NCBI RefSeq assembly: GCF_003177035.1
Contig: NZ_CP029488.1
Span: forward strand, 1-64,000
From: Salinisphaera sp. LB1
Lineage (GTDB): Bacteria > Pseudomonadota > Gammaproteobacteria > Nevskiales > Salinisphaeraceae
DNA length: 64,000 bases
Direction: 5' to 3'
Made by a program: the position numbers and the translations under genes. The notes under the pieces were generated by a model that saw only the letters and a list, made by a program, of their open reading frames with translations, ran no database searches and was not told the origin of the DNA. Shown here one piece after another: positions 1 to 64,000 of this stretch. The stretch's first letter is position 1. Each line of letters opens with the position of its first letter.

Positions 1-507
<507 letters not shown>

Positions 508-554
508 CTACTTAGCTTAATCTAGCCATTCGTCCCCCCTGAGGAAAAACGACC

Positions 555-1304
555 TTAATCGCTCTGCAAGAGCCTCTTTAAATTCGACAAAATCTTCGCG
601 CGCACTACCTCCACCGGCGATCCCGCACAGGAGGCGATCATTTCGACGGCACGGCCTACGTCGCCTGGCTTGATCGGTTTGTCATCGCGAGTAAGGAAAG
701 GCCCGTCTGTCTCGGTCAGAACACGGTCGATCGGTATTTCGCGTATTACGCGCACACCGCTCGCGGAGGCGAGCATGCCCTCGTTCACAGAGAAATAGCA
801 GCCGCGATCAACGGCCCTACGCACAGCAGCCTTACTGCCAGTGAACCAATGCAAGACGACGCCTGCCCGATCCGGCGGCAGATGCTCGTCAAGCATGTCC
901 AGGATGGGCTTCGTCGCCCTTACGCTGTGCAGACTCAGGATCTTATTGCCTTGCTCCGCACAGGCTCGAAGAATCCTCTCAAAGATCAACCTCTGCAGCT
1001 CGAACGAGCGATAGTGAGCGGGTCCGCGATCAAGCCCGACCTCCCCGACGTAACGCGTCCGCGGCAAGAGACTCTCGAACAGGTCGATCTCCAGGTGCCG
1101 GTCGGCGACGAGCTGCGGATGTAGACCGAGCCCAACCCTCACGAAGTCGCTGTCCGCGGACAGTTCGACGTTCCTCTCAAACGCCTTCGGGTGTGTCGTG
1201 ACGGCCAAGGTCGCCACGCGCAAGCGATCGCAGGTCGCGATCGCTTGCGCGAGGTCTGGATAAAGGTCGAGATGCGTATGGAAGTCCACGTAATCGGGCC
1301 GCAT
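555..1304 (-). CDS. qatD: TatD-family metal-dependent DNase, QatD of a Qat defence operon
   Basis: Intact 249-residue TatD-like hydrolase with a TIM-barrel metallo-hydrolase fold. Metal-site motifs are visible: DFHTHLD at the N-terminus, the GEVGLD segment near residue 90, LHS and LHWF His motifs in the middle, and TETDGPF near residue 200. In the QatABCD anti-phage system QatD is the last gene and a presumed nuclease. Here it follows qatC, qatB and qatA in the expected order on the same strand. It is the only gene of the four without a visible frameshift. A housekeeping TatD is the alternative, but the neighbours and the short length favour QatD. Confidence 0.85.
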   Translation of the reverse strand: MRPDYVDFHTHLDLYPDLAQAIATCDRLRVATLAVTTHPKAFERNVELSADSDFVRVGLGLHPQLVADRHLEIDLFESLLPRTRYVGEVGLDRGPAHYRSFELQRLIFERILRACAEQGNKILSLHSVRATKPILDMLDEHLPPDRAGVVLHWFTGSKAAVRRAVDRGCYFSVNEGMLASASGVRVIREIPIDRVLTETDGPFLTRDDKPIKPGDVGRAVEMIASCAGSPVEVVRAKILSNLKRLLQSD

Positions 1305-1335
1305 GGTCAGCCGCCCGGCCGTGCCCGAACACCCC

Positions 1336-2693
1336 TCAGGAGCTCGGCGACTTCAAGGACGCCGCGTCGAAACAGCATCGGCGTAGTCCTGTATCGCGTC
1401 GGCTCGTCATGAAGCGGGCCGGGCTTGTGGACCAGGATCTTCGCAAGACCTGGCTTTGGCATTGATCCGCTTGGCCATCAGTTTGGAACGATCGGATGTG
1501 CTCCCCCTCAGGCTGGTCGGAGGCCAGAACTTGCCCTTTCAGATGCTCAACCATGTAGAGCGTCTCATCGTCTCCATCAAGGCCAACCTCAAGCGAGGCT
1601 CTACGGTATCAGGCACGGGACGCAGTAGCCACAGTGCCGAGGGGAGAGCTTCTTGGTAGCGCGCCTTCGCCGGCGATGAGCACGACATGGAGTTCGCCAC
1701 TATCTTCTCTAGGAAAGCCTTGTCCGCAACGTTAGCGACCATCTCGCCCTTCGTCATGTGCCTGTATGGGTTGTTCAGTTCGACGTCGAGGGCGAGGGCC
1801 TCGATGAGCCTCTGCTACTCGCGATGAAGTGCGGATGCGCCGTTCGCGTGCTCAGCGCCCCAAAGCGCAAGGGGTTCTTAAGGGTACATTGAGCGCGATG
1901 AGGCCGTTCTCCGGTATGTCGACGGTGATCCGTCCATCGATCGCGCCGACGCAGCCAGCGTCGCCAGCGAGTAGAAGAGGAAGGATCGTCCCCTCTGCGT
2001 ATTCTCCGTCTGCCCAGTGGTGAGATGGTGCTTGTCGAACCGAGCCTCACCCGAAGGCTCTTGAAGGCTTCTTTGCCGAACCGGGTTTCCAACCGGTTAA
2101 GGACGTAGGCCTGGGCTTTCGCCGTCTCGCTGTCCCAATAATGGCTGACGAAACAGTGGACGCTACTCACCGCCGCTCAGAAGATCGACTGCGCCGACGA
2201 GAACTATCCAAACCACCGGACAGCAGGCTGACCTTCGTCAGTCCATCGATCGCCAAGCGCTTTGGAGCAATAGCGAGGATCTTGGTCCTGCTCGTCCGGT
2301 CACGGAAGAAGACACGCCACCGATCGCCGGTGGAGGAAGCGCAGCATCGCCTCGATCGATCGTGCGCCTCGCGGTCCAGGCCGAGGGGGCGGACACGGGG
2401 ACGTAGAGATCGATCTCCCTTGTCCAGCCGTCCTGTGCGTTCAATTTTCGAGAGACTCTCGTATCGCCGGCGTTGACGAGCGCCGCGAGGACGACAAGGT
2501 CGATACCCTTCTCCGGAAGGTGTGTAGTCCGAGGGAGGCGAGTTGGTCCAGTGGCGTGACCGATGCCGAAGCCCATGCGCCGGTCACCAATCCAGGAAAA
2601 TCGATCTCGAATACGTCAGCGTCAGGCTGGACGGTTTCCGACGCTACTCGTGTCGTCGGGGCCGAGCCGGCCGATCAGACTGAACCTTCTCAT
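1336..2693 (-). pseudogene. qatC: QueC-like protein QatC, frameshifted
   Basis: The reading frame is broken several times, but family landmarks appear in order across frames. The likely ATG at 2693 (MRRFSLIGRLGPDD) sits behind a GGGGAG site. Then come DGWTREIDLYVPVS near 2450, TGDRWRVFFR near 2310, FVSHYWDSETAKAQ near 2140, the QueC-type NPYRHMTKGEMV near 1760, and the zinc-knuckle HCGYCVPCLI near 1630 followed by RRASLEVGLDGDDETLY. QatC resembles the 7-deazaguanine enzyme QueC and is essential to Qat defence in published work. The breaks look like single-base indels. They may be true decay or consensus errors. Confidence 0.78.
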
Positions 2694-2785
2694 CCGTCAT
2701 CTCCCCAAGGCCTTGACCAAATCCGAGTGCGGCGCCATAGAGATCGGTCGACGAAGCTATCGACGACGCACGCCATCAAGATCGC

Positions 2786-3594
2786 TCAGATCGGTTTCGC
2801 GCGCGTCGAACTCGTCGCGAACGCAGCCCTCATGAAGTCCATTTGCAGCATGGCCTGCGCGCGTTCGATCTCGCGCGACATCCGAAGGCCGCCGCGATGG
2901 CGTTGGTCCCGACCTCGTTCAAGGATCTTGCCTCGATCGACCGGCTCACCACCCACGATAAAAAACTCGCGCAGATTTGTCCGCGGAGAGTTTCATTCGA
3001 AGTTGCCGACGCCAGAGTGCGCAAGTCGGCGACCGTCTCAAGCATCGCGTCCCTCGCGATCGCCTCGTCGATGGTTCCGCCGCGGGACACAGCATATCCG
3101 TCAACGCGACGAAACACGTCCTCGGCGGGAGCGCCCGCCATACCCTCAAGGTTGAACCGCCTCAGCGCTTCTGCCGGTCCTTGGTTGGCGAAACTCCTTG
3201 CGAGGCCGGCCACGCCGCCGGCCATAGCACGGGAGTTGGGCATACGGCTCGCCGTAGACCGTCCGCCGCCGCTGGCTCGCACATATCTGCCGGCACCGCG
3301 CCTCAGTGCTCGCTCATCGGACGTTCGCGCCCCCCTCGTCATGTTCCCGCGCGCGCCGCCAAGACGCGAACTCGCCGGGATCCGATGGTATGGGTGGGTA
3401 TGACTGCGCCCGGTGTTGCGCCGGGCTGGGCGAGCGGCGTCTCCCCATTTCTGATCCGGCCCACCGATCCCGTCGCCGTCCGCGGAGTCCGGCTCGGCGC
3501 TATCGGGCGCGACCGCGGGTGGCGAAGCTGGTTCATCGACCCAACTTGGAACCAGTCCGTTCTTTGAGCCGCCGAATGTTCCCGAGGTTCCCAT
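2786..3594 (-). pseudogene. qatB: QatB-like protein of the Qat defence operon, frameshifted near its C-terminus
   Basis: The gene starts with MGTSGTFGGSKNGLVPSWVDEP, a typical QatB opening, and its ATG at 3594 overlaps the qatA stop region. A low-complexity Ala/Pro/Asp linker follows, then an Arg-rich stretch (GRYVRASGGGRSTASRM) and a helical domain (GGTIDEAIARDAMLETVADL). The frame then shifts near 2880. The continuation MSREIERAQAMLQMDF lies in another frame and reaches a stop at 2786, giving a total of about 269 codons, the size I expect for the family. QatB has no assigned enzymatic activity that I can read from sequence. The single frameshift could be an assembly error. Confidence 0.72.
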
Positions 3595-5528
3595 CAGGGG
3601 CGCTTCCGCTTGCTGGAAAGTTTCATCGCCGCAGTCGCCGCCGCCCTCAGCTGCTTGTTGTCATCCTGGTCAGCCCATCCCTTGAGCGTCGTCGCAAAGT
3701 CCGATGCGACTTCGGCTTCACTGAACACTGACGCCCAGCCGCTGACCACCCACGGGCCGAGCTTGGAGATTGGAAGATCCTGCACGAAGGAGAGCAGCGG
3801 CCGCTGCAGGAAGGGGTGTTTGCCGCGCGATTTCGGCCAAGCCCTTCACGCCCACAGGCTCTTGGGTCAGGTCTTCTGCGTCCCTGACCTTGGCGCGCAG
3901 TGCATCAAAGACCTGCTCAGCTTCGATCGACTGAAGGCGAGCGACTTCCCGCCGCGGCCTGCTTCACCTGTAGGGGCGAGCCCTGAAGCTTCGCGATAAG
4001 CTCATCCAATTCGCCCAGGGAAGTGACTGCGCCGAACACGCTTCGCCGGTCCCGGGTTACGAAGACGTATGGCCTGAGATCGTTCTCGGCGAGCGGCGGA
4101 TCGATAGCGGCCCACTGCTTCGCCCATTTCGAGGTTCGGCCAATCGGGAAGGGAGACCTCGGCGGGCAGAGCCTTCTCCTTCCCTTTTTCCGATTTCGCT
4201 TCCTGGTCAGGAGGCGGGGCCGCGACGGCGGCTTCAAGCGCTGCCAGCTCCTCCGACGCACCGGTGTTCGCGGAGCCGCGCGCCATCGCGTCGTAAAGCT
4301 CCGGGGCGAAACGCTCCGCGAGCATGATCTTGGCTAGCACCGAGATGTTCAGCTCGTCGCGGAAGCCGCGCTCTTCGGCGATGGCCAGACGTAGGCATCA
4401 TCGTGTTGATGAAGCGCTTTATTTGCCTTGGATTGCCCCGCGCACCTTCCGCCAAAACCGGGCGCGATTCGACCGGCTAACTCCATCGCCCGCTCGACCT
4501 CGGCCGGGACACCGCCTAAGGCCTTCTCGACCGCCTTCCGATCAAGGCCAGGGCCCTTCCATGGGCGACGCAATACCTCGCGCGCCAGCTCGGTCAGCTT
4601 CTGGAACTCGCCCGACTCCTCGCCGCAGGCGTTCAGCACCAAGAGCAGAGTCACGTAGATCCGCGTTTCGGCATATCCGAGCGAGGGTAGACGGAACGGA
4701 ACCTGGATCAGTTTCTCGAGATAGTTGCGGGCGTAGGTGGCCGGCCCAGTAGCCACGGGCAGGTCCGGGAAATGCTGCCGCACGGCGTACTCAATCATCC
4801 CCTCATCCGCCGCGATGACGAAGGCCGCGCGCGGTACGAACAGGAACAGCCTGATCGCTTCCAGCGTCTCGATTGCTGTGTCCGGGAGGCACCTATCAAG
4901 GTCGTCGACGAGGACGATCAGGCGATCAATCCTGGCGTGCTCCAAGAGTTCAGCAAACTCCTCCCGGAAGGCATGCATCTGTTCAGACGCATTGTCCTCG
5001 GCGACTTCGCGCAGAAACTCGTTCGAACCATCTACAAGTGCGGCGACGGTCTCCCGCGACACATCCTCGGCGCCTTTACTGATGAGACTCCGCGCAGCCG
5101 CGCCCAGATCCCTGATCGTCTCGGGGTGCGGAATCCCGGTGGCCAACGTCAAGCCATACGCCCCCGCCTTGCGCGCGAGCTTCATCCAGTCGACCCGCCT
5201 CAAGACCTTCTTCGCCTGCTCGGCGACCTTCTGCGACGTGGGGCGCTTGTGACGCAGCTCCTCAACGATCGTTTCGATCAGGACCGCCTTCGCGTCTTCG
5301 AAGCCCTGGAACAGCCAGCCGTTGAACCGTACACAGAGCACGCGGTCGTCGTCGGAAAAACGTCTCCTCCACCATCATGAGGACGCTGGATTTGCCGGCA
5401 CCCCAGTCGCCGTGGACGCCGACGCTCAAGGGTTCGTCCGACTTCTCGTTCACCAGACGGACTACCGTCTTGGCGATCGCCTCGTAGTACAGAAGATCGA
5501 CCGCCGTCTCATTGTCGGCGACGATCAT
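3594..5528 (-). pseudogene. qatA: KAP-family P-loop NTPase QatA, several frameshifts
   Basis: KAP NTPase, the ATPase of the Qat system. The start is ATG at 5528 (MIVADNETAVDLLYYEA), preceded by GTGAGG. Walker A (GVHGDWGAGKSS) is near residue 40. After a frameshift in a TTTTT run near 5350 the frame continues with VLCVRFNGWLFQGFEDAKAV. Walker B/sensor (RLIVLVDDLDRCLPDTAIETLEAI) follows, then AAFVIAADEGMIEYAV and the KAP landmark NPRQIKRFIN near 4410. Further shifts lie near 4450 (CCC) and 4395 (CC), with more towards the C-terminus at 3594. Each shift I resolved is repaired by removing one base. The start lies 35 bp from the IS3 insertion. Confidence 0.82.
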
Positions 5529-5568
5529 CTGTCGAGCCTCACACGCAACCGTCTCGCGCGCTCTGAAC

Positions 5569-6483
5569 CGCCCCGGGTTTACCGGAGACTCGTGGGTTTG
5601 AGTCATGCCACTTTGGCAGACCCGTCGATTGTGTCATAGAAGTTGGCTTCAGCCTCGGCGGCGGCATATCACCGATCGGCTCGAACAGCCGCTGATTATT
5701 GAACCAGTCGACCCAGTCCAGCACCGCGAACTCGACGGCGGCAAGGTGAGGCCACGGCCCGTCGTGCTGACGGATGACTTCCGTCTTGAACAGGCCGATC
5801 ACGGTCTCGGCCAGCGCGTTATCGTATGAACTGCCGACGCGGCCGGCCGACGGGGTGATACCGACATCCGCCAGGCGTTCGCTATAGCGAATTGACAGGT
5901 ATTGCACCCCGCGGTCGGTGTGCTGAATCAGGCGCTGGCCGGGTTGCCGGTCATGGATGGCCTGCTCGAGCGCGTCGAGCACGAGGCCCGTGTTGGGGGC
6001 GCTCGAAACGCGCCAGCCGACAATGCGACGCGCGAACGCATCGATAACAAACGCTGCATAAACAAAGCCGTGCCGGGTCGGGCAGTACGTAAAATCGGCC
6101 ACCCAGAGCCGATCGGGTCGGGCGGCTGTGAAGTCACGCTGGACGTGGTCGCCCGGGCTCGGTTGGTTGGGGTCGGAAGTGGTCGTTTTCGGCGTGCGCC
6201 CGCGCACAGCGCCTTGCAAGCCCATCTGACGCATCAGACGCTCGACCGTGCACCGAGCCACCGACCAACCCTCACGCTGCAACTGCAGCCAGACTTTGCG
6301 GGCGCCATAGACGCAACGATTGGCCTCCCAGGCCTGCTGGATGGCGTCGCTCAAGACCCTCTCACGTCGGTCCCGCTTCGAACGGCGAGCCGGGTCGGTT
6401 TGCCGGGCCTTGGCGGCATAGTAGGTCGACGGTTGCGATCGGCAGCACACGGCAGATCGGCCCGACACCGTAGACCCGGCGAT
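5569..6483 (-). pseudogene. IS3 transposase OrfB with two single-base frameshifts
   Basis: The catalytic core is intact and identical to the copy at 41597-42502 ([29 protein letters not shown]). One extra A near 6434 breaks the beginning, and one missing G near 5662 shifts the last residues (DMPPPRLKPTS instead of [11 protein letters not shown]), so the frame now reads out of the element. OrfB is the DDE transposase. Whether the copy is active depends on whether these two indels are real. Confidence 0.85.
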
Positions 6484-6826
6484 AATCGTCGATGAACGTC
6501 ACCATCACTTGTGTCGGCGGTCCGAGCTCCGCCTGGGCAAAATAGGCCGAAGCCTTGCGCAGGATCTCATTGGCCCGTTTCAACTCACGGTTCTCACGCT
6601 CAAGCGCCTTGATGCGCTCGCGCTCTTCCGTGCTCTGGCCATTGCGCAGCCCGCGGTCCCGTTCGGCCTGGCGAACCCAACTGCGCAGCGTCTCGGGCGT
6701 ACAGCCGATCTTGCCGGCGATCGAACCGATCGCCGCCCACTGCGAGCTGTAGTCCGCCTGATGCTCAAAGACCATGCGAACCGCTCGTTCACGGACTTCC
6801 GGGGAATAAGGTTTCCGCTGTTTCAT
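6362..6826 (-). CDS. IS3 transposase OrfA (helix-turn-helix), frame altered at the end
   Basis: The N-terminal 100 residues equal OrfA of the intact copy: [19 protein letters not shown], a helix-turn-helix ([18 protein letters not shown]), then a leucine-zipper-like heptad region ([19 protein letters not shown]). OrfA binds the inverted repeats and cooperates with OrfB. An extra G near 6520 changes the normal ending (AELDRRHK) and fuses the frame into the start of orfB, giving 154 residues instead of 106. Because the rest is identical to the other copy, an assembly error is a realistic explanation. Confidence 0.85.
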
Positions 6827-6873
6827 GCTCCAATTCTCTCAAGAGTTGGAGTCTCCAGCATTCCCGGGGCGGT

Positions 6874-9822
6874 TCACTCCTGAAATGCGGCCTCACCACC
6901 CTCGAGAACGTCGCAAACCTCCTTCCTGATCTCTGCGTTTTCAAGGCCTCCGGATCGATAGGTGATTGGCGGCAATGCTTCATGGGGATGCGGACCAGCT
7001 TCCGCGATGATGATCTGATCGGCATCGGTATTGATCACAAGATTCGCGTTGTGCGTGACCATGATTACCTGGCGATGTGACTTGGCTTCAATGAACAGCT
7101 GCACCAATTCGTCGAAGACCGATTTGGGGTCCAGATTCTCTTCCGGCTGGTCAATGAGAAGTGGCCGATCATCCTTGTCGTCCAGACCCAGGTAGAGAAG
7201 CAAAAGGACAATCCCTCGCGTTCCCGGCGAAAGCTTCCGGATGTCGACACCGTCGTACTCGATGCCGTACCGGATATCGATATGGTCCGTACCGAACAGC
7301 CACTGAGCGAAACGCTTCGACCATGTGCGAAACTCTGCCTGGTCAGTTCGCGCCACTGGCGAATGATCCAGCAAGTCCTTCTGGTAAAGCCGTCGGAACT
7401 CAGCCATCGCTGCGGTCACCGCAGCAGAATCCCCGGTTTCCCAAGCATCTCGCAGCACCTCGTTGGCTTTTTGCTGAAGCGTCCCTTTTCCACGGAAGGC
7501 ACCGGTCTTTCTCAGATCAATAAGGCCATCTTCAGCCCCCTCTGCCCATCGCTCCACATCTGCAATGCGTGTGACAGAGAAAGAGAGCTTTTTCAGAGTT
7601 CCTGAAGATGCGGTAAGCCGCGCCATCAACGGCGCGTAAAGCTCCTCCAGAACCGATTGCTCAGCGACGAGCGCATCGAACGCCCTGCCATAGGCTGCCT
7701 CACGATCCGCCTGCAGTTGGCGAGCGCGGTCCTTGGCTCCTTTGGCGTCATTCAACTTTCCCGTTAACGTTTGTAGTGCCGCGGTCTCGGTCGTGATGTT
7801 TTTGGAGAGCGCGGCATAGCGGCGTTGTGCGTCCTTGTCGGCATTGACCAGCTTCTCCAGCCGCGCCATCTCCGCTTCCAGCACCGCCTGTGTAAGTGTG
7901 CTGAGATCAGTGTCATCGGGGAAACAGGCAGTGTTCGGGTCACCCGGCGGCGGTGCTGTTCCCTTGAGCTTGGTGATCTCGCCATCGACCCATTTCACAT
8001 AGCTTGTGAGATTGTCATCGACCGGCCCCGTATAGTCGATCAGGAACGCGGCCCATTGGTCTTCTGACATTCCGCTGTGCTCATGGCGCGCCTGGGCTTG
8101 CCGAAGCTCCTCGGGCGCCTGGTTTCGGCGCATGTCTTTCACTTCGTCCTGCATGGCGAGAAACGTCTGCCGCTGCCCCGTGAGTTGACGAAGCTTTGCT
8201 CGGACTTGATTGGCGGCACCGGCCAAGTCCGTATGTCTCTGTGCTCTCTTCTCACTACCTTTCGATACCAGCTTGGCACGGTCGGCCGTATAGGCGTCCA
8301 CCAGCTTCTTCTTCTTCGCCACCTCTGCCTCGTAGCTAGCGACGAGTTTCTCCTTCTCCAGTTCTGTGCTGATGCGATCAGAAATCTGGGCAACTGCTTC
8401 AGCCTCCCTGGCGCGAGCGAGGCGATGCCTTGATGCGCGCTGCTCCAACAACTCGGCAAAGTTCAACGCACCATCTCGGGCATCGTCGGAATGCGCCTCG
8501 AAAATCACGCGTTCGATTTCACGGAGGAGTCCGTCTGTCAGCCCGTTTGAGGAACAGAGCTCTTCGACAAACTGCTGAGACAGATACCGCACGCGTTCGT
8601 AGCTGGCCGGCCCGTTGGCGTCCGAACCATCAAGCGCGCGCGTCTCGGATTCTCCAGCCGCCCACTTCACCTCGACTTTTGCGTCTCCGACAAGCGGGCG
8701 TGCCCGGACGAGAAAGGATGGATTTGCCCACTCGTCAGCCTTCCAGGCCTCCTCCGGGATCGAGTCGCAGCCGGCCGCGATCATGTCCGCCAGTGCTGTT
8801 TTTCCGGATCCACGGGCTCCGATAATTGCGACCAAACCCGGATTGAGCGGTATAGCAGGCGTCTTTATCCACGACGCGTCTAGAACTTCGATCCCGGAAA
8901 TCACTTGAGAAGGCGTTGCGGACGCCGGCGGTTCGCTCCCAACATGCGCACGGTCCGCAGGATCGATACATGCCTGGCGCAGCGAGTCGAATTCGAGCCC
9001 ACCCTTGATCCAAGAGAAGCGATCTCCGAACGGAGAAGCGACACTCTCAAGATCATGAGCATCGCTTCCATGAAGACAAGGCTTGAGACCACCATACATC
9101 TTACGAACTTCATCGGCAGACATCGAAGGCTTGCGGCCCAACCAGAATTCCCGCTGAGCCTCACTGCTAGCGAATATCACGTGGGCAAAGCCTTCGATCT
9201 CGCGCCGGATGGTTTGATCGGCGGCCTCTCGGACACCCGATGTTCCGTCGGTTGATCCGCCTGCCACGCCGATCAAAATGTTCTTTTTCGCCCAACCGCT
9301 CTCGGCATACACTTCCCGCAGTTGTTGGAAGTTGACCTTGAACTGACTCACTCCATAGGCAAGTGCGGCGCCATCGTCGGCGATGTTTGGGTCTGCCTTC
9401 TTCCCCAGCCTAATCAGATCGGCACGCGTGCAATCGAAGCGATCCTGCATTGCGTTGAACTGCAAGCGTGACAATAGCCGTTGCAGCTCATCGATGTGCT
9501 GTGGATCTTCGGGGCTCACAAACAGGTGCAAGTTGACGAAGCCGCCCTTTAAAGTTGCGACATCGAGCCTTACCTCCACATTGGGAAAGATGAGTGTGGC
9601 GTCCGGGAGTCTTCCCGCATCCCGGTGTCGCAAGACTTCCCGATAGGTGTCGGTGACGTAGTAGTCGGTGACGGCGATCGCCTCGATGACTGGGGTCGCC
9701 TGTTCAAGCGCCGAGAGGTAGTCCTCCCATGCATTTGGCCCGCTGAACTGGTTGTTCATGACGGTGCCGGGTGCATGGATATGCGGTTCCCACCTCCGCC
9801 ATTCCGATCCGCGATTCAGCAT
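6874..9822 (-). CDS. PHP-domain / SMC-like ABC ATPase (TrlF-like), truncated by 11 codons
   Basis: The 982-residue protein opens with a PHP phosphoesterase-like domain: PHIHAPGT near residue 13, AVTDYY near 50, and GSDAHD near 260. Walker A (IIGARGSGKTALADM) is near residue 345, followed by a long coiled coil, the ABC signature LSPGTRG near 865, Walker B (PLLIDQPEENLDPKS) near 890 and the switch His (VTHNANLV). The start ATG follows GGGAGAGGGG. PHP-SMC proteins have been proposed as conflict-system nucleases; activity here is inferred. The stop TGA belongs to the IS3 end; without the element the frame would add RARRLRVRLDR and stop overlapping qatA. Some databases call such proteins TrlF-like, a name I give only tentatively. 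Confidence 0.85.
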   Translation of the reverse strand: MLNRGSEWRRWEPHIHAPGTVMNNQFSGPNAWEDYLSALEQATPVIEAIAVTDYYVTDTYREVLRHRDAGRLPDATLIFPNVEVRLDVATLKGGFVNLHLFVSPEDPQHIDELQRLLSRLQFNAMQDRFDCTRADLIRLGKKADPNIADDGAALAYGVSQFKVNFQQLREVYAESGWAKKNILIGVAGGSTDGTSGVREAADQTIRREIEGFAHVIFASSEAQREFWLGRKPSMSADEVRKMYGGLKPCLHGSDAHDLESVASPFGDRFSWIKGGLEFDSLRQACIDPADRAHVGSEPPASATPSQVISGIEVLDASWIKTPAIPLNPGLVAIIGARGSGKTALADMIAAGCDSIPEEAWKADEWANPSFLVRARPLVGDAKVEVKWAAGESETRALDGSDANGPASYERVRYLSQQFVEELCSSNGLTDGLLREIERVIFEAHSDDARDGALNFAELLEQRASRHRLARAREAEAVAQISDRISTELEKEKLVASYEAEVAKKKKLVDAYTADRAKLVSKGSEKRAQRHTDLAGAANQVRAKLRQLTGQRQTFLAMQDEVKDMRRNQAPEELRQAQARHEHSGMSEDQWAAFLIDYTGPVDDNLTSYVKWVDGEITKLKGTAPPPGDPNTACFPDDTDLSTLTQAVLEAEMARLEKLVNADKDAQRRYAALSKNITTETAALQTLTGKLNDAKGAKDRARQLQADREAAYGRAFDALVAEQSVLEELYAPLMARLTASSGTLKKLSFSVTRIADVERWAEGAEDGLIDLRKTGAFRGKGTLQQKANEVLRDAWETGDSAAVTAAMAEFRRLYQKDLLDHSPVARTDQAEFRTWSKRFAQWLFGTDHIDIRYGIEYDGVDIRKLSPGTRGIVLLLLYLGLDDKDDRPLLIDQPEENLDPKSVFDELVQLFIEAKSHRQVIMVTHNANLVINTDADQIIIAEAGPHPHEALPPITYRSGGLENAEIRKEVCDVLEGGEAAFQE

Positions 9823-9878
9823 AAGCCCCTCTCCCTTTTTTTATTTCCGAGTTTTTCAGCGCCATTTCCGCTTTGCCA

Positions 9879-10748
9879 CTATTGATCCAGTTCGTTTTCC
9901 CGATTGGCCCGCGGCATTAAAAACCCAGAAATCTCCTCAAGAACTTGTGCGAGAGGTCCGGGATCAATTGCAACATCCTCGACGAAAGCACGCCACTGTC
10001 GCTGCTTCTGTTCATCTCTTGCAAATGCCGGCGAGAGCGCATCGGGCGGCTCGGTCGGAATCGCCGTCTTGCGCCGCACGAACGTTGCTGCGATCGCTTG
10101 TGCAAGCTTGTCATTATCGAAATCAAACGACCGGCTGAGTATCCAGATGTCATAAAAATCCTTCATCCGGCTGTTCGCACGCCCCAGCGCCACCATCGCC
10201 TGGAACTTCTCGGCAATGACCGTCTCTCGCGCATAGGCGCGCAGCCTCGGCGCGGGGAGATCCAGCATGACCGGATAGTCGACGACTTCAGCTCCGGGCT
10301 CCAGCGCATCCCCGAAACCGATATCGATCGTCAGGTTGACCCGGGCGCCTCCGACTGAGGCGATGCCGCGTAGCCGGAGACCGCCATAGTCGAGCTCTTC
10401 GCGAATGCGGTCGACACGCAAGGTTTCAGAATCGAAGACGACACCGTCTTCGGCATACTGAGCGAGGATGCCCCGGAACGTCGCCAGCATCGCCTCCTCA
10501 CTTGGATCGCCGAAACCCAATAGATCGAGATCGCGCGTTCCGCGGTGCGGATCGTCGAACCAGCTCATCATCAGCATGGCACCTTTCAGCACGAAGCGAT
10601 CCGCATAGGGTGATTGGCTAAGCCGGAATAGAAGACGCTCCAACGCGAAGCGCGTGAGCACAAGATCGAAACTCTGTCCGTTCGCCTTGGAGAGCTTGAG
10701 AAGCCGGGCGCGCACGGAGGCGCCGATATTCTTGATCTCCTTAGCCAT
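9879..10748 (-). CDS. abiEii: Nucleotidyltransferase toxin, AbiEii/AbiGii family
   Basis: 289-residue nucleotidyltransferase-fold protein of the type IV toxin-antitoxin family. Visible landmarks are VLKGAMLMMSWFDDPHRGTRDLDLLGFGD, the catalytic acidic motif near residues 60-78; NLTIDIGFGD near 150, a further acidic strand; and RAYARETVIAEKFQAMV...SRMKDFYDIWIL near 180-215, the characteristic helical region. Known members transfer nucleotides and cause abortive infection or growth arrest. The start overlaps the stop of the antitoxin gene. The stop lies 56 bp from the PHP-ATPase start, so the pair probably leads the same operon. Confidence 0.9.
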   Translation of the reverse strand: MAKEIKNIGASVRARLLKLSKANGQSFDLVLTRFALERLLFRLSQSPYADRFVLKGAMLMMSWFDDPHRGTRDLDLLGFGDPSEEAMLATFRGILAQYAEDGVVFDSETLRVDRIREELDYGGLRLRGIASVGGARVNLTIDIGFGDALEPGAEVVDYPVMLDLPAPRLRAYARETVIAEKFQAMVALGRANSRMKDFYDIWILSRSFDFDNDKLAQAIAATFVRRKTAIPTEPPDALSPAFARDEQKQRQWRAFVEDVAIDPGPLAQVLEEISGFLMPRANRENELDQ

Positions 10749-11358
10749 TGGTGGTCAGCGCCTCCAGGTAGGGGCGGATCACGGTGCCGACCCCGCCAGT
10801 ATCCGCCGCCCTGGCGACCTCGGCCGGCGTCGCCTTGCGTTGACGCAGAGCTTCCTGCAGCCCTTCGAGCGCGACGGCGAGACCTATCTTGCCGCGATGC
10901 CGGAAGCAGTCGGCGACGGTCTTCGCCACGCCGAACACCTTCACCGACACGCCCTCGATCACATGCGTCTCGACGCTTTCGACGAGCAGATCATCCGAGA
11001 AACGCAGCACACGAATCGGCATATCGCTTGGCTTCGGCGTCCAGTCGTTCCGGCCGATTGCCATCCACACCTTTTTCGGTAGCTGATCCGTGATTCCATG
11101 AAAAGCGAGTGCCGATACGAGGCAGATCACGCCCTTGGGAAAACGCTTGGCCGCTTCGGCAAGGCTATGGTTTGTATCCAGCTCGGCATCGGGAAGCTGG
11201 TAGAGTCCGCGCGCCAGGCGGATCACCTCGCCATCCCTCTCCATACGACTGACCGTTGCGGCGGTCACTCCCGCTTCCCGGAGTTCCACAAGGCGCAGAA
11301 TCCCATGCGTCGCGAGGAGATCGCGGGCTATATCGCGCTGGGATCGCATCTGGGTCAT
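10741..11358 (-). CDS. abiEi: AbiEi-family transcriptional regulator / antitoxin
   Basis: 205-residue protein with an N-terminal winged-helix antitoxin domain (ILRLVELREAGVTAATVSRMERDGEVIRLARGLYQLP, residues about 20-57) and a C-terminal domain containing VKVFGVAKTVADCFRHRGKIG. AbiEi proteins repress their own promoter by binding inverted repeats and neutralise AbiEii without forming a stable complex. The gene overlaps abiEii by 8 bp. The upstream region has a CACAC/GTGTG inverted repeat (11372-11395) around a TATAGAT element that fits autoregulation. Confidence 0.9.
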   Translation of the reverse strand: MTQMRSQRDIARDLLATHGILRLVELREAGVTAATVSRMERDGEVIRLARGLYQLPDAELDTNHSLAEAAKRFPKGVICLVSALAFHGITDQLPKKVWMAIGRNDWTPKPSDMPIRVLRFSDDLLVESVETHVIEGVSVKVFGVAKTVADCFRHRGKIGLAVALEGLQEALRQRKATPAEVARAADTGGVGTVIRPYLEALTTNG

Positions 11359-11420
11359 TGATATGTATTCTCACACCTCAAGATCTATAGTGTGTGGTTT
11401 TATATCACATGGAGCGACAA
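11359..11420 (-). promoter_or_regulatory. Putative AbiEi operator and promoter of the defence operon
   Basis: On the minus strand the region reads TGATATAAAACCACACACTATAGATC, then TTGAGGTGTGAG before the abiEi ATG. CACAC and GTGTG form an inverted repeat (11372-11395) flanking TATAGAT, which resembles a -10 box. AbiEi family members bind such repeats, so negative autoregulation is likely. The assignment is by pattern only. Confidence 0.5.
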
Positions 11421-11534
11421 AGAAAAAGATGAAAGCACCGTTCAAGTCGCCGCTGGGCTTTAAGCCAGACCGCTAGCGAGGGGCGTCTCTCTCCGGAATC
11501 CACACTAACAGGGGGGAATCGATGCCCCTGTAAC

Positions 11535-11952
11535 TCATCCATTGACCGGCTTAAGACCACGACGGCTAGCGAGAAGAGCGATGTCCTTTGGGTTGGCGCT
11601 ACGGCCGAGGCGCTGTAGAACACTTTGCTGCGTCTCGGGTGTCCAGAAGATCCGCAGACGCTCACGTGCCCGAGTTATCGCTGTGTAGAAGATGCTATGT
11701 GTGATGTCGTCTTCATTGGCATCAGTGATCACGATCTTGACGGAGTCGTACTCGAGGCCCTGTGCCTTGTGGATCGACACGGCGTAGGCTACCTGGAACG
11801 GCACGGTTGTATTGAGCGAGTCGTCGTCTTCGTCGCTTGTGTCGTAGTCGTACACCCTGAAGCGAACAGTCGAGCCGCGAATCCATTCGAGTTCATCACC
11901 GACGACGCCGAATTCGCTGACTGGTCGGTCAAGCTCGACATCAAACTGAATC
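11535..11952 (-). pseudogene. UvrD/RecD-like helicase, C-terminal fragment (cut by ISL3)
   Basis: The protein segment holds the superfamily 1 C-terminal helicase motifs: PFQVAYAVSIHKAQGLEYDSVKIVI (motif V-like) and HSIFYTAITRARERLRIFW (motif VI). It ends in KPVNG and a stop. The open frame begins at the ISL3 insertion at 11953 and joins perfectly, after removing the element and one 8-bp duplication, with the frame at 13314-13647 (GWIQ joined to FDVELDRPV). It was part of a longer DNA helicase gene, perhaps a defence gene given the neighbours. It is now inactive. Confidence 0.82.
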
Positions 11953-13313
11953 GGCTCTTCTGCACTGACATGCGCTAGAGAGGGATGACTGCCGCCGACA
12001 AATCCGTTTCAATACAAGCTCCTACACAAATACAGAAGGGGTTTGTAGATGGCGGCAACCATCCCAAGTTGGATTGTTGGTCTGCGCGGGCAGTGCGTCA
12101 AGGGCGTGGCGTGGGACGAAGCTCGTGGCACGCTGGTGTTTCACTGCGACCGCGATCGCCGCTTCGTGCCGGTGGATCACCGGAGCGGCGCACGAGGCAC
12201 CGTCAATCGACGGCTGCGTCGCGAGGTTCAGGATCTGCCGATCTGGGGCCGCTCAGTGACGCTCTCGATCGCGTACTGTCAGCTCAAGATCGGGGCGACG
12301 GATCGCCGTATGGAACGGCTGTCGTTCGTCGAGCCCGGCCATGGCTTCACACGCCGCTATGCGCGGTTTGTCAGCCAACTGGCTCGGCATATCAGCATCG
12401 CCGCCGTCGCGGCTTACACCGGCCTGGCGTGGCGTACGGTCAAGGCTATGGACGAACGGGCGTTGACGCGTGATCTGCCGGCTCTGGATCCTGGCGCACT
12501 GACCGGCCTGCGGCATCTGGGCGTCGACGAGGTCGCCCGCGCCAAGGGCCATGATTATCTGACCATCGTCTACGACCTCGAGTCCGGCGATCTGGTATGG
12601 GTCACCGAGGGCCGTCGCAAGGCCGGCCTGACGGCGTTTTTCGATCAGCTCGATGAGCCCGTTGCCCAGGGCATCGAGGCCGTAGCCATGGATATGTGGA
12701 AGCCCTTTGAACAGGCGGTGGCCGAGGCGTTGCCGAACGCCGCCATCGTCTTCGATCGCTTCCATGTCATGCAGCAGTATTCGAAGGTGATCGATACCGT
12801 CCGCCGAACCGAGTTCAAGCGGGCAACCCACGCCGACAAGCAGGTCTTGGTTGGCAGCCGTTATCTGCTGCTCAAAAACGCCGAACGCTTGAGCGATAGC
12901 CAGGCCGCGCGACTCGATCGGTTGCTCGCCGTCAATGGCCCGCTCAACGCAGTCTATGCCTTGAAAGAACAGCTCCAGCAACTGTGGCACGCCCCAGCGA
13001 GCTTCACCGTCATGGGCCAGCGCCTGGATGCCTGGTGTGCCTTGGCCGAGGCCACCGGGCTGGCCCCCATGAAACGCTTCGTGGCGATGCTACAGCGGCA
13101 TCGCACCGGGATCTGCAACTACGCGGCCCACCCCATCACCACCGCCCGACTCGAAGGCGGCCACGTCGCGATCGGGTTGATCCGTAAACGCGCTCGCGGA
13201 CTGCTCGATACCGAATACTTCAAACTCAAAATCCGGCAAAGCGCAACGCCCGAACCACCCCTTGGCCTGTACGCTCTGACCGGATGATTGGCTCAAACCA
13301 TGTCACAAGAGCC
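11953..13313 (+). mobile_element. ISL3-family element, 1361 bp, complete with ACTGAATC duplication
   Basis: The ends are GGCTCTTCTGCACTGACATG on the left and its imperfect complement (GGCTCTTGTGACATGG read inward) on the right. A perfect 8-bp target duplication, ACTGAATC, lies at 11945-11952 and 13314-13321, as expected for ISL3 elements. A second copy of equal length with an identical transposase lies at 50988-52348. The perfect duplication and identity imply recent transposition. Confidence 0.96.
12049..13287 (+). CDS. ISL3-family transposase
   Basis: 412-residue DDE transposase of the ISL3 family. Landmarks are HLGVDEVARAKGHDYLTIVYDL near residue 160 (first Asp), AVAMDMWKPFEQAVAEALPNAAIVFDRFHVMQ near 225-250 (second acidic site and the FDRFHV signature), and the C-terminal LEGGHVAIGLIRKRARG with the catalytic Glu. 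The N-terminus normally carries a zinc ribbon in this family, but cysteines are sparse here. The start follows AGAAGGGG. It inserts its element with 8-bp duplications. Confidence 0.95.
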   Translation: MAATIPSWIVGLRGQCVKGVAWDEARGTLVFHCDRDRRFVPVDHRSGARGTVNRRLRREVQDLPIWGRSVTLSIAYCQLKIGATDRRMERLSFVEPGHGFTRRYARFVSQLARHISIAAVAAYTGLAWRTVKAMDERALTRDLPALDPGALTGLRHLGVDEVARAKGHDYLTIVYDLESGDLVWVTEGRRKAGLTAFFDQLDEPVAQGIEAVAMDMWKPFEQAVAEALPNAAIVFDRFHVMQQYSKVIDTVRRTEFKRATHADKQVLVGSRYLLLKNAERLSDSQAARLDRLLAVNGPLNAVYALKEQLQQLWHAPASFTVMGQRLDAWCALAEATGLAPMKRFVAMLQRHRTGICNYAAHPITTARLEGGHVAIGLIRKRARGLLDTEYFKLKIRQSATPEPPLGLYALTG

Positions 13314-13647
13314 ACTGAATCCAGCCACGATCATGCCTGATATCGACGATTCGACCCTTCAGATTATTGTAAATCACCGGTCGAAACCGCTCGGTCTCGT
13401 TGAACAGAACAGGATCACCGATCTTGTACGTGAAAGCCCGCCATGAGATCGCTTCACCGGGGTTGCTGCGCTGCAGAAATCGGTTGACATTGTTGATGCC
13501 GTAGAGACCGTCATAGTTCAGACACAAGGTGATCTCGTCCTGGCCATTGGTCTCAAAAAGTGTCTTGTCGAGCACGGTTGAGTATCTATTACGGGCCATA
13601 ACCTCGGCGATGTCTTCGTCTATGGCGCTGCTGAAATAGAAGCCAAA
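13314..13647 (-). pseudogene. UvrD/RecD-like helicase, middle fragment
   Basis: The open frame runs from a stop at 13648-13650 to the ISL3 end and reads FGFYFSSAIDEDIAEVMARNRYS through KGRIVDIRHDRGWIQ. It continues in frame into the 11535-11952 fragment once the ISL3 copy is removed. The part resembles the region before the C-terminal UvrD motifs, with the FNETERFRPVIYNNLKGRIVDI strand-rich stretch. The N-terminal ATPase half with Walker A is absent from the window, so the gene was already truncated on its 5' side before or besides the ISL3 event. Confidence 0.72.
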
Positions 13648-13768
13648 TTATGTCCCGAGACTCGTCTGCCGTAGGTTCGGATTCGGGCCTTGGTCATTTT
13701 CTGTCCAATTTTCGGGCTTGCAGGGTGCGAATCCCGGCTTTCAGACGCAGTTCGGCTACGGAACGCGT

Positions 13769-14256
13769 TCATGCGGCCTCCGATGCGGCCATCCGCATCA
13801 GGTTGTAACTGGCAAACACCCGCTTGGCCTGAGCGGCGACCCGATCCAGTCCACGCAGCATCGTCTGCTTCAGCGGTCGGGCGTATTTCCCCCAGCCGAA
13901 TGGGGTCTCGACGCGATGGCGGGCTTGATCGACCACCGCGTCCAACAACCGACCGGTCACCGCGCCATCGATCAACTGCTGGCGGTTCTTGGTGAACGGC
14001 GTGGCGTCCCAGACCGCATCATCCAGCGATAGGCCGACGAACCAGCGAAAGAGCACGTTGTATCGAAGTGCTCCACGAGCTGGCGCTCGGAGCGGATCCA
14101 GTACAGGATCTGAAGTAATAAGACCCGGATCAGACGTTCCGGGGCGATGCCCGGGCGGCCCGTGTGCGAGTAGCTGACCGTCAGCGTGATGTCCATCGAG
14201 TCCAGTGCCCCATCGACCCACACTCGGATCCGGCGCAGCGGATGATCGGCCGGCAC
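13769..14256 (-). pseudogene. IS5-like transposase remnant with frameshift and internal deletion
   Basis: The N-terminal part (MPADHPLRRIRVWVDGALDSMD...PGIAPERLIRVLLLQILYWIRSERQLVEH) is followed in another frame by RYNVLFRWFVGLSLDDAVWDATPFTKNRQQL, then by a jump to VETPFGWGKYARPLKQTMLRGLDRVAAQAKRVFASYNLMRMA. These blocks are typical of IS5/IS1182-like transposases. The catalytic middle is missing. The gene is dead and marks an old insertion next to the truncated helicase. Confidence 0.8.
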
Positions 14257-14464
14257 AAAATCGGTCGTCTGCGAATACGAAAACAGCGACGGCTGTTCGG
14301 CGTCCGGGCTTCGTATCGAGCAGGCTCCAGATGGTTTCGGTTTGCAGCGCCAGTATCGCGCAGATTCGACGTGTTTATCAGCAGCGCCTTAAGTTGATCC
14401 ACGTCAAGGAATTTCGCTGCTATGCCCGTATATTTTGATGATCGATCATTTGGAAGGAGTCGGG

Positions 14465-14968
14465 ATGAGGGGTAATGCGGCGGCCATATGGAACGGCGGG
14501 ACCGAGGACGGCAGCGGCCTGGTTTTCTCTGACAGCGGTGTCCTGTTCAACGCCCCGTATACCGTAGCCACGGCGCCGGGTGACCGAACCGAGACCAGCC
14601 CTCAGGAGTTGTTGGCGGCCGCGCAGGCGAGCGCATATTCGCTGGCGCTTTCGCGCCTGCTCAGCACGCGCAATATGACGCCGAAACGTATTGATACCAC
14701 GGCCACGGTGATCGGTCGGGCAGATGACGGACTGGCGATTACGGCCGTGCATTTGGGCGTGAACGCCTGGATTCCCGATGCCGACCGGGCCGAATTCGAA
14801 ACTATGGCGCAGCAGGCCAAGAGTGCTTGCTTGGTGTCCCCGTTATTAAATGTCGAAATCACGCTGGAAACGCACCTCGATACGGCGCGAGGAACAGGTG
14901 CACGGCCGATGCAGGGTACACTTCGTCTGCGGCATCGGAGGCCGCGCATCACAGCCATGCGTAGCTAG
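14465..14968 (+). CDS. OsmC/Ohr-family protein lacking the first conserved cysteine
   Basis: 168-residue OsmC-like protein with ATG at 14465 behind AAGGAG. The family helix is ETSPQELLAAAQASAYSLALSRLL (residues about 46-69), and the second cysteine motif is AKSACLVSPLLNVEITLETHL (residues about 118-138). OsmC and Ohr enzymes reduce organic peroxides with a pair of cysteines. Against the E. coli-type AACFSMALS, the first cysteine aligns with Ala here, while the second is kept. Peroxidase activity by the usual mechanism is therefore doubtful. The last about 25 residues are Arg-rich and may be altered. Confidence 0.8.
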   Translation: MRGNAAAIWNGGTEDGSGLVFSDSGVLFNAPYTVATAPGDRTETSPQELLAAAQASAYSLALSRLLSTRNMTPKRIDTTATVIGRADDGLAITAVHLGVNAWIPDADRAEFETMAQQAKSACLVSPLLNVEITLETHLDTARGTGARPMQGTLRLRHRRPRITAMRS

Positions 14969-15098
14969 AGCGACGATGACAGCGTTCGACAAGTGTGGGC
15001 GACGGCTTCTAACTTGGATTCTTCAGGAATATGCACGATGATCGAGCAGTATATTGGTTTCGCAGTATTCGACGCCAAATACTTTGACCGGTTCTCGT

Positions 15099-16753
15099 GT
15101 TGCCTCATCGCTAAATGTTACCGAGTTGCTTCATCGAGATTGTTACCAGCGTGTTCATGATTCAGGTCGCTCGGTAGTGCCGCTTCAGGGCTGATGGCCT
15201 TGCATGCCGGTGTTTCGTCGAGTCCGAAGACCAAGCGATGCGCCATATCGCGGCGCCACGCTTTGATTCGACGCTGTAGTGTGCGGAGCTGCCCGCTCGG
15301 GAAGACATCCGGATAGTACCGTTGCAATCGCTCCAAGAGTGCCTTGGCGGTCTGAGTCGGGTCATTGGCCAACCATTGACAGATTTCAGGCCATACCGCT
15401 TCGAACGGATCCTGGCGCGTACGCCAATGCCGCACCGGCCGGGGCGCCGACTGATGAGTCGGCCGGACCTCCCCATCGCGCCAGGCGTTGGTCAGACTGG
15501 CCAAGAATTGATCCAGATCCGTTTCGGGGCCCGTGGCAAACCCCGATTCCGGTTTCCGGCTATCGGCGATGAACGCTAGCTGCTGCTGTGCTCGCCGGAT
15601 CTCATCAAGTAATGCCAAATGGGTCAAGTCGCGCCATGATGCCCTGCAGATGTGACTTGACGACATCGCTTACCGAATCCGCTGCCAATAGGCGGGCACA
15701 CGGGGTCTGCGGCGGGTGGTAGCGCTTGGTGACGCGAGCGCCGACGCCGGATTTTTTCCTTGAGCTGAAATGAGGGCTGGAAGCAATTGACGAACTGACG
15801 GGCGGCCCGGTAGAGACGTTTGAGGGTCTCGGCCGCGGCATCACCTTCAAAACGACGATACCCCACCAGACGACGGACGACCGACCCGTTCTTTTGCTCA
15901 ACCCAGGCTTGATCGTTCTTGTGATACGGCCATGAGCGCGTCAATTCGATGGCGTGTGCCTGGCAATACGATGCCAACATGTCGTTGATGAATTCGGTGC
16001 CGTTATCGACGTCCAGCCCGCGCAGCGGAAACGGCAGCATGGGGCGGAGCGCGGCCACTGTCTCGACGACCAGGGTCGCGTCCCGAATCGGCAGTGGCAC
16101 GCATTCTGTCCAACCGCTGGCGATGTCGGTGAGCGTCAACGTGTAGACGAAGCTGCCCGCCATCGCTTGACCACAGTGCGCCACCAGGTCCATTTCCATA
16201 TAGCCCGGCGCGGGCTCGTCCCAGTCCGCGAATGTGCGCACCGGCACACGACGTGCCACCGCCGGGGCCCGCCTGCGCCGGGGGCGCGGACCGTGGCCGC
16301 GGATGTTGCGCAGCAATCGGTCAATACTTGAGGCGCTGATAGCAAGCACCTTGCAACGCACTTGCGACTCGAGTTGTAGGTGACCATGATGCTCCAGCGC
16401 CGGCAGCAAGATGGGCAGAAGGACTTTCCGGCGTTTGCCGCACACCCGGTCCGACGCTTCCCAGAGAACCTGGAGCGCCTCGCGCACTGCATGGTCATAC
16501 CGTGCGCGTCGCTGCTGGCAGACGCTGAGCCACAGAGCACGCGGATGGCGGATTTGCGATGGTATCCACTAATCGCGATGAATTCTTCCAGAATCCGCGT
16601 TTTGTCTTCTCAATCGCCCCTCCGATACCGCTCTCGGACTGCGCCACCGGCGCATACCGGGTTTGTGCTGAAACCGCGTCTTTCATCGTTTCCGCCTCGG
16701 ATCGTGTTACCGCTTTGAGACTACTTGCTTCGGTAAAAATACGATGAGGCAAC
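15099..16753 (-). mobile_element. Degenerate integrase-core insertion sequence with matching ends
   Basis: Both ends carry the inverted repeat GTTGCCTCATCG followed by a spacer and TTACCGA (left 15099-15110, right 16742-16753), and the region between holds one broken DDE transposase. I see no target duplication. The transposase type resembles those filed under ISNCY or IS481-like integrase-core elements; the exact family is not certain. Confidence 0.75.
15118..16740 (-). pseudogene. Integrase-core (rve-type) transposase, frameshifted
   Basis: Homologous blocks lie in three frames. First ILEEFIAISGYHRKSAIRVLC near 16590, a typical N-terminal helix-turn-helix. Then VREALQVLWEASDRVCGKRRKVLLPILLPALEHHGHL through the DDE core: EMDLVAHCGQ (Asp), DVDNGTEFINDML (Asp) and HKNDQAWVEQKNGSVVRRLVGY (Glu), at about 16490-15850. 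Finally a C-terminal part from about 15770 to 15118 in other frames. At least three frameshifts separate the blocks, so it is not functional as sequenced. Confidence 0.82.
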
Positions 16754-17110
16754 GGCTTTGCCCGGGTAAAATTTCAGTTAATCAACACGTATAGATCCAA
16801 GACGTGCAAAATGCAAAAATGTTAAATATAATATGAGCTGACAATGCGAGTATGCGGATAATTCGCGCCAATAACGTGTCACCCCGCCCCTCATAACCTG
16901 TTGCTTTACATATCTAAAGCAGTGCAGGCCGCGACATAGCCGTACACCGCTGAAGCAGCACGGCGTTGGTGACGAAAACGCGCTCTACGGCTGCTTCGGG
17001 CTGGGCGGCGCGGTGACCGCAGTCATCGGCGTGGCGATTGACCACCTCAACCGGTGAGATCGCGCATGATCGATCGAGGCGCAGACAGTGACTGTTACGA
17101 GCAAACCGAC
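16754..17110. other. Intergenic region, no gene recognised
   Basis: The region is AT-richer than its surroundings at 16760-16900 (ATGTTAAATATAATATGAG near 16820). I see no coding pattern, RNA gene or clear terminator. It separates the degenerate transposase from the pyridoxamine-oxidase-like remnant. Confidence 0.5.
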
Positions 17111-17438
17111 CACCGACCCGCCGGGCCCCATGATCGCCGCAGTACGGCGACGGTCGGGGTAACGATCAGTGCGACGCCACTCAGTCGGGCTTGCCGTCAA
17201 TCATCAAAGATTAGCTGCCGGCCTCACGGGGCGGATAGACGAGCGCCACCTTAGGCTGATTCAGCAGCTTAGCGCGTGACCGCCGGCCCCACCCCACAAC
17301 ATGCAGGCGGGTTCCGGCCAGACGAGTTTCCACCATTCGGGCGCGGGGGTGGTTAAGTTGATCGGTTGTGATCAGATACGCACCGCTGAAATCTGTCATC
17401 GTCGCGGCCAGACGTTCAAAATCGAGTTTTACGCTCAT
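17111..17438 (-). pseudogene. Pyridoxamine-5'-phosphate-oxidase-like (FMN-binding split barrel) remnant
   Basis: The N-terminal part MSVKLDFERLAATMTDFSGAYLITTDQLNHPRARMVETRLAGTRLHVVGWGRRSRAKLLNQPKVALVYPPREAGS looks like a flavin-binding split-barrel protein of the PNPOx type. It is stopped by TAA at 17211 where the family normally has a Tyr (GSYSL). The expected continuation SLMIDGKP follows the stop directly, and IVTPTVAVLRRSW follows after a frameshift. It lies just past the nitrate operon on the same strand, perhaps once its last gene. Function beyond flavin or haem binding cannot be inferred. Confidence 0.6.
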
Positions 17439-17464
17439 GTTGCTTTCCCGCCTCGATATATAGA

Positions 17465-17905
17465 TCAAGACGACGCGTTGGCAATCTGCACCGGCTGACC
17501 TTCGCGGTCGAAGAAAACAAACCCGTCGAGGCTAGCGCCGATCATCAGCGCCTGGGCCATGCGATCCAGATGCGGTTCGCACTCGCTCGACAGCGGCGCG
17601 GTTCCGTGCATACCAGGCAGGATCGCCGTCATCATGAAACGCCAGTCGCCCGCGGCCTCGTCGGCGGTAGTCACGATGTCGGCCAGCGTCAACGATTGGG
17701 TCACCGCCCAGTCGCGCGCCATAACCGGGACCAGACAGCCTTCGTCGATCATTGCCTCCGTGCCGGCGGCGCGCCGTCGATAGGCGATATCAGCCTTAAC
17801 CAGCACCGTCAGCAGGCGGCATGGATGAGGTTCTGCAAGCGCCATCGCAATCAAATCGTCAAACGAATCGAGTATCGGCGAAGTATTCGACATCGAGGGT
17901 TCCAT
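17465..17905 (-). CDS. Uncharacterised small protein encoded at the end of the nar operon
   Basis: 147-residue soluble protein starting MEPSMSNTSPILDSFDDLIAMALAEPHPCRLLTVLVKAD and ending GASLDGFVFFDREGQPVQIANASS. The ATG overlaps the ppiC stop (TAATG), which implies translational coupling and decides the start. Similar proteins linked to nitrate reductase operons are sometimes filed under a misleading ribonucleotide reductase name; nothing in the sequence supports that activity. I do not recognise a catalytic motif. The coupling suggests a role in nitrate reductase maturation or regulation. Confidence 0.75.
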   Translation of the reverse strand: MEPSMSNTSPILDSFDDLIAMALAEPHPCRLLTVLVKADIAYRRRAAGTEAMIDEGCLVPVMARDWAVTQSLTLADIVTTADEAAGDWRFMMTAILPGMHGTAPLSSECEPHLDRMAQALMIGASLDGFVFFDREGQPVQIANASS

Positions 17906-18663
17906 TACTGCACCAGCGGGTTGTCGACGGTTTCCAGTTCCACGCCCGACAGCTCGGCTTCCGAGGCCAGCACACGCACGTACTGGCTGATTGCGCGCCG
18001 CCATGAGCGGTCATGCAGATAGTCGGCGATCATCGCCTGCACGTCGACGTAGGCGAGCGGCGCGCCACCACGACGGTCGTCGACACGCACTATATGGTAG
18101 CCATAGCGGGTTTCGACCGGCCTTCCGCCGACACCGGCGTCCATGCGCAGCACGACGCTCTCAAGCTCGGGCACCGTCTGGCCGCGGCCGATCCAGCCAA
18201 GCGCACCGCCGGCCGCCGCCGATGGGCAATGAGAATGCGCCCGAGCCAACTCGGCGAAGCGCTCCGGCTTCGTTTGCAGCTGCTCAATTAAAGCGTCGGC
18301 ACGCTCGCGAGCATCAGCGCGCCCTTCCGGATCATCGGGCGCTGCGGCTAGCAGGATATGCGCCATGTCCACAGTCACCGGCGTACAGAAACGCTCCCGA
18401 TTGGCGTCGAAGTAGCGCCGGCAGGTCTCATCAGTGGCCTCCGGCACCTCGACCTCGACCGCCAGTAATTCGTCGATCGCTGCATCCAGCCGGCGCTCGG
18501 TTTTGATTCCGATGGCACGGGCGCGTTGACGCAGCAACTCCTTGACCGCCAGTCGCCGAATCGCCTCAGCCCTTTTTTCATCAATGGTTCCGGATTCAAC
18601 TTCACCGGATTCGGCATTGATGTGGTGCTCGGGCAGCACGACACGGTTGACCATCGCAAGCAT
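17905..18663 (-). CDS. Parvulin-type peptidyl-prolyl isomerase of the nar operon (NifM/PpiC-like)
   Basis: 252-residue protein with an N-terminal helical domain (DEKRAEAIRRLAVKELLRQRARAIGI) and a C-terminal parvulin domain: VDMAHILLAA near residue 135, FAELARAHSHCPSAAAGGALGWIGRGQTVPELESVV near 175-205, and VETRYGYHIVRVDDRR near 220. There is no signal peptide, so it acts in the cytoplasm. Such isomerases commonly follow narI and are thought to help fold or assemble NarGH. AAAGGAG precedes the ATG. It follows narI by 23 bp. Confidence 0.88.
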   Translation of the reverse strand: MLAMVNRVVLPEHHINAESGEVESGTIDEKRAEAIRRLAVKELLRQRARAIGIKTERRLDAAIDELLAVEVEVPEATDETCRRYFDANRERFCTPVTVDMAHILLAAAPDDPEGRADARERADALIEQLQTKPERFAELARAHSHCPSAAAGGALGWIGRGQTVPELESVVLRMDAGVGGRPVETRYGYHIVRVDDRRGGAPLAYVDVQAMIADYLHDRSWRRAISQYVRVLASEAELSGVELETVDNPLVQ

Positions 18664-18686
18664 GGGAATCTCCTTTGGCGCCGAGG

Positions 18687-19415
18687 TTAAATACGGCGCG
18701 GTTTGCCGCCGGCGCGCGCCTGATCACTGCGTGCCTGATCCTGACGTACCACCTGATAACGGCGACCGATATAGCGATACGGCACACTCCAGATATGCAC
18801 CAGCCGGGTAAACGGGAAGACGAGGAAGACGGTCAGGCCCAGAAACAGATGAACCTTGAACACCCAATACACGCCGGCAAGATAAGCCGAGGCGCCCGGC
18901 CGGAAAGTGACGATGTGCTCGGCCCAATGGACCAGCATTTCCATTTCCGCACCGCTCAGATGCTGGGCCGATACCGGAATGGTTCCCAGGCCGAACAAAA
19001 GTTGTACGTACAGCAGAATCAGAATGAACTTATCGCCGCGCAGAGACTGCGCGCTGACCAACCGGTGAAACAGCCGCCGGTAGAGCAGTATGGTCGCGCC
19101 GATTAGGGCCGCAACGCCCGCTAGCCCGCCGGATACCATCGCTAATATCTGCTTGCTGTGCGCCGTCAGCCCGAAATACGGGTAGAGCGCTGGCGGCATG
19201 AGCAAGCCGATTAGATGGCCGAAGAAAAGGAAGATGATCCCACCGTGAAAGAGATAGCTGCCGGCCTGAAAGATTATTGAATTATTTAGCAGCTGGCTCG
19301 AGTTCGTCTTCCAGGTGTACTGGCTCATGTCGTAACGCACGAGGCTACCGAACAGGAATACGGTACCGGCAATATAAGGATAAACTTCAAACAGAATGTA
19401 GTCGAGAATATGCAT
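18687..19415 (-). CDS. narI: Respiratory nitrate reductase gamma subunit (cytochrome b)
   Basis: 242-residue membrane protein with about five transmembrane helices. It anchors NarGH to the cytoplasmic membrane, oxidises quinol and passes electrons through two b haems to NarH. The opening MHILDYILFEVYPYIAGTVFLFGSLVRYDMSQYTWKT is typical of NarI. Histidines that could ligate haem lie in the helices (LFHGGIIFLFFGHLIG near 55-70, and KVHLFLGLTVFLVFPFTRLVH near the C-terminus). The start is 11 bp after the narJ stop. Confidence 0.96.
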   Translation of the reverse strand: MHILDYILFEVYPYIAGTVFLFGSLVRYDMSQYTWKTNSSQLLNNSIIFQAGSYLFHGGIIFLFFGHLIGLLMPPALYPYFGLTAHSKQILAMVSGGLAGVAALIGATILLYRRLFHRLVSAQSLRGDKFILILLYVQLLFGLGTIPVSAQHLSGAEMEMLVHWAEHIVTFRPGASAYLAGVYWVFKVHLFLGLTVFLVFPFTRLVHIWSVPYRYIGRRYQVVRQDQARSDQARAGGKPRRI

Positions 19416-19426
19416 GATTATTATCC

Positions 19427-20146
19427 CTACAGGCGATTTTTTGCCGCCATTTTGTCGCTGAATTCTGCCGGCTCCTGGCGAGTCGCACCGTCGTTGGTGT
19501 GTGACTCGCCGGGGCCGAAAGTGACCGGCGCCTCGGCCCAGACCTGATCGATTGCGGCCGGCGTGTCGTCCCGCTTTTCCTTGCCGGCCATATCAGTCAG
19601 ATTTTCCGGCGCCGGATCGGCACCGATCAGGCGGAGCAGCACGGTGAATACACTTGCGTAGCCGTTGTCGCGCTCGGCTAAACGTACGCTTACCCGTTGA
19701 AGCACATGGGTGGTTTCAGCCAGCCAGGTGCGCGCAGACTCCTCCGGAATCTGGGCACAGAACTCAAGCAGAACCGGGAGAAAATCCGGCAGCTCGCGGG
19801 TGTCGGTTTCGAGCCCGTGTTCGCTGTAGGCCTGCTTGAGTTCAATCATCGCCGGGCCACGGTCGCGCGATTCGCCGTAGACGTGTTCGAACACGTACAA
19901 CGACACCTTGCGGCCGCGGTCAAATGTTTCGACGTAGCGCGACTGAGCGTCATAAATATCCATCGCGCCCAGTCCCGTCACGAACGCCACAATCGCTTCG
20001 CGCTCGGCCTCACTCAGCTCATTGGTCGCGGCGAGTATGCCGGCCAATTCGTCGACGTGCTGCTGCAGGGTCGCGTCCGGATAATCTAAAAGCCGCGCCA
20101 GAGCCTGCAGCGGCCTTGCAAGCCGATGCTGTGGATCGGTGCTCAT
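19427..20146 (-). CDS. narJ: Nitrate reductase molybdenum cofactor assembly chaperone
   Basis: 239-residue cytoplasmic chaperone of the NarJ/TorD family. It binds apo-NarG and lets the molybdenum cofactor insert before membrane docking. Landmarks are LARLLDYPDATLQQHVDEL at residues about 14-32, SRYVETFDRGRKVSLYVFEHVYGESRDRGPAMIELKQAY at about 64-105, and ELPDFLPVLLEFCAQIP near 118-134. The C-terminal 45 residues are charged and variable. It is the third gene of the narGHJI order, with its GGAGG site inside the end of narH. Confidence 0.95.
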   Translation of the reverse strand: MSTDPQHRLARPLQALARLLDYPDATLQQHVDELAGILAATNELSEAEREAIVAFVTGLGAMDIYDAQSRYVETFDRGRKVSLYVFEHVYGESRDRGPAMIELKQAYSEHGLETDTRELPDFLPVLLEFCAQIPEESARTWLAETTHVLQRVSVRLAERDNGYASVFTVLLRLIGADPAPENLTDMAGKEKRDDTPAAIDQVWAEAPVTFGPGESHTNDGATRQEPAEFSDKMAAKNRL

Positions 20147-20148
20147 TA

Positions 20149-21696
20149 CTACACCTCCGATTTGGCGGAGGGTTCCGGCGGGTGTTCGCGCTGCTCCGGG
20201 CTCTTCGAGCCGAACAGATTACCGCGGGTCACGCCCTCGGTATGACAGCCATCGCCGAAGGAAAAGCCACAACCCGAGCGCTCGCCCCACGGATCGGCGG
20301 TCGCCTGTTCGCGATGACCGGTCGGAATAACAAATCGGTCTTCGTAATTCGCGATAGCCATGGTCTGATACATGTCGTCGACTAATTCGCGGGTCAGTCC
20401 GACCTGTTCCAGCACCGTCAAATTGGGTGCGTTATCGACGGTAAGGGAGCGCCGATACTTGCGCATCGCCAGCAGCCGGCGCAAGGACTGGATGATGGGT
20501 TTTTCCTCACCCGCAGTCAGCAGGTTAGCTAGATACTTGACCGGGATCTTGAGTGAGCCGATATCCGGTATCTCGCCGTCGGCGGCAATATTGCCGGCAT
20601 CGGCGGCCGCCTGAACCGGCGACAATGGCGGCACGTACCACACCATCGGCAACGTGCGATATTCCGGGTGCAGCGGGAACGCCACCCGCCATTCCTTGGC
20701 CATTTTGTAGACCGGCGAGCGTTTGGCCGCTTCCAGCCAGTTGTCGGGCACACCGTCGGCCCGCGCCTGGGCCTGTATTTCCGGATCGTGCGGATCCATG
20801 AAAATATCCATCTGGGCTTCGTACAGATCGGCCTCGTTAGCCACGCTGGCCGCGTCCTTGATCCGGTCGGCGTCGTAAAGCATGACGCCGAGATAACGAA
20901 TCCGCCCGACACAGGTTTCCGAACACACGGTCGGTTGACCGGCCTCGATGCGTGGATAGCAGAAGATGCACTTTTCCGATTTGCCGGATTTCCAGTTGTA
21001 ATAGATCTTCTTGTAGGGGCAGCCGGAGATGCACATGCGCCAGCCGCGGCAGCGGTCCTGGTCAATCAGCACAATCCCGTCCTCGTCGCGCTTGTAGATC
21101 GCTCCACTCGGGCAGGACGCCACACAGGACGGATTCAGACAGTGCTCGCACAGCCGCGGCAGGTACATCATAAAGGTGTGTTCGAACTGGCCGTAGATCT
21201 CGGTCTGGATGTTGGCGAAGTTATAGTCACGTTTGCGCTTGGCGAACTCGCCGCCGAGGATTTCTTCCCAGTTCGGCCCCCATTCGATCTTGTCCATCGG
21301 CTGGCCCGTGATTGCCGAATAGGGCTTGGCCGTTGGTTGGGCTTTCGACGCCGGCGCCTTCTGTAATCGCTGGTAGTCGAAATTGAACGGTTCGTAGTAG
21401 TCGTCGATCTCGGGCAGGTGCGGATTAGCGAAGATCTTGGCGAAGAGTCGCCACTTGCCACCCTGTTTTGGCGTAATCTCGCCGTCCCCGCGGCGCACCC
21501 AGCCCCCTTTCCAGCGGTCCTGGTTCTCCCAGTCCTTGGGATAGCCAACCCCGGGCTTGGTCTCGACGTTGTTGAACCACATGTACTCCGCGCCTTCGCG
21601 CGAGGTCCAGACGTTCTTGCAGGTCACCGAGCAGGTATGACAGCCGATGCACTTGTCGAGATTCAGGACCTTGCCGATCTGAGCTCGGATTTTCAT
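20149..21696 (-). CDS. narH: Respiratory nitrate reductase beta subunit (iron-sulfur)
   Basis: 515-residue electron-transfer subunit. The start ATG at 21696 (MKIRAQIGKVLNLDKCIGCHTCSVTCKNVW) follows a GGAGG-containing site; an upstream in-frame extension is spurious. Four cysteine clusters are visible: CIGCHTCSVTC; CEHCLNPSCVASC; CRGWRMCISGC, with Trp in place of one Cys as in the 3Fe-4S site; and CIFC...CSETC. It carries electrons from NarI to NarG on the cytoplasmic face. It lies in the usual place after narG. Confidence 0.97.
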   Translation of the reverse strand: MKIRAQIGKVLNLDKCIGCHTCSVTCKNVWTSREGAEYMWFNNVETKPGVGYPKDWENQDRWKGGWVRRGDGEITPKQGGKWRLFAKIFANPHLPEIDDYYEPFNFDYQRLQKAPASKAQPTAKPYSAITGQPMDKIEWGPNWEEILGGEFAKRKRDYNFANIQTEIYGQFEHTFMMYLPRLCEHCLNPSCVASCPSGAIYKRDEDGIVLIDQDRCRGWRMCISGCPYKKIYYNWKSGKSEKCIFCYPRIEAGQPTVCSETCVGRIRYLGVMLYDADRIKDAASVANEADLYEAQMDIFMDPHDPEIQAQARADGVPDNWLEAAKRSPVYKMAKEWRVAFPLHPEYRTLPMVWYVPPLSPVQAAADAGNIAADGEIPDIGSLKIPVKYLANLLTAGEEKPIIQSLRRLLAMRKYRRSLTVDNAPNLTVLEQVGLTRELVDDMYQTMAIANYEDRFVIPTGHREQATADPWGERSGCGFSFGDGCHTEGVTRGNLFGSKSPEQREHPPEPSAKSEV

Positions 21697-21766
21697 GAGG
21701 ATGCCTCCGAATAAACAGGGGTCGTCGATCGCGGCCACGCGGTAAGCGAGGTGTATGGAACAGCAC

Positions 21767-24700
21767 TCATCGCACGTATTCCTGCTGCTTGATGCTCTCG
21801 TCGTCCCCTTCCAGCCAGTCCACACGATCCATCTTGCGGACGATCACGAAGTCGTCGCGGTTAGAGCCGACCGTGCCGTAGTAGTTGAAGCCGTAGCTTT
21901 GCTGGGCATAGCCGCCGATCATATGCGTGGGTTTGATCAGCGTGCGGGTTACCGAGTTGTGAATGCCGCCACGATTGCCGGTGATCTCCGAGCCGGGCGT
22001 GTTCACGGTGCGGTCCTGGGCGTGATACATCAGCGCCATGCCTTCGCGCACGCGTTGCGACACGACCGCTCGCGCCACTACTGCGCCGTTGATGTTGTAG
22101 CCCTCGATCCAGTCGTTGTCCTCGATCCCCGCACGCTTAGCGTCGACTTCCGAAATCCAGATGATCGGCCCGCCGCGGGACAGCGTGAGCATGATCAAAT
22201 TATCGGTGTAAGTGCTGTGAATTCCCCATTTTTGGTGTGGCGTGATCCAGCTCAGCACGATCTCGGTGTGGCCGTTCGGCCGGGTGTTCATGATCGTCTT
22301 CCAGGTCTTGGTATTGACCGGCGGCCGATAGGTTGTGAAACCCTCGCCGAAAGCGCGCATCCACTGATGGTCCTGGTAGAAATGCTGGCGTCCGGTCAGC
22401 GTGCGCCAGGGAATCAGCTCGCGTACGTTGAGCATGCTGCCGTTGTAAGAGACTTCTTCGGACGACATGCCGGACCAGATTGGCGAGGTGATGACTTTGC
22501 GCGGTTGGGCAACGATATCGCGGAACGTGATGTGCTCCCCAGCCCGGGGGGCAGCCAGATGAGCGTGCTCGCGACCGGTTGCTTCCGACAACGCGGCCCA
22601 AGCCTTCATAGCCACCTGACCGTTGGTTGTCGAGGACAGCGACATGACGGTATCGCAAGCTTGGATCGCGTTTTCCATGCGCGGTCGGCCGGCACTGTTC
22701 AGGCCGTGCACGGCGCCAAGCTGGGCGATTTCGCCGGCGGTTTCCCAAGCGAGGCCCTTTTCTTCGTTACCGTGGGCCTCCAATGCCGGGCCGAGCGAGT
22801 TATAGCGCTCATAAGTCGCCGGATAATCGCGTTCGACGATTTTTATGGACGGCATCGTCTTGCCCGGCAGGGGTTCGCAATCGCCCTTGTGCCACTCGGC
22901 GGCGTCAAAGGGCTGGCCCAGTTCACCGGCAGAGTCGTGCATCAGCGGCCGAGTGACCAGGTCTTGCTCCACGCCCAACCGACCTTCGGCGAGCTTTGAG
23001 AATGAGCCGGCGATGCCTTTGAAGATTTCCCAGTCGGAGCGCGATTCCCACGCCGGATCGACCGCCGCCGACAGCGGATGGATGAACGGATGCATATCTG
23101 TCGTGTTCAGATCGTCTTTTTCGTACCAGGTCGCGGTCGGCAGCACGATGTCCGAATACAGACAGGTCGAGGACATCCGGAAATCCAGCGTAACCAGCAG
23201 ATCGAGCTTGCCTTTCGGCGCTTCTTCGTGCCAGACCACTTCCTCCGGACGCTGGCCACCCTCGGTGCCCAGATCCTTCGCCTGGACGCTGTCGTCGGTC
23301 CCCAGAAGATGCTTCAGGAAATATTCGTGGCCCTTGCCTGAAGCGCCGAGCAGGTTCGAGCGCCAGACAAACATGTTGCGCGGCCAGTTTTCGGGCGCAT
23401 CTGGATCCTGGCAGGCCATTTCCAGCTCGCCGCTCTTCAGTTGCTCGACCACATATTCGGCCGGATCGCGCCCCGCTTCGACCGCCTCGCGGGCCACGGT
23501 TAACGGATTGCGGTTGAGCTGGGGCGCCGACGGCAGCCAGCCCATGCGCTCAGAGCGTACATTGTAGTCGATAAGGCTACCGGTCCATTGTTTCGGATCG
23601 GCCAGCGGGGAAAGAATCTCATCGACGCCCACCTGTTCATAACGCCATTGATCGGAATGCGCGTAAAAGAACGAAGTGCCGTTCATCTGGCGCGGCGGAC
23701 GCAACCAGTCCAGGGCAAAGGTCACCGGGAGCCAGCCGTCGAGCGGCCGAAGATTTTCCTGGCCGACATAGTGGGCCCAACCGCCGCCGGAGACCCCCAC
23801 GCAGCCACACATCATCACCATATTGATGATGCCGCGGTAGTTCATGTCGTTGTGGTACCAGTGATTCAGGCCCGCGCCGAGGATCACCATCGACTTGCCT
23901 TCGGTTTTGGCAGCAGTTTCGGCGAAGCGGCGCGCGGTATGCACCACATGCGCGGCCGGTACACTGGTAATCGTTTCCTGCCATGCTGGCGTATAGGGCA
24001 CGTTATCGTCGTAGCCGGTGGCGGTACCGTCGTCGAAGCCGCGGTTTACTCCGTAATGAGCGATCAGCAGGTCGTAGACCGTGGCCACCAGCGCGGTCGT
24101 GCCGTCGGCCTGGGTGACACGCGTGACCGGCACTCGGCGCCAAAGCACGTCTTCCTGGACATTGGCCGTGTACTGTTCGTGCGCAAAACCGCCAAAGTAA
24201 GGAAAGCCAACCAACGCGGTGTCGTCACCATAGTCGATGAAGCTCAGTCGTGAGTGAATCTCGGCGTCGTCGGCGGTTTTCTGCTCAAGGTTCCAGCGCG
24301 TGCTCTTATCCCAGCGAAAGCCGATCGAGCCGTGCGGAACCGCCGGCGCGTCGCTGGTCTCGTCCCAGACCACTGTCTTCCAGTCGCCGTGCTCTATGGC
24401 ATTCGTGGTCAGATCGCTGGCGCGCAGAAACCGCCCCGCGACATGGCCATCGCCGTGCTCGTCAAGCTTGACCAGCATCGGTAGATCCGTGAGGCGGCGA
24501 CAATAATCCTGGAAATACGAATTGGGGTTGTCGACGTGGAATTCTTTCAGGATCACATGGCCTATCGCCATTGAGAGCGCGGCGTCGGTTCCCTGTTTGG
24601 GCGACAGCCAGAGGTCCGCGAACTTGGTGTTCTCGGCATAATCCGGCGAGCAGACCACAATCTCAGTGCCGTTGTAACGGGCCTCGGTCATGAAGTGGGC

Positions 24701-25492
24701 GTCGGGCGTGCGCGTCTGCGGCACGTTGGAGCCCCACATCATGATGAACTTACTGTTGTACCAGTCGGCCGATTCCGGCACATCGGTCTGCTCGCCCCAG
24801 GTCATAGGTGAGGACGGCGGCAAATCGCAGTACCAGTCGTAGAAAGACAGCATCACCCCGCCTATCAACGACAGATAGCGCGCGCCCGACGCAAAGGAGA
24901 GCATCGACATCGCAGGAATCGGCGAAAAGCCTGCGATCCGGTCCGGCCCCCAGCGTTCTATGGTATGCACGTTGGCCGCAGCGATCATCTCGTTGACCTC
25001 GGCCCAACTCGACCGAACCAAGCCGCCCAAGCCCCGACGCTGCTGATAGCTACGGCGTTTGGACTCGTCGTCGACGATCGATGCCCAAGCCGCCACCGGA
25101 TCGGCGTAAGCCGTCCGTGCCTCGCGCCAGAGCTTGAGCAGCGTGGCACGCACCAGCGGATATTTCAGTCGGTTGGCGCTGTAGATGTACCAGGAATAAC
25201 TTGCGCCGCGCGGACAGCCGCGTGGCTCGTGGTTTGGCAGATCAGGCCGAGTGCGGGGATAGTCGGTCTGCTGGGTTTCCCAGGTCACCAGTCCGTCCTT
25301 GACGTAGATCTTCCAGGAGCAGCCCCCGGTGCAGTTCACGCCATGCGTCGAGCGCACGATCTTGTCGTGCTGCCAGCGCTGACGATAGGCTTCTTCCCAC
25401 GCCCGGTCATCGCTACTGGTCTCCCCATGCCCGTCGGCAAACACATTTTGCCGACGTTTGAAATAAGTCAGTCGATCGAGGAAATGGCTCAT
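21767..25492 (-). CDS. narG: Respiratory nitrate reductase alpha subunit (molybdenum catalytic)
   Basis: 1241-residue catalytic subunit that reduces nitrate to nitrite in the cytoplasm. ATG at 25492 (MSHFLDRLTYFKRRQNVFADGHG) follows AGGAGCC. The N-terminal cluster has His and Cys ligands (THGVNCTGGCSWKIY). The Mo-ligand Asp lies in WGSNVPQTRTPDAHFMTEARY near residue 260. Further bis-MGD binding regions are NHWYHNDMNYRGIINMVMMCGCVG and FRMSSTCLYSDIVLPTATWYEKDD. There is no twin-arginine signal, as expected for Nar. Nothing suggests damage. It is the first enzyme gene after narK. Confidence 0.98.
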   Translation of the reverse strand: MSHFLDRLTYFKRRQNVFADGHGETSSDDRAWEEAYRQRWQHDKIVRSTHGVNCTGGCSWKIYVKDGLVTWETQQTDYPRTRPDLPNHEPRGCPRGASYSWYIYSANRLKYPLVRATLLKLWREARTAYADPVAAWASIVDDESKRRSYQQRRGLGGLVRSSWAEVNEMIAAANVHTIERWGPDRIAGFSPIPAMSMLSFASGARYLSLIGGVMLSFYDWYCDLPPSSPMTWGEQTDVPESADWYNSKFIMMWGSNVPQTRTPDAHFMTEARYNGTEIVVCSPDYAENTKFADLWLSPKQGTDAALSMAIGHVILKEFHVDNPNSYFQDYCRRLTDLPMLVKLDEHGDGHVAGRFLRASDLTTNAIEHGDWKTVVWDETSDAPAVPHGSIGFRWDKSTRWNLEQKTADDAEIHSRLSFIDYGDDTALVGFPYFGGFAHEQYTANVQEDVLWRRVPVTRVTQADGTTALVATVYDLLIAHYGVNRGFDDGTATGYDDNVPYTPAWQETITSVPAAHVVHTARRFAETAAKTEGKSMVILGAGLNHWYHNDMNYRGIINMVMMCGCVGVSGGGWAHYVGQENLRPLDGWLPVTFALDWLRPPRQMNGTSFFYAHSDQWRYEQVGVDEILSPLADPKQWTGSLIDYNVRSERMGWLPSAPQLNRNPLTVAREAVEAGRDPAEYVVEQLKSGELEMACQDPDAPENWPRNMFVWRSNLLGASGKGHEYFLKHLLGTDDSVQAKDLGTEGGQRPEEVVWHEEAPKGKLDLLVTLDFRMSSTCLYSDIVLPTATWYEKDDLNTTDMHPFIHPLSAAVDPAWESRSDWEIFKGIAGSFSKLAEGRLGVEQDLVTRPLMHDSAGELGQPFDAAEWHKGDCEPLPGKTMPSIKIVERDYPATYERYNSLGPALEAHGNEEKGLAWETAGEIAQLGAVHGLNSAGRPRMENAIQACDTVMSLSSTTNGQVAMKAWAALSEATGREHAHLAAPRAGEHITFRDIVAQPRKVITSPIWSGMSSEEVSYNGSMLNVRELIPWRTLTGRQHFYQDHQWMRAFGEGFTTYRPPVNTKTWKTIMNTRPNGHTEIVLSWITPHQKWGIHSTYTDNLIMLTLSRGGPIIWISEVDAKRAGIEDNDWIEGYNINGAVVARAVVSQRVREGMALMYHAQDRTVNTPGSEITGNRGGIHNSVTRTLIKPTHMIGGYAQQSYGFNYYGTVGSNRDDFVIVRKMDRVDWLEGDDESIKQQEYVR

Positions 25493-25550
25493 GAAGTGGC
25501 TCCTGAAGAAACCGTCTGAATATCCGCCGTGACCCGGCAGGCCGTTGTCG

Positions 25551-26906
25551 TCACGTTGCGCTGCTAGTGGCAACCGAGTCCTGAGCCCGCTGCTCTCGCT
25601 TCAATGCTGCAATCAGCACACCGGTGAGTGCGATACTCGCAAGTGCCAGCACGACGTAGACCACAAACCCCCAGGCATAACCGGCCGGGCCAAACCATTC
25701 CACGAACTGACCCAGCAACGGCGGCACCGCGAAACCGCCGAGCGCGCCGAGACCGCCGACCCAGCCGGAGGCGCCGCCGACGGCATCGGGCACATAAGTG
25801 GGCACCATGCGGAATACAGCCGCGTTGTTGACGCCCATGCCGATCGCGATCCCAATTTCTCCAATAATCGAAATCACGAACACGCCCGAAAATGTCATCA
25901 TCAACGCGCCGACCAGCAGTATCAGCAGTGAAGCCACCGCCACGCGCTCACCGCCCAGGCGATCGGCCCAGCTTCCGCCTGGTACCCGGATCAGCGAGGA
26001 CAGCAACGAGAATCCCGCGGTCAGAATGACCGCGGTCCAGTGCGTGGTGTGAAAAAAGGTTTGCCAGTAGGTCGCCAGCCAGGCGGTCAACGCCAGAAAA
26101 CCACCGAACGTGGTGAAATACAGCAGCACCAGCGGCCAGGTGCGCCATTGCTTGGCCGCTTCGACGAGCGCGCGAAAGGCGTTGTCCTGCGGGAACAATG
26201 CTTGGTCTTGAGCAGTGGCGGCGGCGCGCGCCTCACCTCGGGAAACACCGCTCTTGCGAAACTGGAAATAAGGCGCGTTGTGGCCGAGCACAAAATACAG
26301 CACTATCCCGGCGAGCACGATTGCGATCGATATCAGGTACGCCGCCCACAGCCCCCAAAACGCAATAATTGCCGGGAGAATAAGCGCCACCAGACCTGGC
26401 GACGTGTTGCCGAGTCCGGCGTACGTCCCCAGCGCCCAACCCTGGCGCTCTTTCGGAAACCAGTACGACACCTGGCCGATACCGACTGAAAACGTGGCAA
26501 TGCCACAACCGCCCAGCGCGCCGAAGAACAGCAGTAGCGGATAATACGACTGGGACAGGTGATTGGGATACAGCGTGAGTAGCATCCACCACAATCCGGC
26601 GATGCCGATCAACGACATGATCAATAGAATCAGAAACGGCAGCTTGCCGCCGTTGTTATCGACCCAAGCGCCAAACGGAATTCGTAATAAAGAACCGGTC
26701 AGCATCGGAATGGCGACCAGAAAACCCACCTGGCCCGGCGATAGTTTCATGACATCGATGAAGCTATGCGCGGTCGGCCCGAACAGCGATACGGCACCAA
26801 AGCCAATAAAAAAACCAAGCGTGGCGCCAAACAACGCTTTGTTCGGGCTGCCCACGATCCGGCGTGTATCCGGCACGCCGTTCCGAGTCGATGTAGCCAA
26901 TGCCAT
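25551..26906 (-). CDS. narK: Nitrate/nitrite transporter of the major facilitator family
   Basis: 451-residue transporter with about 12 transmembrane helices. NarK signatures are visible: FFIGFGAVSLFGPTAHSF in helix 1, and the glycine-rich repeats GTYAGLGNTSPGLVALILPA and GGASGWVGGLGALGGFAVPPLLGQF in the two halves. It imports nitrate by proton symport or exchanges nitrite. I cannot tell NarK1 from NarK2 type with certainty. AAAGGGGA precedes the ATG. The gene leads the operon, 87 bp downstream of a perfect FNR/DNR box. Confidence 0.95.
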   Translation of the reverse strand: MALATSTRNGVPDTRRIVGSPNKALFGATLGFFIGFGAVSLFGPTAHSFIDVMKLSPGQVGFLVAIPMLTGSLLRIPFGAWVDNNGGKLPFLILLIMSLIGIAGLWWMLLTLYPNHLSQSYYPLLLFFGALGGCGIATFSVGIGQVSYWFPKERQGWALGTYAGLGNTSPGLVALILPAIIAFWGLWAAYLISIAIVLAGIVLYFVLGHNAPYFQFRKSGVSRGEARAAATAQDQALFPQDNAFRALVEAAKQWRTWPLVLLYFTTFGGFLALTAWLATYWQTFFHTTHWTAVILTAGFSLLSSLIRVPGGSWADRLGGERVAVASLLILLVGALMMTFSGVFVISIIGEIGIAIGMGVNNAAVFRMVPTYVPDAVGGASGWVGGLGALGGFAVPPLLGQFVEWFGPAGYAWGFVVYVVLALASIALTGVLIAALKREQRAQDSVATSSAT

Positions 26907-26992
26907 TCCCCTTTATCTTGCCAAGACAACGCAGACGAGCAATCTCACCGCTCTATTAGCTGCCACTCTGGCAGTTGTCGGCAGGCCCCGCC

Positions 26993-27006
26993 TTGATCTA
27001 GATCAA
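26993..27006 (-). promoter_or_regulatory. Perfect FNR/DNR-type box upstream of narK
   Basis: TTGATCTAGATCAA matches the FNR consensus TTGAT-N4-ATCAA in both half-sites and is a perfect palindrome. It lies 87 bp upstream of the narK start, a distance that allows activation from about -41.5. Anaerobic or NO-responsive activation of narKGHJI-ppiC is inferred. The same 14 bases recur at 27560. Confidence 0.88.
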
Positions 27007-27047
27007 ACACATCGGCTCATTGCACGCAGCAGTCCAGTCAAAGGCCG

Positions 27048-27530
27048 GTGCGCTGGCAAATGGATCGACTGCTCGCGATTTCGTCGGTCATGGGGGCGCT
27101 GTCGTTGGCCCAGAATTTCGGGCTGTACCTGCTCGCCCGGGATGTGTTCGGGGTAGGGCTGGCCCAAACCCAGACGATGATGTTTCTGGCTTTTATCGCC
27201 GGCGGCCACCTGTTGCTGTTCGTCACGCGTTCACGACATCCCCTCTGGCGTCCGCCCTACCCGTCCTGGCAACTGTTCACCGCCATCGTGGGTACCCAGA
27301 TTGCAGGCGTGTGTTTTGTAACGTTCGGCTGGCTGATGCCGTCGATCTCCTGGGCGGCGATCGGTCTCATCTGGCTTTATGAAATCGCCTGGATGATGAT
27401 TATGAACTTTGCCAAGCTCGGCACTTATCGACTCGTCGAACAGCGCTCGCGCCATCATCGTCGGTTCCTCGGCGTGCTCACGGAATCCTTGCAGCCAGCG
27501 GCCACCCAGCGCCGCCGTCGAGGTTCGTAA
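27048..27530 (+). pseudogene. C-terminal fragment of a plasma-membrane H+-ATPase-like P-type ATPase
   Basis: The 160 residues hold the last transmembrane helices of a P3A-type proton ATPase: MDRLLAISSVMGALSLAQNFGLYLLARDVFG, then MMFLAFIAGGHLLLFVTRSRHPLWRPPYPSWQL, then GTQIAGVCFVTFGWLMP and WLYEIAWMMIMNFAKLGTYRL. The catalytic domains with the DKTGT phosphorylation site are missing, so it cannot pump by itself. It opens with GTG at 27048, soon after the first FNR box. It may be a remnant left by rearrangement between the nar and nor units. Confidence 0.75.
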
Positions 27531-27552
27531 TGGACGAGCCATCGCGGCCCAG

Positions 27553-27580
27553 CTACGCCTTGATCTAGATCAAGGCGTAG
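27553..27580 (+). promoter_or_regulatory. 28-bp perfect palindrome containing an FNR/DNR box, upstream of qNor
   Basis: CTACGCC-TTGATCTAGATCAA-GGCGTAG is a perfect inverted repeat of 28 bases whose core (27560-27573) equals the box at 26993. It lies about 211 bp upstream of the qNor GTG. The core fits FNR, DNR or NNR binding. The outer arms could form a hairpin and may also end transcription of the preceding fragment. Confidence 0.85.
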
Positions 27581-27783
27581 CTATCCGGACCACGATAAAC
27601 TTGGCAGCCGCCCTTGTCTCTGAATGGGTAGCCACGATTGGCGGACCGCCGCTGAAATCGCTGTCGGCCTATATTTTAAGGCTCTGCACGGCGAGGGATT
27701 CTCTGGCGCCTATTTTCGACTTTAGGACTTCAGACAAGTTCGAAACGACGCACCAAAGCAAGCCAAACGGGGGGAAATTAAAA

Positions 27784-30121
27784 GTGGCCACGAATGATAC
27801 GAATTACGCAGCACGTGCGCTGGAAGACAACGATCCGCTCACCACGCTCCTGAAATGGGTGCTTTTTATTGTCGGTGTGGCCTCCTTGGCGGCGTTGGCG
27901 TATGGCACATATGCCACCTACACCCATGCCCCCCCCGCAACCCACTAAGGTCGTTTCGCCCAGTGGGGCGACGTTGTTTACCAACCAAGACATCGTCGCC
28001 GGCAAGGGCGCCTTTCAGCAGGCCGACCTCGGCGACTACGGCAGCATCTACGGAATGGGGACCTATTACGGCGAGGATTGGACCGCCAAATATCTGATGC
28101 GACTCGCCCACCTCACCGCGGACGCCATCGCTGAAAACCGTTATGGGAAGCCGTTCGCCAAACTCGGCGAAGGGCAACAGGCATTGGTCAAGACCCGAAT
28201 GCAAAAGGATCTGCACGGCCTTGCCTTGTGGAAAAGCGTGCTGACGGTCCCGGCCCCGGTGGCAAACGCGATACAAAAACTGCAGCGCGACATCCCGAAC
28301 TTCATTCTCCACAACCATTTCAAGAAAGGCTATACGCGGGCCTACAGCCTCACCCCCCAAAAAGCTCGGGCCGCGGCCGATTTTGTGATCTACTCATCCA
28401 TCACAACGGTCGCCAGGCGTCCCGACACCAACAGCTCATGGACCAACAACTGGCCCTATGAGCCTTTCGTCGGTAATACGCCGACCAATGGCACGTTCAT
28501 ATGGACCTGGGTTTCGTTCATGATCACCTTCGCCCTGTTCGGGGCGGTCGTGTTCATTTTCGAACACTGGATCAACCGCGATACTGGAACACCGCAGCTG
28601 TTACTGGACAGGTTCCATCCGCTGACGCCCGGGCAGCGGGCTACAGGCTTTTATTTTCTTGTAGTGGCCGCGATTTTTTTGGTGCAAATCGCGGCCGGGG
28701 CCATGATGGCGCATGGCTATTCCGATCGGGCGAACTTCTACGGTGTCAATACTGACTACCTCCTGCCCTTTCAGTTTCTTCGCGACGTACACCTGCAGGG
28801 CGCGATTGTCTGGATTGGGCTTGCCTGGCTGGGATCCGGTTTGTTCATCGCCCCCCTGATGGCCGGGCGCGAGGGGCGTGGCCAAGGCTTGATGAACCAC
28901 CTGCTGTTGATCGTCACCCTGCTCGTGGTCGCCGGTGCCCTGGTTGGCGATTACATGGGCGTGATGGGCTATATTCAGAAAGGCTGGTTCTGGATCGGTA
29001 ACCAGGGGCTCGCTTATATCGAGCTCGGTCGCCTCTGGCAAATCGGATTCTTCATGGGATTGCTGGCCTGGAGTTTGCTGATGGGACGGGCCATCTGGCC
29101 ACGCCTGGTTGACTTCAAGGAAGCAGCAAAAGCCTTCTGGACCGCACGCATCCGCGTCGAGCATCTCGTTTGGGCGAGCACGCTGAATATCGCATTGCTC
29201 TACTGGTTCGGCATGATTCCGCTCACGGGGATCAATCACTCGTTCACGATTACCGACTTCTGGCGCTGGTGGGTCGTCCATCTGTGGGTCGAGCAGTCTT
29301 TCGAGTTCTTCTTCACGATCATGCTGGCCTGGCTACTGATGTCGATCGGCCTGGTTTCCCGGGCGCTGACCACGCGTGCCGCGATCTTTGATCTTATCCT
29401 TGTCTTTCTGGGCGGCATGCTCGGTGTGGGCCACCACCTTTACTGGGTCGGCGAACCCGGCATGTGGGTGCCGGTGGGCAGCGTCTTTTCATTCATCGAA
29501 GTCATGCCGCTACTGCTGCTGATTATGGAGGCCTCACGGCAATACCGTGCGATAAAAGAGCAGGGACAGAATTTCAATTTTCGGCTGACATTTCTGTTCA
29601 TTTTCGGCTCAGCCTTCTGGAATTTCCTGGGTGCGGGCGTCTTTGGGGGCGGTACCATCAATGCGCCCCTGGTCAATTATTACGAGCACGGCACATTTCT
29701 GACGCTCAACCATGCGCATACCGCCCTGTTCGGTGCCTTCGGGTTGATGGCAATCGCGCTCATCTACTTCTGCCTGCGCTATGCGGCCGGCGATCGGTAC
29801 CCGTGGACGGACAAGCTCGGGTTCACTGCCTTCTGGCTCTACAACGCGGGCCTCGTGCTATGGATCGCATTGAATTTCTTTCCGATCGGATGGGCGCAGC
29901 TCGCCGCGGTGTATGAGCATGGCTATGCCTATGCGCGCAGCCTGAAGTTCTACGACACGACGACGTTATGGCAATGGCTGCGTTTTCCGGGCGACGTGGT
30001 CTTTGCAGCCGGCGTTCTGCTGATGGCGTTCGACTTCATTATCAAAATACCGCCATTCATGCCTGGATTTGTGATCCGGCGGCTGCCCGCGAGAGTCGCA
30101 GGGGCCCCGAAGACCGACTGA
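27784..30121 (+). CDS. norZ: Quinol-dependent nitric oxide reductase (qNor), with a C8-tract frameshift
   Basis: Membrane enzyme that reduces two NO to N2O with quinol electrons; about 778 residues once one frameshift is corrected. GTG at 27784 follows GGGGGGA and starts VATNDTNYAARALEDND, then a transmembrane helix. The eight C at 27929-27936 shift the frame; removing one C joins THAPP to QPTKVVSPSGATLFTNQD. Downstream are the quinol-oxidase-like N-terminal domain and 12 or more helices with VVHLWVEQSFEFF, GVGHHLYWVGEP and SFIEVMPLLL, which keep the Fe(B) histidines and the key glutamates. The tract may be a sequencing error or a slippage switch. Confidence 0.9.
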
Positions 30122-30144
30122 CGCCGCAGGGGCAGATAGAGACA

Positions 30145-30182
30145 GACCCGGGGGACGCACGCTGCCCGGCGGGCCCCGGGTC
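30145..30182 (+). terminator. Strong hairpin after qNor
   Basis: GACCCGGGG (30145-30153) pairs perfectly with CCCCGGGTC (30174-30182) across a GC-rich loop, 24 bp after the stop codon. No T-run follows, so it may protect the mRNA end or terminate only weakly. Confidence 0.55.
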
Positions 30183-30184
30183 GA

Positions 30185-30646
30185 GTGGAGCCAGAAGTAC
30201 TCAAGGCGCGAACTCGTGAAGACACGTTTCTCTCCATGTTCAGCCACGTCAAAGCCAATATGCCGCACGCCTATTTTGTCGTCATCGCCATAATCGCTAC
30301 GTGCGTTGCTTGCGTGGCCGCCTCCGGTGGGCTATTTCTGGCCAAGTGCGCACTGAGAAAACGCAAACCACCAGCAATCGTGGCTTGGGGCCACCCCGTT
30401 TCCGGATTGACGGCATTGACAGTGGTCTACGTCGCTGTGACCGGCTGGCAGGGGTCAGCCGACGTCATGCTGGATTTCGGCGCGCTGATGCTCACCGCCG
30501 CTTTTGCGGGCGGATGTCTGCTATATGCTTTGCGCGCCAGTCACCTGACTCAGCCCCTTGCCATCATACTCATCCATGGCGGATTGGCGATCACTGCCTG
30601 CGGCCTGCTGATCATGGGCGTCATCAGTGCCGCAAGTACCCCGTGA
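30185..30646 (+). CDS. Small four-helix membrane protein of unknown function downstream of qNor
   Basis: Up to 153 residues. GTG at 30185 is possible, but ATG at 30236 (MFSHVKANMPHAYFVVIAIIATCVACVAASGG) gives a better membrane-protein start. About four transmembrane segments are visible: AYFVVIAIIATCVACVAASGGLF, VSGLTALTVVYVAVTGW, LDFGALMLTAAFAGGCLLYAL and PLAIILIHGGLAITACGLLIM. I recognise no haem or metal motif apart from scattered His. Its position 63 bp after qNor suggests co-expression under NO or low oxygen. Confidence 0.6.
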   Translation: MEPEVLKARTREDTFLSMFSHVKANMPHAYFVVIAIIATCVACVAASGGLFLAKCALRKRKPPAIVAWGHPVSGLTALTVVYVAVTGWQGSADVMLDFGALMLTAAFAGGCLLYALRASHLTQPLAIILIHGGLAITACGLLIMGVISAASTP

Positions 30647-30993
30647 TCCGTCATGCCGAGAGCAGAGTCTACTTCGAGCTGATTCTGGTCCTTTCTCGGC
30701 GTAAGCAATGGAATGGACGCCTCCTCACCCTACCCGGCGCGGCCGGCGTAGGACCATACGCATGCGGAACCGCATCCGCGACCATCAGTGATCGATATAT
30801 CCAGGTCTCAGGACACTTTTCGCAGGTCGAAGCATCGGCTGGCAGGCTTTGTCTTAGCTATCGTGGGGACTTCTCCTCTACCCGCGGGCCTGTTCGTTGG
30901 GATTGTAAACGGCAGTCGCTGGCGGCAGCTCTCGCAGCATCGTGTTCGTTTCTTTTTTTGAAGCTAGGTCGATTCGTTTCGGGAACTGAACGG
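30647..30993. other. Intergenic region before the IS1595 element
   Basis: I see no convincing coding frame, tRNA or repeat. The segment contains a T-run (TTTCTTTTTTTG near 30955) that could end transcription of the preceding unit. Confidence 0.4.
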
Positions 30994-32043
30994 GACTTGA
31001 TTAGGCTCGAAACTCAGCTGGGTCAGGAAATCATCCAGCGTCTCCGGATAATCAAGGCCATGACAACCGAGGAGAGAAGTCATGGCGACGAATCGCGTCC
31101 AGATGCAGCCGGGGTTGTCGATGCCCGAGTTCATGCAACGCTATGGCACCGAAGCGCAATGTGAGCAGGCCGTAGCTGCCGACCGTTGGCCGAGTGGCTT
31201 TGCTTGCCCGGCGTGTCGTGGCCGGCGGCATACGACGTTCGAGCGCGCCGGCCGCACGCTCTGGCAGTGCCAGCGATGTCGGCATCAGAGCACAGTGACC
31301 TCCGGCACGATCTTCGCCTCGACCCAACTCCCCTTGACGACCTGGTTTCTGGCCATGCATCGGATGACCCAGGCCAAGAACAACGTGTCGGCACTCGAGT
31401 TGCGACGCCAGCTCGGGGTGAGTTACCGATCGGCCTGGCGGATCAAGCAGAAACTGATGCAGGCGATGGTCGAGCGTGAATCCAGGCGCCAGTTGTCGGG
31501 TCGAGATCGATGACGCCTACCTGGGCAGTGAGCGAGCCGCTGAGCCCGGCCAACACGGCTGGGGATCGCCGAACAAGATTCCGTTCGTCATGGCGGTCTC
31601 GACCGTGGACGAGGGCAAGCCGCATCAAGTCGTGATCTGTTGTATGCCCTTCACATCCGAGGCGGTGGCTGGCTGGGCCAACGATGCGCTGACGGCAGAC
31701 ACCGAGGCCGTATCAGACGGGCTGCCGGCGTTTCGGGCGCTGCGTGCGGAAGTCGCGAGTCATCTGGCGATCGTCACGGGCTCAGGCCGCGCCTCGGCCA
31801 CCCATCCCGAATTCCGATGGGTCAACATCATGCGGGGCAACCTCAAGAATACGATCACCGGCACCTACCACGCATTCAAGTTTGCCAAGTCCGCATCGCG
31901 CTATCTGGCCGACTTCCAGTGCCGGTTCAACCGCCGCTATGACTCGCGGTCTATCCTGCCCCGACTCATCCGCGCCGCAGCCACCACCGCAGCTTGGGCT
32001 GAAAACCGGCTCAGACTGGCTGAGTTTCGGGCCTAATCAAGAC
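30994..32043 (+). mobile_element. IS1595-family element with 24-bp terminal repeats
   Basis: GACTTGATTAGGCTCGAAACTCAG at the left end (30994-31017) matches the complement of the right end at 32020-32043 with two mismatches. Between them lies one transposase gene with a single frameshift. I did not find a convincing 8-bp target duplication at the ends. Confidence 0.85.
31082..32036 (+). pseudogene. IS1595-family transposase, one frameshift
   Basis: The N-terminal part has a zinc ribbon (FACPACRGRRHTTF...LWQCQRCRHQ) and the IS1595 block QLPLTTWFLAMHRMTQAKNNVSALELRRQLGVSYRSAWRIKQKLM. The catalytic half follows in a second frame from about 31500: VEIDDAYLGS (first Asp), then VNIMRGNLKNTITGTYHAFKFAKSASRYLADFQCRFNRRYD. 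Adding one base near 31503 joins LSG to VEIDDAYLG. With that base the protein would be a normal-length ISXO2-like DDE transposase. Otherwise it is inactive. Confidence 0.88.
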
Positions 32044-32363
32044 ATTATTTACGGATAAGTTCTAAATCTACAACGGAGCAAGGCGCGAAATCGCGCTATG
32101 AGCGTGAGCTCAGGGAGGCCAGGCTCACAGGCCGCCAAAGCCCGCACAGCGCGCGCTATCGCTATGCCAGGAGCGAATGGCCTATTACCGCTCCCAAGGC
32201 TACTCCGAGCCCGAAGCGCGCGCTGCGGCGAGCCTCGACCTCGGCCATGGAGACAAACGCGGCAGGTGGATTCACAGCGTTTACGGTGCGCGCTGAGTAG
32301 CCGCGCTGTCTGATCGCTTCCTCCCAACCGGGAAGCGCGGGCGAATTGCAGGCCGGGCCTGTA
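32044..32363. other. Intergenic region between IS1595 and the small gene at 32410
   Basis: The region is GC-rich with Ala/Arg-rich random frames on both strands but no start signal or recognisable protein. I see nothing functional apart from the palindromic promoter region immediately downstream. Confidence 0.4.
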
Positions 32364-32384
32364 TGATATCTTTTAGATATATCA
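32364..32384 (+). promoter_or_regulatory. AT-rich palindrome, possible operator of the small downstream gene
   Basis: TGATAT (32364-32369) and ATATCA (32379-32384) form an inverted repeat around CTTTTAGAT, 26 bp before the ATG at 32410. The spacing suits autorepression by a small DNA-binding protein. The sequence stands out as AT-rich in a GC-rich setting. Confidence 0.45.
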
Positions 32385-32409
32385 GAGCCCGGTCTGCAAG
32401 GAGCCCGCC

Positions 32410-32697
32410 ATGTCCAAACCGTTGCTTGTCAGATTTCGAGACGAAGGAAGCGAACACGGAGCCGATCGCGCGACCCTGAAGGAAGTGGCGAAAAAGCTCG
32501 GCGTGTCGGAGACGATGGCCATACACATCGCCATCAACCGGATGCATCAGCGGCTTTTCCCGATAAAGCACAACGAGGAATTCCCCAGCGACGAGGCACT
32601 GCGCCAGATCAAGATGGAAAACCCGGAAAAACCGGCAGTCATCGTTGATGACATACGAGATCGGCTAACCGAACACGAACCGGAAAAGGATCGCTAA
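32410..32697 (+). CDS. Small DNA-binding-like protein of unknown family
   Basis: 95 residues starting MSKPLLVRFRDEGSEHGADRATLKEVAKKLGVSETMAIHIAINRMHQ. The segment ATLKEVAKKLGVSETMAIHIAINRM looks like a ribbon-helix-helix or short helix-turn-helix. The charged C-terminus (KPAVIVDDIRDRLTEHEPEKDR) could be a partner-binding tail, as in antitoxins. AAGGAG lies 7 bp before the ATG. No toxin-like gene follows, so an antitoxin role is only a suggestion. Confidence 0.6.
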   Translation: MSKPLLVRFRDEGSEHGADRATLKEVAKKLGVSETMAIHIAINRMHQRLFPIKHNEEFPSDEALRQIKMENPEKPAVIVDDIRDRLTEHEPEKDR

Positions 32698-33419
32698 GTG
32701 TAGCGACCTGGCCAATCTGGACTAGTCGCGGATCGCGGCGATATGGACCGGCAAGCGCGCAAAAGCGCGTATCTCGCCGATGAAACGCAACTCAAACTGC
32801 CGGTACGGCTTGAGCTTGCCGCACAGCGCCGCCCCGACTCGGCAGGCATCCTACAGCGCCCGGTGACCATGTTGAAGGATTCGACGGACCCACAGGTCTC
32901 GACCATGAACGGTCAAACGCGCATTCTTGTGGGTGTTCATCCGGGTCACTCCTGAAGCTTGAAGGATTCGACACCCATCAGTTTCAGGGCGGTCGGCTCG
33001 GATGAACAACCTACTGAAAGATCACACCTAGATCCCACCGGCCGGCACGGGAACTCGCCCGTGTCCGCCGTCCGTTTCGATGGCCGTCGCTTTCGTCTGG
33101 CGGTGCTTCATTAGCCGATGCCTTGCCGCGTTTGCGAGTACTCGTTCATCCCGGGGGCCGAAGTTACGACGAGGCGCTGGCCATCGCGCCAGTTTTTGAG
33201 CGCGCTCCTCCGGGGTGCCGCCCGACTTTTGGCCGCCGGACGCCCTGCCGGCGTTGAAGATCACCGGCTTGGCCTCGGCCTGGGTCGTGCCGGCCGCGAG
33301 CGGCACCATCGCTACGTCGAGCTTCTTCGGCCTCTGATAACCGTTGGCACCATCGGCCGCGTCGGCGGCCGCGCCGAGAATCTCGCCGACCAGAAAATTA
33401 CCGCCGGTTACCGTGCTGA
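32698..33419. other. Region without a supported gene; contains a 14-bp direct repeat
   Basis: TTGAAGGATTCGAC occurs at 32872-32885 and 32959-32972. Open frames on both strands have no start signals or recognisable motifs. It looks like scarred DNA left by earlier insertions. Confidence 0.4.
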
Positions 33420-34031
33420 CGTGATGCGGGAAATGGACGATATACGGGCGATAGCCATCACGAAGGCCGCTCGGCCGAGCCGAGTGCGGCGGTGCTGGAT
33501 GCCCAATCGACGCGGAGTTCGCCGCAGGGCGGCCCCAGCGGCTTTGATGCGGGCAAGAAAGTCAAAGGCCGCAAACGCAATCTGATCGTGGATACGCTGG
33601 GCTTGTTGATCGCGGTCACGGTTACCGCGGCGAGTGTTCAGGACCGTGATGCTGCGCATGGACCGGTCGCCCAGGCCATGGGCAAATATCCGAGTATCGA
33701 AATCCTGTATGTCGATAATGGCTACGCCGGCCAGTGTGCCGCGATTCTGCGTGACGAGCATCAACTCAACGTAGACGTCGTGCGCCATCCGGCAAACGCT
33801 CAGAGCGGCGGCTGGCGCCATCCCGATCAAGGCGAAATGTTCCCGGTCATCGCCGACAGCAACGGGTTTGTGGTGCTACCCAAGCGCTGAGTCGTCGAGC
33901 GCACGTACGGCTGGGACGAACGATCCCGGCGACTGGTGATGCATCACGACCGGCGCACCGATGTGTCGGAGGCCTGGGTCTGGCTCACCGGCGCCCGAAT
34001 GCTGGCGCGGCGGCTCACAGCAATCGCTTGA
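33420..34031 (+). pseudogene. IS5-family transposase remnant, N-terminally truncated, with nonsense codon
   Basis: The frame reads PSAAVLDAQSTRSSPQGGPSGFDAGKKVKGRKRNLIVDTLGLLIAVTVTAASVQDRDAA, the conserved IS5-group DDE segment, then VDNGYAGQ and a C-terminal block. A TGA at 33888-33890 replaces the usual Trp codon (LPKR-stop-VVERTYGW), and the frame continues to LARRLTAIA at 34031. The N-terminal third is unrecognisable. The element is dead. Confidence 0.82.
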
Positions 34032-34190
34032 TTTTGTAAACACCCTCTAAGGGGCTCAAAATTCTTGCACGCAAGATTACGCCAGTCGACGCGCAGGGTT
34101 CGCGCGGCAGTATTCCAGTCGCGGTTCGCCTTGAGGCCATCGCTACAACGGCGCGAGACAGCCTCAGGAGGGGATTATCTGGGCGCCCCG

Positions 34191-35489
34191 TTAACGAGCC
34201 AGGGTCGGGTCCACACTTTGCCCTGCTGGTTCAGGAGTCAGCGAGACCTCGACCCGATCACGACCATTATCCTTGGCTTTGTATAGCGCAGCGTCGGCCC
34301 GTCCGAGCAGATTTTCGATGGTGTCATGCGCGCTGCAATATTCGGCGATGCCCAGGGATGCGCTCACCTTGACGGTGCCTGCTTTCGTTTTGAAAGGATG
34401 CGAACCGATGGCGTTATGGACACGCTCGGCGCAAGTGTAAGCCCCCTGCAGATCAGTCAGCGGCAGAGCCAACAGGAACTCCTCGCCCCCGAATCGGCTC
34501 AGCATACGGTCTTTAGCCCATCGCTGCAGCTCGTCGGCACCCCGGATACACTCGCTAATACGCTCGACCAATTCGCGGAGAATGTCATCACCCACCAAGT
34601 GGCCGTACCCGTCGTTAATTCCCTTGAAATTGTCGACATCGAGCAGGCACACGGAAAACGGCTCACCCGACCGCTTCGCTCGCTCGATCTCCCGCTCTAG
34701 CGCAGCCAGTATGAAACGCCGGTTGTACGCACCCGTCAGCTCGTCCTTGGTCGCTATTTCGTTGATTCGGCCGAGGGCTTGTCTTAGATCTTTATTTCGT
34801 GCAGATAGAACAAGCCGTAAGCGGCTGATATAAGAGGCGAAAAACATCATCCACACCGCCAACGCAAAATAGATCGCAACATGCGCGACGGCACCCCCGA
34901 GGGTTTCCTGGAAGTGGTCGTGTTTCAGTATCAAAATCGCCGTAAAGCCGCCAAAAACAGGAAGTTCAGTCGCTAATATTTGCTTTAAATTCAAACGGAA
35001 AGAGCCGAACAGTAGCGACATAAGAAATGAAATGAAATAAAGATCCTGAGCAAATATCGTTCGACTGGCGGCGAACAAAACGATCGCAAACGCAGCAGCT
35101 AGCGTTAGTTGTGGCCACGTCAGGCTCGGATCCTTGAGGCGCAGATTGCGTCCGGTCGCCATCAGCCAGAAAAAAACGCAGTAGGCAACAACGACTGCTA
35201 GATAAAGAAAGACCACAATAGCCGGATAAAGGAGTAGTTGCCCACTCAGATAGAGATAAAGAGTATAGAAGGCGATGACAGCGTAATTGGCTACGGCAAG
35301 AGCCGTGCGCTGAAGCCTCAAACGTTGCCGCGCCTTGACTCGAGCGGACGCGTCCTTCTCACCCTCATTCCCTAATGACAGGGGCGTCTGCGAGGCCGAA
35401 CTCTCGCGGTCAGAATTGATCATGCCGGGGTCTATTCTCGCAGTCGTCGGCGTTTTTGCTCGATAAGTCTCATTTACATTGTAGCGCAT
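34191..35489 (-). CDS. Membrane-bound diguanylate cyclase (GGDEF)
   Basis: 432-residue protein with about six transmembrane helices (residues about 65-230: AVANYAVIAFYTLYLYLSGQ, LLYPAIVVFLYLAVVVAYCVFFW, and others) and a C-terminal GGDEF domain (about 250-415). The active-site motif is RFGGEEF. The domain begins TKDELTGAYNRRFI and has LLDVDNFKGINDGYGHLVGDDIL. It makes cyclic di-GMP. There is no RxxD inhibitory site where expected. The sensory N-terminus resembles MASE-like membrane domains without a family I can name. A later ATG near 35423 is an alternative start. Confidence 0.9.
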   Translation of the reverse strand: MRYNVNETYRAKTPTTARIDPGMINSDRESSASQTPLSLGNEGEKDASARVKARQRLRLQRTALAVANYAVIAFYTLYLYLSGQLLLYPAIVVFLYLAVVVAYCVFFWLMATGRNLRLKDPSLTWPQLTLAAAFAIVLFAASRTIFAQDLYFISFLMSLLFGSFRLNLKQILATELPVFGGFTAILILKHDHFQETLGGAVAHVAIYFALAVWMMFFASYISRLRLVLSARNKDLRQALGRINEIATKDELTGAYNRRFILAALEREIERAKRSGEPFSVCLLDVDNFKGINDGYGHLVGDDILRELVERISECIRGADELQRWAKDRMLSRFGGEEFLLALPLTDLQGAYTCAERVHNAIGSHPFKTKAGTVKVSASLGIAEYCSAHDTIENLLGRADAALYKAKDNGRDRVEVSLTPEPAGQSVDPTLAR

Positions 35490-36026
35490 ACACTAGACGA
35501 GCGGCGGCTCGCACACGGGGCGGCTGGTGTCCCCCCTCATTGCGGATCGCCCTCAACATGGCGCCAGACGCCGCCGTCGGTTGGCTAGCCGAGGCACGCC
35601 TAGCCGCCGTCAGCAGCCGGTCTCAGGCGTTGTAATCTGGCAGAACGTTAGGGAAGGCATTAGCAGCAGCCAGAGCCGGGCCTTGGCGTACGAACGTGGC
35701 CACGTTGCCGGAAACATGGCCGTGGACCGGGCGAGCCGCGTAAAGGTACGTCGTGGCCGCGTAAAGGCAGGTGCCGACCACTGAAAGATCGGTGCTCGCT
35801 CCGGGTAAGCAGCACACTCATTGGTCTGTCTCTCATCTACCGGCAGATATAACAAGCAACCAAGCCCGCAATATTCTCCGCCGAATCGGGCTTGCGGCTA
35901 TCCCCCTGACCCGACGCAGCGCTCATGTTGACCCGCCACCCTTTTTAACAGAGGGCAACGTCACGAATATCAGCTACAGCGACCAGCCCCCGGATCGAAC
36001 GGCTGATGCCGTCGTATTACTGGCCG
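35490..36026. other. Intergenic region between diguanylate cyclase and hsdR
   Basis: No gene is supported. A short imperfect repeat, GCCGCGTAAAGGTACGTC / GCCGCGTAAAGGCAGGTG, lies near 35733-35773. The region may hold the 3' end of the hsd transcript and the cyclase promoter. Confidence 0.4.
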
Positions 36027-39000
36027 CTACGCGGCATCCTGCGCTGAACGGGCATTGGCATTCACCGATCGAACGATATCGACCACGCGATCGGCTGCAT
36101 CGGTCGGGAACACGCCATCGAGCCCGGAATGATGCAGGCCGGTGAATGGCGGCTCGTACAATAAGCCGGGGTCGATCGTGCCGTTTTCGCGCAACTGTTC
36201 GATGATCATTTCGACGAAACGAATCTGTCGTTCGCCTAGATTTTCGGCGTTGATGAAGTCGGCGAACGCGGCCTGGGCGGCCGCGCGGTCCAGCCCCACC
36301 AGCGAGCGAATGAATACGGTGAGCGGCTGGTCCTCACCAAACGCTTCGCTGAACCGCTCGCGGCTTTCGACCTCATCCGCGCCAAACACGAACCGTTCGA
36401 GTTCCGCCAGATCGCTCGCGGTCAGGGGGCGGTTGTGCTTGAGCTTGGCAATTGCCACGTGATCTTCATTCGCACGAATGAAGGCCGCAACCTTTTTGCG
36501 ATACTGCGCCAGATTGATGCCGGTCTGGAAATCGTCGAGGCTTACGGCCTCGCCCTCGCCGATCTCGTCGTCGAGCGCTGAATAAACTGGGTTGAAGGCT
36601 TTCTTCTCGATGAACTGGATCAGTCCGCGCAGGCGCCGCCGCACGTTCTCGATCATCGGCAGCGTAATGTCTTCCCAGAACTCACTGGTCTGCACGTCGT
36701 GGATCAGGGCGAGCTGGGCTTTGACGGCCGGGATGTTCTGCGCGGATTCGAGACCAGAGGCCAGCGCCTGAATACGCTCAGTGAGCTTCTGTGTCTGCCC
36801 GGCATCGCCGTCGAGGCGTGCCACCTGCAGGTTCAGGCAGGTCAGATCGAACAGCCGGGCCGAGATATCCTCGTGCGGGCGCTCGCTCGGCAGGCCCGCG
36901 ACATGGTTGGCGAGCACGCCCTGGGCTTCGTCGTCCAGATTCGCCCAGGCCGCCGGATTCCGAAAGCGTTCCACATGTTCGCGCTGCGGGCGGACGATGA
37001 AGTTGGCGGTATTCATGGCCGCCACTTCGCTCTGTAGGGTCTGCTTCAACGCGCGACGCAATTCATCGTCATTGCCGAGATCGCCGTGAGGCGCACCCGC
37101 CTCGTCGCCGACGCCAGTGTCGTCCGATTCGACGTTCAGCCGTGTCAGAACTTCGAGGCGCTGCACAAACAGCCGCTTGTGCAACGGCTCGGCCGGCGCC
37201 GATTCGCGCAGCTCCGGGTTCTCGTTGAAGAACTCGAAGTTCTCGCAGTAATCGAAGATGACGAACTCGGCCTTGTCGTTGCCCGGCCCGAACAGATCCG
37301 GGCACAGCCGTGTACCGCGCCCGATCATCTGCAGGAATTTCACCTTCGAGCGCACGGGCTTGAAGAACACGAGATTGACCACCTCGGGCACGTCAATGCC
37401 GGTATCCAGCATGTCGACCGAGATCGCGATCTGGGGATAGGCGTTCGGTTTCTTGAAGTCCTCGATCAGAGATTCGGCGTATTTCTCGGCGTGCGTGATC
37501 TTGCGCGCGAAATGCCCGTTGTACTGCGGGTAGTTGGCATCGAAGCGCTCGGCGATGTATTTCGCATGGGCCTCGTTCCGAGCGAAGATGATAGTCTTGC
37601 CGACCGTATCGCCGCCATCGACCTGAATGCCCTGCGCCATCAGCCGCTGCAGCATCTTGTCGACCGTGTCCTCATTGAACAGGAACTTGTTGATCTGCGC
37701 GGCATCGACTTCGTCGGGGATCAGCACCTCGCCCGTTGCCTCGTCCACCGGCCATTCGAGCTGCTCGTAATGCTCGCGCTCCTCGGGCGTGAGATCGGCA
37801 TAGCGAACGCCCTGGCGCACCATCTTCAGCGGCACGCTCATCGCACGCGGCGGCACGAGATACCCGTCGGCGACGGCATCGTCGAGCGTGTAGGCATCGG
37901 TCGGCACGCCGGGCTCGAGATCGAACAAGTGATAGGTGTCGCGATGCACCTCGTCGCGCGGCGTCGCCGTCAGGCCCACCAGCAGACTGTCGAAATAATC
38001 GAAGATCGCGCCGTATTTCTGGTACACGCTGCGATGCGCTTCATCCACGATCACCAGATCGAAGAAGCCGACACCGAAACGGCGCGCCTCGCCGCCTTCC
38101 GCACCCTGCCCCTTGTCGATCAGATTCATCATCGTCGGGTAGGTGGAGACATGCACGCGCCCGTCGCTGTGCTTCTCGCGTACGAGATTGACGGTGGCGA
38201 CTTCCGGCAAATGCGCCTTGAACGCATTGCTGGCCTGGCGGACCAGTTCTTTGCGATCGGCCAGAAACAGCACCCGCTTGACCCAGTTCGCCCGCATGAG
38301 CAGATCAACCAACGCGATGGCCGTGCGCGTCTTGCCGGTGCCGGTGGCCATCGCCAGCAGGCCGCGCCGCTTGCCGGCGGTGAACGCATCGCAGAGCGCG
38401 GCAATCGCCCGCTGCTGATACGGCCGCTCGACGATGTCGCGCTTGACCGCATGCGTCGCCGGGTCGTCCGCCATGGTCCGGCGGCGCACCATCGTCGCCA
38501 GTTCCTCGCGCGTGAAAAACCCTTGCACCTGCCGCGGCGCGGCCCGGCAATCGTCCCACAGCCACGTCTGGTAGCCGTTGGTATAGAACATGACCGGCCG
38601 CTGGCCTTTCATCGCTTCCAGGCAATCGGCATAGAGCTTGGCCTGCTGGCGCCCGATCTCCGGGTCGGCCAGCGCCCGCTTGGCTTCGACCACCGCCAGC
38701 GGCTGGCCGTCTTCGCCCCAGAGCACATAGTCGGCGTAGCCGTCGCCCGTATTGCTCGGCATGCCGGTGAGCGGATATTCAGCGCTGGCATCCGCGCCGA
38801 CGGTCCAGCCGGCTTCGGCCAGCAGCACGTCGATGATCTGCTGGCGCGTGGCCAACTCGTCGTAATCGTGCGTATCCGGCACCGCGATGTTGCGCGCCTT
38901 GGCCTCGGCCAGCTCGGCGCGCACGCGCACCAGTTCGGCGTTCACGTCCGCCAGCGCGGCTTCCTGTTCGTCGAGATTCCGCGAACGCCGGGCAATCTCG

Positions 39001-39542
39001 GCCTCGCGCGCATCCAGATCGGCCCGCTCGGCGGCGAGCCTATCCGCGAACTGCTGTTCCTGTTTCTTCAGCTCATCGCGGGTAAAGGCGACCGCCTCGT
39101 CGCTGGCCACAAAGTACGGAATGCGCTGGGCATCGAACGTTGCTTCGATGGCCTTGGGGTCCGACGCCCGGGTATAGGTGCGCGCCAGCCAGAACAGCAC
39201 ATGAAACAGATCGCGACAGAGCTGCAACGCATCGCGCGTCCGCACGACACGGTTGGAGTGCACCGCCTGATTGCCCTGCTTCTGGATGAGCCGCGCCTTC
39301 TGGAGCACCGGCGGCGGCAGCAGCGCCTCGAACTCCGGCTGGCTCAGCAGCGCATGCAGGCCGCGATCATACGGCCGGCGCAGACTGCGATCATAGTCGT
39401 ACAACCAGTGCACTGCCCGTTCCAGCGCGAAGCGAATCCGCATGCAGGCGGCACGCGGATCAGAATGGGCCAGTTGCTCCGCATCGGCAGCCGGCTCGTA
39501 GAGCGAGGCGAATTCGGGGCGGAGGAACTGGAAGTTGGTCAT
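36027..39542 (-). CDS. hsdR: Type I restriction enzyme R subunit
   Basis: 1171-residue motor and nuclease subunit. Domains in order: a DUF4145-like helical N-terminus (residues about 1-130), a charged coiled coil (about 150-215), a PD-(D/E)xK nuclease (YADYVLWGEDGQPLAVVEAKRA near 270-290), Walker A (MATGTGKTRTAIAL) near 395, the DEAH box (DLVIVDEAHRSVY), motif III (LVGLTATP), and a C-terminal helicase domain (MIGRGTRLCPDLFG) plus a HsdM/S-binding tail. It cuts unmodified DNA far from the site after ATP-driven translocation, but only with HsdM and HsdS. ATG lies 2 bp after the hsdS stop. It is intact here. Confidence 0.96.
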   Translation of the reverse strand: MTNFQFLRPEFASLYEPAADAEQLAHSDPRAACMRIRFALERAVHWLYDYDRSLRRPYDRGLHALLSQPEFEALLPPPVLQKARLIQKQGNQAVHSNRVVRTRDALQLCRDLFHVLFWLARTYTRASDPKAIEATFDAQRIPYFVASDEAVAFTRDELKKQEQQFADRLAAERADLDAREAEIARRSRNLDEQEAALADVNAELVRVRAELAEAKARNIAVPDTHDYDELATRQQIIDVLLAEAGWTVGADASAEYPLTGMPSNTGDGYADYVLWGEDGQPLAVVEAKRALADPEIGRQQAKLYADCLEAMKGQRPVMFYTNGYQTWLWDDCRAAPRQVQGFFTREELATMVRRRTMADDPATHAVKRDIVERPYQQRAIAALCDAFTAGKRRGLLAMATGTGKTRTAIALVDLLMRANWVKRVLFLADRKELVRQASNAFKAHLPEVATVNLVREKHSDGRVHVSTYPTMMNLIDKGQGAEGGEARRFGVGFFDLVIVDEAHRSVYQKYGAIFDYFDSLLVGLTATPRDEVHRDTYHLFDLEPGVPTDAYTLDDAVADGYLVPPRAMSVPLKMVRQGVRYADLTPEEREHYEQLEWPVDEATGEVLIPDEVDAAQINKFLFNEDTVDKMLQRLMAQGIQVDGGDTVGKTIIFARNEAHAKYIAERFDANYPQYNGHFARKITHAEKYAESLIEDFKKPNAYPQIAISVDMLDTGIDVPEVVNLVFFKPVRSKVKFLQMIGRGTRLCPDLFGPGNDKAEFVIFDYCENFEFFNENPELRESAPAEPLHKRLFVQRLEVLTRLNVESDDTGVGDEAGAPHGDLGNDDELRRALKQTLQSEVAAMNTANFIVRPQREHVERFRNPAAWANLDDEAQGVLANHVAGLPSERPHEDISARLFDLTCLNLQVARLDGDAGQTQKLTERIQALASGLESAQNIPAVKAQLALIHDVQTSEFWEDITLPMIENVRRRLRGLIQFIEKKAFNPVYSALDDEIGEGEAVSLDDFQTGINLAQYRKKVAAFIRANEDHVAIAKLKHNRPLTASDLAELERFVFGADEVESRERFSEAFGEDQPLTVFIRSLVGLDRAAAQAAFADFINAENLGERQIRFVEMIIEQLRENGTIDPGLLYEPPFTGLHHSGLDGVFPTDAADRVVDIVRSVNANARSAQDAA

Positions 39543-39544
39543 GG

Positions 39545-40747
39545 TTAAAGTCGGCCCGAAAAGGCTCGTTGCTGGATCGACGCCATTAGCTCATCCAGTC
39601 GAAGTTGAGCACGCGCTAAACGCCTTGAATGAGACTGGATAGCTTCGCGTAGTGCTATATATCTGTCTTGAGCGGCGAGTGGCGGCAGCGGTAATCGGAT
39701 TTTTCGTATCTCGGTCAGATGGAGGTTCGTAACAGTGCCAGTCTTAGAGTGACGCTTTGCTTCTCTCAACGCGAACGGCGTAGCAAGAAATGACTCAAGG
39801 AAACCGCCTCGAATCTTTTCGTGCCTAGGCTTGAGTAGGGCGAGGCTGACAAAAATACTAAATTCGCGTTCCCAATCGACCAACTTCGGAATACCTATAG
39901 TCCCGTTCTTCGAATATAGGACATCGCCTACTTCAGGCTTTGATCTCTTGGTAAGCCGCTGGTGTTCTTGAGCAGATACATATTTTGTTTTGGCCCAGTC
40001 GATATTGCTCGATTGAATATCCGTAACTCGCAAGAATGGGACACCGTCGATTACATAAGTCGGAGTAATATGCGACCCATCGGTGATCTTGGTACAAAGT
40101 TCGTCGAGACTAGCTAACGGGTATGAAGAGTCGCGTGGTGAGCCGAACATCTCCAGAAAAACCGACTGGAGCAGTTGATCGAGCTTGGCGATGGCCTCGC
40201 GGCGCTTGGCCCGCAACGCGTCGGACTTGTCCAGAATCGCGGCGATGCGGCGTTGTTCTTCGATGGGTGGAAGCGGTATTTCAACTTTGGAAATAACCGT
40301 CTTCGAGACTTCCTTGAAGGTCGCCCCATTACCAAGTGCCTGAAGCTGCGCTTTATTCGCTCTTAGCCAGTAATACAAGTAATCAGGAACGATCTGATTG
40401 GGATCAGGAACCAGGCTCTTAAAGCCCTGATTCGTACACATCGGCACCGTATTAATCGCGACATGGCCGATAGGCGCTCTGGAACTGAACAACACAGACT
40501 GAGCCGGAAGCATATTTGCCGACGACTTGGCATAACCAGACTCTGTGATCGTTCGCGGCGTACTGGATATATATTTCGAGTCCAGTTCAGTTAAGTCTTT
40601 CGGAGTCGCCCAGAGAATATCGCCGTTCCAATAAGAGGCTTCCGACGACTTCGGCGTCCCGCCCGACACGATCGAACAACAATCAGCCAGCCTCACTGAT
40701 CGCCATTTTTGCTCACCCGGTTCGAGTGGCAAGGCAATTTCTTCCAC
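39545..40747 (-). CDS. hsdS: Type I restriction-modification specificity subunit
   Basis: About 400 residues with two target-recognition domains, each ending in a conserved helical spacer: LPPIEEQRRIAAILDKSDALRAKRREAIAKLDQLLQSVFLEMFG near the middle and LPPLAAQDRYIALREAIQSHSRRLARAQLRLDELMASIQQRAF at the end. It reads the bipartite DNA target for both modification and cleavage. I choose GTG at 40747 (VEEIALPLEPGEQKWRSVRL), one base after the hsdM stop; an ATG at 40810 would run through the hsdM end in another frame. It is intact, but its HsdM partner is split. Confidence 0.93.
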   Translation of the reverse strand: MEEIALPLEPGEQKWRSVRLADCCSIVSGGTPKSSEASYWNGDILWATPKDLTELDSKYISSTPRTITESGYAKSSANMLPAQSVLFSSRAPIGHVAINTVPMCTNQGFKSLVPDPNQIVPDYLYYWLRANKAQLQALGNGATFKEVSKTVISKVEIPLPPIEEQRRIAAILDKSDALRAKRREAIAKLDQLLQSVFLEMFGSPRDSSYPLASLDELCTKITDGSHITPTYVIDGVPFLRVTDIQSSNIDWAKTKYVSAQEHQRLTKRSKPEVGDVLYSKNGTIGIPKLVDWEREFSIFVSLALLKPRHEKIRGGFLESFLATPFALREAKRHSKTGTVTNLHLTEIRKIRLPLPPLAAQDRYIALREAIQSHSRRLARAQLRLDELMASIQQRAFSGRL

Positions 40748-40748
40748 G

Positions 40749-41229
40749 CTAGCGCTCAAGTAAAGCCTCCAACTCGTCCAGGCCCGTTTCGATCTGGGAC
40801 TCAAGCGCACGCAACTCGCCTAAAATCTTCGCCGGCGGATCATATTCCACCTCCTCGTAAACAATCTCCTTGTACCGATTGATCGACAGGTCGTAATCGT
40901 TCTCGGCGATCTCCGCCTTGGGCACGAGAAAACTCTGCTCGGTGCGCTCGCGGTTGAGTTCGACGTCGCGCCCCGTTTCACCGTCCGCCGAAGCGTCGGT
41001 CAAGGAGCGCCAGCGGGCCAGAATATCCGGCAGGTTGTTGACGCTGTGCTCGCTCTCGCCCTGTTTGGGCGTGAGCAGCGTGCGTTTGTCGTCCAGCGAC
41101 AGACCGTCGGCCTGCATGTGATAGAACCAGACGTGGTCGGTGCCGCCGGATTCGGTCTTGGTGAAGATGAGGATGGCGGTGGAGACCCCGGCGTAGGGCT
41201 TGAACACGCCCGAAGGCATGGCGATGACG
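40749..41229 (-). pseudogene. hsdM: Type I methyltransferase HsdM, 3' part (split by IS3)
   Basis: The last 160 codons of hsdM read VIAMPSGVFKPYAGVSTAILIFTKTESGGTDHVWFYHMQADG through NDYDLSINRYKEIVYEEVEYDPPAKIL to ELEALLER. They begin at the IS3 insertion at 41230 and rejoin the 5' part at 42542 in frame when the element and one GACG are removed (DQKLEAVIAMPSGVF). The fragment carries the C-terminal HsdS-binding helices and no catalytic motif. A frame that runs in from the IS end is an artefact. Confidence 0.92.
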
Positions 41230-41279
41230 TGAACCGCCCCGGGAATGCTGGAGACTCCAACTCTTGAGAGAATTGGAGC

Positions 41280-41600
41280 ATGAAACAGCGGAAACCTTAT
41301 TCCCCGGAAGTCCGTGAACGAGCGGTTCGCATGGTCTTTGAGCATCAGGCGGACTACAGCTCGCAGTGGGCGGCGATCGGTTCGATCGCCGGCAAGATCG
41401 GCTGTACGCCCGAGACGCTGCGCAGTTGGGTTCGCCAGGCCGAACGGGACCGCGGGCTGCGCAATGGCCAGAGCACGGAAGAGCGCGAGCGCATCAAGGC
41501 GCTTGAGCGTGAGAACCGTGAGTTGAAACGGGCCAATGAGATCCTGCGCAAGGCTTCGGCCTATTTTGCCCAGGCGGAGCTCGACCGCCGACACAAGTGA
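41280..41600 (+). CDS. IS3 transposase OrfA (helix-turn-helix)
   Basis: 106 residues: [22 protein letters not shown], a helix-turn-helix in the region [20 protein letters not shown], and a leucine-rich coiled coil ([28 protein letters not shown]). The stop overlaps the orfB start as GTGA, so OrfB is made either by coupling or as an OrfAB fusion through frameshifting, as is usual in this family. It recognises the terminal repeats. Confidence 0.95.
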
Positions 41601-42502
41601 TGGTGACGTTCATCGACGATTATCGCCGGGTCTACGGTGTCGGGCCGATCTGCCGTGTGCTGCCGATCGCACCGTCGACCTACTATGCCGCCAAGGCCCG
41701 GCAAACCGACCCGGCTCGCCGTTCGAAGCGGGACCGACGTGAGAGGGTCTTGAGCGACGCCATCCAGCAGGCCTGGGAGGCCAATCGTTGCGTCTATGGC
41801 GCCCGCAAAGTCTGGCTGCAGTTGCAGCGTGAGGGTTGGTCGGTGGCTCGGTGCACGGTCGAGCGTCTGATGCGTCAGATGGGCTTGCAAGGCGCTGTGC
41901 GCGGGCGCACGCCGAAAACGACCACTTCCGACCCCAACCAACCGAGCCCGGGCGACCACGTCCAGCGTGACTTCACAGCCGCCCGACCCGATCGGCTCTG
42001 GGTGGCCGATTTTACGTACTGCCCGACCCGGCACGGCTTTGTTTATGCAGCGTTTGTTATCGATGCGTTCGCGCGTCGCATTGTCGGCTGGCGCGTTTCG
42101 AGCGCCCCCAACACGGGCCTCGTGCTCGACGCGCTCGAGCAGGCCATCCATGACCGGCAACCCGGCCAGCGCCTGATTCAGCACACCGACCGCGGGGTGC
42201 AATACCTGTCAATTCGCTATAGCGAACGCCTGGCGGATGTCGGTATCACCCCGTCGGCCGGCCGCGTCGGCAGTTCATACGATAACGCGCTGGCCGAGAC
42301 CGTGATCGGCCTGTTCAAGACGGAAGTCATCCGTCAGCACGACGGGCCGTGGCCTCACCTTGCCGCCGTCGAGTTCGCGGTGCTGGACTGGGTCGACTGG
42401 TTCAATAATCAGCGGCTGTTCGAGCCGATCGGTGATATGCCGCCGGCCGAGGCTGAAGCCAACTTCTATGACACAATCGACGGGTCTGCCAAAGTGGCAT
42501 GA
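41597..42502 (+). CDS. IS3 transposase OrfB (DDE catalytic part)
   Basis: 301 residues. The N-terminal helical HTH_21-like region ([12 protein letters not shown]...[33 protein letters not shown]) is followed by the integrase core, with acidic residues in [19 protein letters not shown] and [13 protein letters not shown], and the end [26 protein letters not shown]. It is complete and probably active. GTG at 41597 overlaps the orfA stop. Confidence 0.95.
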
Positions 42503-42541
42503 CTCAAACCCACGAGTCTCCGGTAAACCCGGGGCGGTTCA

Positions 42542-43609
42542 GACGGCTTCGAGCTTCTGGTCTTCGATAAGCGTCTTGCGCAGGCTCTTGTGGGCTTTCG
42601 ACGAGCCGAACAGCACCCCGTCCGGCACGATCACGGCCGCTCGCCCGCCGGGTTTGAGCAGGCGCAGGAACAGAGAGATGAACAACAGCTCGGTCTTCTT
42701 GGTCCGGACCATCGCCTGCAGGTCTTTCGCCGTGCTGTCGTAATCCAGCGAGCCGGCGAACGGTGGATTGGCCAGCACCAGGCTGAACTCGCCGGCAACG
42801 GCGGCGTGGCTTTCACTTAAAGAGTCCCGATTCTCGATCGCCGGGTTCTCCACACCGTGCAACAGCATGTTCATGGAGCCGATGCGCAGCATGGTGGAGT
42901 CGAAGTCGAAGCCGTGGAAGGTGTCGTGGTTGAAGCGGTGCGCGGCGTCTTCGCTGGCGTAGATCTCGGCCTGGTGGTGTTCGGTGAGGTATTCGCTGGC
43001 AGCCACGAGAAAGCCGGCCGTGCCGCAGGCCGGATCGCAGATGGTGTCGGCCGGCGTGGGCGCGGTCATGTCCACCATCAGCTTGATGATATGGCGCGGC
43101 GTGCGGAACTGGCCGTTCTGGCCGGCACTGGCGATCTTCGACAGCATGTACTCGTACACGTCGCCCTTGGTGTCGCGATCGTCCATCGGCACCGCATCGA
43201 GCGCGTCGACCACCCGGGCCAGCAGCGCCGGCGACGGGATGGTAAAACGGGCATCCTTCATGTGCGCCGAATAGGTCGCATCCGCGCCGTCGCGCCCCGC
43301 ACCCTCGCCCAGCGTCTTGATGAACGGGAAGACCTCGTCGGCGACCGTGTTGTAGAGCTTCTGGGCGTCGCCCAGCTCGTGAAACACCGACCAGCGCAGG
43401 TGCTGCTGATCCAGCCCGAAGATGGGCTTGTCGACCGAGCGCCCGAGCCGGCTGGCCTTCTTCTCGCGCACCGTCTGCAGCTCGTCGAGCCGCTTGATGA
43501 ACAGCAGATACGTCATCTGCTCGATCACTTCGAGCGGGTTGGAAATCCCGCCCGACCAGAACATATCCCAGATCCGATCGATCTGGCTCTTAATTTCGCC
43601 GGTTATCAC
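42542..43609 (-). pseudogene. hsdM: Type I methyltransferase HsdM, 5' part (split by IS3)
   Basis: The first 356 codons, GTG at 43609 (VITGEIKSQIDRIWDMFWSGGISNPLEVIEQMTYLLF). An ATG 15 codons upstream is possible but unlike the family. The catalytic motifs are present: DPACGTAGFLVAASEYL for S-adenosylmethionine binding and NPPFAGSLD for the N6-adenine target. It ends at the IS3 insertion with TLIEDQKLEAV. Without the C-terminal part (40749-41229), assembly with HsdS is unlikely. The type I system is therefore probably silent for both modification and cleavage. Confidence 0.93.
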
Positions 43610-44037
43610 ATGGCCCCCGTGTACGTGTGCGGGCCCAATATGCCCGATCGGCACCGGATTAATCGAGAGCGGGATACCATCGGCCCGTCACGGATGTTGA
43701 CTAGTCAGTGAAGCAACCAACGTCACAAACAAGCCTCAGACTGTTTTCTCTGCTGTGCGGCGCACCGCGTTCGCGCCCCTGTTTGCAAACAGCCTGCGGT
43801 GGCGCGCGCTATTGTTGTTGCGCTGAATGAGCAAAGGCGCTCTCAACCGGGCATCCAAGCCCCAAAAAATGATCTTGCCAACCTCGTATTTCCGGTAGCA
43901 AACTGACCGCTTAACCGTCGCTCACCTTTCAACGCCAAAATGCGGCAACCCGAGCCGCACACGGCGACCGTTTTGCCGTGCTCGGGCTATCGTTGACGGG
44001 TTATATGGCGACGCATCAATCCTTGGGGGAGGACTTG
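43610..44037. promoter_or_regulatory. Divergent promoter region between hsdM and zorA, with a 14-bp palindrome
   Basis: CTGTTTGCAAACAG at 43779-43792 is a perfect palindrome about midway between the two outward starts, and is a candidate operator for one or both defence units. I see no regulator gene next to it. The zorA start is preceded by GGGGGAGG at 44026-44033. Confidence 0.45.
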
Positions 44038-45768
44038 ATGGATATATTGTCTGCTTGGCTGAGCGTGGCGGGGGTGCTGACTTCCAGCTATATGACCGCA
44101 TCCGTTGTTGTGGCCATCCTGCTGATCACTTTGGGGATCGGCCTATGGTTCAAGCTCCAACTGCGCCCGGTCATGCGCGATCTGCGCCAGGCGTCACGCC
44201 TGGTTGAAGGCGTGCCTGAAGACGAAGCCGCGTTCGCGGCCGAGTTTCACAGCATTAAAGAGAAGCTCTCCGATAACCGGACTCTGGGCCACGCGTGGCG
44301 CGAGTTCGGGGAAGTGCTGATCTACGATGCCTGGTCGGGAGACAGCGGCATACGGAACGCCCAATCACCGGGTGACTACTTCTATCTCGGCAGTGTTACT
44401 TCGAACCGCATCAACCTTCGGTTTTTCAATACATTTCCGAATATTCTCACTGGCCTGGGGATTCTAGGCACGTTCGTCGGGCTTGCCGCCGGCATATCGC
44501 TGGCCAGCCATGGGCTGGGCTCGGACGACCCGGTGAAGATGCAGGCCGCTCTACAGCAACTGCTAAGCGGCGCTTCGCTGGCGTTTTTTACGTCGATTGC
44601 GGGTATGGTCTGTTCGATCGTCCTGAACCTGTACGAGAAGGGGCGAATCCATCGGCTGGATGGCGCGGTGCAGCGCTTCGTGGATGCGCTGGATGCCCGA
44701 CTCAAGCGTGTAACCGTCGAAAGCCTGGCAAACGATCAGCTAGAGGAAAGCAAGGAACAGACGCAGGCACTTAAAGTCTTTTCCAACGATCTCGCCTTCC
44801 AGATTGCCGACGCTCTCAGCGAAAAATTCAGCGCGAATCTCGGTCCCACGCTGGAAAAACTCGTGGACGCCGTCGAAGGAATGCGCGATCAACGCAAGGA
44901 CGACACGACTGAAATGCTCGAGCGCATGCTCAAGGAGTTTCAGACATCCCTAAGCGGCGCGGCGGGCCAGGAGCTATCCTCACTCGGCCATACACTCGAA
45001 TTACTCAACGAAAAACTGACCAGCCAGATCTCAACCATCGGATCCCAACAGGCCACACTGCAATCACAGCACGAACAATCGCTCGATAATCTTCGATCGA
45101 CTTTGGCCACCAGCCGGGAGTCGTTCAACACAGAAGTCGGCCGTGCGCTGAAAACGCTGAGCGATACCTTGGGCACATCTGTCGAAGAGGTGGCGCGCGA
45201 ACTCCGCAGCGCCGGTGAGGATGCCGGAACGCGCCTGACCGAAATGACGACACGGCTGTCCGAAACGGTCGAGCAGATCAATACGACCATTCAGTCGTCG
45301 GCCGAAGCGGCAGAGCAGCACCGTCAAATATCCGAGCACAACCGCGAAACGCTGGATTCGATGCGCGCAGCCGGCGAACACTTCGGCCAATTGGCCGAGC
45401 CCGTGGCCCGTTCGGCGAGCGCCATCGAAGAAAGCGCATCAGCCATCAAAGACACGGCTACATCGTTCATTTCCGTACACGACGGTATCCATGAGTCGGT
45501 CAGTCGCATCGAAGCGATTCAGACCCAGCTCGGCGAGGCATGGTCCCGATACGAGCAACGCTTTGAATCAGTTGACGAGAGCCTCGCCAGCGTATTCGAA
45601 GAGCTGCATGACGGATTGTCGCAATACACCTCGAGCTTGAACGGCTACGTGAAGGACCTGGATAAACATACCTCGAGCATCACGTCGGATCTGGCCGGTG
45701 CTGTTGGCGAATTGAATGAAATGCTGGAGGGGCTCGAGGAGACGCTCTCGAGCGAACGAGTGGCCTGA
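44038..45768 (+). CDS. zorA: Zorya defence protein ZorA (MotA/ExbB-like with long coiled-coil tail)
   Basis: 576 residues with ATG at 44038 behind GGGGGAGG. An N-terminal helix (MTASVVVAILLITLGIGLWF) is followed by a pore-forming MotA/ExbB-like region (FNTFPNILTGLGILGTFVGLAAGISLA near 132-160 and LLSGASLAFFTSIAGMVCSIVLNLYEKGR near 178-206), then about 370 residues of predicted coiled coil (repeated TLSDTLG, LSETVEQIN, ESASAIKDTATSF). In Zorya, ZorA pentamers surround ZorB to form a proton-driven inner-membrane motor that senses phage infection, with the tail reaching into the cytoplasm. zorB overlaps the stop as TGATG. Confidence 0.93.
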   Translation: MDILSAWLSVAGVLTSSYMTASVVVAILLITLGIGLWFKLQLRPVMRDLRQASRLVEGVPEDEAAFAAEFHSIKEKLSDNRTLGHAWREFGEVLIYDAWSGDSGIRNAQSPGDYFYLGSVTSNRINLRFFNTFPNILTGLGILGTFVGLAAGISLASHGLGSDDPVKMQAALQQLLSGASLAFFTSIAGMVCSIVLNLYEKGRIHRLDGAVQRFVDALDARLKRVTVESLANDQLEESKEQTQALKVFSNDLAFQIADALSEKFSANLGPTLEKLVDAVEGMRDQRKDDTTEMLERMLKEFQTSLSGAAGQELSSLGHTLELLNEKLTSQISTIGSQQATLQSQHEQSLDNLRSTLATSRESFNTEVGRALKTLSDTLGTSVEEVARELRSAGEDAGTRLTEMTTRLSETVEQINTTIQSSAEAAEQHRQISEHNRETLDSMRAAGEHFGQLAEPVARSASAIEESASAIKDTATSFISVHDGIHESVSRIEAIQTQLGEAWSRYEQRFESVDESLASVFEELHDGLSQYTSSLNGYVKDLDKHTSSITSDLAGAVGELNEMLEGLEETLSSERVA

Positions 45769-46535
45769 TGCGACGCCCCGACAGAGATTTTTTTGCAGAC
45801 GAAGACGCCGGCTACCTCGTATCCGTCAGCGACATCATGGCCGGGCTGCTATTCATATTCATTATCACGCTTGTCGTGTTCGTGACCCAGTTCAAGCAAG
45901 CAAAGCATGAACAGCAGGCACAGGTCGAGAAGCTGACGAACAACGACGCGGTTCGCTCGACGTTACTGCAGCACATTCAATCGCAACTGGCCGATCGCGG
46001 CATCCCCGTCACCTTGAATGCTGATTCGGGGGTATTGATTCTCGGCGAGGATGCGGTGCCGTTCCAGCTGGGTGACCGCGATCCGACAGACATGGGTCAG
46101 ATCCATCTGAAAACGATTGCGTCGGTTCTTGGCGAGATCATTCCCTGCTACGCATCGAACCCGCCCGCAACTTTGAAGTGCGATCCGGACAAAAAGGGCA
46201 AGCTGGATTCCATATTCATCGAAGGCCACACGGATAGTCGCCCGATCCAGCGGCCGGGCTATACCAACTGGAATCTATCCTCCGATCGCGCCATCGCGAG
46301 CTTTCAGATCATGAAAGCTGCTCAGCCGACGATATCCGGACTCGACAATTCGATTGATCAACCGCTGTTCAGTGTATCCGGCTATGCCGCGGAGCGGCCT
46401 CGAGCCGATCGCCCTGATTGGTCCAGCGACGATCCGAGGCAACGTCGAATCGAATTGCGATTCATCATGACGCCGCCTGAGCATACCGGCGACGTCCAAC
46501 CCAAGCGCGATATGGAGGCGGCCGGCGTGCGATGA
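45768..46535 (+). CDS. zorB: Zorya defence protein ZorB (MotB-like, OmpA domain)
   Basis: 255 residues. A cytoplasmic start is followed by one transmembrane helix (SVSDIMAGLLFIFIITLVVFVTQF) whose Asp22 corresponds to the ion-carrying Asp of MotB-type stators. Then comes a periplasmic OmpA-like peptidoglycan-binding domain: FIEGHTDSRPIQ...NWNLSSDRAIASFQIM and RQRRIELRFIM. ZorB dimers sit in the ZorA ring. zorC starts four bases before its stop (ATGA). All expected features are present. Confidence 0.93.
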   Translation: MRRPDRDFFADEDAGYLVSVSDIMAGLLFIFIITLVVFVTQFKQAKHEQQAQVEKLTNNDAVRSTLLQHIQSQLADRGIPVTLNADSGVLILGEDAVPFQLGDRDPTDMGQIHLKTIASVLGEIIPCYASNPPATLKCDPDKKGKLDSIFIEGHTDSRPIQRPGYTNWNLSSDRAIASFQIMKAAQPTISGLDNSIDQPLFSVSGYAAERPRADRPDWSSDDPRQRRIELRFIMTPPEHTGDVQPKRDMEAAGVR

Positions 46536-47995
46536 GTGACGCGGCGTTCCGGCCAGCATTAAAGCGAGCCCTGCAATTGATGGAATGGCCCGCGATCTTT
46601 GCGCAACCTCGGCAACCAAAGAGACTCGAGGCGGCACAGGCGGCGATCAAGCGCCAGCTTGGCGATGTCACACCGCGGCAGCCGAATCAATACGATCTGT
46701 TGGAAACTTATCGAACGCTCGCCTCGCTCGACAAGGATAAACCCGACATCAGGGGCCTGGCGCGGCGCCATGTCCGGCGAGCGCCGTGGGTGCTATTTCG
46801 AAAGTGGTCTGAGGGAGAAAGTCCGCTCGCGTTGCGCAAACGCCTGCTATCGGCCTACTACGACTATCTCGCGCGCAGCGGTTCCGATCGCACGATCGGA
46901 GCGCTGGTGCATGTTTTTCTCCGCGACCATCCAACCGACGCCGGCGTACAAGAAAGCACACGCCAGCTGCTGAATAGCGAATTAGCGCAACGCAAGTCTC
47001 CTCGTTTACAACGCCTGCGCGAACGCTGTGCCGCATATTCACTGCTCGAAGCCGATGGCCCGACTCGATTCGCCACTATGCTGGATGCGGCTACGGCTAC
47101 GGGCTCTGAAGATCTGCTCGCAGACGCTGGTCTGATCGGTGATCTTGGGCTGCAGGGCTTTATTGTAGCCGCGGCCGAACGATGGCTCGATCAAATATCG
47201 GATACGTTGGAGTCGCGAGCGGCGACGTACGACGGCGCACCGTACATTGAACGCGTGTTCGCGTTCTTTCGCAGTACAGACAACCGCGACGCGCTGCGTT
47301 TTCCGCCACTTCGGGCGCGATTGGCGGATGCCTTGCTTCTACCGTTCGTCAGTAACAACCCGCCGAAATCGATACAGAACAAACTTCAGCATTTTCTGAT
47401 CGATACGCTGGGCGATCCGCGGCCGAGACCGGGACAGTGGCACGGCGTCGACCCGGCTGCCAAGGCGGTGTTACTCCGCTGGTTGGTGCATACGACACTC
47501 AAGGATTTCTTCCGGATTGTCAGTGATGCGAGTCAACATGACGCGAACGCGGACCGCATGTGGCCCTACCGAAACGCCTTCTGGAGCGCGTACCTCAACA
47601 AAGGGGTGATCGAGAACGCCTGGGTGGTGTTGGGATCTGAGGTACGTAAAACAGCCCAAACGCGGCTAAGCCAGATTGATCGTGGTAGCTATGGGGAACT
47701 CATGTCCGGCGGCGGCGCACAGCCGAGTCATGCTGTTCTAATCATGCAGATCGGCGATCTGGTGATTACCGAGTGGAGTCACAGTGGAAAGTATCGAATC
47801 TGGCACCTCGACAGCCCGAATGCCCCGCCGTTCTATCGCCGCTCTTATAGCCGGGGCCGGCTCGTCCGCGAGCCTGAACTCGATGGCTCGCATCATCATG
47901 CCGAAGGGGGCTCCTGGCAGCGTCGGTTGGCAGACGAAATTCGTGACTGGACCGGCATAACGGTCACCCAGCGGGAGTTCATGCCTCGTGACTAG
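46532..47995 (+). CDS. zorC: Zorya type I protein ZorC (EH-signature domain)
   Basis: 487 residues, largely alpha-helical, cytoplasmic. The EH signature lies near residue 410 (MQIGDLVITEWSHSGKYRIWHLD), with the Glu and His that name the domain. The N-terminus carries many Arg/Lys helices (RLEAAQAAIKRQLGD, RRHVRRAPWVLFRKW). In type I Zorya, ZorC binds DNA and acts with ZorD downstream of the ZorAB motor. The start overlaps zorB and the end overlaps zorD by 8 bp, so the four genes are one translational unit. Confidence 0.9.
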   Translation: MSDAAFRPALKRALQLMEWPAIFAQPRQPKRLEAAQAAIKRQLGDVTPRQPNQYDLLETYRTLASLDKDKPDIRGLARRHVRRAPWVLFRKWSEGESPLALRKRLLSAYYDYLARSGSDRTIGALVHVFLRDHPTDAGVQESTRQLLNSELAQRKSPRLQRLRERCAAYSLLEADGPTRFATMLDAATATGSEDLLADAGLIGDLGLQGFIVAAAERWLDQISDTLESRAATYDGAPYIERVFAFFRSTDNRDALRFPPLRARLADALLLPFVSNNPPKSIQNKLQHFLIDTLGDPRPRPGQWHGVDPAAKAVLLRWLVHTTLKDFFRIVSDASQHDANADRMWPYRNAFWSAYLNKGVIENAWVVLGSEVRKTAQTRLSQIDRGSYGELMSGGGAQPSHAVLIMQIGDLVITEWSHSGKYRIWHLDSPNAPPFYRRSYSRGRLVREPELDGSHHHAEGGSWQRRLADEIRDWTGITVTQREFMPRD

Positions 47996-50957
47996 CACGC
48001 TCGAATGGTCCTGTAGCGACGCCGGCATTCGGTTTACCCTAAGCTCGGCTGATGGCCCGGTTCCCGTTTCTCTCTGGGCACGCGCCGATCCGCTCACGGT
48101 CGAGGGACAAAAGGCGAACGTCGCCCCACTCACGGCTACAATTGAGCGGACCGTTACGGATAAAAGGGACGCGGAGGAGGTAACCGTAAGCCACGACGAG
48201 ATCGAAGCGCTGGGTGAAGCACAGCTAGCGCAGCTTGGCTTGCCGACGGCCGCCCCGCTCAGAATTCGTCTGCGAGGCCGAGGCGTCCTCACCACCGGCG
48301 ATTTTCGCTTTGAGTATCAGCTGGTGCGCCATAACGGACAGCCTCTCATGGGAGTTCGACGTACCGGAGCGATCATGCATGCGGGGCGTGAGCGACACAC
48401 GCTTCTCTATCCTCTTCACTCGATACTCAGCGAGATCGACGCCTTCAACGAGACCGCCGAATCTGCCGATGCTGAAAAGCGGCTTTTCCACTGGGCACGT
48501 CTCAAGGAGCTGCTACCCGAATCAGCCGAAGTGGACGGCCAACTGCGTACAATCAATGTCGTACGCGCCGATGCATTCACGCTGGATGCCAATTCCCGCG
48601 GCGAGATCGAGCCGATCCTGCGACACCGTCGTTCACAAGATCCGCGTTATCAGGTCGATGGCGGCGACGCCATGGATTCGGACGAGAACGCCGCGTTCGA
48701 ACCCGCCTTGCCGCCAGCCTCGCAAAAGAGCTTCGCCGAGCGCTTTCAGAGTGCATCGCGGGTCTCGCGACGCTATGTCACGCGCGATAACTGGTATATC
48801 GCGCTGCCGCCTGCCGTGGAACGGGCGTTGGAAGTCGTCAAGGACTACCAGCAGCGATCGCGTGGCGAACGCCTGGCTTTCATTGCCAATCCAAGGCGGT
48901 TTATCGCAGACGAACTCGGCGACGACGTATCGGCGGATCTACTGAATGAGATATTCGAGGAAACCCCCGAATTTCTGAGTCAGCGCGTCCGGTGCCTTGG
49001 CGAATGGCAGCCGAAGACGTTCGCCTACAGTTTGCCAAGTAAGAACGACTGGTTTCCCGACGAAGGTGCCTCGGGTGGGGTTCTGGTCGACTTCGGTAAC
49101 CAGCTTATTCCTGTATCAACTGCCGACGCGGAGCCTTTGCGGGCTCGTATGCAAGAAGCTCTCGATGCGGGCGCAGTGGAAATCGAGCATGGCGAATACC
49201 GCATACCAGTCTCCGAGGAGAGCCTGGAGCGAATCAAGGCCGCCACCGCCAAATATGAGGACACGGCCAGCGGTATTGGTCCGGAAGATGGCCCGTCGAA
49301 GCAGTCAGAATCCTCCGCCGATAGCTATTCACACGAAGAAACCGGCGGAACACAGCCCGAACCCGAACAAGATGCTCGAGTTCCTTTAATTGAAGACAAT
49401 CTCGAGGCCGTTGGATTTGACCATCGCCCACATCCCAAACGCGGCGAGCCGGGCGGATTACCCGCCGTTCTTCAGACGACCTCGCTCTATCCCCATCAGA
49501 AAGATGGCCTGCGGTGGCTTCAAGAGCACTGGGCCTGCGGCTCGAACGGCGCACTACTCGCGGACGATATGGGCCTCGGAAAAACACTGCAGACGCTCGT
49601 CTTTCTAGCCTGGGTACAGGAACAAAACGAACGGCGTACAGCCAGCCTCCCTTTTCTCGTCGTCGCCCCCACAGGTCTGCTGAAGAACTGGGAGGATGAG
49701 GAAAAGCGCCACCTCGCCCGTCCTGGGCTTGGCGAGCTTTGTTTCGCCTATGGCACGCGATTGAAAGAAATCGCTCAACTCCACAAACACGAGCGCAAAG
49801 AATTGTTTGCGCGTGCCGGCTGGGTCATGACGACCTACGAAACACTGCGCGACAAGATTCTCTTATTCGCCGATGTTCGTTGGGGGATCGCGGCATTTGA
49901 TGAAGTACAGAAGATCAAAAATCCGGTGTCGCTCACCCACGAAATGGCAAAGTCGGTGCACGCCGATTTCTTTCTAGCGTTAACCGGTACACCAGTCGAA
50001 AACCGTGTTTCCGACCTTTGGTCGGTCATTGATACTATAGCGCCGGGCCAGCTTCGCAGCTTGAAAGAGTTTCAGTCCCGTTACGAGACCGAAGTCAACA
50101 AGAGCGAGCCGGAAGTTGCTGCCAACCGAGTGGCCGAACTACGTGAGGCACTGCTGGAAAAATATCCGCCACCTCGTATTCTCAGGCGGATGAAAGAACA
50201 GCAGCTGACGGGGCTGCCTGCAAAGCATGTACACCCTCTCAAGGAGTCGATGCCAACGGAGCAGGCGGCAGCTTATGAGCATGTACTACAAACACTTCGT
50301 TCCAACGCTGAAAGGCGTTCAAGCGCGCTCATCGCCTTGCAAAATCTGCGAAAAGTAAGCTTGTCCCCGGACGATGTGACAAACGATGGACTCGACGACA
50401 ACACGATCAGACGGTCAGCCCGGCTCAATGCCACGGTTCGCGAGTTAGATCGAATTCGCGCGGCCGGTGAGAAAGCTCTCGTTTTCCTAGAATATCGAGC
50501 CTTTCAGGATCATTTGCTGGCCTTCTTGCAACGGCGTTACGACATGGAACGGCCTCCCAGCCGAATTAACGGCCAGACGACGGCCGCAAGGCGCAAGAAG
50601 ATTGTCGACGAGTTTCAAGCATCCCCTGAAAGCGAATTCAATGTGATAGTCCTCTCGCCCAAGGCTGCTGGTGTCGGACTGACACTTACTGCCGCGAACC
50701 ACGTCATTCATCTATCGCGATGGTGGAACCCGGCAGTCGAGGACCAGTGTACCGACCGCGTCTTTCGCATTGGCCAGAGCAAGCCGGTGCACGTCTATTA
50801 CCCTATGGCGATTCATCCAAGTTATCCGCAAACAAGCTTCGACACGAACCTAGACGCCTTACTTGAACGTAAGCGTTCTCTGAGCAGCGGACTGCTGACC
50901 CCAGCTGACGCCAGCAAGAAGGATCTGAACGACCTTCTTTCTCGAAGTCTCGGCTAA
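47988..50957 (+). CDS. zorD: Zorya type I protein ZorD (SNF2-like helicase/nuclease)
   Basis: 989 residues, GTG start inside the end of zorC (VTSTLEWSCSDAGIRF). The C-terminal half is a SNF2/Swi2 ATPase: LLADDMGLGKTLQTLVFL near residue 525 (Walker A), FDEVQKIKNP near 640 (DExx box), FLALTGTPVENRVSDLWSV near 665, and the second lobe with LSPKAAGVGLTLTAANHVIHLSRWWNPAVEDQCTDRVFRIGQ near 890-930. The N-terminal half is family-specific, with an acidic linker near 430-465. ZorD is the effector that degrades or remodels invading DNA. It is complete and has no frameshift. Confidence 0.92.
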   Translation: MTSTLEWSCSDAGIRFTLSSADGPVPVSLWARADPLTVEGQKANVAPLTATIERTVTDKRDAEEVTVSHDEIEALGEAQLAQLGLPTAAPLRIRLRGRGVLTTGDFRFEYQLVRHNGQPLMGVRRTGAIMHAGRERHTLLYPLHSILSEIDAFNETAESADAEKRLFHWARLKELLPESAEVDGQLRTINVVRADAFTLDANSRGEIEPILRHRRSQDPRYQVDGGDAMDSDENAAFEPALPPASQKSFAERFQSASRVSRRYVTRDNWYIALPPAVERALEVVKDYQQRSRGERLAFIANPRRFIADELGDDVSADLLNEIFEETPEFLSQRVRCLGEWQPKTFAYSLPSKNDWFPDEGASGGVLVDFGNQLIPVSTADAEPLRARMQEALDAGAVEIEHGEYRIPVSEESLERIKAATAKYEDTASGIGPEDGPSKQSESSADSYSHEETGGTQPEPEQDARVPLIEDNLEAVGFDHRPHPKRGEPGGLPAVLQTTSLYPHQKDGLRWLQEHWACGSNGALLADDMGLGKTLQTLVFLAWVQEQNERRTASLPFLVVAPTGLLKNWEDEEKRHLARPGLGELCFAYGTRLKEIAQLHKHERKELFARAGWVMTTYETLRDKILLFADVRWGIAAFDEVQKIKNPVSLTHEMAKSVHADFFLALTGTPVENRVSDLWSVIDTIAPGQLRSLKEFQSRYETEVNKSEPEVAANRVAELREALLEKYPPPRILRRMKEQQLTGLPAKHVHPLKESMPTEQAAAYEHVLQTLRSNAERRSSALIALQNLRKVSLSPDDVTNDGLDDNTIRRSARLNATVRELDRIRAAGEKALVFLEYRAFQDHLLAFLQRRYDMERPPSRINGQTTAARRKKIVDEFQASPESEFNVIVLSPKAAGVGLTLTAANHVIHLSRWWNPAVEDQCTDRVFRIGQSKPVHVYYPMAIHPSYPQTSFDTNLDALLERKRSLSSGLLTPADASKKDLNDLLSRSLG

Positions 50958-50987
50958 CGAGTAGGGCCGATTCTGGCGACATATCCT

Positions 50988-52348
50988 GGCTCTTCTGCAC
51001 TGACATGCGCTAGAGAGGGATGACTGCCGCCGACAAATCCGTTTCAATACAAGCTCCTACACAAATACAGAAGGGGTTTGTAGATGGCGGCAACCATCCC
51101 AAGTTGGATTGTTGGTCTGCGCGGGCAGTGCGTCAAGGGCGTGGCGTGGGACGAAGCTCGTGGCACGCTGGTGTTTCACTGCGACCGCGATCGCCGCTTC
51201 GTGCCGGTGGATCACCGGAGCGGCGCACGAGGCACCGTCAATCGACGGCTGCGTCGCGAGGTTCAGGATCTGCCGATCTGGGGCCGCTCAGTGACGCTCT
51301 CGATCGCGTACTGTCAGCTCAAGATCGGGGCGACGGATCGCCGTATGGAACGGCTGTCGTTCGTCGAGCCCGGCCATGGCTTCACACGCCGCTATGCGCG
51401 GTTTGTCAGCCAACTGGCTCGGCATATCAGCATCGCCGCCGTCGCGGCTTACACCGGCCTGGCGTGGCGTACGGTCAAGGCTATGGACGAACGGGCGTTG
51501 ACGCGTGATCTGCCGGCTCTGGATCCTGGCGCACTGACCGGCCTGCGGCATCTGGGCGTCGACGAGGTCGCCCGCGCCAAGGGCCATGATTATCTGACCA
51601 TCGTCTACGACCTCGAGTCCGGCGATCTGGTATGGGTCACCGAGGGCCGTCGCAAGGCCGGCCTGACGGCGTTTTTCGATCAGCTCGATGAGCCCGTTGC
51701 CCAGGGCATCGAGGCCGTAGCCATGGATATGTGGAAGCCCTTTGAACAGGCGGTGGCCGAGGCGTTGCCGAACGCCGCCATCGTCTTCGATCGCTTCCAT
51801 GTCATGCAGCAGTATTCGAAGGTGATCGATACCGTCCGCCGAACCGAGTTCAAGCGGGCAACCCACGCCGACAAGCAGGTCTTGGTTGGCAGCCGTTATC
51901 TGCTGCTCAAAAACGCCGAACGCTTGAGCGATAGCCAGGCCGCGCGACTCGATCGGTTGCTCGCCGTCAATGGCCCGCTCAACGCAGTCTATGCCTTGAA
52001 AGAACAGCTCCAGCAACTGTGGCACGCCCCAGCGAGCTTCACCGTCATGGGCCAGCGCCTGGATGCCTGGTGTGCCTTGGCCGAGGCCACCGGGCTGGCC
52101 CCCATGAAACGCTTCGTGGCGATGCTACAGCGGCATCGCACCGGGATCTGCAACTACGCGGCCCACCCCATCACCACCGCCCGACTCGAAGGCGGCCACG
52201 TCGCGATCGGGTTGATCCGTAAACGCGCTCGCGGACTGCTCGATACCGAATACTTCAAACTCAAAATCCGGCAAAGCGCAACGCCCGAACCACCCCTTGG
52301 CCTGTACGCTCTGACCGGATGATTGGCTCAAACCATGTCACAAGAGCC
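50988..52348 (+). mobile_element. ISL3-family element, second copy, with CATATCCT duplication
   Basis: Same 1361 bp and ends as the copy at 11953-13313, flanked by the perfect 8-bp repeat CATATCCT at 50980-50987 and 52349-52356. It sits 30 bp after zorD and spared that gene. Confidence 0.96.
51084..52322 (+). CDS. ISL3-family transposase, second copy
   Basis: 412-residue protein identical in sequence to the one encoded at 12049-13287, with the same DDE landmarks (GVDEVARAKGHDY, FDRFHVMQQYSK, RLEGGHVAIGLIRKRA). Intact and presumably active. Confidence 0.95.
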   Translation: MAATIPSWIVGLRGQCVKGVAWDEARGTLVFHCDRDRRFVPVDHRSGARGTVNRRLRREVQDLPIWGRSVTLSIAYCQLKIGATDRRMERLSFVEPGHGFTRRYARFVSQLARHISIAAVAAYTGLAWRTVKAMDERALTRDLPALDPGALTGLRHLGVDEVARAKGHDYLTIVYDLESGDLVWVTEGRRKAGLTAFFDQLDEPVAQGIEAVAMDMWKPFEQAVAEALPNAAIVFDRFHVMQQYSKVIDTVRRTEFKRATHADKQVLVGSRYLLLKNAERLSDSQAARLDRLLAVNGPLNAVYALKEQLQQLWHAPASFTVMGQRLDAWCALAEATGLAPMKRFVAMLQRHRTGICNYAAHPITTARLEGGHVAIGLIRKRARGLLDTEYFKLKIRQSATPEPPLGLYALTG

Positions 52349-52738
52349 CATATCCTACGTCTCGCGCTTCGCCGACACCTTACGGAAAGCTGCACAATTA
52401 ATCGAGGAAAGGCTCGCTCATGCGGGCCTTGCGACGTGACGCTAAATCAAATAATCGACGTAACGGAAAAATACTTGGCCTCGCACCCTGCCCCCCTGAG
52501 CGCTGCGCCTATACCGCTTCCTATGTCACGCTTAACGCAATCAAACCCACGAGTCTCCGGTAAACCCGGGGCGGTTCAATGTCGTCAAACAACGAGAGAT
52601 AGGTTCATCCCTGACCTTCACAGAATTGCCCTTGCGCCAGCGTATCCGAGTCGCACCGCTGTCGTCTGCTGACTGCCTTCCCACAGACGCCGGTTTTTTA
52701 GCCACCCGGCGCCACCAACGAGCAACCTGCGACCCGAG
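52349..52738. other. Junction region with scattered gene ends
   Basis: After the ISL3 copy, a short coding-like stretch (ISYVSRFADTLRKAAQLIEERLAHAGLA, plus strand from 52349) is soon broken by stops. Then comes an orphan IS3 right end (52541-52578), then non-coding sequence up to the truncated tadA. No complete gene is visible. Confidence 0.45.
52541..52578 (+). repeat. Orphan right end of the IS3-family element
   Basis: The 38 bases TCAAACCCACGAG through GGGGCGGTTCA equal the last 38 bases of the IS3 copy at 41230-42541, with no other IS3 sequence beside them. This is a footprint of a deletion or one-ended event that removed the rest of a fourth copy. Confidence 0.88.
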
Positions 52739-53098
52739 TCAACGAAAACCGAGCGGAAGGAATATGCAGACTCCGGACATCGACGCGGCGCTACGGGCAT
52801 GGACGATTGCGCCGGCACACATGACACAGGGCTCTAGCGTGCTGTACAGGGTGGCGCAGGACAACCGGTAATTCCCCGCCGCGGCGCAGGCCGCGCCGAT
52901 CGCCACCATCTCCGCGTGCGCGGTCGCATCGCTGGCTGCGATCCGGCCGTTGCGGCCACGGCCAAGTTCGACATCGCCCCGCACGACCACCGTACCGACC
53001 GGCACTTCGCCAACTACCGCACCCTCCGCGGCCAGACCGATCGCGCCGCGCATCCAGCGCAGGTCAGCATCGGGATCGGCGGGCACGGCGTCGGTCAT
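52739..53098 (-). pseudogene. tadA: tRNA adenosine deaminase TadA, C-terminally truncated
   Basis: The first about 100 residues are normal TadA: a zinc-binding HAEM motif (ATAHAEMVAIGAACAAAGNYRL) and the PCxxC motif (STLEPCVMCAGAIVHAR). After HARSAA the frame enters unrelated sequence (SMSGVCIFLPLGFR) and stops at 120 residues, against about 150 or more for the family. The enzyme makes inosine at tRNA position 34 and is essential in E. coli. The missing C-terminal helices help bind tRNA. A complete copy probably exists elsewhere, unless this enzyme is dispensable. Confidence 0.85.
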
Positions 53099-53130
53099 GA
53101 CAGGCGAATGACTCACCGGTCGGGCGCTTA

Positions 53131-54033
53131 TTATGCCGGCTCGATACCCAGCGTTCGCGCCAGCGACTCGAGTTCGCCCTGCAGGAAATCCAGGCACAGG
53201 CGAACACGCGGGGCCAGATAGCGGCGATGGGCATAAATGGCGTGGATATCGGCACCCGGCATGGGGCAGTCGTCGAGCACCGTGGCCAAGCGCCCGGCCG
53301 CGATATCCTCGGCCACGTCCCAGATCGACTTGCACACCAGCCCGGCGCCGGCGGTGGCCCAGCGATGCGCGGTGCGCCCGTCGTTGCAGGAGAGTCGACC
53401 TCCCACACGTACCGAGCGGCCGTCGGCGAACGACCATTCGTTGCGCGGCGGATCGCCCATGACGATGCATTCGTGCTGTGCCAGCTCGTCGATGGTTCGC
53501 GGGTGTCCGTAGCGCGCCAGATAGGCCGGCGCACCACAGATCACGCGTCGGTTCGGCGCCAGGCGGCGCGCGATCAGATTGGAATCGGCGAGCGCGCCGA
53601 ATCGCACGGCGACATCGATGCCCTCCTCGGTCAAGTTCACGCGGGCATCGCCGGCATGCAGATGGATTGCCAACTCGGGATGCATCGCCGCAAGACGTTC
53701 GAGCAACGGTGCGAGCCGGTCGGCGAAGGCCACCGTGGTGGTGATCCGGAGCCGACCTGCTGCGCGGCGTGTTTCGCCCATGGCTTCGGCGTCGGCGGCC
53801 TCGATATCGGCCAGAATCTGTTCACAGCGATGCAGGTAACGGGCGCCTTCATCGGTCAACGACAGACGGCGCGTGGTGCGATGCACGAGCCGCGTGTTCA
53901 ATCGGCGTTCCAGGGCCGACAGCCGCCGGCTCACCACCGCGGTTGACAACCCCAGCGCACGAGCCGCGGCCGCCAGACTGCCCGATGCCCCGATCTGGAC
54001 GAAGGTCCGCATTTCCTTGCCAGCGTCGGCCAC
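53131..54033 (-). CDS. LysR-family transcriptional regulator
   Basis: 300-residue regulator. The N-terminal winged helix-turn-helix (MRTFVQIGASGSLAAAARALGLSTAVVSRRLSALERRLNTRLVHRTTRRLSLTDEG, residues about 8-63) is followed by the effector-binding domain (GRLRITTTVAFADRLAPLLERL and so on). It belongs to the CrgA/DsdC-like group common beside oxidoreductase genes. It runs opposite to the VOC and SDR genes at 54242-55744, which are candidates for its regulon. The start ATG is at 54033; no strong ribosome site stands out. Confidence 0.93.
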   Translation of the reverse strand: MADAGKEMRTFVQIGASGSLAAAARALGLSTAVVSRRLSALERRLNTRLVHRTTRRLSLTDEGARYLHRCEQILADIEAADAEAMGETRRAAGRLRITTTVAFADRLAPLLERLAAMHPELAIHLHAGDARVNLTEEGIDVAVRFGALADSNLIARRLAPNRRVICGAPAYLARYGHPRTIDELAQHECIVMGDPPRNEWSFADGRSVRVGGRLSCNDGRTAHRWATAGAGLVCKSIWDVAEDIAAGRLATVLDDCPMPGADIHAIYAHRRYLAPRVRLCLDFLQGELESLARTLGIEPA

Positions 54034-54241
54034 CGCGATCTCGTCTTTGTGTTTGATGCAACATTACATTGCTTGCGCGGGCTCTTCACGCCACGCGGCG
54101 CAAGACTTACTGTCGGCGCCTCGGCCATCAATACAAGCAGGCGCCGTTCATGGCATCGCTGGCACAAATCCGGGTTCGGGGCATCGGCGAGGCGATGGCC
54201 CGTCGCAGCGCCGAGTCAGGTGACGCGGTGACCATCCCCTG

Positions 54242-54634
54242 ATGGTTGCGCTCGACCACGTCACCCTGCGTACGGACGCGCTCAAGGCGACGCGCGATTT
54301 CTTCATCGCCCTGCTCGACTTGACCGTCGGCTATCGGCCGGATTTCGGTTTCCCCGGCTACTGGCTGTATGCCGGCGACCGCCCGATCGTGCATCTGATC
54401 TCCGGCCCCGGCGGCGCAGCCGAGCGCGATGCCGAAACCATCGACCACACGGCTTTTATCGTCGACGACTATGCCGCCACTCGCGACCGGCTTGAGGCCA
54501 TGGGCCTGCAGTATTCACCGCAGGACCTGCCGGAACTTGGCGAACAACGGCTGTTCACGTTCACACCAACCGGGATTCTGATCGAACTGGTCGCGTGCAG
54601 CCCCGGCGGGCTCGCGAACAATCCCCATGCCTAG
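54242..54634 (+). CDS. VOC-superfamily (glyoxalase/dioxygenase-like) protein
   Basis: 130 residues with one paired beta-alpha-beta-beta-beta module: VALDHVTLRTDALKATRDFFIALLDLTVGYRPDFGFPGYWLY at the start and IDHTAFIVDDYAATRDRLEAMGL with FTFTPTGILIELVA at the end. Metal-ligand candidates are His in LDHV, His in IDHTAF and Glu in LIELVA. The substrate is unknown. It is followed 63 bp later by an SDR gene and probably forms an operon with it. Confidence 0.88.
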   Translation: MVALDHVTLRTDALKATRDFFIALLDLTVGYRPDFGFPGYWLYAGDRPIVHLISGPGGAAERDAETIDHTAFIVDDYAATRDRLEAMGLQYSPQDLPELGEQRLFTFTPTGILIELVACSPGGLANNPHA

Positions 54635-54697
54635 GCGGGCGACCAGCTGCCGGCACCGAACTTTCATTCACGATCTACTTCGAACAAGGACTGCTTC

Positions 54698-55744
54698 ATG
54701 AGTTTCGATCAACCCACCGCCCTCGTGGCTGGCGCAGGCGGCATCATCGGCGATGCCACCGCGCGCGAACTTGCCGACCAGGGTTGGCGCGTGCGCGCCC
54801 AGGGCCGCCGTGCCGTGCCCGATTTCGACACCGTCACGGCCGATCTCACCGATCCCGCGGCGACCCGCGACGCCCTGAAAGACGCCGCCGACACCACCCA
54901 TCTGTTCTATGCCGCGCTCAACCCGGACGACGATCTCGCCGTCGAGGCCGAGCGCAACGGGCGCATGCTGGGCAATCTTCTGGATGGCCTGGACGCTGTC
55001 GGCGCGCCGTTATCGCGCGTGGTCATCTATCAGGGTTTCAAGATCTACGGCATTCATCTGGGCGCGAAGGTGCGCACGCCCGCGCGCGAATCCGATCCGC
55101 CGCACATGCCGCCCAATATCTACCAGGCGCAGGAGGCCCAGCTGAAACAACGCGCCGAAAAAGCCGCCTGGGATTATGTCGCGCTGCGCCCGGACGTGGT
55201 GGTCGGCGATGTCTACGGCAACCCGATGAACATTGCTCTGGTGATCGGTGTGTATGCCGAGATTTCCCGCGCGCTGGGTATTCCGCTGCGTTTTCCGGGT
55301 ACGGACCAAGCGTACTCGCAGATGGTCCAGGCCTGCGATTCGCGGCTGCTGGCCCGAGCCAGCCTGTGGGCGGCAAATGAAGCCCCAGGCGGCGAGGCCT
55401 ATAACGTGACCAACGTGGATACCTTCCGCTGGGAACGGATCTTCGAGGATGTGGCGAAGCATCTGGGCATGACATTCGCGCATCCGGTCCCGCTCACTCT
55501 CAGCGAGCACATGGCCGACAAGGCCGACCTCTGGCGTGAACTTGCCGATCGGCATGATCTGGTCGAACCCGATCTCCACAAATTGGTCGGCTGGGGCTTC
55601 GGCGATTTCATCTTCAACACCGAGACCGACGTGGTCTCGGATACCAATAAGATCTATCAGGCCGGCTTCACCGAGCGCATGGACTCGTCGGTATCCATTC
55701 TGGCAGCCATCGACGGGCTCAAGGCACGCCGGGTCATTCCGTAG
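54698..55744 (+). CDS. SDR-family oxidoreductase, PRISE-like (progesterone 5-beta-reductase/iridoid synthase type)
   Basis: 348 residues. The nucleotide-binding motif GAGGIIGDATARELADQGW is near residue 12. The PRISE-type segment VVIYQGFKIYGIHLGAKVRTPARESDP lies near 105-135, with the Lys and Tyr that act in reduction of enones. It continues with YVALRPDVVVGDVYGNPMNIALVIGVYAEI and GEAYNVTNVDTFRWERIFEDVA. The family reduces activated C=C bonds with NADPH; the substrate here is not known. The neighbouring LysR and VOC genes suggest a small catabolic or detoxifying unit. Confidence 0.88.
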   Translation: MSFDQPTALVAGAGGIIGDATARELADQGWRVRAQGRRAVPDFDTVTADLTDPAATRDALKDAADTTHLFYAALNPDDDLAVEAERNGRMLGNLLDGLDAVGAPLSRVVIYQGFKIYGIHLGAKVRTPARESDPPHMPPNIYQAQEAQLKQRAEKAAWDYVALRPDVVVGDVYGNPMNIALVIGVYAEISRALGIPLRFPGTDQAYSQMVQACDSRLLARASLWAANEAPGGEAYNVTNVDTFRWERIFEDVAKHLGMTFAHPVPLTLSEHMADKADLWRELADRHDLVEPDLHKLVGWGFGDFIFNTETDVVSDTNKIYQAGFTERMDSSVSILAAIDGLKARRVIP

Positions 55745-55805
55745 ACCGATTGAAAAACGCTCATGTGCATGACCCGCGACGAACTGCATGCGGCAGGCAC
55801 ACGGT

Positions 55806-55840
55806 ATCAGCTACGGCCCGCTCTGCGGGCCATAGCTGAT
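55806..55840. terminator. Bidirectional stem-loop between the SDR gene and the resolvase remnant
   Basis: ATCAGCTACGGCCCG and CGGGCCATAGCTGAT form a 15-bp stem with one mismatch around CTCTG. It lies between convergent genes and is followed by TTGT. It is probably a shared terminator. Confidence 0.65.
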
Positions 55841-55879
55841 TTGTCAGTCGCGCGGAGTGGGATCAGCAAATGGGGGCCT

Positions 55880-56437
55880 TGTCAGGCGGTCGTTTGCTGC
55901 GCCGCCTTCACATAGGCGTAAAGCGTTGGCTTGGAAATACCCATCATCGTGCAGATTCTGGCGATCGACAGTTGTTTTTCGTGGCAGAGCTTGACCGCCA
56001 ATGCCCGCTTGTCTTGATCGAGCACGGGCGGCGCCCGGGCGACTCCGGGCTGCCGTCAATCCCGCCTGCGTGCGCTCACGCACGAGATTGCGCTCGAATT
56101 CGGCGATCGCCCCAAACAGATGGAACATGAGCTTGCCGGCGGGCGTCGCGGTATCGATGGCTTCGTGCAAGCTCCATAGGCCCGCCTGCTGTTCTTCCAG
56201 ATAACCGACCCAGGCAGTGAGATCCTTGAGCGATCGACCCAGTCGGTCGAGCCGCCAGACCACCAGGGTGTCACCTGCGCGCAGCTGCTCCTTGACCTTC
56301 TCCAATCCGGGTCGCGCGGCAACTGAACCGGAGATCGTGTCGACGAACACTTTCTCGCAGCCAGCTTCGGTCAGCGCATCCCGCTGAAGGTCGAGATTCT
56401 GTTCGAGCGTCGATACGTGCGCGTAGCCGATTTTCAT
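55880..56437 (-). pseudogene. Serine resolvase (Tn3-type), frameshifted before its helix-turn-helix
   Basis: The N-terminal catalytic domain is well preserved: MKIGYAHVSTLEQNLDLQRDALTEAGC (Ser in the VST motif), VVWRLDRLGRSLKDL, and FHLFGAIAEFERNLVRERTQAGL. A frameshift near 56045 moves the C-terminal helix-turn-helix (KRALAVKLCHEKQLSIARICTMMGISKPTLYAYVKAA) into another frame ending near 55880. One base would restore a protein of about 185 residues. Such enzymes resolve cointegrates or plasmid multimers. As sequenced it is inactive. Confidence 0.82.
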
Positions 56438-56944
56438 GAGGGGACCTTAGAGGGAAACCCGGGGGAGCATCAGTACAGAAACTCGCAAACGACGCTCTTT
56501 GATTGCCCGAGTCAATTTAACCAACGATATTCAACGGATCAGGCCGCTCTTCTCAACGCGGCCGGAGGCCGACAACGATGGGTAAACAAACCCTCGTTTT
56601 GTTGCCCGCACCCGCGGGGTGCAATCCGTGACCCGGCCGGGCTTTGCATCGCCTCTCGCGGGTTGAACCCCGCGCTTTGCTTCGCCGTTATGTTCATCGC
56701 ACTCTTCGCGATCACGACATCCGACGATATCCGGGCCAAAAGGAAGCGCAGACTCGAGCACGAACAGGACAAGTCGTCCAGTCCGTCCCCGGATCAAATA
56801 CGGGATCCGCCGCGGCCGGCCCGGCTTTGCTGTCCGACAACACCCTCCCCGGTTTAGTCGCGCCGCTGTCGTCGCGACTGGCATGGGCCCGGCGATTACC
56901 GGTGCGTCTTGCGCCACGCTCTGTCGTCATCTTCCCGAGCGCCA
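56438..56944. other. Region upstream of the resolvase without a supported gene
   Basis: It probably contains the resolvase promoter and recombination (res) sites, which I cannot delimit by eye. Open frames on both strands are Arg/Pro-rich and lack start signals. Confidence 0.4.
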
Positions 56945-57433
56945 TCAGGGCTGGCATACGTCGTCCAAATAGCGGCGAACAAAACACAAGTCGTCGATAT
57001 AGCCTCGCCGCATGACCTCGAGCGCCGAGCGGCCCTCGAAACCCGGTGCGGTATGGGGACGCTTGATCCAACGATCCGCCTGCGCCTCATCGGAAAACAG
57101 GCGGTGCAAGGTGGTGTCGATGCCAAGCAGGTAACGGACGCGGTAGATTTGATCGGGCGTAAGTTCAGCATCCACACCCTCGGAAGCGGCCAGTTGATCC
57201 CGCCAATGTTGGACCCGGGCCACCGGCAGTCCACCCAGCAGGGTGGCCAGTTCGTCGTCCGAGAGTTGCCATCGCCGGCTCATCCGAAACACGGCCTTGA
57301 CCGCTGTGGCGGATTCTCGCCCGCGCTGTTCTTCTTCGTTCTCACGATCCTTGCGACGCAGGCGGTCGGAGTTAAACGCCATGAATAGAAGAAACGCTTC
57401 TACGAGAACGGCGAGAATGATCGCATCGGTCAT
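56945..57433 (-). CDS. Membrane-anchored protein with MbcA/ParS/Xre-type toxin-binding domain (DUF2384)
   Basis: 162 residues, ATG at 57433 behind GGAGGG. An N-terminal transmembrane helix (DAIILAVLVEAFLLFMAF, residues 3-20) and a charged linker precede the domain. Its antitoxin-like features are MSRRWQLSDDELATLLGG, VRYLLGIDTTLHRLF and the ending FEGRSALEVMRRGYIDDLCFVRRYLDDV, typical of DUF2384. Classical members pair with RES-domain toxins, but no RES gene lies beside it and a membrane anchor is unusual. It may be an orphan or have another role. Confidence 0.72.
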   Translation of the reverse strand: MTDAIILAVLVEAFLLFMAFNSDRLRRKDRENEEEQRGRESATAVKAVFRMSRRWQLSDDELATLLGGLPVARVQHWRDQLAASEGVDAELTPDQIYRVRYLLGIDTTLHRLFSDEAQADRWIKRPHTAPGFEGRSALEVMRRGYIDDLCFVRRYLDDVCQP

Positions 57434-57445
57434 CGGTCCCTCCAC

Positions 57446-57885
57446 TGGTCGACCCTGAGACTCGTCAAGCCGACAGCCCCCCGCACCGCGGCTGGCCCCA
57501 ATATATCGCGCTCCGACCGCTGATGGGCCATGCCCGCGATCACCCGGCCTTCTCGATCAGCGCATCAATGACGGTACGGGCACCGATAATAATATAGACA
57601 CCGGGTCGACTGAGCGGAAGAACGCCGGCCCTTGCGCTGATGCGACGCTGCACGTCACCGGCTAGGCGCAGGCGGCGGGCTGAACGCTCGGCGCCAATCG
57701 ATACCCGGGGCCGCGCTGACACGCGCACATGACCCCGGCTTGCGTGATCGCGACCCCATGATAAAAAAATCCCAAGCGTGATGATCTTCCGTCACGGCAG
57801 CCCCGAGAGCGGCCCTGAATCATCCGGGGCCGTGCCATTCGCCCGCTACCGCGGGCGCGTTGCAAACCCCACCGGACTATCTGCC
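57446..57885. other. Intergenic region, nothing recognised
   Basis: Short frames occur on both strands without credible starts. Promoters of the two flanking, divergently oriented genes must lie here. Confidence 0.4.
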
Positions 57886-58290
57886 ATGCGAGACACCAAC
57901 CCGATCGGCGCCACCGCGCCACACCTTGCCGACCATCCGAAATCGCTGAACGAGCGACTGCAGGACCACATCGAATACGGACCCCGGGTCCTGATCCTGG
58001 TCGCCGGCGCCGCCCTGTTTGTTACATGCAGTGATCTGACCGCCGGCGCCGGCACGGTCGCCCTGTTCATCGCCCTGGGCCATACCTTCACCGAAAGCCC
58101 GTATCTGTCCCAGCTTCCCTTCATTGCGCTGGATCTCGCGTTGCACCCCCACCATCAACGACGCGAGATCGAAGCCTGGGCCCGCGCCGGCTGGTACCGC
58201 GAACGCTTCGAGCCGAAGGGCCATGACTTGCAGCAACTGCGCTGCATTCCCGAGCACACGATCGCCGACCACCGGAAACGACGTCGCTGA
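57886..58290 (+). CDS. Small membrane protein of unknown function
   Basis: 134 residues from ATG at 57886 (MRDTNPIGATAPHLADHPKSLNERLQDHIEYGPRVLILVAGAALFV). Two hydrophobic segments, VLILVAGAALFVTCSDLTAGAGTVALFIALGHTF and the weaker LSQLPFIALDLALH, are followed by a basic C-terminal part (HHQRREIEAWARAGWYRERFEPKG). I do not recognise a family. It is followed by another small membrane protein and lies in a plasmid-like region. Confidence 0.55.
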   Translation: MRDTNPIGATAPHLADHPKSLNERLQDHIEYGPRVLILVAGAALFVTCSDLTAGAGTVALFIALGHTFTESPYLSQLPFIALDLALHPHHQRREIEAWARAGWYRERFEPKGHDLQQLRCIPEHTIADHRKRRR

Positions 58291-58396
58291 CGCGGAGCCC
58301 CGATCGTCCGGATCCGCCCGCCCTTCCAGGGTCGGGCGGCTCCGGGCTGCCGGTCAATCTGGCACGCGACTCATCCCGCCACAAGGAGACCCGATA

Positions 58397-58585
58397 ATGA
58401 AGAGCCCGCGCAGCCTGCGTTTTCTCGCCCACGGCTTCAGCTTCATCGCCGGCTATATCAGCGTCGCCCTCGGGCACGGTCACGCGACCGTGATCATCGC
58501 CAGCGGCGGTCTCGGCCTGCTGATCGCGAGCGCCCTGTTCTTCAGAGCGGACCGGCTCGCGGACCGGAGAACCGATAACTCGTGA
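58397..58585 (+). CDS. Very small membrane protein
   Basis: 62 residues with ATG at 58397 behind AAGGAG. Two transmembrane segments, LRFLAHGFSFIAGYISVALGHGH and ATVIIASGGLGLLIASALFF, are followed by a charged end. The good ribosome site and membrane topology support a real gene. Function unknown. Confidence 0.6.
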   Translation: MKSPRSLRFLAHGFSFIAGYISVALGHGHATVIIASGGLGLLIASALFFRADRLADRRTDNS

Positions 58586-58747
58586 GTAACGCATCGAACG
58601 CCGCGTCGGCATTGCCGCGTGAAGTGCCTGCCTTCTGCTGCGGACGACAGCCATAACGGGGATCCGGCCGCGCGCCGGCATCGAGAAAGACAGCCCGAGT
58701 CGCCCATAGTGGGCGAGCCGCCCGACGTCACGTGCGGCCTCGACTCC

Positions 58748-59251
58748 TTAACGCGCCTCCCGCGGCTCCTTTGCCTCCCCCAAAGCCTGGCGTGCCTCGT
58801 CGCGCTCAGCACGGACGGCCCTCAGGTCGCTCCGGAGCGCCGCGATTGTGTGGTCCCGGGCTTCAAGGAGCGCCTCCAGCGCGGTCACCTGGGCAGCTAC
58901 GGTGCGGTTGCGCGCCTCGCCCAGTGAGGTCTCCAGCTCGGATATTCGCTGCTGGACACCATCCAACTCGCGCGCCAGCCGCTCAATCTCGATCGCGTCG
59001 CCTCCCTCGGCGGACTCGTCGGGGGCTTCCTGGGCGGCGGCCGACAGATCATCGGATGACCGAGGCGCGGGCCGCTCGACCGGGGGCTGCGCGTCTCGCC
59101 AAGTCTTTAGATGGCGGTGAACGATGGTTGATGTGCCGGGAGGCAAGCCGGCGCGATCAAGCACCCTGGCCACTATCGGCAGTTTGCCGTCGGCGGACAA
59201 CGCATCGGCTGTCGCCTTCACCTCGGCATATGTCACTGTGCTTCTGGGCAT
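58748..59251 (-). CDS. KfrA-like DNA-binding coiled-coil protein
   Basis: 167 residues. The N-terminal KfrA-type helix-turn-helix (VTYAEVKATADALSADGKLPIVARVLDRAGLPPGTSTIVHRHLKTWRD, residues about 6-52) is followed by a linker and a long coiled coil (IEIERLARELDGVQQRISELETSLGEARNRTVAAQV...). KfrA proteins are plasmid-encoded autorepressors thought to aid plasmid maintenance. The start ATG is preceded by GGAGG, which is inside one arm of a perfect inverted repeat, consistent with autorepression. At 167 residues it is shorter than classical KfrA. Confidence 0.8.
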   Translation of the reverse strand: MPRSTVTYAEVKATADALSADGKLPIVARVLDRAGLPPGTSTIVHRHLKTWRDAQPPVERPAPRSSDDLSAAAQEAPDESAEGGDAIEIERLARELDGVQQRISELETSLGEARNRTVAAQVTALEALLEARDHTIAALRSDLRAVRAERDEARQALGEAKEPREAR

Positions 59252-59255
59252 ATTG

Positions 59256-59317
59256 CCTCCCTATCGGGCCATATTTGTATTAAATCGAGGATAATACAGA
59301 ATAGCCCGATAGGGAGG
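59256..59317 (-). promoter_or_regulatory. Inverted repeat operator of the KfrA-like gene
   Basis: CCTCCCTATCGGGC (59256-59269) and GCCCGATAGGGAGG (59304-59317) are perfect 14-bp inverted arms 34 bp apart. The AT-rich stretch between them is likely to hold the promoter. The proximal arm includes the GGAGG ribosome site of the gene, so a bound repressor would cover both promoter and translation start. Confidence 0.8.
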
Positions 59318-59397
59318 GTGATCAAAACACCGCCCAATTCCGGCGGCTGTTAGGGGGAGTCGTTTGCCGGTGGGCGCCGCAGCACTGCCTCACTCGG

Positions 59398-59823
59398 CCG
59401 CGGTCGTCGTGTCGATGTTGTCGGTGAACGCCCGGGCGATCCGGTCGAGTTTCCAGACTACCAGCGTATTCTCGGCCCGAGCCGCGCCACGAGTCTGATC
59501 AATATAGATCAGCGCTCATGGGTCCGTTTCGCCTCTGGTACCCGAGCAAGCGCGCAATAGACCGTTGGCCGGGAGAGCGCGAACAACTCGCTGAGATCAA
59601 GGATCGAACGCTCGCCGGTGTCATACATCCGGAGTAGTTCTTTCTGCTGCTTGATCGACAGCTTGGGGCGCTTGCCCCGAAGTTTCCCTTTGGCCCGCTC
59701 GACCGCCATGCCTCCCCGGTTAGCGTCCGGATCAGGGTCGAGGTTCTGATCCGGGTTCGAGATCCGGACGTAGCCGATGCGTGTTTCCGCCACGTCGCAG
59801 AATCCCTCATCGGTCAGAAGCAA
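59398..59823 (-). pseudogene. Scrambled serine resolvase fragments
   Basis: From the 5' side, a frame of 104 residues starts MLLTDEGFCDVAETRIGYVRISNPDQNLD (the catalytic N-terminus). It then jumps over most of the catalytic domain to KGKLRGKRPKLSIKQQKELLRMYDTGERSILDLSELFALSRPTVYCALA, the C-terminal helix-turn-helix. The missing central block (ENTLVVWKLDRIARAFTDNID) lies downstream at about 59400-59480 in the same orientation. The order of parts is thus rearranged, and no active enzyme is possible. Confidence 0.78.
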
Positions 59824-60077
59824 TCGGCGGCGGGCTTAACGCACTGCACGCCCGAGTCAGTTCGATCGTCTCGACCACGCCGGCCCGGCGGCGTCGCGCA
59901 TCGGCCGTACCGATCGCTTGATGGGGACGCCGGTATCCCGCCTGAGCAGCGGTTACGTCGCCGAATTTCGTCGTGGCGGGCTGATCTGCGCAATCCACTG
60001 AGCTTGGGGCTTGCCGGTGAGACCGCGGCCGCCGGATACGCTCGGCTTGCCGCATACAAGGCGGCGCGAACGTGGGT

Positions 60078-60761
60078 TTACGCGCTCAGGGGCTCGACGA
60101 TCTCCGGGCCGTCGTTTGCCGGGTTACCCACCCTCTTTCCGATCGGCCACGCCCGATAGCTCGCGTAGCGTTCATTTGCGAGGACCTCTTTGGTCTGGTC
60201 GATATCGCAATCCGGATCGAGCCAGTGGCGGGCGCCCTCGGCGGTCAAGGCCTGGGGCTGCCGATCATGGATATAGTCGATGTCATCGTTCGGCGGCCCC
60301 GTGAGGATCGCGAACGTCACCTGGCCGGCGGCCGGATGGTGTTCGGGGAGATGTGAGGCTTTCGACCACAGCCCTGCGAAGAAGAAGGGCTGCCCGTCCT
60401 TCGGCCGGATCACGTACGGCTGCTTCGTGTCGCCCTGCTTCTGCCACTCGATCCAGTAGTCAGCCGGTACAAGACAGCGTTGATGTTTGAACACCTTCCC
60501 GAACAGCTTGTTGCGGTTCGCCGTCTCCGAGCGCGCATTGATCGGCGAGCGCTTCGTATCCGTCGCCCAGTTCGGAATGAAGCCCCACCAAGCCGGGCCG
60601 AGCGTCAACGCACCGCTATCCGGGTTCTGGAGCATAACAGCCTGGAGCGTGTCGGGCGGACGGTTGTAGCGCACGTCATCGTCGAGCCGGTCGGAGATCT
60701 CGGCATCGACGATTTTCGCGAAGACGTCCGCCGCACTATACCGACCGTATCGTCCACACAT
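60078..60761 (-). CDS. SRAP-domain protein (HMCES/YedK family)
   Basis: 227 residues. It starts with the catalytic MCGRYGRYS; Cys2 forms a covalent link with abasic sites in single-stranded DNA. Other family residues are present: NARSETANRN, LVPADYWIEWQ with its Glu, and HDRQPQAL with the active His where many members have HDRMP. It protects abasic sites at replication forks. It lies 55 bp after a zinc-ribbon gene that has a LexA box, so SOS induction of both is likely. Such genes are frequent on mobile elements. Confidence 0.93.
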   Translation of the reverse strand: MCGRYGRYSAADVFAKIVDAEISDRLDDDVRYNRPPDTLQAVMLQNPDSGALTLGPAWWGFIPNWATDTKRSPINARSETANRNKLFGKVFKHQRCLVPADYWIEWQKQGDTKQPYVIRPKDGQPFFFAGLWSKASHLPEHHPAAGQVTFAILTGPPNDDIDYIHDRQPQALTAEGARHWLDPDCDIDQTKEVLANERYASYRAWPIGKRVGNPANDGPEIVEPLSA

Positions 60762-60815
60762 ACCGTCTCAGGATACTTAATGAGTGTCTGCCTCCATCAT
60801 AAACGCGCGGCGACG

Positions 60816-61223
60816 TTACGCATCGCGACCGCTAAAAACCTTCACCTTGTAGCTCGCCATCTTGGCGTCATGGCGACAACCCGCACAATCGAAATCGAAC
60901 GAGTCACCCACGCGCACCATGCGCGGGTTGCGTGAGCCACACAGCGGACACCCCTCCTCGATCGCCTGGAGATCCGGGTGGCGATAGCGCGCCTCGATAC
61001 GATCCGCGATATCGCGATAGGCGCGAACCAGGGCACCCATCAGTTGTACGGTGCTGCGGCCCGATACATAGGGCCCCGCATTACGCCAGGCCCCGTCGAC
61101 CTTTTTCTCGAGCCGCATCCGGCGCTCACTTTCGCACGCATCAACACGCCACTCGTGCAAGCGGAGATCCTCTGATAAGGGCCAGTAGCGATCGGGCGGC
61201 GATTGTCCGGGATTCGGCGGCAT
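60816..61223 (-). CDS. Zinc-ribbon protein of unknown function under a LexA box
   Basis: 135 residues from ATG at 61223 (MPPNPGQSPPDRYWPLSEDLRLHEW). The C-terminal zinc ribbon is GCPLCGSRNPRMVRVGDSFDFDCAGCRHDAKM with four cysteines. The middle is helical (LMGALVRAYRDIADRIEARYR). I do not recognise the family. An in-frame extension upstream to 61397 crosses the LexA box and is unlikely. Co-transcription with the SRAP gene 55 bp downstream and SOS control suggest a role in the DNA damage response. Confidence 0.7.
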   Translation of the reverse strand: MPPNPGQSPPDRYWPLSEDLRLHEWRVDACESERRMRLEKKVDGAWRNAGPYVSGRSTVQLMGALVRAYRDIADRIEARYRHPDLQAIEEGCPLCGSRNPRMVRVGDSFDFDCAGCRHDAKMASYKVKVFSGRDA

Positions 61224-61235
61224 GCGCCGATCGTA

Positions 61236-61251
61236 CTGTATATTATTACAG
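61236..61251 (-). promoter_or_regulatory. LexA (SOS) box
   Basis: CTGTATATTATTACAG has the perfect CTGT-N8-ACAG core of the enterobacterial LexA site, with an AT-rich spacer. It ends 12 bp upstream of the zinc-ribbon gene start, a repressing position. Confidence 0.85.
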
Positions 61252-61389
61252 TATCGCAAAATGAAGAATAAATCGTCGACTCCATCGATATCGATCAAAA
61301 ATGAGCCATACCCGGCAGGGGCACACGACGGTATAGACGCGTCGACTGAAGTGGCCCCGGAATTTGGACCGGTGCGCAAGGCGAGTTCA

Positions 61390-61836
61390 GCCGACACGAG
61401 AGGCTGATGACAAGAGTCGACACAGGAACTATTCGTCGAAGTTAATGAGTTATCCAGTCAATGCAAGCGCCTGTCGGGGGCTCTGCACATAGCCGAGGCC
61501 CGTGATTTCGAGCACGAACTGGCTGCAGCGTGCTTAGCGATGGCCGCGGCATTGCGACGACAACGCAACACGCACGCCGCACCCGGGCTGAGCGCGAACA
61601 CGAGAGCCGGCGTCTGCAGGCGGGCTAGACACATGAGCGCGAGAGCGCCGAGGCCCGGGTAGAGCCGGTTAGCACGACAGGTCGACGACACGCGGCAGGC
61701 GCACAAGGCCGATGCCGAGAAGGTCGACACCCTGCAGCGCGAGCTGACGGTGCCGACGGCGCAGGCCGAGGAACGCCGCCAGACCATTGGACCGCTGCGG
61801 GCGTGGCAAAAAAGTGAACCACCCACGCTTCGTTGA
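61390..61836 (+). pseudogene. Degraded KfrA-like coiled-coil gene
   Basis: Plus-strand frames show ELFVEVNELSSQCKRLSGALHIAEARDFEHELAAA and, after a stop near 61666, RQVDDTRQAHKADAEKVDTLQRELTVPTAQAEERRQTIG. These charged heptad patterns resemble the coiled-coil part of KfrA-type proteins. Start and DNA-binding domain are not visible. The identification rests on composition and context only. Confidence 0.45.
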
Positions 61837-62046
61837 GGCCGGCCCTTCTCGAGAATCGAAGCCGGACACGTTCTGGTATTGAATCCGACGGTCAGGCTTG
61901 GGCCAGGACGATGCAAACGCATTTATTAGAAAGGAGTACGGCAGCCGAGGCCGCCAGCGTCGGGCGTCTCCTATGCCCTGCCGTCATGACCCAAGGCTCG
62001 GCTGACCGACTATGGCTGCTCGACGTGTTGTTTCATGCTCCCGCTG

Positions 62047-62316
62047 TCACGGCGCGCTCGCGCCCGCTTTCTCGAGAAGCGCGCCCGTCTTCTGGAATTG
62101 CCGGGTCACCACCCGCGCCACCGCCGGCGTCAGACAGGCCGCGGTCAACCGGTTCATGATCCAGGCGGGATCACGCGCGAACGGGTCGTCGCGGCTGATA
62201 TCGCGGTACGCCCGCGCCAAAGCCTTCGCATCGTCTTCGGGCATGCCGGCCGTGATGAGTTCGTCTGCCAATGCCAGCGTGTCGATCGCCAACAGGCCTG
62301 CTTGTCGTGTTGTCAT
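62047..62316 (-). CDS. Small hypothetical protein, coiled-coil DUF1640-like N-terminus
   Basis: 89 residues: MTTRQAGLLAIDTLALADELITAGMPEDDAKALARAYRDISRDDPFARDPAWIMNRLTAAC and on. The segment IDTLALADELITAGMPEDDAKALARAY resembles the start of DUF1640-type coiled-coil proteins often found on plasmids and phages. GGGGAGGCC precedes the ATG. There is no further clue to function. Confidence 0.55.
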   Translation of the reverse strand: MTTRQAGLLAIDTLALADELITAGMPEDDAKALARAYRDISRDDPFARDPAWIMNRLTAACLTPAVARVVTRQFQKTGALLEKAGASAP

Positions 62317-62755
62317 CAGTGGCCTCCCCGGGCGGCTCGTCGGTATTTCTCGATCCCGGCGCTTAGCCGGATCGGCGTTATAGCGGCCATCTACAGTATA
62401 CGGCCCTGCCCCGCCGATTGGAGACGATCAGGCCGTCCTCAGGCTGTACACACACACCGATCGGCTTACAGACACCAATAGCGCAGGAAGATCGGCTGGG
62501 CTGACGATCAAACGCCGGACACGAGCGGGACCACAGTCGCCCGCCGGCTTGCCGTGCTATCCATGCCGCAACGATGCGGTCCCACTGACCCGAGCGGCAA
62601 CCGAGGTCGGCGCCTTTCCCCTAACGCCGCCCGTCGATGGCTGGCGTGCTATCGCGCTCCGGGAACCTGACTTTGGCCGGCCTGAACACCTTCGGACAAG
62701 GCACGCCGCGTGTAGTTCGATTTCTCGCCAGCCGAGGAGTTGCCGGGCCGCACGG
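62317..62755. other. Intergenic region before the dioxygenase-like gene
   Basis: I see no supported gene. The stretch is GC-rich with short frames only. Confidence 0.4.
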
Positions 62756-63751
62756 TCATGTGTCGTCCACCGGCGGCGTGCCGTAGGTATGGAACGATTC
62801 GATGGTCGGCAGCCCCCAGGCCTGGCCTTTTTTGCGTTCTTCCTCGGACCAGACGATGGTCTGCCAGTCCGGCGCCAGAATCAAACGGGCTCCGGCATTG
62901 CAGAATTCAAAGCGGTTGCCGCCAGGCTCGAAGACATATAGGAAGAACGTCTGCTGGATCGCATGCTTGTGCGGCCCGGTTTCGATCTCAATGCCGCTGT
63001 CCAGGCAGATATCGGCGGCCTTGAGCACGTCCTCGCGCGAGTCGACCGCATAGGTCACGTGATGCAGGCGGGCGTTGGCGCCGCTGTGGTCCTCGGCGAT
63101 CGCCAAGTCGTAGCTCTTGTTGTTCACACTGAACCAGACGGCTTTTTCCGAGCCGTCCTCGAACACGATCTGCTCGGTCAGGCGTGCACCGAGCACGTCC
63201 TGCATGAAGCGCCGGCTCGCCGGGATATCCTTGGCGAGCAGGTTGAGATGGTCGAGCCGCCGGGCATTGGCACCGCGGGCGGGAAAAGCCTGGGCCTGAT
63301 TCTTCAGCGCTGGTCGCTTGTCGCTAGGCGGCTGATACCACTCGGTTTCGTAGTAGAGCTCGACCTGGTGGCCGTCCGGATCCTGGAAACGTACGGCCGG
63401 GCCGTGGCCGCGGTCACCGTTGGTCCATTCATAGGCCACACCGTGGGCTTCGAGGGCCGCGATGCGGCGCTCCAGCGCGGGCTGGCTGGTGGTTCGAAAC
63501 GCATAGTGGGCGATGCCGGGCGCATCGGCGGCGGTCAGTTTGAGGGTGTGGTGCTCGTAGTCGTCCCAGCCACGCAGATAGACTGAGTCGCCGGCCCGTT
63601 CGGTTTCGGTCAGCCCGACCACGTTGACGAAGAACTGAACACTGTCTTTGAGCGTCGGAGTCAGTATCTCGACATGCGCCAGATGGGCGATGTCGTAGCA
63701 GGGCTCGTCGTGTCGCGCTTGGCTGGGGGCTGTCGTCATGCTTTCGGCCAT
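62756..63751 (-). CDS. Extradiol ring-cleavage dioxygenase-like protein (catechol 2,3-dioxygenase type, VOC)
   Basis: 331 residues from ATG at 63751 (MAESMTTAPSQARHDEPCYDIAHLAHVEILTPTLKDSVQFFVNVVGL) behind GGAGACGG; a longer upstream frame is not credible. Two VOC domains are visible. The C-terminal one has the iron ligands of type I extradiol enzymes: His in RRLDHLNLLAKD near residue 165, His in ARLHHVTYAVDS near 230, and Glu in GGNRFEFCNAG near 285. It would open aromatic diols next to a hydroxyl group; the substrate cannot be told. A putative aromatic-uptake porin gene lies upstream on the same strand. Confidence 0.88.
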   Translation of the reverse strand: MAESMTTAPSQARHDEPCYDIAHLAHVEILTPTLKDSVQFFVNVVGLTETERAGDSVYLRGWDDYEHHTLKLTAADAPGIAHYAFRTTSQPALERRIAALEAHGVAYEWTNGDRGHGPAVRFQDPDGHQVELYYETEWYQPPSDKRPALKNQAQAFPARGANARRLDHLNLLAKDIPASRRFMQDVLGARLTEQIVFEDGSEKAVWFSVNNKSYDLAIAEDHSGANARLHHVTYAVDSREDVLKAADICLDSGIEIETGPHKHAIQQTFFLYVFEPGGNRFEFCNAGARLILAPDWQTIVWSEEERKKGQAWGLPTIESFHTYGTPPVDDT

Positions 63752-63845
63752 AAACCGTCTCCAATGTGCTTGAGGGCTGTAGCGAGCTGCATCGAATATG
63801 CTGCCGCCACAGTCGAGCAGCTGTGGCGGCCTCTCTTCACTAGCG

Positions 63846-64000
63846 CTAGTTGTGCTCGACGCGCCGGAAGCTGCCCCATACGGGGATTGCGAACTGCAGC
63901 CAGACCGTATCCGATGCGGCTCGGTTTTCGACTGCCAGGTCATGCTGGTACTTCAGGGCAAGGCCGCCAAACTGGGTGTAATAGATCACCTGTGGGCCGA
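63846..64000 (-). CDS. C-terminal end of an outer-membrane beta-barrel protein (phenol MetA-like)
   Basis: The last 50 codons of a gene that continues past the window: PQVIYYTQFGGLALKYQHDLAVENRAASDTVWLQFAIPVWGSFRRVEHN. Alternating hydrophobic and polar residues fit beta strands of an outer-membrane channel of the type found beside aromatic meta-cleavage genes. The stop is at 63846. The family call is tentative because only the end is visible. Confidence 0.55.
   Translation of the reverse strand, partial: GPQVIYYTQFGGLALKYQHDLAVENRAASDTVWLQFAIPVWGSFRRVEHN

Follow-up and report, generated by a model that had tools for sequence, protein, structure and literature searches.

A LexA-boxed zinc-ribbon gene of Salinisphaera with a prophage member and a loose linkage to SRAP genes

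A LexA box that stands before a small zinc-ribbon gene, itself followed by a SRAP gene, raises the question of which of the two genes the box belongs to, and whether their products work together. This arrangement is found in Salinisphaera sp. LB1, within the stretch of 64,000 nucleotides analysed here (hereafter, the window). The LexA box, CTGTATATTATTACAG, occupies positions 61236-61251, has no strand of its own and reads CTGTAATAATATACAG on the minus strand, which is that of the genes; both half-sites are perfect. A spacer of 12 bp (61224..61235, minus strand), with no obvious Shine-Dalgarno sequence by eye, separates it from the ATG of a gene for a protein of 135 aa (60816-61223, minus strand), predicted to comprise a β4-α N-terminal domain (residues 12-80) and a C-terminal zinc ribbon (CPLCG...CAGC). 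Both this gene and its product are referred to as ZR. From the ZR stop codon, 54 bp (60762..60815, minus strand) lead to the ATG of the SRAP gene (227 aa, 60078-60761, minus strand), recognised by its match to PF02586 and by its active-site residues. A sequence-only reading of this DNA had placed a zinc-ribbon gene 12 bp after a near-ideal LexA box and a SRAP gene close behind it, and all of these elements were confirmed, the latter with a PF02586 E-value of 1e-51.

The window SRAP covers the whole PF02586 profile (1-214 of 214; 175.9 bits, cut-off 27.1), and shares with the SRAP/YedK/HMCES proteins the full-length domain as well as Cys2, Asn75, Glu105 and the catalytic His, which corresponds to His165 as assigned by the IHDR motif. 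The roles of the YedK active-site residues, as given in the available portion of PMC9436759, were used as the reference. As a full-length member of this family, the window SRAP is predicted to cross-link to abasic single-stranded DNA (ssDNA). A simple scan of the 54-bp gap revealed no terminator-like or promoter-like site, which makes co-transcription of the two genes plausible. SRAP is thus probably on the same putative transcript as ZR, and would thereby be brought into the SOS response. The length of the spacer upstream of ZR and its lack of an obvious Shine-Dalgarno sequence suggest a ZR mRNA with a very short leader or none, and a scan with the tool's own consensus gave no sigma-70-like promoter in the vicinity of the window box. 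Two other genes near the pair encode a plasmid-type DNA-binding protein with a KfrA_N domain (58748-59251, minus strand) and an antitoxin of the Xre/MbcA/ParS type (56945-57445, minus strand).

ZR has been found in four of the 17 genomes of the family and four of the 85 of the order, all of them from Salinisphaera, including S. japonica, S. shabanensis and Salinisphaera sp. NP40. These genomes hold six copies: that of the window, a second one in the LB1 genome (G000:C1:3818287-3818664) that lies in a prophage, and those on contigs G005:C45, G008:C16, G012:C32 and G012:C37, the last of which is frameshifted. A scan of the genome contigs with a ZR alignment recovered four loci, all in Salinisphaera, and an earlier scan of the genome contigs had returned nothing. 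In wider samples, for which the 10 or 11 best candidates were scored per genome, ZR was present in 3 of 369 genomes of the class, again all Salinisphaera, and in 1 of 398 genomes of the phylum, which is that of LB1 itself. Relatives were found neither in plasmids nor in phages or viral contigs, and no ZR gene or Salinisphaera ZR-SRAP pair appeared among the matches listed from the open literature. There is also a weak partial relative with a CPGCG motif (G005:C23:37329-37508, equal to L036:1501-1680, minus strand; E 1.2e-4), with no LexA box and no plasmid match.

Counted on its own, the window box is not significant. The pattern CTGT-N8-ACAG occurs once in the 64-kb window, at 61236-61251, where 0.35 sites are expected, and at least one site arose in 31 of 100 shuffles of the window. 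The LB1 genome (4.14 Mb) contains 19 such sites versus 25 for the reversed control pattern, so most of them are due to chance. Both counts would fit an ordinary accessory gene that has an accidental LexA-like site and a common neighbour in SRAP, and it is the conservation of the box that lifts it beyond chance. In all six copies of ZR the pattern ends 8-14 bp before an ATG, and this ATG opens the conserved MPNPG-like start of the protein. The half-sites are identical among the copies, although the preceding 50 bp show only chance-level identity (mean 28%, range 16-38%, across the 15 pairs of the six copies); some pairs also resemble each other in the few bases that separate the box from the ATG, as in the case of TACGATCG, found in three copies. 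As a control, 3000 in-frame ATGs followed by 100 codons or more were inspected in 452 kb of Salinisphaera DNA, taken mostly around ZR and SRAP loci and hence not a random sample. A box within 40 bp was found for seven of them, which are the starts of the five intact copies of ZR, of imuA in G007 and of one prophage ORF. Such rarity at control starts, together with six conserved boxes whose upstream flanks are at chance identity, makes an accidental site highly improbable.

The context in which the pattern is found in the LB1 genome also argues that it is a valid LexA motif there. Apart from the two sites followed by ZR genes, CTGT-N8-ACAG stands directly before imuA (with imuB next), recN and a PA0069 radical-SAM gene, and lexA, which is present in this genome, has a one-mismatch box, CTGTAAATATATCCAG, at its start codon. 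LexA specificity is inferred from the imuA, recN and lexA sites, which have the same type of box as ZR; unlike them, ZR is an accessory gene, carried by the four family genomes mentioned above. SOS control of the zinc-ribbon gene, as proposed by the sequence-only reading, is well supported at the level of DNA sequence by the presence of the box in six of six copies.

The comparison with SRAP genes that have no ZR beside them indicates to which of the two genes the box belongs. Eight intact SRAPs of this kind are known in the genus, of which two are identical as proteins and two nearly so, and none has CTGT-N8-ACAG in the 1.5 kb upstream, while two have it downstream of the gene. Outside the genus, nine SRAPs of phages and plasmids were hand-picked from the matches listed (30 of 51 phage records and 30 of 1722 plasmid records; a tenth, from Gifsy-2, was dropped), and, in contrast to the window SRAP, which lies downstream of a LexA-boxed gene, all nine lack an AT-rich box, whether exact or with one mismatch, in the 300 bp upstream. 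These results rule out that the box is the control element of SRAP itself, and, since it accompanies every copy of ZR and is absent at the eight ZR-less SRAPs, it belongs to ZR. A degraded SRAP gene (L076:8034-8506, on G007:C132) was also observed about 0.6 kb from an imuA gene with the LexA box CTGTATATAAATACAG.

The recurrence of the pair elsewhere had been set as a test by the sequence-only reading, and the pair does recur, as a SRAP gene lies within 2.3 kb of ZR in five of the six copies. In the window, SRAP is directly downstream of ZR in an operon-like manner. In G012:C32 the two genes are divergent, and the 65 bp that separate their start codons contain one LexA box; in the three remaining cases other genes separate them, over distances of 1.2 kb (G008), 1.5 kb (G012:C37) and 2.2 kb (G005). 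With one operon-like, one divergent and three spaced arrangements, the ZR box can serve only two of the five linked SRAPs.

This repeated company could reflect a dedicated partnership, in which ZR would bind ssDNA or SRAP itself and direct SRAP to abasic sites during the SOS response. For five of six copies to be so close to a SRAP, the probability would be about 3e-12 if placement were uniform and each genome had two SRAPs, and for four of five it would be about 8e-6 if everything were confined to a tenth of the genome, both figures being rough. SRAP, which is encoded in 8 of the 14 genomes of the genus, is present in four of four genomes with ZR versus 4 of 10 others (Fisher p 0.07). The single box shared by the divergent genes of G012:C32 also points in this direction, as does the fact that ssDNA might be the substrate of both proteins. 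Nevertheless, the history of the two genes argues against it. In a SRAP tree of 12 rows, two of them identical, the ZR-linked SRAPs do not form a clade, the four intact ones requiring 4 label changes versus a mean of 3.6 after shuffling, which rules out that ZR and SRAP are inherited as one unit. ZR and SRAP identities in the four intact pairs likewise disagree (r = -0.77, from six values that are not independent of each other); the frameshifted pair of G012:C37 was left out of both comparisons. Moreover, the order of the genes changes among loci, the prophage copy of ZR has no adjacent SRAP, and eight intact SRAPs do without ZR. The proposal that the zinc ribbon is a partner of SRAP thus stands as regards their repeated company, and falters on the varying order, the lack of a shared history and the prophage copy. 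The linkage is real and loose, ZR and SRAP meeting repeatedly; a working partnership is a possibility that we consider unlikely.

The company that SRAP keeps in other elements offers a different reason for these encounters. According to the available text of PMC3765255, SRAPs in SOS neighbourhoods and in temperate phages were already described in 2013, and SRAPs of temperate phages are also reported in the part of PMC8424206 that was accessible. Among the six phage records examined and kept here, five have an integrase gene within 1.3 kb of SRAP. This proximity suggests that both genes may be drawn from a pool of accessory genes located near the attachment-site ends of prophages, and ZR and SRAP would then meet frequently because they share this pool, rather than because they need to act as one complex. 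A known precedent for the pair is that of the SRAP-Ku neighbourhoods, in which, as described in 2013 in the accessible portion of PMC3765255, SRAP has Ku and two predicted Zn-ribbon proteins as neighbours. Judged by that description, these neighbourhoods resemble the window in the small Zn-ribbon protein encoded next to SRAP, and differ from it in that no Ku was found among the ORFs near ZR that were run against Pfam.

The second ZR copy of the LB1 genome is located in a prophage. This element of 35.4 kb (G000:C1:3817972-3853410; L013, L014, L102) resides in a tRNA-Leu(CAG) gene, and its ends are defined by a 19-bp repeat of the tRNA-Leu 3' end, which recurs 35.4 kb away, at 3853392. A full-length tyrosine integrase gene (PF00589) adjoins the far repeat, and genes for the terminase TerL, the portal and the tail tip lie between the two repeats. 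ZR is found within the element, some 0.3 kb from its tRNA end, in the opposite direction to the tail genes. As far as searched, the sequences robustly define an unnamed, genus-restricted family of LexA-boxed genes with a prophage member.

The site of the prophage copy brings to mind a phage regulator, which as a late activator similar to Ogr of P2, or as an antirepressor, would steer induction during the SOS response. The ogr gene of P2 is reportedly located between the tail genes and the attachment site, just as ZR is in this prophage, and a LexA-type box before ZR would suit such a function. Against it, ZR has no match to an Ogr/Delta profile in Pfam or PHROGs at E up to 1, and it also occurs in G005 and G008, at sites where none of the neighbouring ORFs inspected is a phage gene. 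On balance, a role of this kind appears distinctly improbable.

Other copies of ZR are found in small islands with variable content. In G008 and G012:C37 (L009, L011), a gene of 177 or 171 aa, ZR, cargo and SRAP follow each other in this order, in a block with tRNA-Pro(CGG) on one side and a hemerythrin gene with pilB on the other. Thirteen genomes were compared at this site. The gap between the tRNA and the hemerythrin gene measures 3.2 and 3.5 kb in the two that bear the block; in seven genomes the site is nearly empty (92-168 bp), two have 1.1 kb there, and the remaining two have no hemerythrin gene at this position. The ZR and SRAP sides of the two blocks align at 78-82% DNA identity, while no blastn match was obtained between the cargo that they enclose, so the cargo at this tRNA-Pro site has changed. 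In one block it includes a candidate defence gene of the DUF2971 type with a PADLOC match to PDC-S31; the other, in which both ZR and SRAP are frameshifted, has an SNase-like gene among its cargo. In G005, the genes between ZR and SRAP include one for a SocA/Panacea antitoxin. No convincing attachment repeat was found by the tRNAs of G005, G008 and G012:C37, and the ZR copies of the window and G012:C32 have no tRNA gene nearby that the search could find, so that for all of these copies an origin from phages is conjectural.

The window also contains a Zorya type I-like operon (43978-50957, plus strand), with genes for ZorA, ZorB, a ZorC-like EH_Signature protein and an SNF2 ZorD, and a gene for a protein similar to the R subunit of type I restriction systems (HsdR-like), with a DUF4145 N-terminus (36027-39542, minus strand). 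These defence genes are 10-25 kb away from the window ZR, and the ParS-type antitoxin gene is nearer. Farther off there is a gene for a 982-aa AAA_21 ATPase, a possible defence gene (6874-9822, minus strand), adjoined by two more ORFs (9879-10748 and 10741-11358). In addition, two ORFs of 412 aa (12049-13287 and 51084-52322, plus strand) have companion ORFs that are also equal in length; the one at 51084-52322 is an ISL3 transposase gene, and that at 12049-13287 looks like another copy of it.

Regarding the protein itself, ZR has cysteines at positions 30, 92, 95, 113 and 116, and the last four, which form two CxxC pairs, do not vary among the five intact copies. Two conserved CxxC pairs are the criterion of a zinc ribbon, and binding of zinc is predicted on this basis. 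The description of ZR as a zinc-ribbon protein of unknown family has held, as no Pfam family scored above its curated cut-off, and no match was obtained in NCBIfam or PHROGs at E up to 1, nor in PADLOC at E up to 0.01. The sub-threshold Pfam matches (DUF7560, Zn_ribbon_IS1595, DUF951 and DUF7351; E 0.004-0.07) mostly touch the ribbon.

AlphaFold (AF2) models of ZR, built from four sequences, show four strands and a long helix (58-80), followed by the zinc ribbon. Each run gave five models, of which no more than one or two are confident: the mean pLDDT values are 76, 75, 50, 48 and 45 for the whole protein and 86, 61, 60, 55 and 52 for the N-terminal domain (residues 1-86). In a Foldseek search of the PDB with this domain, the five best matches were all MoSub1, a member of the PC4 family (E 0.014-0.081), with MRP1/MRP2, which we take to be PC4-like as well, and Pur-alpha lower in the list, among unrelated folds; no match reached an E-value of 0.001 or better. 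VIA gave Z scores of 3.7-4.3 for PC4 entries and of about 4 for PUR entries, level with unrelated folds, and a structure search in BFVD yielded nothing below E 0.024. For both ZR models, the top VIA row was an inhibitory subunit of methane monooxygenase, with Z scores of 6.3 and 6.2, which, being below 8, are not read as kinship. At weak scores, then, the ZR model shares its succession of four strands and a helix with the ssDNA binders PC4/Sub1, Whirly and PUR. The PUR domains are described as PC4-like in the consulted portion of PMC7990775. No PC4 family matched ZR in Pfam at E up to 1, and no PC4 chain did so in a PDB sequence search at the same threshold; consequently, ZR is not filed as a member of PC4, and is considered only possibly PC4-like in its fold. 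A PC4-like nucleic-acid binder is the leading hypothesis that the models suggest for ZR, and is not presented as a result. The available part of the review PMC7990775 states that PC4-like proteins carry no other types of domain, so that, should the fold be borne out, a zinc ribbon fused to it would be an unusual combination.

A PC4-like fold combined with this genomic setting recalls AcrIIA22. As reported in the available text of PMC8545432, this clostridial protein of 54 aa is PC4-like, and its gene is found close to the junctions of prophage and host as well as in small hypervariable islands, which are regarded as remnants of incomplete prophage excision. It represents the nearest parallel to the life style of ZR, which is likewise found at a prophage end and in islands with changing neighbours. 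By analogy with AcrIIA22, which alters DNA topology and so protects the DNA of a phage or plasmid, SOS-induced ZR might act in counter-defence, and the similar setting as well as the candidate-defence genes in the cargo next to ZR would agree with this role. The proteins themselves are less alike, since AcrIIA22 is much shorter than ZR, with its 135 aa and its zinc ribbon, LexA control is not mentioned in the portion of PMC8545432 available, and the PDB sequence search gave no sequence link between them. Nor did a CRISPR or defence target come to light in this analysis. Counter-defence is regarded as improbable.

The reading that we favour, with a probability of roughly 0.5, is that ZR is a LexA-repressed, nucleic-acid-binding accessory gene of a temperate phage and of small, variable, mostly tRNA-adjacent islands of Salinisphaera. 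Its LexA box, the conservation of this box, the position of one copy in a prophage, the different cargo at the tRNA-Pro site and the loose linkage to SRAP are direct observations, and the remaining steps can be outlined as follows. DNA damage would activate RecA, LexA would be cleaved and, as the box implies, the ZR promoter would open, giving rise to an mRNA with a very short leader. Its product would be a small nucleic-acid-binding protein made of a PC4-like β4-α domain and a zinc ribbon, which, if the weak fold match is correct, may bind ssDNA at damaged forks or during the replication of an induced phage. In the window, SRAP would be expressed from the same putative transcript, so that the shielding of abasic sites would be induced together with ZR. 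A more specific version, in which ZR would represent a new family of SOS-induced ssDNA protectors with a PC4-like domain plus a zinc ribbon, and SRAP would have been repeatedly recruited to seal abasic sites, seems doubtful.

If the favoured reading is true, an unnamed family of LexA-controlled mobile genes would be added to the SOS response, and there would be a testable reason for the presence of SRAP abasic-site shields in prophages and islands. In this case the LexA box goes with the small neighbour rather than with SRAP, which sharpens what 'SOS-associated' means for SRAP.
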